From positions 1 to 26,718 of IMG/VR virus record IMGVR_UViG_3300005577_000075: DNA of 26,718 nt, one strand, 5' to 3'. Within the stretch, counting starts at the first letter, position 1, and each line of letters opens with the position of its first letter. Under the pieces are notes generated by a model, which ran no database searches, had not been told where the DNA came from, and saw only the letters and a list, made by a program, of their open reading frames with translations. The position numbers and the translations under genes were made by a program. This document shows positions 1 to 26,718 of this stretch, piece by piece. This stretch comes from a virus.

Positions 1-492
1 GCGCAGGTGATGAAGGAAGGCAAGGCGGGCGTAGGCGAAGTGCGCGTCGGCCCAGGCGGCCATTACGCCAATCTGGACGCCCTGGTGTACGACGCGATCC
101 AGATCCTGGCCCCGTGGTTTCAGGAAGACACGGGCCTGCGCGTGCATGTGAACCGCAAGCTCCTGCACGACAAGTACTTCCCCAAGATCAACCAGGAACA
201 GCGCGCCACCGACGAACTGGCCACCCAGGTACTGGTGAGCCAGAAGCTGATGGGCGGCCTGACCGCGCTGGGCCTGCCGTACTTCCCCGGCACGTCGCTC
301 CTGATCAGCCGCCCCGACAACCTCTCGATCTACTACCAGACCGGTGGCCGCCGTCGCCTGCTCAAGGACGAGCCGGAGTACGACCGTATCGCCGACTACC
401 AGTCCAGCAACGACGCCTACGTGATCGAGCGTCTGCGCGGTGCGGTGCTGATCGAGAACATCGTGCTCGGCGACTGGACCCAGGCTCCGTAA
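1..492 (+). CDS. N: Major capsid protein, GpN family (5' end outside window)
   Basis: This is the C-terminal part of a P2 GpN-type major capsid protein; the reading frame is open from base 1, so the true start lies upstream of the window. The visible part has the typical C-terminal sequence of the family: a region giving YANLDALVYDA, then LAPWFQEDTGL, then the ILISRPDNLSIYYQ-like segment (here LLISRPDNLSIYYQ) and an ending in YVIERLRGAVLIENI. GpN forms the icosahedral head shell on an internal scaffold and is cleaved at its N-terminus, which is not visible here. It is followed after 11 bases by the terminase small subunit gene, as in P2 (N then M). Identity rests on motif recognition and gene order and is secure; only the length is unknown. 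Confidence 0.93.
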   Translation, partial: AQVMKEGKAGVGEVRVGPGGHYANLDALVYDAIQILAPWFQEDTGLRVHVNRKLLHDKYFPKINQEQRATDELATQVLVSQKLMGGLTALGLPYFPGTSLLISRPDNLSIYYQTGGRRRLLKDEPEYDRIADYQSSNDAYVIERLRGAVLIENIVLGDWTQAP

Positions 493-503
493 GGCCCGCC
501 TCG

Positions 504-1208
504 ATGCCCTCACCCGCCATGGAACACCTGATGCGGGCGCAGGCCGCCCAGGCGACCGCGAACGCGGCGCCGGGCGCGGCGGTGGATAGTTCCACCTCCC
601 ACGCTCATGCCCTGATCCGCGCCAAGCTGGACACCGACCGCCGCCGCTTGAAGCTCCTGCAATCGGTGGAGCGGAAGATCGAGGCCAAGCGCGAACTGCT
701 GCCCGACTACGAAGCCTATGTGGACGGCGTCTTGGCCGGCGGCCAGGGCGTGCAGGACGACGTGCTCGGCTACGTGCTGTGCTGGCGGATCGACGTGGGC
801 GACTTCGCCGGTGCGCTGCCCATCGCCCGCTACGTGCTGACGCACAACCTGTCCATGCCCGACCGCTTCCAGCGCACCACCGCCACGCTGGTGGCCGAGG
901 AACCGGCCGAACAGGCGCTCAAGGCGTACACCGCCGGTAAGCCCTTCGACGTGGCGGTCCTGCGCGAGGTCATGGACGTGACCTTGCCCTACGACATGCC
1001 CGACCAAGTGCGCGCCAAGCTGCACTTCGCACTCGGTCGCTTGCTGGCCGAGACCGAACCCGGCGAAGCGCTGGTGTATCTGCGCCGCGCGGTGGAGCTG
1101 CACGACAAGGTCGGCGCCAAGAAAGACATCGAGCAGCTGGAACGCCGGCTGCGCCACCTTCCCGGCGATAGCGCCGCCACCGAACCGCCGCCGCAAGGCG
1201 GCCCCTGA
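504..1208 (+). CDS. M: Terminase small subunit / endonuclease, GpM family
   Basis: A 234-residue protein matching the P2 GpM family, the small terminase subunit that acts with the large subunit GpP to recognise and cut cos and start DNA packaging. P2 GpM is about the same length. The start at ATG 504 is preceded by a TAAGG-like ribosome binding sequence; the ATG at 519 is an alternative. An Ala-rich leader is followed by a helical charged region (LIRAKLDTDRRRLKLLQSVERKIEAKRE), then the conserved part around LGYVLCWRIDVGDFAGALPIARYVL and LPYDMPDQVRAKLHFALG. The last 25 residues are proline and glycine rich. It sits between N and L exactly as in P2. A cos site is expected in this phage but was not located in the window. 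Confidence 0.9.
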   Translation: MPSPAMEHLMRAQAAQATANAAPGAAVDSSTSHAHALIRAKLDTDRRRLKLLQSVERKIEAKRELLPDYEAYVDGVLAGGQGVQDDVLGYVLCWRIDVGDFAGALPIARYVLTHNLSMPDRFQRTTATLVAEEPAEQALKAYTAGKPFDVAVLREVMDVTLPYDMPDQVRAKLHFALGRLLAETEPGEALVYLRRAVELHDKVGAKKDIEQLERRLRHLPGDSAATEPPPQGGP

Positions 1209-1302
1209 GCCTCCCCCTGGCGCCGCGGCGGCACGGGTGGCGAGGGTCGCCCCCAGGCGAACACCGACCCACCCGTCCACCGCCGCATTTGACGAGACCC
1301 CG

Positions 1303-1782
1303 ATGGGCACCCTGACTGGCAACGGCGGCACGGCCGCTACTCCTCCCTCCGACGACGGCCCGCCGATCCGCAACGACGGCTTCTGGCCCGATATCGACCT
1401 CGGCGCCCTGCGCGCCTCCACCCGCCTCACCGGCAACGTCACGGCGGCGCGCCTGCGCACCGCCGCTGTCGCCGCGGTGCTGTTCATCAATCCGCAGCTC
1501 GCTGCGTTTCGCGCGACGAAGATCGCGCAGGGCTGGGTGTCGGCCGCGGACATGGACGAGACCATCGACGGTAAGTCGGTGCTCGTGCAGCGCTATCTCC
1601 GCGCCGTCGCGTGCAGCGTGCAGGCGGACCTGGCCGAGCACTACCGCGATTGGGATACCACCCGTGCCGGCGATTACCGCGCCGAATCGGAGACCGCCGC
1701 GGCCGACGAATTCCGGCGCAACGCGCAATGGGCGCTGGCCGACATCCTGGGCCGCGCGCGCAACGTCGTGGAGCTGATCTAG
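1303..1782 (+). CDS. L: Head completion/stabilisation protein, GpL family
   Basis: A 159-residue protein of the P2 GpL family, which caps the filled head and forms the connection to which the tail attaches. ATG 1303 is chosen over the upstream GTG at 1237 because the extra 22 residues from 1237 are Arg/Pro-rich and unlike the family, whereas MGTLTGNGG onward leads into the conserved body (NDGFWPDIDLGALRASTRL, then VTAARLRTAAVAAVLFINPQL and the C-terminal YRAESETAAADEFRRNAQWALADI). The first 22 residues of the chosen product are a low-complexity Gly/Pro/Ala tail. Its stop codon overlaps the GTG start of the X gene by one base (TAGTG), indicating translational coupling. Confidence 0.88.
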   Translation: MGTLTGNGGTAATPPSDDGPPIRNDGFWPDIDLGALRASTRLTGNVTAARLRTAAVAAVLFINPQLAAFRATKIAQGWVSAADMDETIDGKSVLVQRYLRAVACSVQADLAEHYRDWDTTRAGDYRAESETAAADEFRRNAQWALADILGRARNVVELI

Positions 1783-1997
1783 TGCCCGCGGTGCGCTCGC
1801 TCCAAGGCGACACGGTGGACGCGCTGTGCTGGCGGGAGCTGGGCGCCACCACGGGCGTGGTGGAAGCCGTGCTCGAACTCAATCGTGACCTGGCCGACCT
1901 GGGCCTCGTCCTTCCGACGGGCACCGTCGTGCAGCTACCGGAGCGCTCGCCCGCCACAGCGACACCCGTCCTTCCTACCCAACAGCTATGGGACTGA
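1782..1997 (+). CDS. X: Tail protein X, GpX family
   Basis: A 71-residue protein of the P2 GpX family. The frame is longer upstream, but the product must start at GTG 1782: this start has a GGAG sequence 8 bases before it, overlaps the L stop by one base, and gives the expected short protein. GpX-type proteins are LysM-like: here VRSLQGDTVDALCWRELGATTGVVEAVLELN followed by LGLVLPTGTVVQLPE is the typical peptidoglycan-binding or tail-hub pattern. It is needed for tail assembly. The product ends in QLWD, a common ending for this family. It lies between L and the holin gene, as in P2. Confidence 0.9.
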   Translation: MPAVRSLQGDTVDALCWRELGATTGVVEAVLELNRDLADLGLVLPTGTVVQLPERSPATATPVLPTQQLWD

Positions 1998-1999
1998 GC

Positions 2000-2353
2000 A
2001 TGACCGAACCGGCCAGCACCTACCTCCTTGCCGCCGCGGTCACCGCCACGGCCGCCACCACCGCGCTGCTTCCCGGCATCGACGGCGACGCCCTGGTGGG
2101 CGCGCTGGCCGGCGGCACGCTGTACGTCACCAGTGCGCGCGACCTGCCGCTGCTGCGCCGCGCCGTCTACCTGCTGGTGAGCACGGCCGCCGGCTACTTC
2201 GGCGCGCCGGAGCTGCGCGGTCTGCTGCCGCTGCAAAGCAACGGCCTGGCCGGCTTTCTCGGCGGCGCCGTCGCGGTGACGGTCGCCACCCAAGCCATCG
2301 AGCGGGTGAAGACCCTCGATCTCTCGTCCCTGTTTACCAAGCGCGGAGCCTGA
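2000..2353 (+). CDS. Putative phage holin (three hydrophobic segments)
   Basis: A 117-residue small membrane protein in the position of the P2 holin gene Y. Hydrophobic stretches are seen at about residues 8-25 (YLLAAAVTATAATTALL), 30-45 (ALVGALAGGTLYVT), 56-70 and 85-99 (AGFLGGAVAVTVATQ), with the charged C-terminus ERVKTLDLSSLFTKRGA. Holins accumulate in the inner membrane and open it at a fixed time so that the endolysin reaches the cell wall. ATG 2000, two bases after the X stop and with a weak GGACTGAG sequence, is preferred; ATG 1988 would overlap X by 10 bases. Which of this protein and the next is the true holin, and whether one acts as antiholin, cannot be told from sequence. Confidence 0.75.
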   Translation: MTEPASTYLLAAAVTATAATTALLPGIDGDALVGALAGGTLYVTSARDLPLLRRAVYLLVSTAAGYFGAPELRGLLPLQSNGLAGFLGGAVAVTVATQAIERVKTLDLSSLFTKRGA

Positions 2354-2356
2354 CCC

Positions 2357-2680
2357 ATGTCCCAGCTCATCACCCCGAACGCCTGGCCACTGATCCAGCT
2401 GATCGCGTGCCTGGTTATCGCCTGGCAGTTGGCCATGTACCGCCGCGGCCGCTCGCCCCATCGCCGCGGCGTGGCCTGGTTGGCCTGGCTGCTGGTGGTC
2501 GGCTGCCTGATGACCGCGGTGAAGCTCTTGTGCGGCGTGCGGCCGCCACCGGGGCCGCTGGAAGCGCTCGGATGCACTGCGCTGGCTGCGCTGCTCACCG
2601 GGCACCGTGGCGACCTGGCGCATACCCTCCGCGCCGTGTGGGACGCCGCGCGCGCCGTGCATCGTCGGGCGCGCCGATGA
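2357..2680 (+). CDS. Second small membrane protein of the lysis module, holin family 3-like
   Basis: A 107-residue protein with three predicted membrane helices: about residues 10-27 (WPLIQLIACLVIAWQLAMY), 38-57 (GVAWLAWLLVVGCLMTAVKLL) and 68-84, with Arg-rich loops (RRGRSPHRR) and a very basic C-terminus ending HRRARR. It resembles the phage holin family 3 superfamily type (PF05449-like) that is often found next to another holin in P2-like phages of gammaproteobacteria. The stop overlaps the endolysin start (ATGA at 2677). In the lysis cassette it may act as holin or antiholin, or as the LysA-type membrane protein. Assignment to a family is from the topology and context rather than from a distinctive motif. 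Confidence 0.72.
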   Translation: MSQLITPNAWPLIQLIACLVIAWQLAMYRRGRSPHRRGVAWLAWLLVVGCLMTAVKLLCGVRPPPGPLEALGCTALAALLTGHRGDLAHTLRAVWDAARAVHRRARR

Positions 2681-3237
2681 TCGCGCTGGCCGAGCAGCGC
2701 ATCGAGCGCCTGCTGTCGGACCTGATCGCGGTGGAAGGCGGCTACGTCCACGACGCGGCCGACCGCGGCGGCGAGACCCGGTGGGGCATCACCGTGGCGA
2801 CGGCGCGCGCCCATGGCTACACCGGCCCGATGGCGGCATTGCCCGAAGCGAACGCCCGTGCGATCTACCGCACGACCTACGTGGACGCGCCTCGCTTCGG
2901 CGAGGTGGTCGCCATCGATCCCGAGATCGGCGCCACGCTGGTGAATATCGGCGTCAATATGGGACCGGCGGTCGCCGCCCGTTTCCTGCAACGCTGGCTC
3001 AATGCGTTCAACGACACCGGCACCCGCTACGCGGAGCTGGTGGTCGACGGCCAGGTGGGCAACAAGACGCTCGACGCGCTGCGTGCCTTCCTGCGCTGGC
3101 GTGGCCCGATGGGCGCTGCCACCTTGCTAAAGGGCATCCATAGCTCCCAGGGCACACGCTACCTCGACATCACCGAGGGGAACCGTTCACAGCGACGGTT
3201 CGTGTTCGGTTGGGTCACCAACCGGGTGGGGACGTAG
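2677..3237 (+). CDS. Endolysin, glycoside hydrolase family 108 (N-acetylmuramidase-type)
   Basis: A 186-residue lysozyme-like enzyme that cleaves the glycan strands of peptidoglycan at the end of infection. The N-terminal half is a GH108 domain: the motif EGGYVHDAADRGGETRWGIT at residues 20-39 carries the expected catalytic glutamate E20, and the DRGGET-type segment is the family signature. The C-terminal half (from about residue 95) matches the peptidoglycan-binding domain normally paired with GH108, with VNIGVNMGP, ELVVDGQVGNKTLDAL and an aromatic C-terminus. No signal peptide is present, so export depends on the holin. P2 itself has an unrelated transglycosylase-type K; replacement by GH108 is common in related phages. 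The start overlaps the preceding stop as ATGA. Confidence 0.92.
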   Translation: MIALAEQRIERLLSDLIAVEGGYVHDAADRGGETRWGITVATARAHGYTGPMAALPEANARAIYRTTYVDAPRFGEVVAIDPEIGATLVNIGVNMGPAVAARFLQRWLNAFNDTGTRYAELVVDGQVGNKTLDALRAFLRWRGPMGAATLLKGIHSSQGTRYLDITEGNRSQRRFVFGWVTNRVGT

Positions 3238-3240
3238 GCC

Positions 3241-3735
3241 ATGCGCTACGCCCTCACCGTCCTGCTCGCCCTGCTCGCCGTGGCCGGTGGCTTACTGGCC
3301 TGGCAGCACCACCGTATCCAAGGCCTAGCTACCGACGTGGCCCAGGCACAAACGCAAGCGGTCATCGCCGGCTTCGAGGCCAGCGCGGCGCGCGCGGACG
3401 TGCATGTCATTACCAAGTACGTGGACCACGAGCGCGTGGTTCACCAGGTCATCCACACTATCCAGCGCGAGACGCCCCGCTATGTCACGCCCCGCACCGA
3501 TGCTGCTTTTCCTCTCCCTGTCGGCTTTGTCCGCCTGCACGACGCCGCCGCCGCGGCCGATCTGCCCGGCCCTCCCGGCGCTGCTGATGCGCAGGCCTCC
3601 GGCGTTACAGCCTCTGACGCCGCCGTCGTCATCGCCGGCAACTACGGTACCTGCCACGCCATCCGCGACCAGCTCAACGCGCTGATCGATCGCTTGCAGA
3701 TGCCGCCCTATCACGAGGCCGCGCCGGATGAATAA
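3241..3735 (+). CDS. Rz-like inner-membrane spanin (i-spanin)
   Basis: A 164-residue protein starting three bases after the endolysin stop. It has an N-terminal signal-anchor helix (residues 2-20, RYALTVLLALLAVAGGLLAW) and a periplasmic domain with an amphipathic helical segment (residues 25-75, QGLATDVAQAQTQ and onward), the layout of Rz/LysB i-spanins. A second gene, coding for a short lipoprotein, is fully nested in another frame within it, the classical Rz/Rz1 arrangement, which strongly supports the call. The two products bridge the inner and outer membranes and fuse them in the last step of lysis. The stop codon overlaps the start of the R gene by eight bases. Confidence 0.82.
   Translation: MRYALTVLLALLAVAGGLLAWQHHRIQGLATDVAQAQTQAVIAGFEASAARADVHVITKYVDHERVVHQVIHTIQRETPRYVTPRTDAAFPLPVGFVRLHDAAAAADLPGPPGAADAQASGVTASDAAVVIAGNYGTCHAIRDQLNALIDRLQMPPYHEAAPDE
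3482..3685 (+). CDS. Rz1-like outer-membrane lipoprotein (o-spanin), nested in the Rz gene
   Basis: A 67-residue lipoprotein encoded in the +2 frame relative to the enclosing spanin gene and lying wholly inside it. ATG 3482 gives a lipoprotein signal MSRPAPMLLFLSLSALSAC: a hydrophobic core followed by the lipobox LSAC with Cys19 as the expected lipidated residue. The mature part (49 residues) is rich in proline (TTPPPRP, PALPALL, RRPPALQP), as is typical of Rz1 proteins. It would be anchored in the inner leaflet of the outer membrane and pair with the i-spanin C-terminus. The open frame extends upstream to 3404, but that region adds a hydrophilic leader that would disrupt the signal. Confidence 0.85.
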   Translation: MSRPAPMLLFLSLSALSACTTPPPRPICPALPALLMRRPPALQPLTPPSSSPATTVPATPSATSSTR

Positions 3736-4135
3736 GCCCGGCCGCCTGCGCGAGGCGCTGATCCGTGGACTACCCGATCTCGCCCTCGATCCGCAGAAGC
3801 TGCTGATCTTCGCCGAGCGTGGCTCGGTGGTGGCTACCGGTGAACCGGGTGAGAGTTGGGAATACGCCTACCAGCTGACGGTGATCGTGCAGGACTTCGC
3901 GGGCGACATGGACGCACTCACGGCCACCGTGTTGCGCTGGCTCGCCGCGGAGCAGCCGGACCTGCTGCTGAGCGCGGAGAGCCGGCGTAACGGCATACGC
4001 TTCGAGGCCGAATTGATGACCGCCGAACTGGCCGATGTGCAATTCCAGCTGGACATCACCGAACCGGTGATGCGCCGCCGTGACGGCTTCGAGCACCCAG
4101 CACCACCGCCGGCCGATCCGACGGCGATGTGGTGA
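3728..4135 (+). CDS. R: Tail completion protein, GpR family
   Basis: A 135-residue protein of the P2 GpR family, which completes the head-proximal end of the tail so that it can join the head. The family pattern is clear: N-terminal MNKPGRLREALIRGLPDLALDPQKLLIFAERGSVVATG, then YAYQLTVIVQDFAGDMDALTATVLRWL and the C-terminal FEAELMTAELADVQFQLDITEPV. The last 16 residues are proline rich and vary in the family. The ATG overlaps the stop of the spanin gene by eight bases and the stop overlaps the S start, so lysis and tail completion genes are translated as one coupled block. Order matches P2 (lysis, R, S). Confidence 0.93.
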   Translation: MNKPGRLREALIRGLPDLALDPQKLLIFAERGSVVATGEPGESWEYAYQLTVIVQDFAGDMDALTATVLRWLAAEQPDLLLSAESRRNGIRFEAELMTAELADVQFQLDITEPVMRRRDGFEHPAPPPADPTAMW

Positions 4136-4593
4136 GCAGCGATCCGCTGCGCCAGCTGGACGAATGGGCCGGCGCGTTGCTGGCCAAGTTGGAGGCACCT
4201 GCGCGGCGCACCCTAGCCGTGACCATCGCCCGAGAGCTGCGCCGCTCCCAACAGCAGCGCATCGCCTGGCAGCACGATACGGAGGGCTCGCCCTTCGTGC
4301 CACGCAAGCCGCGGCTGCGTGATCGGCGCGGGGCCATCCGCCGGCGTGCGGCGATGTTCGCCAAGCTTCGCACCGCGCGGTGGCTGCGTATCGCCGGCAC
4401 ACCCGATGCCGCCGAGGTAGGTTTCGCCAGTCGTGTCGCGCGGATCGCGCGCATCCACCAAGAAGGACTGCGCGACCGCGCAGCACCGGACGCACAAGAG
4501 GTCCGTTACCCCCGCCGCGCGCTTCTCGGCTTCACCGAAGCAGATCGGGAATGCGTCCGCGACTTGCTGTTGCTCCAAATCACCGGCCGATAA
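4132..4593 (+). CDS. S: Tail completion protein, GpS family
   Basis: A 153-residue basic protein of the P2 GpS family, acting with R in tail completion. Two adjacent GTG codons, 4129 and 4132, can start it; 4132 is chosen because it gives the GTGA overlap with the R stop and no other nearby signal separates them. Typical features are the N-terminal LRQLDEWAGALLAKLEAPARRTLAVTIARELRRSQQQRIAWQ, the segment GSPFVPRKP, and the C-terminal YPRRALLGFTEADRECVRDLLLLQI. In P2 the next late gene in this direction is V, but here an AT-richer insertion of about 2.2 kb separates the two. Confidence 0.9.
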   Translation: MSSDPLRQLDEWAGALLAKLEAPARRTLAVTIARELRRSQQQRIAWQHDTEGSPFVPRKPRLRDRRGAIRRRAAMFAKLRTARWLRIAGTPDAAEVGFASRVARIARIHQEGLRDRAAPDAQEVRYPRRALLGFTEADRECVRDLLLLQITGR

Positions 4594-4617
4594 GGGCGGC
4601 CAACGAAGCCTAGCGGT

Positions 4618-4647
4618 TCGACAAAAGGGCCCTGATCGCTGAATATT
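4618..4647 (+). promoter_or_regulatory. Candidate sigma-70-type promoter for the inserted + strand genes
   Basis: TCGACA at 4618-4623 (five of six positions of TTGACA) is followed after 18 bases by AATATT at 4642-4647 (four of six of TATAAT). It lies at the junction between the GC-rich S gene and the AT-richer insertion, 41 bases before the first inserted gene. Moron genes usually carry their own promoter so that they are expressed from the prophage, which fits the position. The match is only moderate and no transcript data are available. Confidence 0.35.
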
Positions 4648-4687
4648 CGTCGCGCAGGCTCTCTCGATTGCACGCAAGGACAGCGCC

Positions 4688-5065
4688 ATGACGTTTCACT
4701 CGCATAAATTCGAAGACGCAGACCTTCAACGTCGCCTCATTTTGGGCCTAAAAGAGCTGACATCTGCTCCCGACTACACAGTGGAAGACGACGGCACAGT
4801 CTTCTTCGATAGAAGCGACTACGCCGGCATGAACAAGGTCATTCATCCCATCCGAAGAAGCTGCTTTCGTTGGTACCTTCGATGGTCGGAAGACCCCATC
4901 TGGTCAGCTGCCTTTTGGGAAGCCATGAAGCAATCTGGCACACCCTTTCAAATCGAGTATCACAACAGACGCATCGCCTTCCTTCTACCGAAGGATCTTG
5001 AAGAACTCCATGAAGAAATCTCCTATCGCACCGCGATAGAGTGCTATCCCATCGACGAGGACTAA
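4688..5065 (+). CDS. Unknown protein of the inserted (moron) cassette
   Basis: A 125-residue protein that I do not recognise. ATG 4688 follows an AAGGA sequence at a good distance. The product is acidic to neutral, has no membrane segment or signal peptide, and contains many aromatic residues (FRWYLRWSEDPIWSAAFWEAMKQ, FQIEYHNRRIAFLLP) and an acidic end (ECYPIDED), suggesting a compact globular cytoplasmic protein. Its codon use is more AT-rich than the flanking tail genes, a sign of separate acquisition. It starts 94 bases after S and shares its direction with the next gene, from which it is separated by 68 bases. Position between late genes and likely separate promoter suggest a lysogenic-conversion or superinfection-exclusion role, which is inference only. 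Confidence 0.75.
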   Translation: MTFHSHKFEDADLQRRLILGLKELTSAPDYTVEDDGTVFFDRSDYAGMNKVIHPIRRSCFRWYLRWSEDPIWSAAFWEAMKQSGTPFQIEYHNRRIAFLLPKDLEELHEEISYRTAIECYPIDED

Positions 5066-5133
5066 CTACGCGGCGAACGCAACATACCTAGTCACATCGG
5101 ATAGTCATTTGATGAATAGGAGGCCCGATCAAG

Positions 5134-5886
5134 ATGCCGATAGTAGCCTTCCATATGGGGAATCCGGTCAGGCAAAACCTGATTGCCGCACACCGGTTCT
5201 ACGTCGAACAAGCTCGAAAGCGGCTGCTTTCACAGTTTGAAAATCTTGACGACGAGGTCAATGAGACAGCGGAGATGCTACTCAACGAAATCGAGTATGA
5301 CCCGCAAATCGTTGATCCTTACGATGTCTACGAGGCTGTCCGAGAAAAGAGCATTGAGCTGTGCCAGATGCTCAGCGACTTGCAGGACCGCACACGACTT
5401 TCCGTCATTGCGGGCATGTATCACGAATGGGACAAAAAGCTTCGGGAATGGATGACACGCGAAATGAGACATTGGCATAACGCCGACCTCCTCAAGCGGG
5501 CCGTATGGGACGCAGACATGCCCGATCTTCTCGAACTCCTTACGTCATTCGACTGGGATGTCGCCGCGCTTGAGTGCCACGACCGTTTAGATGTAATGCG
5601 CCTGGTAGTGAATGTCTTTAAACATGGCAAAGGTACGTCGCTCGAACGGCTCAAGCTACAGCGCCCTGAGTTTTTCCCGTCCATAGGCGCTATCCAAGGT
5701 GGCTTGCCGTCTCATCTTATCGACCACACCCAAATGATGGTCAAAGACCGACATGTCGAAGAATTCTCCGAAGCCATCGTGGCTTTCTGGGAGGCGGTGC
5801 CAGAAAGCATCATCGCCAAAGATGAGGTCGAAGTTCCACGGCGGTTTGAAAAGGCCTTCAACAAGGACCGCTCCGCGACGTCCTGA
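5134..5886 (+). CDS. Unknown helical protein of the inserted cassette
   Basis: A 250-residue protein with a strong ribosome binding site (AGGAGG at 5118-5123, ten bases before ATG 5134). It appears all-helical and rich in charged residues (HRFYVEQARKRLLSQFENLDDEVNETAEMLLNEIEY). The most distinctive part is RLVVNVFKHGKGTS at residues 156-169, followed by LQRPEFF; an Asn/Lys-His-Gly motif of this sort recurs in uncharacterised helical proteins and recalls HEPN-type folds, but the spacing between R156 and H164 is not the usual HEPN spacing, so that is speculation. No membrane helix or signal peptide. It is convergent with the PIN-type gene downstream. Low GC relative to tail genes indicates acquisition together with its neighbour. 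Confidence 0.75.
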   Translation: MPIVAFHMGNPVRQNLIAAHRFYVEQARKRLLSQFENLDDEVNETAEMLLNEIEYDPQIVDPYDVYEAVREKSIELCQMLSDLQDRTRLSVIAGMYHEWDKKLREWMTREMRHWHNADLLKRAVWDADMPDLLELLTSFDWDVAALECHDRLDVMRLVVNVFKHGKGTSLERLKLQRPEFFPSIGAIQGGLPSHLIDHTQMMVKDRHVEEFSEAIVAFWEAVPESIIAKDEVEVPRRFEKAFNKDRSATS

Positions 5887-5983
5887 CAAAGGCTAATCTT
5901 CCCCTTCGCCGAACGGAAGCGCATCCGCGACCTCTTGCAGAGATACCCAGAACCACCTAGAGAAATAGCACGCAAGTCCCGCA

Positions 5984-6583
5984 TCACGAGCCGTAGCTCA
6001 CCTTCGTCCCATCCACTTGGATATGACCTGAGGCCTTCATGGTCTCCAGCACGTTGGCGACTTCCTCATCCGTCAGCCGCTTGGAAAAGATCGCCTGAAT
6101 GGTATTGGTAAGCGTCTTGATGGAGCGCGGCTTGGTCACCCGCTGATGAAGGCTCGCTAAAACTAAGCCCATCTTTTCTTCGGCCTTCCCTGTCTTAGCG
6201 ATCTGCGTTGCCTTGAGCATAGGTATCTCATCAATGCTCTTAGACCTACACGCGAGGACTTTCTGTCCTTTCAGATGCTTGATGAGGGGATCGAATCCCG
6301 AATCCTTGCTAATGATGTGAAAGAACGCATTCGCATCCTTCGCGACGATATGGCCAATGTAGTAGGCGATGTGGAAATCCAAGGCATTGGGACCGTTGCC
6401 GGCAATTTTGACGTAACGAGCGTGCTCACCGAGCGCCTGCATCGCCTCGGCCACTTCAAATGAAACCTTGGCTTGGCTTGCCCCCACAAACAGCAAGACC
6501 TTGAAGAGGGCATCGCCCTTCAAGGGACTCAAGGTTTTCGGCTGCACATTCTCATAGTCGATGAGGATGTAATTGGTCTTCAT
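5984..6583 (-). CDS. PIN/NYN-type nuclease domain protein
   Basis: A 199-residue protein transcribed against the late genes. The N-terminal 110 residues have the PIN/NYN pattern: D9 in YILIDYENVQP, D69 in GPNALDFHIAYYIG, and D94/D98 in FFHIISKDSGFDPLIKHL, a set of acidic residues expected to bind Mg2+ and cleave RNA. The C-terminal 70 residues are helical and basic (RSIKTLTNTIQAIFSKRLTDEEVANVLETMKASGHIQV) and look like a small winged-helix or nucleic-acid-binding module. The start has a strong site (GGGAGGGAG just upstream of the ATG at 6583). Such proteins are common as cargo in P2-like prophages; some PIN proteins are toxins or defence RNases, but no antitoxin is evident here. Function beyond likely ribonuclease is unknown. 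Confidence 0.82.
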   Translation of the reverse strand: MKTNYILIDYENVQPKTLSPLKGDALFKVLLFVGASQAKVSFEVAEAMQALGEHARYVKIAGNGPNALDFHIAYYIGHIVAKDANAFFHIISKDSGFDPLIKHLKGQKVLACRSKSIDEIPMLKATQIAKTGKAEEKMGLVLASLHQRVTKPRSIKTLTNTIQAIFSKRLTDEEVANVLETMKASGHIQVDGTKVSYGS

Positions 6584-6771
6584 GACTCCCTCCCTTCGTT
6601 TCTTTGGTTCAGTCCTTGGGGTACATCACACCTTCAACCCATGCATCCGGCTTGAAATCGAAAGCATGCCTTTCAGGATATACCTAGTGGGCCAATAAAA
6701 CGGTGGCTCGCCGCAAGTCAGCAACTAGCGCTCGTCGGGCGCCGTGTCCGGGCTAGCCAGAATCCTCGCCC

Positions 6772-6812
6772 CTGTTCTGACTGACGCACGACAGAACAGC
6801 CTGTGCGTGCGT
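6772..6812. promoter_or_regulatory. Dyad upstream of V: overlapping, mutually exclusive inverted repeats
   Basis: Two perfect 8-base arms, CTGTTCTG at 6772-6779 and CAGAACAG at 6792-6799, flank a 12-base spacer. A second structure overlaps it: ACGCACGACAG (6784-6794) pairs with CTGT (6801-6804) and CGTGCGT (6806-6812), giving 11 pairs with one bulged G and a 6-base loop. The two cannot form together in one RNA. The first dyad is centred 57 bases before the V start. P2 has a late promoter before V, and its activator Ogr binds a dyad with a 12-base spacer (TGT-N12-ACA) centred near -55, so an Ogr site is a reasonable reading, but the half-site here is not TGT/ACA at that spacing. No T-tract follows, so it is not a simple terminator. 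Confidence 0.5.
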
Positions 6813-6842
6813 GGCGTGAAGATCTTCCGCAGCATGCACTGC

Positions 6843-7430
6843 ATGCACGAAGACCCCACGCAACTCTTCAATCTGATCCGCTACGGGACCGTCGCCACGG
6901 TCGATGTGGCGGCGGCGCGCGTGGTGGTGTCGGTGGGTAGTCTCACCAGTAAGCCTATTCCCTGGCTTGCGCCGCGTGCCGGCGCCGCCCGCACCTGGTC
7001 GCCGCCCTCCCCCGGCGAACAGGTGCTCGTGCTATCGCCCGGCGGCAACCTCGGCGCCGCCGTTGCCCTGACGGGCATCTTCTATGACGCACATCCGATC
7101 CCTGCCGACGGTACTGCCGACAACGTGCTGCTCGCCTTCGGCGACGGCGCGGTACTTCTTTACGACCATGCGACGCATCTGCTCAAAGCTACGCTTCCTG
7201 CCGACGGCCGCGTCGAACTCACCGCGCCCGGCGGCTTCCGCCTGGTCGGCGACGTCGGCATCGATGGCGCCCTCCATGTCACGCAAGCGGCCACGTTCGA
7301 TCAAACGCTACATGCGTCGCAGGACATCACCAGCGACGCGGACGTGAAAGCGGGTGACATCAGCCTGCGTCAGCACCTGCACGACCAGGTGCAGCCGGGC
7401 CCGGGGCTCACCGGCAGGCCACAGCCATGA
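6843..7430 (+). CDS. V: Baseplate assembly/spike protein, GpV family
   Basis: A 195-residue protein of the P2 GpV family, the trimeric tail spike that punctures the cell envelope. It has the OB-fold N-terminal part (residues 1-80: LFNLIRYGTVATVDVAAARVVVSVGSLTS, WSPPSPGEQVLVLSPGGNLGAAVALTGIF) and a C-terminal beta-helix part (ATLPADGRVELTAPGGFRLVGDVGIDGALHVTQAATF, DVKAGDISLRQHLHDQVQPGPGLTG). The conserved HLHDQV-type ending carries the histidines that bind iron in the spike tip of P2-like phages. The frame stays open upstream to 6744, but family comparison puts the start at MHEDPTQLF; there is no clear ribosome binding site before 6843. The stop overlaps the W start (ATGA). Confidence 0.92.
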   Translation: MHEDPTQLFNLIRYGTVATVDVAAARVVVSVGSLTSKPIPWLAPRAGAARTWSPPSPGEQVLVLSPGGNLGAAVALTGIFYDAHPIPADGTADNVLLAFGDGAVLLYDHATHLLKATLPADGRVELTAPGGFRLVGDVGIDGALHVTQAATFDQTLHASQDITSDADVKAGDISLRQHLHDQVQPGPGLTGRPQP

Positions 7431-7780
7431 CCGGAATGTCGCGCACCACCGGCGCCGCGCTGCCGGAGATCGACCACATCGCGCAATCCGTCGCCGACAT
7501 CCTGACCACGCCGCTGGGCAGCCGCCTAGCGCGCCGCACCTACGGCAGTCGCGTCTTCGACCTCCTCGATGCGCCGGCCAACGCCGCCACTCGCGTGCGT
7601 CTGTTCGCCGCCACCGCGACCGCCCTCATGCGCTGGGAGAAGCGCCTCACCGTGCAGCGCGTCGCGCTGACAGCCATCGACGGCCTGCAGGGGAAGTTCG
7701 CCCTCGACATCGACGGCCGCCTCGCCACGGGCGCCGCCGTGTCGCTGAGCATGCCTTTGACCCGAGGCGCTACGGCATGA
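7427..7780 (+). CDS. W: Baseplate wedge protein, GpW family (gp25-like)
   Basis: A 117-residue protein of the GpW/gp25-like lysozyme-fold family, part of the baseplate wedge that starts sheath assembly. The segment HIAQSVADILTTPLGSRLARRTYGSRVFDLLDAP (residues 17-50) is the family signature, including the conserved ILTTPLGSR and YGS elements. The remainder alternates short strands (VQRVALTAIDGLQGKFALDIDGRL) ending in a hydrophobic tail. ATGA overlaps link it to V upstream and to J downstream, showing coupled translation. P2 W is nearly the same length. Confidence 0.95.
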   Translation: MTGMSRTTGAALPEIDHIAQSVADILTTPLGSRLARRTYGSRVFDLLDAPANAATRVRLFAATATALMRWEKRLTVQRVALTAIDGLQGKFALDIDGRLATGAAVSLSMPLTRGATA

Positions 7781-8793
7781 CCAGCGCCATCCAGCTCGAC
7801 CGCCTGCCACCGCCCGATGTGGTCGAACCGCTCCACTACGAAACGATCCTAGCGAAAGCCAAAGAGCAGTTTGCGGCGTTGTGGCAGCAACAGCAGAGGC
7901 GCGACGCCTCCCTGCCGGGCATCGACCTGAGCCGCGAGTCCGAGCCGGTCGTGAAGATCCTGCAGACCGTCGCCTACGTGGCGCTGGGCCTGCGTCAGCG
8001 CGTCAACGATGCCGCGCGGGCCAACTTCCTGGCGACCGCCCAGGGTGCAGACCTCGACCACATCGGCGCTTGGTACGGCGTCGAACGCCTCACGCTGAGC
8101 CCCGCCAAGCCGGAGCTGGCCATCTCCGCCGTGATGGAATCCGACGATGCCTTGCGCGAGCGCATCACCTTGGCGCCGGCCTCGTTCTCGGTGGCCGGGC
8201 CGGAAGCGGCCTACGTCTTCCATGCACGCAGCGCCTCAGGCGACGTGCTCGATGCCAGCGCGATCAGCCCACAGCCGGACGACATCCGCGCGGTGGTGGC
8301 CGATGTCCTGGCCCGTCACGACGCAGCGCCGGCCCTGGTCGCCGACATGCAGGCCGCCTTGGCCGCGGCACGCTGGCCCGGCGAGGTGATCGTGTCGGTG
8401 TTGTCGCGTCAGGGCAATGGCCAGGCCGACGCCGCTCTGCTCGCTGCCGTGGCCGACAACGTGAGCGCCGACAACGTGCGGCCCCTGACCGACTTCGTCA
8501 CCGTGCAGTCGGCCGACATCGTGCCTTTCCAGGTGCGCGCCACCCTGTGGACCTACGCCGGCCCGGATGCCGATATCGTCCGCGCCGCGTCCCGCGCGAG
8601 CCTCGATACCTATCTCGCCGAGGCCAAGCGCCTGGACCGCGACATCACGTTGTCCGGGCTCTACGCCGCCCTGCAGGTCGCCGGCATCCAGAACGTGGAG
8701 CTGGAAGAACCGCGCGCCACGCTGGTGATCGGCCCGACCCAGGCTGCGCATTGCATCGGCGTGGAGCTGGCCTATGGGGGTATCGGTGGATAG
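7777..8793 (+). CDS. J: Baseplate protein J, GpJ family
   Basis: A 338-residue baseplate wedge protein of the GpJ family, the counterpart of T4 gp6. The start at ATG 7777 overlaps the W stop. The typical N-terminal region is LDRLPPPDVVEPLHYETILAKAKEQF, then SEPVVKILQTVAYVALGLRQRVNDAARANFLATAQGADLDHIGAWYGVER, and the central VAGPEAAYVFHARSASGDVLDASAISPQPDDIRAVV. The C-terminal part includes RPLTDFVTVQSADIVPFQVRATLWTY, also characteristic. It is somewhat longer than P2 J (302 residues), largely through extra length in the middle. The gene overlaps I by 20 bases. Confidence 0.95.
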   Translation: MTSAIQLDRLPPPDVVEPLHYETILAKAKEQFAALWQQQQRRDASLPGIDLSRESEPVVKILQTVAYVALGLRQRVNDAARANFLATAQGADLDHIGAWYGVERLTLSPAKPELAISAVMESDDALRERITLAPASFSVAGPEAAYVFHARSASGDVLDASAISPQPDDIRAVVADVLARHDAAPALVADMQAALAAARWPGEVIVSVLSRQGNGQADAALLAAVADNVSADNVRPLTDFVTVQSADIVPFQVRATLWTYAGPDADIVRAASRASLDTYLAEAKRLDRDITLSGLYAALQVAGIQNVELEEPRATLVIGPTQAAHCIGVELAYGGIGG

Positions 8794-9331
8794 CCTCCTG
8801 CCGCCCAACAGCACGCCGCTCGAACGCACCCTCGAACACGTCACGCTCAACGCCCTGGACGTGCCGGTGCCGCTGCGCTCCCTCTGGAATGCCGACACCA
8901 TCAGCGGCGAGTTGCTGCCATGGCTGGCCTGGTCGATGAGCCTCGATAGCTGGAAAAGCTATTGGTCCGACACGGTCAAGCGCAACCGCGTGCGCCAGGC
9001 CATCGACATCGCGCGCCGCAAAGGCACGTCGCAGTCGGTACGCGATGTGGCCGCCGCCTTCGGTGGCGCCATCAGCATCCGGGAGTGGTGGCAGACCGAG
9101 CCCAAGGGCGTGCCGCACACCTTCGACGTGGTGCTGACCCTGACCGGCGACGACGGCGCCGAAGCGAGCGCCGCCTACGTCGACGACGTCATCGCCGAGA
9201 TTCGCCGCACCAAGCCGGCCCGGTCGCACTTCACCTTCACCCAGGGCTTGCAGGCTCGCGGTCGCCTCGGCGTGGTCGCCGCGGCCCGGCCTGTCGCCTA
9301 CGTGCATCTGCAATTCACCGGAGCTGCCTGA
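8774..9331 (+). CDS. I: Tail protein I, GpI family
   Basis: A 185-residue P2 GpI-type baseplate protein that connects the wedge with the tail fibre. The signature is SLLPPNSTPLERTLEHVTLNALDVPVPLRSLWNADTISGELLPWLAWSMSLDSWKSYWSDTVKRNRVRQAIDIARRKGTSQSVRDV, with the conserved LPWLAW and W-x-S-x-W elements. ATG 8774 overlaps J by 20 bases; the GTG at 8786 is an alternative start that would still retain all conserved residues. The fibre gene follows after one base, as in P2. Confidence 0.94.
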   Translation: MGVSVDSLLPPNSTPLERTLEHVTLNALDVPVPLRSLWNADTISGELLPWLAWSMSLDSWKSYWSDTVKRNRVRQAIDIARRKGTSQSVRDVAAAFGGAISIREWWQTEPKGVPHTFDVVLTLTGDDGAEASAAYVDDVIAEIRRTKPARSHFTFTQGLQARGRLGVVAAARPVAYVHLQFTGAA

Positions 9332-9332
9332 G

Positions 9333-11144
9333 ATGGCCCTCACCCTGACGATCACGCCGGCCGGCCGCGCGGCCCTGGTCAACGCCCAAGCCGATGGCAC
9401 CCAGGCCGTGCGCATTGCCCGCGTGGGAGTGACTGCCACCGCCTTCGCACCCGGCCAGCCGCTGCCGAACGAGATCAAGCGCCTGGCGACCGTGGCCAGC
9501 GGCGCCACCGCGAAAGACACGGTCCACGTCACCGTGACGGATGCGGGCACGGACGTGTACACGGTGCGCGGGTTCGGTTGGTACCTGGACGACGGCACGC
9601 TGTTCGGCTCCTACGGCCAGGCCAACGTGATCGTGGAGAAGTCCGCGCAGTCCACGATGCTGCTGGCCACCGACGTGCAGTTCACGGACGCGGACGCCAC
9701 GCAGATCACCTTCGGCGACACCACGTTCAACAATCCGGCGGCCACCCTCGACACGCTGGGCGTGGTGAAGCTGGCCAGCGAGGACGACGCGACCACCGGC
9801 ACCGATACGCAGCGCGCCGTCACGCCGAAGTCGCTGCTCGCCGTGCTAAATGCCCGCCTGGGCGTCGGCGCACCCACCGCATTCGTCAGGAAGCTGCTGG
9901 GACTGGCCACGGCCGCCGCCTTCCGCGGGGAGTTGGGCCTCAAGAGCGCCGCCCTGAAAGACGACGGCCCCGGCAACGGTTTGGATGCCGACACGCTCGA
10001 CGGCCAGCACGGCGATTACTACCGCGCCTGGGCCAACCTCACGGACAAGCCCACCACGTTCACGCCAAGCGCGCACGCGCATCCGTGGTCGGACATCACC
10101 AACCCGCCCGCGCAGGCGAGCCGCTGGCCGGCCTGGTCGGAGGTGACGGCCAAGCCCGACACCTTTACCCCGGCGCCGCACTCGCACGCCTGGGCGGACA
10201 TCAACAACCCACCCATGCAGACCCAGCGCTGGCCGGCATGGAGCGAGATCACCGCCAAGCCCACCACCTTTGCGCCGTCGGCGCACACGCACGCCATCGG
10301 TGACGTGACGAACCTGCAGACCGCGCTCGACGCCAAGGCGCCGACACAGAGCCCGGTGTTCCAGGGTGCCGTGGTGGCCGCCGGGGGCGCGGTGCAGATC
10401 GGCGCGACCGGCGGCGCGTACGCCACCTTGAAGAATGACGGCACCCTCGCCTTGAACGGCGGCACCGCCTATGCCCTGCTGCGCGCCGGCGCGAGCAACA
10501 CCTCCGTCGGCACGCGACTGACCAACGGCCTGATGCCCTCCATCGAAGGCATCGCCGGAACGGGCCTGGAAGGCTCGCCGCCTCTGCTCGTCGGCAACGG
10601 CGGCAATGCCTCTGCCTCGGCATTGATGGCCTTCCTGCGCGACGGCATCGCCGGTGGCTTCCTCGGCCTGGACACCGACAACGTGCTCAAGTGGGGCGGC
10701 TGGACGATGGGCCCCGCACGGCGGGTGCTGCATGACCGTATCCGCGACGCTGTGCTCGATGGCACCACGTGGATGGAAGACCTGCGCGTCGTGGGCAATC
10801 CCGTGTGGCATAGCGGGCAAATCTCGTTCGCTGCCGAGGGCAACGGCTGGATGAAGTTCCCCAACGGCTTCCTGGTGCAGTGGGGGAGGTATCTCTCCGA
10901 CGCGCCGTGGAACGAAGGCACCGGCCCCGCGCTCAGCTTCCCCATCGCGTTTCCCAATGGCTGCCTCTCCGTGCAGGTCAGCGACTACCTGACCAACGTC
11001 GGCGGCGCGGGCTGGTCGCAGTACGACGACAGCGCCCAGCTCACCGGTTGGGACCGCACGCACTTCACCACCTTCATCCAGTTCCCCGGCGGCGCCAACG
11101 CCAACCGTTGGTGTGGGCTGACTTACTTCGCCCTGGGGTACTGA
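9333..11144 (+). CDS. H: Tail fibre protein, GpH family
   Basis: A 603-residue receptor-binding fibre. The N-terminal 150 residues are the P2-type baseplate attachment (tail-collar fibre) domain: LTLTITPAGRAALVNAQADGTQAVRIARVGVTA, YTVRGFGWYLDDGTLFGSYGQ and ATQITFGDTTFNNPAATLDTLGVVKLAS. Residues 233-327 contain tandem W/H-x-H repeats of shaft type. The C-terminal 100 residues (FPNGFLVQWGRYLSD..., SFPIAFPNGCLSVQVSD, HFTTFIQFPGGANANRWCGLTYFALGY) form a gp53-like C-terminal tip domain, with the usual final aromatic strand. The middle and tip should set host range. It is followed immediately by a fibre assembly gene. Codon use remains that of the phage. Confidence 0.92.
   Translation: MALTLTITPAGRAALVNAQADGTQAVRIARVGVTATAFAPGQPLPNEIKRLATVASGATAKDTVHVTVTDAGTDVYTVRGFGWYLDDGTLFGSYGQANVIVEKSAQSTMLLATDVQFTDADATQITFGDTTFNNPAATLDTLGVVKLASEDDATTGTDTQRAVTPKSLLAVLNARLGVGAPTAFVRKLLGLATAAAFRGELGLKSAALKDDGPGNGLDADTLDGQHGDYYRAWANLTDKPTTFTPSAHAHPWSDITNPPAQASRWPAWSEVTAKPDTFTPAPHSHAWADINNPPMQTQRWPAWSEITAKPTTFAPSAHTHAIGDVTNLQTALDAKAPTQSPVFQGAVVAAGGAVQIGATGGAYATLKNDGTLALNGGTAYALLRAGASNTSVGTRLTNGLMPSIEGIAGTGLEGSPPLLVGNGGNASASALMAFLRDGIAGGFLGLDTDNVLKWGGWTMGPARRVLHDRIRDAVLDGTTWMEDLRVVGNPVWHSGQISFAAEGNGWMKFPNGFLVQWGRYLSDAPWNEGTGPALSFPIAFPNGCLSVQVSDYLTNVGGAGWSQYDDSAQLTGWDRTHFTTFIQFPGGANANRWCGLTYFALGY
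10029..10313 (+). repeat. Tandem shaft repeats inside the tail fibre gene
   Basis: Three units of about 30-40 residues repeat in the fibre: each has a Trp, a short T/AxKPxTFxPxxHxH element, and a WxDIxNPP element. The units begin at WANLTDKPTTF, WSEVTAKPDTF and WSEITAKPTTF, and end at the HAH/HSH/HTH triads. The repeats are visible in the DNA as near copies of ctggccggcctgg-type segments near 10122 and 10230. Histidine pairs of this kind in trimeric fibres can bind metal ions along the axis. Copy number is a likely point of variation between relatives through slippage or recombination. Confidence 0.7.
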
Positions 11145-11687
11145 ATGGCCTACTTCTACGACATCGTGCAGGGCGGCTTCTACTGCGATGCGGTGCATGG
11201 CCCGCGCACCCTCCCGGTCCGCGATCCCGACTGGACACCGGGCGATGGCCAAACGCTCGCCGATGGTCCGTTGATCGAGCAGGCCAATCCGCACTGCACC
11301 CTGCCGCCGGCCAGTGACCTGGCCGTCTTAAGTGAGGACACCTACCGCGCGTTGCTGGACGGCCAGAGCCGCGGCAAACGGATCGTCGTCCGTGATGGCG
11401 CGCCCACGCTGGCGGATCCGCCGCCGCCCACGACCGAGCAGATCGCCGCACGCCTGCGCGCGCAGCGCGATGTCCTGCTTGCCCCGGTCACCGACGCCCT
11501 GCAGCGCCATGTGCTGCAAACCACCTATGCCCAGCCGACCACGCTGACCGACACCGAAGCGTCGGCGCTGGCGACCTATGCCCAGGCGCTGCGCGATGTG
11601 CCGCAGCAGCCGGGCTTCCCGCACACCGTGGTCTGGCCGGACGCCCCGGCACCGACCGACGCCATCCCCGCCACCCCCGAGGCCTAA
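11145..11687 (+). CDS. G: Tail fibre assembly protein, GpG-type chaperone
   Basis: A 180-residue protein directly after the fibre gene, in the P2 G position. The N-terminal half, MAYFYDIVQGGFYCDAVHG... and DPDWTPGDGQTLADGPLIEQANPHCTLP, is variable in such proteins, whereas the C-terminal half has the conserved pattern RLRAQRDVLLAPVTDALQRHVLQTTYAQPTTLTDTEASALATYAQALRDVPQQPGFPHTVVWPDAP, which is the tail fibre assembly (caudovirales TFA) signature ending in WP. It acts as a chaperone for folding or trimerisation of the fibre and usually co-evolves with the fibre C-terminus. Starts on the A after the fibre TGA. Confidence 0.88.
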   Translation: MAYFYDIVQGGFYCDAVHGPRTLPVRDPDWTPGDGQTLADGPLIEQANPHCTLPPASDLAVLSEDTYRALLDGQSRGKRIVVRDGAPTLADPPPPTTEQIAARLRAQRDVLLAPVTDALQRHVLQTTYAQPTTLTDTEASALATYAQALRDVPQQPGFPHTVVWPDAPAPTDAIPATPEA

Positions 11688-11690
11688 CCC

Positions 11691-12872
11691 ATGTCCACCG
11701 CCTACCACCACGGCGCGCGCATCCAGGAAACCAGCGACGCCCCGTACGCGCTCAAGACCGTCTCCACCGCCACCATCGGCTTTGTCGCCACCGCGTCGGA
11801 TGCCGATGCGACCGCCTTCCCTCTGGACACGCCGGTCCTGCTCACGCAACCCAAGGCCGGCCTCGCCAAGGCCGGCACCAAGGGCACCCTCGCCCGCGCG
11901 CTCAAAGCCATTGCCGACATCGTGACCTGCCCGGTGGTAGTCGTGCGTGTCGCCGAAGGCGTGGATCCGGCGGCCACCACCTCCAACGCGGTGGGCACCG
12001 TCAACGCGGAAGGGCGCTATACCGGCCTGCAGGCGCTCCTTACGGCGGAAGCGCACACCGGCGTGCGTCCGCGCATCCTGGGCGCGCCCGGTCTGGACAC
12101 CAAGCCCGTGGCCGACGCACTGGTCACGGTCGCCAAGCGCTTGAAGGCCTTTGCTTACGCCACCTGTGACGACTGCGCCACCCTCGCCGATGCCAAGACC
12201 TACCGCGAAGGGTTCGGCGCGCGCGAGCTGATGCTGCTGTGGCCGGATTTCACCACCTGGGACACCGTCGCCAACCGCGAAGCCAAGGCGCTGACGGTCG
12301 CCATGGCACTGGGCCTGCGTGCCAAAACCGACCAGGTCGCCGGCTGGCACCGCGTGCTCTCCAATATCCCCGTCGACGGCGTGATGGGCATCAGCGCCGA
12401 CGTCTACTTCGACTACCTCACCGAGGGTACCGACGCGGACCTGCTCAACGAAGCGGGCATCACCACCCTGGTCAAGCGCAACGGTTTCCGCTTCTGGGGC
12501 TCGCGCACCTGCGACACCAGCACATACGTCTTCGAGTCCTACACGCGCACCGCCCAGGTCGTGGCCGACACCATCGGCGAAGGCGTGTTCGAGTACAGCG
12601 ACAAGGCCATGCACGCGAGCCTCGTCCGTGACCTGATCGATGCGATCAACGCCAAGCTGCGCGCCCTCACCCGCCAGGGCGCCCTGCTCGGCGGCCGCTG
12701 CTGGTTCGACCCGTCGTTGAACGAGACCGCCGACATGCAGGCCGGCAAGCTCGCGCTCAACTACGACTACACGCCGGTGCCGCCGTTGGAAGACCTCACG
12801 CTGCGCCAGACCTTCACCGACGTCTACATCGCCGATCTCAAAGCGGCGATCACCTCCACCAACAACGCCTGA
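11691..12872 (+). CDS. FI: Tail sheath protein, GpFI family
   Basis: A 393-residue contractile sheath subunit, length close to P2 FI (396). The N-terminus YHHGARIQETSDAPYALKTVSTATIGFVATASDADATAFPLDTPVLL is the typical sheath opening. Other conserved parts are ILGAPGLDTKPVADALVTVAKRLKAFAYATCDD, ELMLLWPDFTTWD, GISADVYFDYLTEGTDADLLNEAGITTLV, GFRFWGSRTCDT and LRALTRQGALLGGRCWFDPSLNETADMQAGKL. A GAGG sequence lies just before the ATG. P2 has a late promoter before FI; here only three bases separate G and FI, so any such promoter would lie inside G, and I saw no clear dyad there. Confidence 0.97.
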   Translation: MSTAYHHGARIQETSDAPYALKTVSTATIGFVATASDADATAFPLDTPVLLTQPKAGLAKAGTKGTLARALKAIADIVTCPVVVVRVAEGVDPAATTSNAVGTVNAEGRYTGLQALLTAEAHTGVRPRILGAPGLDTKPVADALVTVAKRLKAFAYATCDDCATLADAKTYREGFGARELMLLWPDFTTWDTVANREAKALTVAMALGLRAKTDQVAGWHRVLSNIPVDGVMGISADVYFDYLTEGTDADLLNEAGITTLVKRNGFRFWGSRTCDTSTYVFESYTRTAQVVADTIGEGVFEYSDKAMHASLVRDLIDAINAKLRALTRQGALLGGRCWFDPSLNETADMQAGKLALNYDYTPVPPLEDLTLRQTFTDVYIADLKAAITSTNNA

Positions 12873-12892
12873 TCGCTGCAAGGAACGGAATC

Positions 12893-13405
12893 ATGAAGCT
12901 CCCGAGCAAACTGAAAAACTTCGACCTCTTCCAGAACGGCGAATCCTGGCTGGGCCTGGTGCCGAGCGTCACGCTGCCCAAGCTGACCCGCAAGATGGAG
13001 GACTACCTCGCCGGTGGTATGGCCGGCCCCGTCGAGATCGACCTCGGGCAGGAAAAGATCGAGCTGGCCTTTACCGCAGGCGGCATCCTGCGCAGCGCCC
13101 TCGAACAGTACGGCGCCACCGCGGTGGATGCCGTGCAGCTTCGCTTCGCCGGGGCGTACCAGTCCGACAGCAGCAGCGGCTACAACGCCGTCGAAGTGGC
13201 GGTACGCGGCCGCTACAAGGAGTTCGATCCGGGCGACGCCAAATCGCAGGCCGACACCGAGCACAAGTTTTCCGTGTCGTGCGCCTACTACCGCCTCAGC
13301 ATCGACGGCGTGCCGGTGATCGAGATCGACATGTTGGCCAACAAGCTCGTCGTCAACGGCGTGGATCGCATGGCCGCGCAGCGCGCCGCGATGGGCCACT
13401 GGTAA
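12893..13405 (+). CDS. FII: Tail tube protein, GpFII family
   Basis: A 170-residue inner tube subunit, about the same length as in P2. Family features: MKLPSKLKNFDLFQNGESWLGLVPSVTLPKLTRKMEDYLAGGMAGPVEIDLGQEKIELAFTAGGI at the N-terminus, VAVRGRYKEFDPGDAKSQADTEHKFSVSCAYYRLSIDGVPVIEIDMLANKLVVNGVDRM at the C-terminus. AAGGAA before the ATG is a good ribosome binding site. The tube is the rigid core around which the sheath contracts; strong expression would be expected for both. Confidence 0.97.
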   Translation: MKLPSKLKNFDLFQNGESWLGLVPSVTLPKLTRKMEDYLAGGMAGPVEIDLGQEKIELAFTAGGILRSALEQYGATAVDAVQLRFAGAYQSDSSSGYNAVEVAVRGRYKEFDPGDAKSQADTEHKFSVSCAYYRLSIDGVPVIEIDMLANKLVVNGVDRMAAQRAAMGHW

Positions 13406-13435
13406 CCCTTCCCCACTCTTCCCAGGAATCTCCTC

Positions 13436-13729
13436 ATGAACGACACCACCATGCCCGTCATTACGCTGGACGAGCCGATCCGCCGCGGCGAGCAGATCCT
13501 CACCGAAGTGCGCCTGCGCAAGCCCAAGGCTGGCGAGCTGCGCGGTACGCAGCTGGTGAACCTGCTGCACATGGACATCGCGGCGCTCGAAATCGTCCTG
13601 CCGCGCATCACCGTGCCGACCCTCACCAAGCACGAGGTCAGCCAGCTCGATCCGGCGGACATCACGCAGTTCGGGTCGGAGCTGGCCTCTTTTTTGTTGA
13701 CGAAGGCCAAGCGGGAGGGCTTCCCGTAA
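13436..13729 (+). CDS. E: Tail protein E (tape-measure chaperone), GpE family
   Basis: A 97-residue protein of the P2 GpE family, starting 30 bases after the tube gene with AGGA before ATG. The body (ITLDEPIRRGEQILTEVRLRKPKAGELRGTQLVNLLHMDIAALEIVLPRITVPTLTKHEVSQLDPADITQFGSELASFLL) is the conserved tail assembly chaperone sequence. Together with its frameshift extension E' it binds the tape measure protein and helps the tube polymerise around it, like lambda gpG/gpGT. The -1 frameshift site is 34 bases before the stop, so most ribosomes should end here and make the short form. Confidence 0.94.
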   Translation: MNDTTMPVITLDEPIRRGEQILTEVRLRKPKAGELRGTQLVNLLHMDIAALEIVLPRITVPTLTKHEVSQLDPADITQFGSELASFLLTKAKREGFP

Positions 13730-13860
13730 CGGTCGAAGACGCCATGGCCGACATCGCGGTGGTCTTCCATTGGCCACCGCCGACGATGGACGGCATGGAC
13801 GTGAGCGAGTTGGTGCAGTGGCGCGAACGCGCCCGGTTGCGGAACGGCGGCGAGGACTAG
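13436..13860 (+). CDS. E': E' extension of E made by -1 frameshift (E+E')
   Basis: Reading E up to the TTG codon at 13694-13696, then slipping back one base and continuing from 13696, gives a 141-residue product (P2 E+E' is about 142). The extension reads VDEGQAGGLPVTVEDAMADIAVVFHWPPPTMDGMDVSELVQWRERARLRNGGED and ends at TAG 13860. The FHWPPPTMDGMDVSELVQWRERA segment is the typical C-terminal E' sequence. The reading frame has no good start of its own near the slip site, which supports frameshift expression. It ends one base before the tape measure start, as expected. This entry covers both frames joined, not a simple open frame. Confidence 0.9.
13690..13696 (+). other. Programmed -1 ribosomal frameshift site (T TTT TTG)
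   Basis: Six T followed by G at 13690-13696, phased X XXY YYZ in the E frame (codons TCT TTT TTG), the same heptamer as in P2 E/E'. Slippage allows TTT and TTG tRNAs to re-pair in the -1 frame. GC-rich sequence downstream could form a stimulatory structure, though no single strong hairpin was obvious. In a GC-rich genome a run of six T inside a conserved gene is notable by itself. Confidence 0.9.
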
Positions 13861-13861
13861 C

Positions 13862-16684
13862 GTGGATCTGAAACTCAGTGTCCTGTTGAACATGATCGAC
13901 AAGGTGACCGCGCCCTTGCGCGGCATCGCCGGCAGTTCCGCCGCCACGTCCAAGGCGCTGCGCGAGACCCGCCAGCGCCTCAAGGAACTGCAGAGGGCGC
14001 AGGACGATTTGAAGGGTTTCCGCCAGCTCAAGGCAGGCACTCAGGCCCTGGGCACCCAGCTAGCGGCGGCACGCCAACGCGCCACCGAGCTGGGGCGCGC
14101 CCTTGCCGGCACCACGAACCCGACTCGGCAGCAGACCCGGGAGTTCGCGGCGGCGAAGCGCCAGGCCGACGCGCTGGGCGGGCAGTACCAGGCCAATGTC
14201 CGCCGGCTGCAATCCGTGCGCGAAGCCCTGGGTGCCGCCGGCATCCATACGCGCGACCTGGCCGGCCATGAGCGACGGCTGCGCGACGACATCGCCGCGG
14301 CGAACGCGCAGCTGGGCGAGCAGCAGAAAAAGCTCAGCGCGCTCACCCAGCAGCAACAGAAGATGGCCGCGGCCCGCCAAAGCTTCGAGCGCAGTTCGGC
14401 GACGGCGGCGCATCTCACCGTGGGCGGCTACGCCACGCGGGAGACCGGCAAGCATCTGCTGGACGCGATCAGCCCTACGGTGACCGAGGCGAAGGCCTGG
14501 ACGGCGCAGGTCGCGCAGTTGCGCGCCATGGGCGTCGGCGATGCCCTGGTGACCGATGCGGTGAAGTTTGCCCGGGCGCAGGACATCATGGGCACGAGCG
14601 CGACCGAGACGTTGAAGCTCCTGAAAGAGTCCTACAGCGTCCTGCGCGACATGCATGAGGCGGAGGCAGTGACGCCCTACCTCGCGCGCATGAAGTTCGG
14701 CATCGAGACCGTGATGGCCCAGGGCGGGCATGGCGAGGGGCACGGCGACACCGCCGAGACCATGTTCATGGACCTGCTCAAGGTGGCCGAGCTGCGCGGC
14801 GCCGCCAAGAGCCCGGAAAGCCTGAAGCGCGTGCTGGATTTCGCCACCCAGGCGTACGTCGCCTCCGGCGGCCTGGTGAAGTCCGAAGACCTGCTCAACA
14901 TGATCAAGACCGGCGGCGTCGCGGCGAAGCAGCTGGACGATCAGTCGTTCTTCTTCGGCCTGCTGCATACCGTGCAGGAAATGGGCGGCCACCGCGCCGG
15001 TACGGGCCTGTCGACGGCCTACCAGAACTGGGCGGCCGGGCGCTCCACCCGCCAGTCGGCCGACGAACTGTTCCAGCTGGGCCTGCTCAAGCCCGGCGCT
15101 ATCGAAGTCCATGAGAAGACGGGCCACCTCAAGAAGCTGCTGCCCGATGCACTGAAAGAGGGCGACCTCTATCGGAGCAACCCGTTCGAGTACCTGATGA
15201 CGCGGGTGATCCCGAAGCTCAACCCGGACGGCCAGCTCAACGACCAGCAGGTGGTGAGCAAGATCAACGCGCTGTTCTCCGGCCGCAAGGGCGGTGACCT
15301 GTTCGCGTCGCTGTTCATGGAGCGCGCGAACATCGCCAAGCACTTGGCCGCGGCCCCCAAGGCCTTCGGCGTAGATGCGCTCTACGACGAAGCCCGCCAG
15401 AACGCCGCGGGCCAGGAGGCCGAGCTGCTGGCCCGCAAGTCGGACCTGTACCGCGAGCTGGGCGAGCAACTGCTGCCCGTCTACGTAGCGGGCTTGGGCA
15501 AGTTGGTGGGCGTCCTGCGTGCCGTCAGCGGCTGGTCCCAACGTCACCCGGCGCTGGCCAAGGGCATGCTGCTGGTCGCCGGCAGTGCTGGCGTGCTGCT
15601 GGCGACGGTGGGCAGCCTGATGATCGGCCTGGGCGGGCTGCTCGGCCAGTTCGCGCTGCTGCGCTACGTCATGCGCCTCGGGGGCATTCGCGTCGGCGCG
15701 ATGGCCGGCGGCGCCGAGGGCGGCCTGCTGTCGCGCCTGCCGATGCTGGGTCGCCTGTTCCCAGCCATCGCTACCGGCGCCCGTGCCGCCATGCTCGCCA
15801 TCACCGGTGTGAGCCTGCCGGTGGCCGCGCTGATCGCGCTGGTGATCGTCGCGGCCCTGGCGATACGTCGCTACTGGCAACCGCTCTCGGCCTGGTTCTC
15901 GGGTGTTTGGGATGGCATCGGCCAGGCCGTAGGGCCGGTGTTCGCTGACATCGGCCGCGCGCTCGCGCCGCTCAAGCCGGCGTTCGACGTGATCGTCGGA
16001 TGCCTGGTTAGCGTGTGGCGCTGGATCACGCAACTGCTGGAGCCCATGCAGGCCACCCAGGAGCAGATGGCCAATGCCCGCGCGACCGGCGTGACGTTCG
16101 GGCAACTGGTCGGCGCCGCCATCCGCGGCGTGGTGCAGGCCGTCAGCTTCGGCGTGCAGATGTTCGTGGCGCTCGGCGAGGCCATCGGCACCGCGGCGGG
16201 CTGGGTGGTGGTGCATTGGGAACCGGTGAAGGCTTGGTTCGCCGAGATGTGGCAGAGCGTGGAGAACGCCGCGCGCAAGACGCTCGACTGGATCGCCGAA
16301 AAACTTGGCGCGGTACGCGAGCTGATCGACCGCATTCGCCACCTGGGGCAGAGCAGCCCGGTGATGCCACCGGGCACCACGCCCATCGACTGGATCACGG
16401 GCGATGACCAGGAGAAGGCTCGCAAGATTGCCGACGCCATCGCCCGTACGCCCCTGGCCGGCGGCGAGGCGACCGGCCAGGGAGCCAGCCTGGTCAACTC
16501 CGTCCCACCGGTGGGCGTGCGCGCAGCGAAGACCGTGGTCATGCACGGCGACCAGGTCACGATGCATGTGGACGCCCGCGGCAACGATCCGGACGCGGTG
16601 CGCCGGCAGGTCGCGGACGCCATGGCCCGCCACGAGCGAAGCAGGCAGGTGCGCGCACGCTCCGCCTTTAGCGATGAGGATTGA
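13862..16684 (+). CDS. T: Tail tape measure protein, GpT family
   Basis: A 940-residue protein that sets tail length and is ejected into the cell. The start is GTG 13862, directly after the E' stop. Residues 1-180 form long coiled coils (LKELQRAQDDLKGFRQLKAGTQALGTQLAAARQRATELG, QEQQKKL-like QQKKLSALTQQQQKM). The middle includes the conserved MGVGDALVTDAVKFARAQDIMGTSATETLKLLKESYSVLRDMHEA and YQNWAAGRSTRQSADELFQLGLL. Hydrophobic segments lie at about residues 570-605 (KGMLLVAGSAGVLLATVGSLMIGLGGLLGQFALL) and 640-665 (MLAITGVSLPVAALIALVIVAALAI), followed by tryptophan repeats (AWFSGVWDGIGQAVGP, WVVVHWEPVKAWFAEMW). Longer than P2 T (815), suggesting a longer tail. Confidence 0.95.
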   Translation: MDLKLSVLLNMIDKVTAPLRGIAGSSAATSKALRETRQRLKELQRAQDDLKGFRQLKAGTQALGTQLAAARQRATELGRALAGTTNPTRQQTREFAAAKRQADALGGQYQANVRRLQSVREALGAAGIHTRDLAGHERRLRDDIAAANAQLGEQQKKLSALTQQQQKMAAARQSFERSSATAAHLTVGGYATRETGKHLLDAISPTVTEAKAWTAQVAQLRAMGVGDALVTDAVKFARAQDIMGTSATETLKLLKESYSVLRDMHEAEAVTPYLARMKFGIETVMAQGGHGEGHGDTAETMFMDLLKVAELRGAAKSPESLKRVLDFATQAYVASGGLVKSEDLLNMIKTGGVAAKQLDDQSFFFGLLHTVQEMGGHRAGTGLSTAYQNWAAGRSTRQSADELFQLGLLKPGAIEVHEKTGHLKKLLPDALKEGDLYRSNPFEYLMTRVIPKLNPDGQLNDQQVVSKINALFSGRKGGDLFASLFMERANIAKHLAAAPKAFGVDALYDEARQNAAGQEAELLARKSDLYRELGEQLLPVYVAGLGKLVGVLRAVSGWSQRHPALAKGMLLVAGSAGVLLATVGSLMIGLGGLLGQFALLRYVMRLGGIRVGAMAGGAEGGLLSRLPMLGRLFPAIATGARAAMLAITGVSLPVAALIALVIVAALAIRRYWQPLSAWFSGVWDGIGQAVGPVFADIGRALAPLKPAFDVIVGCLVSVWRWITQLLEPMQATQEQMANARATGVTFGQLVGAAIRGVVQAVSFGVQMFVALGEAIGTAAGWVVVHWEPVKAWFAEMWQSVENAARKTLDWIAEKLGAVRELIDRIRHLGQSSPVMPPGTTPIDWITGDDQEKARKIADAIARTPLAGGEATGQGASLVNSVPPVGVRAAKTVVMHGDQVTMHVDARGNDPDAVRRQVADAMARHERSRQVRARSAFSDED

Positions 16685-16686
16685 GG

Positions 16687-17154
16687 ATGGATGGGATGGT
16701 CTTGATGGCCTTCGGGCCGTTCGTGTTCGGCATGCGCACCGCGGCCTACGAAGAGCTGCAACGCCAGATGCAGTTCAAGCATGCCGCCAATGCGCGGCTG
16801 GGCAAGCGCGACGCCTACCAGATCGTGAGTCCCGGCACGGAGATGCTCACGCTGTCGGGCGTGGTGGCACCGGAGGTTTCGGGCACGCTCGCCTCCATCA
16901 CGCAGTTGGAAACGATGGGCAGCGAGGGACGTGCCTACGTCCTAGTCGATGGCGCCGGCCACATCTACGGTGTCTACTTCATTGACAGCCTGCAAACCAC
17001 GCAGAGCGCGATCCACAGCGATGGCACACCACGCAAAGTGGCCTTCTCGCTCACGCTGTGCCGCAGCGATGACGAGCCTACCGACGAGGCCAGCGACAAC
17101 CTTGCCGGCGGCCCCTCGCCGGAGGCGCAGGAACGCGCCCGAGCCACCGCATGA
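16687..17154 (+). CDS. U: Tail protein U, GpU family
   Basis: A 155-residue protein of the P2 GpU family, needed for tail completion near the baseplate. Conserved parts: MAFGPFVFGMRTAAYEELQRQMQFKHAANARLGKRDAYQIVSPGTEMLTLSGVVAPEVSGT, then LETMGSEGRAYVLVDGAGHIYGVYFIDSLQTTQS and PRKVAFSLTLCRSDDE. The start is uncertain: TTG 16681, ATG 16687 and ATG 16696 are all in frame; GAGG at 16683-16686 is too close to 16687 but at a proper distance for 16696 (MVLMAFGPFVFG). All conserved residues remain in each case. The stop overlaps the D start by four bases (ATGA). Confidence 0.92.
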   Translation: MDGMVLMAFGPFVFGMRTAAYEELQRQMQFKHAANARLGKRDAYQIVSPGTEMLTLSGVVAPEVSGTLASITQLETMGSEGRAYVLVDGAGHIYGVYFIDSLQTTQSAIHSDGTPRKVAFSLTLCRSDDEPTDEASDNLAGGPSPEAQERARATA

Positions 17155-18215
17155 TCGTCCAGCCCACCAACCCACTGTTGCGCCCTACCTGTCAGATCGC
17201 CATTGATGGCAAGGACCGCACTGCGCGGATCATGCCGCACCTGATCCAACTGACCGTGGAGTCGCACCGCCAGGATCACGCGGATACGGTGAGCTTGAAT
17301 CTGGACGATAGCCGGGGGCAGATCGCCCTGCCGCGCCGCGGCGTGGAGATGCGGGTGATGCTGGGCTTTGAAGGACTCGGCGTGTCGCTGCAGGGCACCT
17401 ATCACGTGGATGAGATCGAACATAGCGGCACGCCCGACACGGTGAGCATCGTGGCGCGCAGCGCCAAGCTGACGCGGGAGCTGCGCATGCGCAAAGAACG
17501 GAGCTGGAGCCAGACCACCGTGGGGCATGTGGTGCGCGTCATTGCCGGCGAACACCAGCTCACGCCGCGCGTGGCGGCGAGCCTGAATCGGCTGCCGGTG
17601 GAGCACCTGGCGCAGACGGAATCCGATGTTGCGCTGCTGCGGCGCCTGGGCAAGATGTGGGATGCGGTGGCGACAGTGAAGGCCGGCAATCTGCTTTTCA
17701 CGCCTGTCGGTGCCGCGCAGACGGCCAGCGGGAAACCGCTCGAACCATTGGTCTTGCGGCGGGCCGATGGTGACCGGCATCGCTTCCACGAAGCCGACCG
17801 GGACGCTTACACCGGGATCCGTGCACGCTGGCACGACGTGGGCGCCGGGCGCGGTCGCACGGTGCTGGCTGGCACCGCTGGACATGTGAAGTTTTTACGC
17901 GGCGATTTCGCCAGCCGGGAAGACGCACGACGTGCCGCTGAGGCGGAACTCGCGCGCGTGCGGCGTGGCGCTTCGACGTTCACCTTAGACATAGCCATCG
18001 GTCGGCCGGACCTCTATCCGGAAATGCCCGCGCGCACGCGTGGCTGGAAACCAGAGATCGACACCGTCGATTGGATCGTCGTCAAGGCGACACACAGTTT
18101 TACACCGGGCGGTGGCTATACCACGGCTGTGGAACTGGAAAGCAAAGCGACCGCCAGCGATACCGCGGCGGCCGATGAAGATGCGCCAGCGCCGAGTGAA
18201 AGCGACTTGGCTTGA
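17151..18215 (+). CDS. D: Late tail gene D (baseplate hub), GpD family
   Basis: A 354-residue protein of the P2 GpD family (387 in P2), the baseplate hub that links the tube and the spike, related to T4 gp27/VgrG N-terminal domains. Typical: MIVQPTNPLLRPTCQIAIDGKDRTARIMPHLIQLTVESHRQDHADTVSLNLDDSRGQIALPRRGVEMRVMLGFEG, GTYHVDEIEHSGTPDTVSIVARSAKL, RSWSQTTVGHVVRVIAGEH, LAQTESDVALLRRLGKMWDAVATVKAGNLLF. The last 25 residues are acidic and serine rich. It is the final gene of the tail operon; no clear terminator with a T-tract was seen after it. In P2 it is followed by ogr and the attachment site, which is not the case here. Confidence 0.95.
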   Translation: MIVQPTNPLLRPTCQIAIDGKDRTARIMPHLIQLTVESHRQDHADTVSLNLDDSRGQIALPRRGVEMRVMLGFEGLGVSLQGTYHVDEIEHSGTPDTVSIVARSAKLTRELRMRKERSWSQTTVGHVVRVIAGEHQLTPRVAASLNRLPVEHLAQTESDVALLRRLGKMWDAVATVKAGNLLFTPVGAAQTASGKPLEPLVLRRADGDRHRFHEADRDAYTGIRARWHDVGAGRGRTVLAGTAGHVKFLRGDFASREDARRAAEAELARVRRGASTFTLDIAIGRPDLYPEMPARTRGWKPEIDTVDWIVVKATHSFTPGGGYTTAVELESKATASDTAAADEDAPAPSESDLA

Positions 18216-18348
18216 GATTGCTTAGCAGGCAGGCGCTTGCTCGGAGTATCGCCATGCGCTGAATGATGCGCACCGGTCGCGCTTGTCAGCACCACGAGTA
18301 TGGTGTTGCAATCGAACCTCGCCACCAAATTGCACGCGGTGCTGTTCG

Positions 18349-18525
18349 ATGATTCGGCCGAAATGTCAGAGGTGTCTCGGGGATTTGCAGGTGGAATACA
18401 CCGAAGCCGGCGAACCCTACGCGTGGTGCGCCCGATGCGGTTGGCGCGACGAACGGCCTGTCGAAGAAACCATTCCTCTTCTAGAGGACGCTCCATGGAA
18501 GTCGGAGGAATGGGATCGTCCGTGA
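18349..18525 (+). CDS. Small zinc-ribbon protein after D
   Basis: A 58-residue protein with two CxxC pairs: KCQRC (residues 5-8 region) and WCARCGWRDERP about 20 residues on, a short zinc-ribbon or rubredoxin-like knuckle, followed by an acidic tail (EETIPLLEDAPWKSEEWDRP). It sits where ogr sits in P2, but it lacks the Cys spacing of Ogr/Delta (C-x2-C...C-x4-C), and a true Ogr-like gene is found elsewhere in the window. No clear ribosome binding site precedes ATG 18349; the frame is open upstream to 18283 but those residues do not look like a protein. Likely a small regulator or an RNA polymerase or nucleic-acid-binding accessory protein; function unknown. Confidence 0.55.
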   Translation: MIRPKCQRCLGDLQVEYTEAGEPYAWCARCGWRDERPVEETIPLLEDAPWKSEEWDRP

Positions 18526-18562
18526 AGGATGACGGCGCCGCCGAGCGCGGCGCCGAAGAGGA

Positions 18563-18994
18563 TCAGGCGGAAGGATGATCCGCTAGCCATTCCGCGTATT
18601 CGGGCACCGTGCGCTTGACGTGCTGTTCCAGCCAGATCGCTTCGGCTTCGGGGCGCGCCGCATCCCAATCACCCACAAATTGAGTGAGTCGCCGCGCGGC
18701 CGGTGAGAGATTCGCGCCATCATCGACGGCTCGACGGACCACTGGCTGAGCCGCATGGCTCAAACGTTTCGGCCCGCGGCCGAACACGAGCCAGTCCATC
18801 GAGATGCCCTCCGCCGCCGCCAAGTTCGCGCAAAACGCGTAAGGCGGGCTATTGCGCTGGCGCCAGTTGCTGGGTGCGTTGCCACCGAGACCCAGTATGG
18901 CGGCGAGCTCCGCGTCGTTCTTCGCGTTGACCACCTCCCGCATACGGGAAATGACCTCGCCTGCATTTACGGCAGCCTGGCCGATAACTCGCAT
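18563..18994 (-). CDS. CI-type phage repressor (HTH domain)
   Basis: A 143-residue repressor encoded against the late operon and divergent from the early genes. The N-terminal HTH resembles the bacteriophage CI repressor helix-turn-helix family (186/HK022-like): VISRMREVVNAKNDAELAAILGLGGNAPSNWRQRNSPPYAFCANLAAAEGISMDWLVFGRGP at residues about 14-75, with the characteristic DWLVFGRGP ending. The C-terminal 65 residues are short and lack the Ser/Lys self-cleavage domain of lambda CI, so induction would not be by direct RecA cleavage. The start at 18994 has a GAGAGG site ten bases upstream; the frame remains open to an ATG at 19087, which would overlap the opposing gene and the operator region, so the shorter form is preferred. 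It should repress the early operon to maintain lysogeny. Confidence 0.88.
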   Translation of the reverse strand: MRVIGQAAVNAGEVISRMREVVNAKNDAELAAILGLGGNAPSNWRQRNSPPYAFCANLAAAEGISMDWLVFGRGPKRLSHAAQPVVRRAVDDGANLSPAARRLTQFVGDWDAARPEAEAIWLEQHVKRTVPEYAEWLADHPSA

Positions 18995-19018
18995 TGAGTG
19001 CAAACCTCTCGAAATAAG

Positions 19019-19058
19019 TTGCGAAACTTCGATTCGTGGGCTATCGTTCGATTTGTGT
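19019..19058 (+). promoter_or_regulatory. Candidate early promoter with direct-repeat repressor operators
   Basis: TTGCGA at 19019-19024, 17 bases, then TATCGT at 19042-19047 match sigma-70 -35 and -10 at four positions each and point into the early operon. Overlapping them are two direct copies of TTCGATTYGTGK at 19028-19039 and 19047-19058, 19 bases apart start to start (about two helical turns). P2 C repressor also binds two direct repeats about two turns apart, over the early promoter, so this is a plausible operator. A weaker TTCG-containing third copy may be at 19064. A promoter for the repressor itself on the other strand was not clear. Confidence 0.5.
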
Positions 19059-19085
19059 ATCACTTCGGCATCGTAACCCATCGCC

Positions 19086-19310
19086 ATGAAGAACTCCCTG
19101 GATAAGCCATGCCGGGCGTATGCGCCCCGCGCCGCCGTAAAACGAAAGCGGATCGGCGTCGGCCTGGACCCCGAGCAGTTGGCGCAATGCCAGCGATTGG
19201 CCCGGGCTGAGCGGAAAACCGACGCCGCGTATGTCCTGACGGTCTACCTCGAAGGTTTGGAAATGCGCCTTGCCCACCCCGCCGGCGCGACCGACCCTGC
19301 ACATAAGTAA
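19086..19310 (+). CDS. Small ribbon-helix-helix-like early regulator
   Basis: A 74-residue basic protein, first gene of the early operon, in the slot where P2 has cox. Residues 18-58 (VKRKRIGVGLDPEQLAQCQRLARAERKTDAAYVLTVYLEGLEM) fit a ribbon-helix-helix (Arc/CopG-like) pattern: a short strand, then two helices. Its start overlaps the alternative repressor ATG on the other strand, within the operator region. By position it could regulate the lysogeny switch, as Cox or Apl do, but it is not recognisably related to either. The RHH call is based on pattern only. Confidence 0.65.
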   Translation: MKNSLDKPCRAYAPRAAVKRKRIGVGLDPEQLAQCQRLARAERKTDAAYVLTVYLEGLEMRLAHPAGATDPAHK

Positions 19311-19340
19311 GCCCACAACCGGTGTACGAGGACTAAACGG

Positions 19341-19676
19341 ATGCACTCAAATCGATGCACGATCCGCTGCCCCCACTGCCGCGAACGCGCGGTCACGATG
19401 ACCTCGCGCGAACTGAGCAACCTGGTGCGGGAAATCTATTTCCAGTGCATGGGCATCGAATGCGGCCACCGCTTCGTCGCTCATCTAGGCATCGTCCGTA
19501 CGCTGGTGCCCAGCATGAATCCACGCGATGACGTGGCCCTTCCCATCGTGGAGCGACGGGCCAACGACATCATCGTGGGCAGAACGCCGAGCGATGCCAC
19601 ACCCGCGCGCGACTGCACATCGCCCGTACCGCCGACGCCGGCCACGCATCCACCCGCGCCGCCCGCACTCAACTAA
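19341..19676 (+). CDS. ogr: Late gene activator, Ogr/Delta-like zinc finger
   Basis: A 111-residue protein whose first 60 residues match the Ogr/Delta zinc-finger family: CPHC (residues 10-13) and CMGIEC (residues 37-42, C-x4-C) around TMTSRELSNLVREIYFQCMGIECGHRFVAHLGIVRTLVPS. Ogr of P2 and B of 186 bind upstream of late promoters and contact RNA polymerase alpha to turn on head, lysis and tail genes. The C-terminal 45 residues are Pro/Ala rich and not part of the family. Here the gene lies in the early operon between the RHH-like gene and unknown small genes, whereas in P2 it lies just after D; in 186-like phages B is also placed on the early side. Strong GAGGA site upstream. Confidence 0.88.
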   Translation: MHSNRCTIRCPHCRERAVTMTSRELSNLVREIYFQCMGIECGHRFVAHLGIVRTLVPSMNPRDDVALPIVERRANDIIVGRTPSDATPARDCTSPVPPTPATHPPAPPALN

Positions 19677-19688
19677 CAGGGGATTACC

Positions 19689-20084
19689 GTGTCTTTCCTT
19701 CTCGACAGCGACCAGAAGAACACGCCGGAAGCTCGCCTTTCGGTGGCCATGGCGTTCCTTGATGCACACGCCGCCCAGCATTTGGACGAAGCACAGCTGA
19801 TCACGCGCTGTACCGCGGCCGTGATGGAGCAGTTCGGTGTGAGTCAGCGCACCGCCAACCACGATGCGTTGCATGCGCTGGCCGCGACGCAAGCCCGCTA
19901 CGAGCCGGCCTATGTGGACATCAACCACTCCACCAGCCACGTGGTGTACGTCACCAGCCCCCGCACCGGCCGTCTGGTCGCCTTCACCGCGAGCGAGCTG
20001 ATGACCTTGGCTGACGAGCGTCGCACCACGGTGCAGGACGCCGAGTACACCACGTCGCGCTGCGGCCGTCGCGCCGACCGCTAA
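19689..20084 (+). CDS. Unknown early protein
   Basis: A 131-residue protein with GTG start 19689 and an AGGGGA ribosome binding site. N-terminal helical part (EARLSVAMAFLDAHAAQHLDEAQLITRCTAAVMEQFGVSQRTANHDALHALAATQARYEPAYVDI) could contain an HTH (QFGVSQRTANHDALHAL), and the C-terminal part (HVVYVTSPRTGRLVAFTASELMTLAD) appears to form beta strands. It is in the early operon after ogr. P2-like phages carry several small unassigned genes here (orf80-83 in P2); none is clearly homologous by eye. Confidence 0.75.
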   Translation: MSFLLDSDQKNTPEARLSVAMAFLDAHAAQHLDEAQLITRCTAAVMEQFGVSQRTANHDALHALAATQARYEPAYVDINHSTSHVVYVTSPRTGRLVAFTASELMTLADERRTTVQDAEYTTSRCGRRADR

Positions 20085-20116
20085 ACCTCCGTTTCTCCCC
20101 CTTGATTCATCCACGA

Positions 20117-20138
20117 CCGGCAGCCCACGGGCTGCCGG
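20117..20138. repeat. Perfect 10-bp inverted repeat between early genes
   Basis: CCGGCAGCCC (20117-20126) and GGGCTGCCGG (20129-20138) are exact inverted copies separated by AC. The hairpin is between the stop at 20084 and the start at 20172. No T-tract follows on either strand, so it is not a typical intrinsic terminator; it could be an RNA stabiliser, a partial terminator, or a protein binding site. Confidence 0.6.
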
Positions 20139-20171
20139 AACGGACACGGCTTGCCTCATGAAAGGCTACGC

Positions 20172-20423
20172 ATGACCACCGACCTTAAGCATTGCGCCAC
20201 TTGCCGGTCCCATCGACTGCTTGGCGATGCCTTTCACCTGTGCACCCTGCCACCCGACTGTGCACCGCCAGCGTCTGACGATGACTTCGACGCGAACTCG
20301 TGGTGCGACAGCGACGTACGCATGGCCGCTTACCTCGGCACGGCTTGCGACGTGATGCGCCGCATGGGCGCCCTGTGCGGTCCGCACGGCCACCTGTGGA
20401 GCGCCGCCGATGGCCGTCGTTGA
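20172..20423 (+). CDS. Small Cys-rich early protein
   Basis: An 83-residue protein with a CATC pair (residues 8-11) and further cysteines (HLCTLPPDC, WCDSD, CDVMRRMGALCGPHGHLW), probably metal binding. An AAAGG ribosome site precedes ATG 20172. Similar short Cys-rich proteins occur just upstream of the replication gene in P2-like phages; the role is unknown. It is one base from the ATG 20425 replication start, or overlaps it by 14 bases if the ATG at 20410 is used. Confidence 0.7.
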   Translation: MTTDLKHCATCRSHRLLGDAFHLCTLPPDCAPPASDDDFDANSWCDSDVRMAAYLGTACDVMRRMGALCGPHGHLWSAADGRR

Positions 20424-20424
20424 C

Positions 20425-23106
20425 ATGAGCTTCGACCTGCAGCGAGATGTGCTCGACCAGCTGAACCGGGACTACGACTTTAAGCCGGCGAAGAAGGGCT
20501 ACCTGCGCGAGGGCAAGTGCCCGACGTGCAGCAAGCGAGAGCTGTACATCAACGCCGACGCCCCGTGGGTCGTGCGTTGCGGCCGTCTGAAAAACTGCGG
20601 CTTCGAGGCCCGCATCAAGGAGCTGTACCCCGACCTGTTCGACAACTGGTCGGAGCGCTACAAGAAGACCGACGACAACCCCCATGCGGCGGCCGATGCG
20701 TACCTGACCAGCTCGCGCGGCTTCAACCTGGCGCGCGTACGCGGCAGCTACACGCAAGAGTGGTACCGCGACCACGAAACGAAAGCGACCTCGGCCACCA
20801 TCCGGTTTCCCCTACCGGGCGGCAGCTATTGGGAGCGCCTGATCGATCGACCGCACCGCTTCGGCAAGATGAAGGCGCGCTTTGCGCCTGGCGCAAGCTA
20901 CGCCGGCCAGGTCTGGTTGCCACCGACCCTGACGAACGAACGCCTGCTCACGCTGGACGAGCTGTGGTTTGTCGAAGGCATCTTTGATGCCAGCGCGCTC
21001 GATCACCACGGCCTGGCCGCGGCGTCCACGATGAGCTGCAACAACTACCCGGCGACTTTCCTGCGCCGGCTGGCCGAACTACGTCCCACCCATCGCCCCA
21101 GGCTGGTATGGGCCTTGGACGGCGATGCCGCCGGACGCGACTACACGCGCCGCTGGGTGCAGCGTGCGCGCAAGGAAGGATGGATCTGCGAAGCGGCCAC
21201 TATCCCGCAGACCTCGCGCAAGAAGGACGATTGGAGCGATCTGCACCTCGCCGACCGGCTCAACCCGAAGGACATGGACGAGTATCGCTACCAGGGTTCG
21301 CTGCTGATCGCCCGATCCGCCGCGGATAAGGCGCGCCTCATATACGGACGCACCGGTGTGGCCACATTCTTCTACGACCACGACGACCGGCTGTACTGGT
21401 TTGACCTCGATATCAAGGCCTATGACAAGGCCATGCAACAGCTAGTGGAAAAAGACGCCGACATGGCGGAAGACGAGCGCCGCGAGCTGGCCTTGGCCGA
21501 ATCCTGCGACTACGTCGAAATCGCCAACTGCAATCCGATGCCGCTGTACTACCAGGCCAACGAGGTCACCAACGAGTCCTGGTACTACTACCGCGTGGGC
21601 TTTCCCCACGGTGGCCGCGCTGTAAAAAACACCTTCGCCGGCAGCAGCCTCGCCAGTGCGAGCGAATTCAAGAAGCGTCTGCTGAGCATCGCGCCCGGCG
21701 CGGTGTTCACCGGCACCAGCCAACAGCTGGATCGCATCATCAAGCAGCAGCTCTACGGCATCAAAACCGTGGAGACCATCGATTACGTGGGCTACGCCAA
21801 AGAGTACGGCACCTACGTGATGGGCGAGCTGGCGATTCGCGATGGCGCCGTGTTCGATCTCAACGACGAGGATTACTTCGAAATCGGCCGGCTCAACCTC
21901 AAGACGCTGACGCATTCGCCGGCGTTGACGATCAGCCGTGATCGCAAGTCCTACCGCGAGGAATGGCTGCAGCTTGTGTGGAAGTGCTTCGGCGCCAAGG
22001 GCCTGGTGGCCCTCACCTTCTGGTTTGGCAGCCTGTTTGCCGAGCAAATCCGCGCGGAGCAGAAAAGCTACCCGTTCCTTGAACTGGTGGGCGAGGCCGG
22101 CGCGGGTAAGTCCACGCTAATCGAATTTCTGTGGAAGCTGGTCGGCCGCCGCGACTACGAAGGTTTCGACCCGTCCAAAGCCACGCTCGCCGCACGCGCC
22201 CGTAACTTTGCCCAGGTGGCCAATCTTCCGGTGGTGCTGATCGAGAGCGACCGCGACAACGGCGAAGACGCTAAGAAGAAGTCGTTCGACTGGGACGAAC
22301 TGAAGACCGCCTACAACGGCCGCAGCGTGCGCGCACTCGGCGTCAAGAACTCCGGCAACGAGACCCGCGAGCCACCGTTCCGCGCGACCGTCGTGATTTC
22401 GCAGAACGCCAAGGTGGATGCCAGCGAGCCGATCATGCAGCGTATCTGCCACATCAGCGTGGACCGCTCAGCGCACACGGCCGAGACCCGCGCCGCGGCG
22501 CTCGAACTGGAGCGCATGCCGGTGGATGCGGTGAGCTACTTCTTTGTGATGGCCGCGCGCCAGGCGGAGCACGTGCTCGCTACGGTGTTTGACAAAGCAC
22601 CGATCTACGAGCTGGAACTGCTCGCCCACGACGCCGTGAAGACCACGCGTATCGCCAAGAATCATGGGCAACTGCTGGCCCTGTTCGCGGCGCTCGATGC
22701 ACTGATCCCGTTCACCGACGAACAGAAAGCTGCGGTGGCACGCGAGGTGCTGGCGATGGCCATCGAGCGGCAATCCTCGATCAGCGCCGATCACAAGATC
22801 GTGCAGACCTTTTGGGAGCGCTTCGACTATCTGGATGAGTGGAACGGCGCAGGGGCGGGTCTCAACCACAGCCGCAATCCCCACGAAATCGCCGTCAACC
22901 TCAACCACTTCGAGGAACGCGCGCGCGAGCACCGCCTCGACGTGCCGACCCTGGCCGACCTCAAGAAATACCTGCGCACCTCGCGCTCGCGCAAGTTCAT
23001 CGACCTCAAGCCGGTGAACAGCGCCATTTGGTTGCATGACCAGACCGACAAGGCTCGCGGCCGCACCGTCAAGTGCTGGGTCTTCCAGCGCGACGCCAAC
23101 GATTAG
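20425..23106 (+). CDS. Toprim primase-helicase replication protein
   Basis: An 893-residue protein at the position of P2 gene A. Residues 32-58 carry a zinc ribbon (CPTC ... CGRLKNC) as in primases; a Toprim domain follows, with E184 in LWFVEGIFDA and the DGD motif at about 231-233 in LVWALDGDAAGRDYTRRW. The C-terminal half has a Walker A motif GEAGAGKST at about residue 556 and a Walker B-like VVLIESDRD, so primer synthesis and ATP-driven unwinding are fused, like P4 alpha or mobile-element primase-helicases. P2 GpA instead is a rolling-circle (HUH) nicking enzyme; no HUH motif is seen here, so replication is likely theta-type from an internal origin. An ATG at 20410 is an alternative start. 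Confidence 0.88.
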   Translation: MSFDLQRDVLDQLNRDYDFKPAKKGYLREGKCPTCSKRELYINADAPWVVRCGRLKNCGFEARIKELYPDLFDNWSERYKKTDDNPHAAADAYLTSSRGFNLARVRGSYTQEWYRDHETKATSATIRFPLPGGSYWERLIDRPHRFGKMKARFAPGASYAGQVWLPPTLTNERLLTLDELWFVEGIFDASALDHHGLAAASTMSCNNYPATFLRRLAELRPTHRPRLVWALDGDAAGRDYTRRWVQRARKEGWICEAATIPQTSRKKDDWSDLHLADRLNPKDMDEYRYQGSLLIARSAADKARLIYGRTGVATFFYDHDDRLYWFDLDIKAYDKAMQQLVEKDADMAEDERRELALAESCDYVEIANCNPMPLYYQANEVTNESWYYYRVGFPHGGRAVKNTFAGSSLASASEFKKRLLSIAPGAVFTGTSQQLDRIIKQQLYGIKTVETIDYVGYAKEYGTYVMGELAIRDGAVFDLNDEDYFEIGRLNLKTLTHSPALTISRDRKSYREEWLQLVWKCFGAKGLVALTFWFGSLFAEQIRAEQKSYPFLELVGEAGAGKSTLIEFLWKLVGRRDYEGFDPSKATLAARARNFAQVANLPVVLIESDRDNGEDAKKKSFDWDELKTAYNGRSVRALGVKNSGNETREPPFRATVVISQNAKVDASEPIMQRICHISVDRSAHTAETRAAALELERMPVDAVSYFFVMAARQAEHVLATVFDKAPIYELELLAHDAVKTTRIAKNHGQLLALFAALDALIPFTDEQKAAVAREVLAMAIERQSSISADHKIVQTFWERFDYLDEWNGAGAGLNHSRNPHEIAVNLNHFEERAREHRLDVPTLADLKKYLRTSRSRKFIDLKPVNSAIWLHDQTDKARGRTVKCWVFQRDAND

Positions 23107-23219
23107 CCGGCGACGCCGACCCGCACGAGGCAGAGACCGAGTGATGCGACGCCCCACCATGCACCCATTTGACACCTAGTGCGATCTAACCAGTACCTAG
23201 AACATAAGCAGTTGATACG

Positions 23220-23489
23220 ATGAATACGTTGTTTTCGCTACTAGCGCAGTATGAAACCGCCCAGATACCACTCAACAAGTGTTGCCACTTATTCGGCCTC
23301 AAGCCAGAAGAAGCAGCGAAACGCGCGGGACGGCACGCACTGCCTGTCCCGGCATTCCGAATTGGCACACAGAAAGCACCCTGGCTGATCGATGCTAAGA
23401 CATTGGCCGATCATCTAGATGGGCTACGTGAGATTGCAATGCGCGACTGGTTGAAATTGAAGGGTGCGAGTGGCACTAAGTTGCAGTAA
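23220..23489 (+). CDS. PrtN-family (pyocin activator-like) regulator
   Basis: An 89-residue protein like Pseudomonas PrtN, activator of pyocin genes: MNTLFSLLAQYETAQIPLNKCCHLFGLKPEEAAKRAGRHALPVPAFRIGTQKAPWLIDAKTLADHLDGLREIAMRDW, with the usual N-terminal FxLLAQY, a helix-turn-helix-like centre, and WLIDAKTLADHLD. In Xanthomonadales-type prophages such genes often precede an integrase and may act as excisionase or regulator; here no integrase follows. A perfect TTGACA at 23169-23174 lies 46 bases upstream, but no convincing -10 is at the proper distance, and the ribosome site is weak. GC content falls from here onwards. Confidence 0.8.
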   Translation: MNTLFSLLAQYETAQIPLNKCCHLFGLKPEEAAKRAGRHALPVPAFRIGTQKAPWLIDAKTLADHLDGLREIAMRDWLKLKGASGTKLQ

Positions 23490-23689
23490 GCAGTCTGCGA
23501 CGGTACCGGGGCCACAGATTCACTGCTCCAGGGACGATTTGCGGCCGCCCGCACCAAGGGTTGAAGATGGGTCTATCCATTCTTCCAGCACGCCGAAGCT
23601 CTCGAATGAGTGCTGCCAACTCGCTCCTCGAACCGCGCATTTCCCGATGCGTCTGACGCAAAGCAATTAGGTCTTGTAAAAATGGCTGC

Positions 23690-24358
23690 TTACTTCCGCC
23701 CAAGCCAATTAATGAATATTTGAGTGTCAATTCTTGGACTAACGAATTTGTTGGCCGTTAGATAGGCCAGCATCGTTTCGCCCTTAACGATCTTCGGAGG
23801 GGTCCGCGTGTGGACATTGAACGGCGATAAGGCGTTATATACGCTTCCATACGTGCCGTACTTGTTGAAAATCGATAACGCGTTGTACGCGCTTCCGTAC
23901 GTTCCGTAATGGTTTGATAAGGAATCAGCTGCGTACCGATCCTTGGATATCGTGCCAAGAAAGATTCCATCTTCTGCTATGAGGGACGCCCCCAACACGT
24001 CATCTATCGTAGGAGCATCGCGTAGTTCGCTGGTGGCTCCTTCGATCTTTGGTGTCTCGAACAGATCAACATAGGGACTCGGAAGACGCGGCATCCTCAG
24101 GCGACGGAGAGGGCGCAGTGGGCGCAGAGGGCGTAGTGGCCGAAGTGGCCGCGCCAAGCGCGGTCGCCTTGGTTCCTGGGTATTTCGCACGATCCTGTCA
24201 TCGTTGAGGATGTACCCTTGAAACTGACCATCCGCACTGTAGAAATTATTTCCGTTAACGACAAATCCTAGCCAGTCGCAATTTGGTGAGAAAACGTTGT
24301 TTCCCACGGCAAATGCGACATACTCACCGGCCGTATTAAACAAGTAGCGGGTTGCCAC
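23690..24358 (-). CDS. Repeat protein: beta-flower-like N-terminus, RPL linker, YGS-repeat C-terminus
   Basis: A 222-residue protein without a recognised function. Residues 5-58 are three units of about 16 residues (FNTAGEYVAFAVGNNV, FSPNCDWLGFVVNGNNF, YSADGQFQGYILNDDRIV), a pattern of the '4-fold beta flower' type; a fourth unit (AEDGIFLGTISKDRYAADS) is near residue 128-146. A linker at 61-92 consists of RPL repeats. Residues 149-180 are two exact-period 16-residue repeats NxYGTYGSxYNALSxF, then TPPKI and AYLTANKFVSPRID. The YGS-repeat type is known from uncharacterised bacterial proteins. The gene follows the two-TM gene without a gap (start 24358, next base after its stop), so they are probably one operon. 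No signal peptide. Confidence 0.72.
   Translation of the reverse strand: MATRYLFNTAGEYVAFAVGNNVFSPNCDWLGFVVNGNNFYSADGQFQGYILNDDRIVRNTQEPRRPRLARPLRPLRPLRPLRPLRRLRMPRLPSPYVDLFETPKIEGATSELRDAPTIDDVLGASLIAEDGIFLGTISKDRYAADSLSNHYGTYGSAYNALSIFNKYGTYGSVYNALSPFNVHTRTPPKIVKGETMLAYLTANKFVSPRIDTQIFINWLGRK
23819..23914 (-). repeat. Two tandem 48-bp units (16-residue YGTYGS repeats)
   Basis: The segments 23867-23914 and 23819-23866 code for N-H-YGTYGSAYNALSIF and N-K-YGTYGSVYNALSPF. The period is exactly 48 bases and DNA similarity is high, including the repeated tccgtacgt/ataCGT elements. Probable recent duplication or strong selection on the protein repeat. Confidence 0.75.
24111..24155. repeat. 9-bp imperfect tandem repeat coding for (RPL)n linker
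   Basis: Five 9-base units: GGGCGCAGT, GGGCGCAGA, GGGCGTAGT, GGCCGAAGT, GGCCGCGCC. On the - strand they encode Arg-Pro-Leu triplets. Likely variable in copy number by slippage, giving linker length variation between the two halves of the repeat protein. Confidence 0.8.
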
Positions 24359-24754
24359 TTAGGCCTCCTTTCTGGTGAGCTTGGTTCCAATAACGGCAAG
24401 CATCGCCCCTACAATGACTAGGACCCACCCCGGGTAAGAGGGACTAGTGCCGGTTATCAAATTGACGCCAAAGCCGATACAAACGTTCGATGCAAGCAGA
24501 AGGAGCGTGCCTTGAGAGGCGAGCTCTTTCTTCGTTTGATAGGCAGAAACATACGTCTGGGCCGTATTGAGGTCGTTCCTAAGCGACGTGTTGTCATCTA
24601 ACAGGGTTCGGTAGTAATGCATGAGCATCGTTATGGCCGTTTTATTGCCCGTCAGTTCCTCGACGGATAGATTGGCCAGCTCATCGGTTGAAAGCCCTAA
24701 GATACGCTTATCGCGCTCGGATGGACCCGGCGCCTCCATATGTTCCTTGTTCAT
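24359..24754 (-). CDS. Coiled-coil protein with two membrane helices
   Basis: A 131-residue protein starting at ATG 24754 with a strong AGGGGAGGG ribosome site (the frame is open 30 bases further). An N-terminal hydrophilic part (RDKRILGLSTDELANLSVEELTGNKTAITMLMHYYRTLLDDNTSLRNDLNTAQTYVSAYQTKKELA) is likely coiled coil; it is followed by two membrane helices, about residues 82-103 (GTLLLLASNVCIGFGVNLI) and 108-126 (PGWVLVIVGAMLAVIGTKL), and a basic end. Both termini should be cytoplasmic. The start of the repeat protein gene is directly adjacent, so the two are probably co-translated. A two-TM partner is typical of membrane-acting defence effectors, but this is inference; no known family was recognised. 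Confidence 0.72.
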   Translation of the reverse strand: MNKEHMEAPGPSERDKRILGLSTDELANLSVEELTGNKTAITMLMHYYRTLLDDNTSLRNDLNTAQTYVSAYQTKKELASQGTLLLLASNVCIGFGVNLITGTSPSYPGWVLVIVGAMLAVIGTKLTRKEA

Positions 24755-24844
24755 AACCCTCCCCTGTTTGCCAGCCGAGGGCAAGGGAACTGCTCGGCGG
24801 CCTTGTGCACCAATTGTCCCTCAAACGTTATCGTCGCCTGTCCG

Positions 24845-25006
24845 CTAAAAGGCATTCCTTACCAGATCCTCTGTTTCGAACGTCTCGATGCGCAGCAGCT
24901 CCCAGCCTCGGCCAAAGCTAATTGACACCACCATAGAGAGCTTCTTACCCAGCTCAGTAGCGAGGAGTTGCAGATCGATCGGCCTCGACAGTTCGGTTTC
25001 GCTTAT
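24845..25006 (-). pseudogene. Frameshifted continuation of the preceding accessory gene
   Basis: Directly after the last sense codon of the upstream gene, reading in the -1 frame gives ISETELSRPIDLQLLATELGKKLSMVVSISFGRGWELLRIETFETEDLVRNAF and a TAG stop (24845-24847). This is not random: it has balanced composition, hydrophobic/charged alternation, and no internal stop. In this frame there is a stop 15-20 codons upstream and no ATG/GTG near its beginning (the first ATG is inside, at the MVV codon), so it is more likely the original C-terminus separated by an indel (or a sequencing error) than an independent gene. No slippery heptamer was found at the junction. The fused protein would be 266 residues. 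Confidence 0.55.
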
Positions 25007-25644
25007 TCCAGAATCACCAGCGGCACAACAATCTCTTCTTTAAAGTCGGTAGCGGCAGGATATGCACGCGCTAGCATACGTACGCGCAGCCGATTGAACC
25101 CCAGCATTGTCTCGTATAAGTCGGGGTAAGAACCGATGCCCGAACTGAAGTACTCTGGGGTCGTCAGTAATGCGACCTTTCCACCGGCGGCACGATCAAT
25201 ACCAAAAAATTTTTGCGAGGCCACCTCCCTCTTCTCACCATCCTTGTGTTCGTTCAGTACGACCTTTTTGACACTAAGATCGCCCTCGATCCAACCAATT
25301 TTCGAGTGCGCGACGTACTCGTCGCCCAATGGTTGTAACTCAGGAAGAGCCTCCAAGTCCTTCAAAACCTGCTTAAGCATGGCGATGGTAGAGAGCGAAA
25401 AAGCACGAGTTTCGCCAGCGCTAAGCTCACCATTGAACAAAGAAAGCGCCACTCCAGCCTTCTTTCCTTCCGTCTTGGAAATCAACGTCTGAGCGGACGT
25501 GCCACTAATAGCCTCGTAAGCTCCAGCAATATAGTCGCGGTCTAGATAGACTAGGCGATGCAGAAGATCCAATTTATTCATTCGCACCCTCAAATGCCCT
25601 AACGCTCGTGAAATCCAATCACGCAGGCCTGCGCTGTTAGCCAT
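25003..25644 (-). CDS. Unrecognised accessory protein, C-terminus possibly cut by a frameshift
   Basis: A 213-residue protein. ATG 25644 has an AAGGGG site eight bases upstream; the frame is open to 25803 but that part is GC-rich and unlike protein. Features: a helical N-terminus, LLHRLVYLDRDYIAGAYEAISGTSAQTLISKTEGKKAG, then ETRAFSLSTIAMLKQVLKDLEALPEL and LGFNRLRVRMLARAYPAATDFKEEIVVPLVILE. It recalls a DUF6414-type family by general pattern, but I am not certain. The stop TAA is at 25003-25005; in the -1 frame the sequence continues as a plausible C-terminus of about 53 residues (see next entry). Its role is unknown; location next to a TIR protein suggests defence. Confidence 0.65.
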   Translation of the reverse strand: MANSAGLRDWISRALGHLRVRMNKLDLLHRLVYLDRDYIAGAYEAISGTSAQTLISKTEGKKAGVALSLFNGELSAGETRAFSLSTIAMLKQVLKDLEALPELQPLGDEYVAHSKIGWIEGDLSVKKVVLNEHKDGEKREVASQKFFGIDRAAGGKVALLTTPEYFSSGIGSYPDLYETMLGFNRLRVRMLARAYPAATDFKEEIVVPLVILE

Positions 25645-25743
25645 CAAAATATCCCCTTGCGACAATCCACCTTGGCCAGCAAAGGGGGCGAACGATCCGC
25701 ATGCATCGATAACGCATATAGCTACCATCTGTCTGCTTGAGTA

Positions 25744-25789
25744 GTTGCTAGTGCAACCGCACGCCGCTCGGCCGGCCTGCGAGGGCCGG
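25744..25789. repeat. Two hairpins in the gap between the TIR gene and the next accessory gene
   Basis: GTTGC (25744-25748) pairs with GCAAC (25753-25757) over TAGT, and CCGGCC (25772-25777) with GGCCGG (25784-25789) over a 6-base loop. They lie in the 243-base gap between TIR stop and the start of the next gene, and would be at the 3' end of the TIR mRNA or the 5' leader of the downstream gene. No T-tract follows. The rest of the gap holds no gene that I can support. Confidence 0.45.
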
Positions 25790-25887
25790 GGCGCGCCCGC
25801 CATCCCGCGTAGCCTTTAGAGATCAGTTTCGACGCAAGGCGCAAAGTCCGTTTGAAGGAGGCTCTAGACTCACCTAAGGGAGTAGCG

Positions 25888-26610
25888 TCATTCGCTTAGG
25901 TTGAGGGAGACGAGCTCCGCGAGCTTCGCCGCAATGTCTGCCATTGACTCTTCTGCGGTACTTAGACCGCTGCGCGAGCCAAGGAGGGGGCTGACGTCAC
26001 GAAGAGCCTCATAGGTCGTGTTGTGCACGATGGGAACGAGCTGATCACGTGCCAACAACGCCGAAAGCTCTTTGTCGGCGATGCCCTCCTGGGGAAGGCG
26101 GCGCAGCAGCGCAGGGGTCACCAGCACGAGTCCGATTTTCGAGTTTGCCAACCCCTTGTCGATGGCGCGCATCAACGGCACGCCGAGCAGAACGTCCTTC
26201 TCGCTGAACCAAACAGAGACGCCGCGCGCCACGAGCAAATCGTGTAGCTCTTTCGCGGCCCCCTGCCGGTCATCCCAGGCATGGCAAAGAAAGACGTCCC
26301 TAAGGTCAGGAAGCGTGGATCGAGTCTCGAACGTGCGGCGGATAGGCGTAAGCGCCTGCACTTGGGCGACCGTGTAAGACACAGACGAACCAGCTCGCGA
26401 CCAGCGCGGCCTGGCGCCGCTAGATCCGCCACCGCCACCGCCACTGCTACGGCTGCTGCCACCGCTTCCAGAAGAAGTGTATGAAGGATACGAATAGTCC
26501 GAATAAGACCTACCACCACCATAGCCGCTACTACGGTAACGGCATGCCGGACAGGCTGCGGCTGCCGCCGCTGAGCTATGTCCACGTACTGGCGCTGTAC
26601 ACCTAGCCAT
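25888..26610 (-). CDS. TIR-domain protein with zinc-knuckle-like N-terminus and Gly/Ser linker
   Basis: A 240-residue protein. ATG 26610 has GGGAG upstream. Residues 104-205 form a TIR domain: DVFLCHAWDDRQGAAKELHDLLVARGVSVWFSEKDVLLGVPLMRAIDKGLANSKIGLVLVTPALLRR, then ELSALLARDQLVPIVHNTTYEAL. The glutamate E137 in WFSEKD is at the place of the catalytic Glu of NAD-cleaving TIRs (as in SARM1). The N-terminus has C4, H11, C20 and C23 (CTAPVRGH...CPAC), which may bind zinc; residues 28-68 are Gly/Ser/Tyr-rich, likely disordered. TIR proteins in phage accessory loci commonly work in anti-phage defence by NAD depletion, usually with a sensor partner, which is not certain here. No membrane segment. 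Confidence 0.85.
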   Translation of the reverse strand: MARCTAPVRGHSSAAAAAACPACRYRSSGYGGGRSYSDYSYPSYTSSGSGGSSRSSGGGGGGSSGARPRWSRAGSSVSYTVAQVQALTPIRRTFETRSTLPDLRDVFLCHAWDDRQGAAKELHDLLVARGVSVWFSEKDVLLGVPLMRAIDKGLANSKIGLVLVTPALLRRLPQEGIADKELSALLARDQLVPIVHNTTYEALRDVSPLLGSRSGLSTAEESMADIAAKLAELVSLNLSE

Positions 26611-26646
26611 TTCAAACTCCCTCTTTAAAATGTGCTTTCAAGTAGA

Positions 26647-26660
26647 TGGTTAATCAACCA
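26647..26660. promoter_or_regulatory. Inverted repeat upstream of the TIR gene
   Basis: TGGTT (26647-26651) and AACCA (26656-26660) flank AATC, 37 bases before the TIR start codon. This is in the expected promoter/operator region of the - strand TIR gene. Possible operator; weak -35/-10 matches on the - strand nearby (TTGAGC then TCTACT) are not convincing. Confidence 0.35.
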
Positions 26661-26698
26661 AACCGCTCAATCCGAAATGTGTCTGGGTGCCCTATAGG

Positions 26699-26718
26699 CC
26701 GCTTTGGGTCGAAAGCGG
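26699..26718. repeat. Hairpin at window end
   Basis: CCGCTTT (26699-26705) and AAAGCGG (26712-26718) are perfect 7-base arms around GGGTCG. It ends exactly at the window edge and may extend beyond. It could be a terminator of a gene outside, a chromosomal intergenic repeat (GC-rich gammaproteobacteria contain many CGCTTTGGGTCG-type hairpins), or part of a junction. Nothing else can be supported in 26661-26698. Confidence 0.45.

What the first reader, a model, noticed from the sequence alone, without database searches (positions are those of the whole stretch)
6772..6812. Perfect 8-12-8 dyad overlapping a second 11-bp hairpin, upstream of V
The first dyad has arms CTGTTCTG/CAGAACAG with a 12-base spacer, matching the spacing of the Ogr binding site and its expected location before the P2 late promoter PV, but with a different half-site. 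The second structure shares bases with it, so both cannot form in RNA; this is also what an attenuator or RNA switch looks like. The start codon of V lies only 31 bases after, without a clear ribosome binding site.
Basis: partly seen in the sequence, partly recalled or inferred. Interest (0 to 1): 0.55.

Follow-up and report, generated by a model that had tools for sequence, protein, structure and literature searches.

The report
Activator site for a phage late promoter
The short mirror-image DNA motif in front of gene V is very probably the docking site for this phage's own late-gene activator (a small zinc-finger protein), in a spelling that differs from the textbook phage P2 version, and the gene it switches on seems to start right at the first base of its messenger RNA.

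Summary
The dyad is real. By itself it is near chance (3 perfect 8-12-8 dyads in the window, 0.9 expected), but it is conserved. The conserved core, GTTCT-N14-AGAAC (6774-6797), lies exactly 45 nt before the V start codon in 10 of 10 viral contigs found by V protein and 7 of 7 found by Ogr protein, although DNA further upstream is unrelated. The same site stands between divergent genes P and O in 9 of 9 related contigs that hold O, including one 99.9% identical to the window: the place of P2's shared pO/pP activator site. At V, O and P a -10-like hexamer starts 33 nt after the site. This fits an Ogr-activated P2-type late promoter, PV. The predicted transcription start falls on the V AUG (as annotated in P2), so V mRNA should be leaderless; P too, while O has a leader with GAGG. 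The attenuator idea fails: the second hairpin is not conserved and lies upstream of the predicted transcript. New: the half-site is TTCT spaced 14, not TTGT/TGT spaced 11-13, and occurs only with an Ogr clade whose otherwise invariant zinc-finger Arg is Met/Leu/Ile. That is one evolutionary event, so causality is a hypothesis. No experiment was possible.

The parts
6774..6797 (+). conserved operator core GTTCT-N14-AGAAC of late promoter PV (inferred Ogr binding site)
   Evidence: same place before V in 10 of 10 contigs found by V protein and 7 of 7 V-bearing contigs found by hydrophobic-type Ogr; second copy at P/O in 9 of 9
6807..6812 (+). weak -35-like hexamer GTGCGT, 17 bp before the -10-like hexamer; AGCTGCG is the clade consensus at this place
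   Evidence: consensus; assignment is inference
6830..6835 (+). -10-like hexamer CAGCAT of PV, 33-38 nt after the operator
   Evidence: all 16 TTCT-class rows have CAGCAT in this register (G054 and G061 were chosen by a pattern that contains it); PO GATGCT and PP TACGCT have the same register
6843..6843 (+). predicted transcription start, coinciding with the A of the V start codon (leaderless mRNA)
   Evidence: geometry; P2 record annotates the V-operon start at the first base of V
6834..6836 (+). in-frame ATG nine bases before the V start, conserved in the clade; it overlaps the -10-like element, so it is probably not the start
6843..7430 (+). gene V, baseplate assembly protein (Phage_base_V); first gene of the operon
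6843..18215 (+). inferred single late operon V to D; the G-like gene ends at 11687 and tail sheath FI starts at 11691, so there is no room for a separate PF
   Evidence: no other exact operator in the window
19341..19676 (+). ogr: Ogr/Delta zinc-finger activator, CX2CX22CX4C; Met20 stands where most relatives have Arg
   Evidence: Pfam Ogr_Delta 6.1e-19

Best explanation
The dyad is the upstream activator site of late promoter PV in a P2-like phage. The phage's Ogr protein (19341-19676) binds GTTCT-N14-AGAAC, centred 57.5 bp before the first base of V, and recruits RNA polymerase to a degenerate promoter (-35-like GTGCGT, 17 bp, -10-like CAGCAT). Transcription starts on or within a base or two of the V AUG, so the mRNA has no leader and V is translated without a Shine-Dalgarno sequence; the message runs on through W, J, I, H, G and FI to D. 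A second such site at the P/O junction serves P and O. Shown by computation: position, conservation, recurrence, fixed hexamer register, presence of ogr, absence of a ribosome-binding site. Inferred: that Ogr is the binder, the start of transcription, leaderless translation, the polymerase contact (known for P2, from recall).
For: Operator core at the same distance from V in 10 of 10 contigs (7 distinct upstream sequences) and in 7 of 7 V-bearing contigs with this Ogr type (6 distinct), with mean information of 0.1 bit per column at -160..-75 over 24 distinct contexts (the contexts were mostly chosen by the pattern, so only the flank figure is unbiased). Second exact site upstream of O in 9 of 9 contigs with O, including G001, 16,478 of 16,495 bases identical to the window. 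Same -10 register at PV, PO and PP: CAGCAT, GATGCT, TACGCT. P2 has activator sites and starts at the same places, centre to start 55-58 bp. Ogr_Delta gene present. A scan by site plus -10 pattern returned 40 viral contigs, 34 with a V homologue immediately downstream.
Against: No footprint, 5' RACE or expression data exist. The half-site differs from the published P2 consensus TGT-N12-ACA (PMC3931495). Six of 40 pattern hits are not V. The CI-like repressor of the window (18566-19087) was not tested as a binder. The contigs are related, so the counts are not independent events.
Confidence: 0.87

Rival explanations
1. RNA attenuator or switch: two mutually exclusive hairpins in the V leader control transcription or translation.
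For: A 7-bp perfect second stem overlaps the dyad; there is no ribosome-binding site.
Against: Of 24 distinct contexts only L231, the window's own phage, has this stem; L239 has a different 7-bp stem and the other 22 have at most 6 bp. The dyad arms vary outside GTTCT/AGAAC and the spacer is free. Both structures lie upstream of the predicted start, so they would not be in the mRNA. The same dyad serves two divergent genes at P/O.
Confidence: 0.03
2. Operator of another regulator (the CI-type repressor at 18566-19087 or a host factor) that acts on late genes.
For: Palindromic operators are common; the half-site is not the textbook Ogr one; a CI-type gene is present.
Against: Exact sites are only in front of late operons: two per contig in the five contigs that hold both V and O, exactly where P2 has Ogr sites. 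The register to -10 is that of an activator near -57, not of a repressor. The site class follows the Ogr clade.
Confidence: 0.08
3. The dyad is inside V: the ORF is open from GTG 6744, so the symmetry is a by-product of coding.
For: The frame is open to 6744.
Against: In relatives the same frame has stop codons between the dyad and the V ATG (L161, L172, L174). Upstream DNA is unrelated between contigs while the dyad stays.
Confidence: 0.01
4. Terminator of the upstream genes or chance palindrome.
For: Perfect 8-bp dyads are common in the window (22 found, mean 16 expected).
Against: No T run follows; conserved at fixed distance in unrelated flanks and repeated at P/O.
Confidence: 0.01

Closest known systems
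P2 late promoter PV and its Ogr site (NC_001895 10239-10266; Christie and Calendar 1985, seen only as a citation)
   Same: Before V, after a variable gene; site centre 55.5 bp before the start; start on the V AUG; CAATCT seven bases before V.
   Different: Half-site TTGT-N11-ACAA at PV instead of TTCT-N14-AGAA; P2 also has a separate PF, absent here; P2 P has a leader with a Shine-Dalgarno sequence.
Burkholderia-, Pseudomonas- and Ralstonia-type Ogr sites (AP3, FLC5, Dobby; phiRSY1 TGTTGT-N13-ACAACA, PMC5694545, passages seen)
   Same: Zinc-finger Ogr; dyad centre 56-57 bp before V; -10-like CAACAT or similar hexamer 6-7 bases before V in FLC5.
   Different: Core TGT-N13-ACA; Arg where the window's Ogr has Met.
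Shewanella phage M16-3
   Same: Related dyad pair before V and O, at -68 and -108 from the starts.
   Different: GCGGTA-like half-site, a third spelling; not tested further.

Membership tests
P2-type Ogr-activated late promoter | Ogr/Delta CX2CX22CX4C activator gene in the same phage | tested here: met
   19341-19676, Pfam PF04606 6.1e-19; cysteine spacing matched by pattern
P2-type Ogr-activated late promoter | dyad centred about 55 bp before the transcription start | tested here: inconclusive
   57.5 bp to the V ATG; the start itself is not mapped
P2-type Ogr-activated late promoter | the site recurs before the other late operons | tested here: met
   P/O junction in 9 of 9 contigs with O; FI has no own promoter region here
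P2-type Ogr-activated late promoter | consensus TGT-N12-ACA as published for P2 | tested here: not met
   TTCT-N14-AGAA instead; the 17 of 22 Arg-class rows with N13 do not meet N12 either. So it is a variant of the kind, not a member of the TGT subclass. A TGT-N15-ACA overlaps the site in 7 of 16 TTCT rows, the window among them, and is not conserved in the other 9
P2-type Ogr-activated late promoter | weak or no -35, -10-like element present | tested here: met
P2-type Ogr-activated late promoter | Ogr binds the site and activates through RNA polymerase alpha | not testable with these tools
   needs footprint and transcription assays
Leaderless mRNA | 5' end at or next to the AUG | not testable with these tools
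   predicted from geometry; P2 PV annotated so
Leaderless mRNA | no Shine-Dalgarno sequence | tested here: met
   0 of 16 TTCT-class and 2 of 22 Arg-class V starts hold one of five SD-like 4-mers at -20..-4; O in the same phages has GAGG in 8 of 8 examined
Attenuator / RNA switch | alternative hairpins conserved in a transcribed leader | tested here: not met
   second stem not conserved

The most novel reading that the evidence does not exclude
One branch of the Ogr family has switched its DNA word: the half-site changed from TTGT to TTCT with spacing 14, together with Arg20 to Met/Leu/Ile (plus Thr19, Arg44, Gly50) in the zinc ribbon. The result is a late regulon that ordinary P2-type Ogr or Delta proteins should not read, run from only two operators, two of whose three promoters (PV and PP) make leaderless messages.
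Probability: 0.4. Interest if true: 0.6.

Novelty: new variant of a known kind. Interest (0 to 1): 0.45.

Why it matters
It turns an isolated palindrome into a defined regulon with a testable protein-DNA pair. The Ogr family has no solved structure that a profile search finds (best E 0.049, unrelated zinc proteins), so a natural specificity switch with four candidate residues is a direct way to its recognition code. The geometry also predicts that leaderless translation of V, known from P2, is a widespread trait of the family, and that P shares it in this clade. If satellites of P4 kind parasitise these phages, their Delta proteins should carry the same switch.

Tried and rejected
Attenuator, terminator, coding by-product and chance were tested and rejected. 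The first chance test favoured nothing: the bare dyad is ordinary, and the loose pattern GTTCTG-N12-CAGAAC with 3 mismatches gives 9 hits against 8.4 expected, so no weak sites were counted. Search for a bacterial host failed: two scans of genome contigs gave no relative of V. A crude shared-dyad search in nine known phages gave no convincing site for 186-V, Smp131, KL3 and Acica; a narrower scan then found TGT-N13-ACA for KL3 and Acica (KL3 and AP3 with V starts that I chose myself). 186 and Smp131 were left out of the count (186 has no PV annotated; Smp131 is rearranged and its V start is uncertain). In the Arg class 4 of 22 rows (G036, G039, G040, Shewanella) have no TGT dyad at that place, and only 2 of 13 Arg-class O regions showed the strict TTGT-N13-ACAA. 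Correlation of residue 20 with the site rests on one clade (one change, support 99/95), so a tree-aware test has n = 1. The Ogr model (mean pLDDT 67.9) gave no PDB match with E <= 0.001. The O part for the TTCT class was void through a letter-case error and was redone. Literature: searches listed no paper on this half-site or on leaderless V outside P2; the library is open-access only, so this is weak.

Full report
What is there. The window is a virus record of 26,718 bases from a P2-like phage: N at the left end, S at 4129, a PIN7 protein on the minus strand at 5984-6583, V at 6843, then W, J, I, H, a tail assembly chaperone (G-like) at 11145-11687, tail sheath FI at 11691 and the rest of the tail genes to D at 18215, a CI-type repressor at 18566-19087 and Ogr at 19341-19676 (other gene letters by analogy with P2). 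The dyad CTGTTCTG-N12-CAGAACAG is at 6772-6799 as stated. Taken alone it is ordinary.

Conservation. V protein finds 8, then 10 viral contigs. In all 10 the core GTTCT-N14-AGAAC stands 45 nt before the V ATG. Seven upstream sequences are distinct; the other contigs repeat those of the window, L003, L007 and L033. One of the seven (L036) has A at the sixth position of the left arm, which shows that the core is GTTCT and not GTTCTG. The DNA before the site is unrelated between contigs: over 24 distinct contexts the mean information is 0.1 bit per column at -160 to -75.

Second site. A search of whole records found an exact second site in contigs G001, G004 and G007 and in L033. It lies between a leftward terminase P and a rightward scaffold O, where P2 has its shared pO/pP activator site. 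Over all TTCT-type contigs that hold O, it is 9 of 9 (G001, G004, G007, G009, G014, G015, G020, G021, G025). G001 is 16,478 of 16,495 bases identical to the window in the overlap, so the site can be taken as the window phage's own.

Promoter geometry. Counting from the last base of AGAAC, bases 33-38 read CAGCAT at V, GATGCT at O (9 of 9) and TACGCT on the P side (9 of 9). All have A at the second and T at the sixth place, the best-kept bases of a sigma-70 -10 element (recall). In P2 the distance from site centre to start is 55.5 (PV), 55 (PO), 56 (PP) and 58 (PF) (starts as annotated). Here the V ATG lies 57.5 bp from the centre. The P ATG begins after 44 or 45 nt, as V does (9 of 9), without an SD-like 4-mer (8 of 8 examined). 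The O ATG comes after 78-81 nt with GAGG before it (8 of 8 examined, L205 being a duplicate of L204). So V and P are predicted leaderless and O is not. In P2 the V-operon start is annotated on the first base of V, and PMC4633059 (passages seen) names P2 phage among the few known sources of leaderless genes in E. coli, with Christie and Calendar 1985 in the citation range; I did not see that paper.

Generality. A scan of viral contigs for GTTCT-N14-AGAAC-N31-GCAGCATG gave 40 contigs; 34 have a V homologue right behind it (one, L239, is a short fragment at a contig end), 6 do not (five copies of one unrelated stretch, and L242).

Who binds. Ogr proteins were gathered with the window's clade (25 loci) and with a Burkholderia-type alignment (best 80 of 297 kept). 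The residue two before the conserved Ser is Met, Leu or Ile in 22 of 25 of the first set and Arg in the other 3; it is Arg in 80 of 80 of the second set and in P2, 186, FLC5, AP3, KL3, Acica, Shewanella M16-3, Smp131 and Dobby. Of 30 contigs searched, 22 hold V. All 7 of these with hydrophobic-type Ogr have the exact TTCT site before V (G020 and G021 are the same sequence there), and the 5 of them with O have the second. In the table, 13 of 13 rows with known hydrophobic-type Ogr have TTCT-N14-AGAA centred at -57.5 (G054 and G061 were chosen by the site, and their Ogr then read ITSR; Ogr was detected in only 2 of the 24 pattern contigs searched for it), and 0 of 22 Arg rows do; 18 of 22 Arg rows have TGT-N11/13-ACA centred at about -56 to -57 (17 with N13, P2 with N11). 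The hydrophobic state is one clade, so this is one historical event. Four zinc-ribbon columns separate the groups without overlap: window residues Thr19, Met20, Arg44 and Gly50 (14 against 25 distinct cores). Which of them matters is not known. The AlphaFold model puts 19-20 in strand 16-24 and 44 in strand 44-49, with mean pLDDT 67.9 over the whole chain and 81-92 in residues 11-50.

Mechanism. I take the dyad to be the Ogr site of PV: Ogr bound at about -57 recruits polymerase to a weak promoter, and the message starts on the V AUG and runs from V to D, since the G-like gene and FI are 3 bases apart and no other exact operator is in the window. Inferred steps are the binding, the start, and translation without a leader. 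The attenuator, other-operator, coding and chance readings are weighed under the rivals.

Novelty. The kind (Ogr-dependent late promoter, leaderless V) is known. The TTCT-N14-AGAA half-site, its tie to an Ogr clade, the reduction of the late regulon to two operators, and the leaderless geometry at P were not found in the papers searched (PMC3931495, PMC5694545, PMC3091744, PMC10612066 and PMC8628076 read as passages), which cover open-access text only.

Noticed in passing
window 25888-26610, minus strand: ThsB-like TIR protein of Thoeris defence (PADLOC ThsB1 1.3e-124, Pfam TIR_2) near the right end of the record; no ThsA partner was recognised among the neighbours tested.
   Followed up: partly
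window 4688-6583: The gap between S and V holds two ORFs without Pfam match and a minus-strand PIN7-domain protein; in relatives the DNA before the V promoter is unrelated, so it looks like a cargo slot.
   Followed up: partly
P/O junction: L203-L212: The P start codon sits 44-45 nt after the operator with TACGCT in the -10 register and no SD: terminase P is predicted leaderless as well. FLC5, AP3, Acica and Shewanella M16-3 look similar before P; P2 and 186 have a GCGAGG before P.
   Followed up: partly
L219, L229, L234, L237, L245: Five viral contigs share GTTCTGGGTT(T/C)AGGTGTGCAGAAC plus GCAGCATG at the exact spacing, but without V behind it. Probably chance in one repeated stretch; not explained.
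   Followed up: no
Shewanella phage M16-3 (L044), upstream of V and O: A third kind of half-site (GCGGTA-like) stands where the Ogr site is expected; its Ogr has RRTR instead of RTSR.
   Followed up: no
window 23690-24358, minus strand: 4-fold beta flower protein (Pfam Bflower 2.7e-07) in the right-hand cargo region.
   Followed up: no
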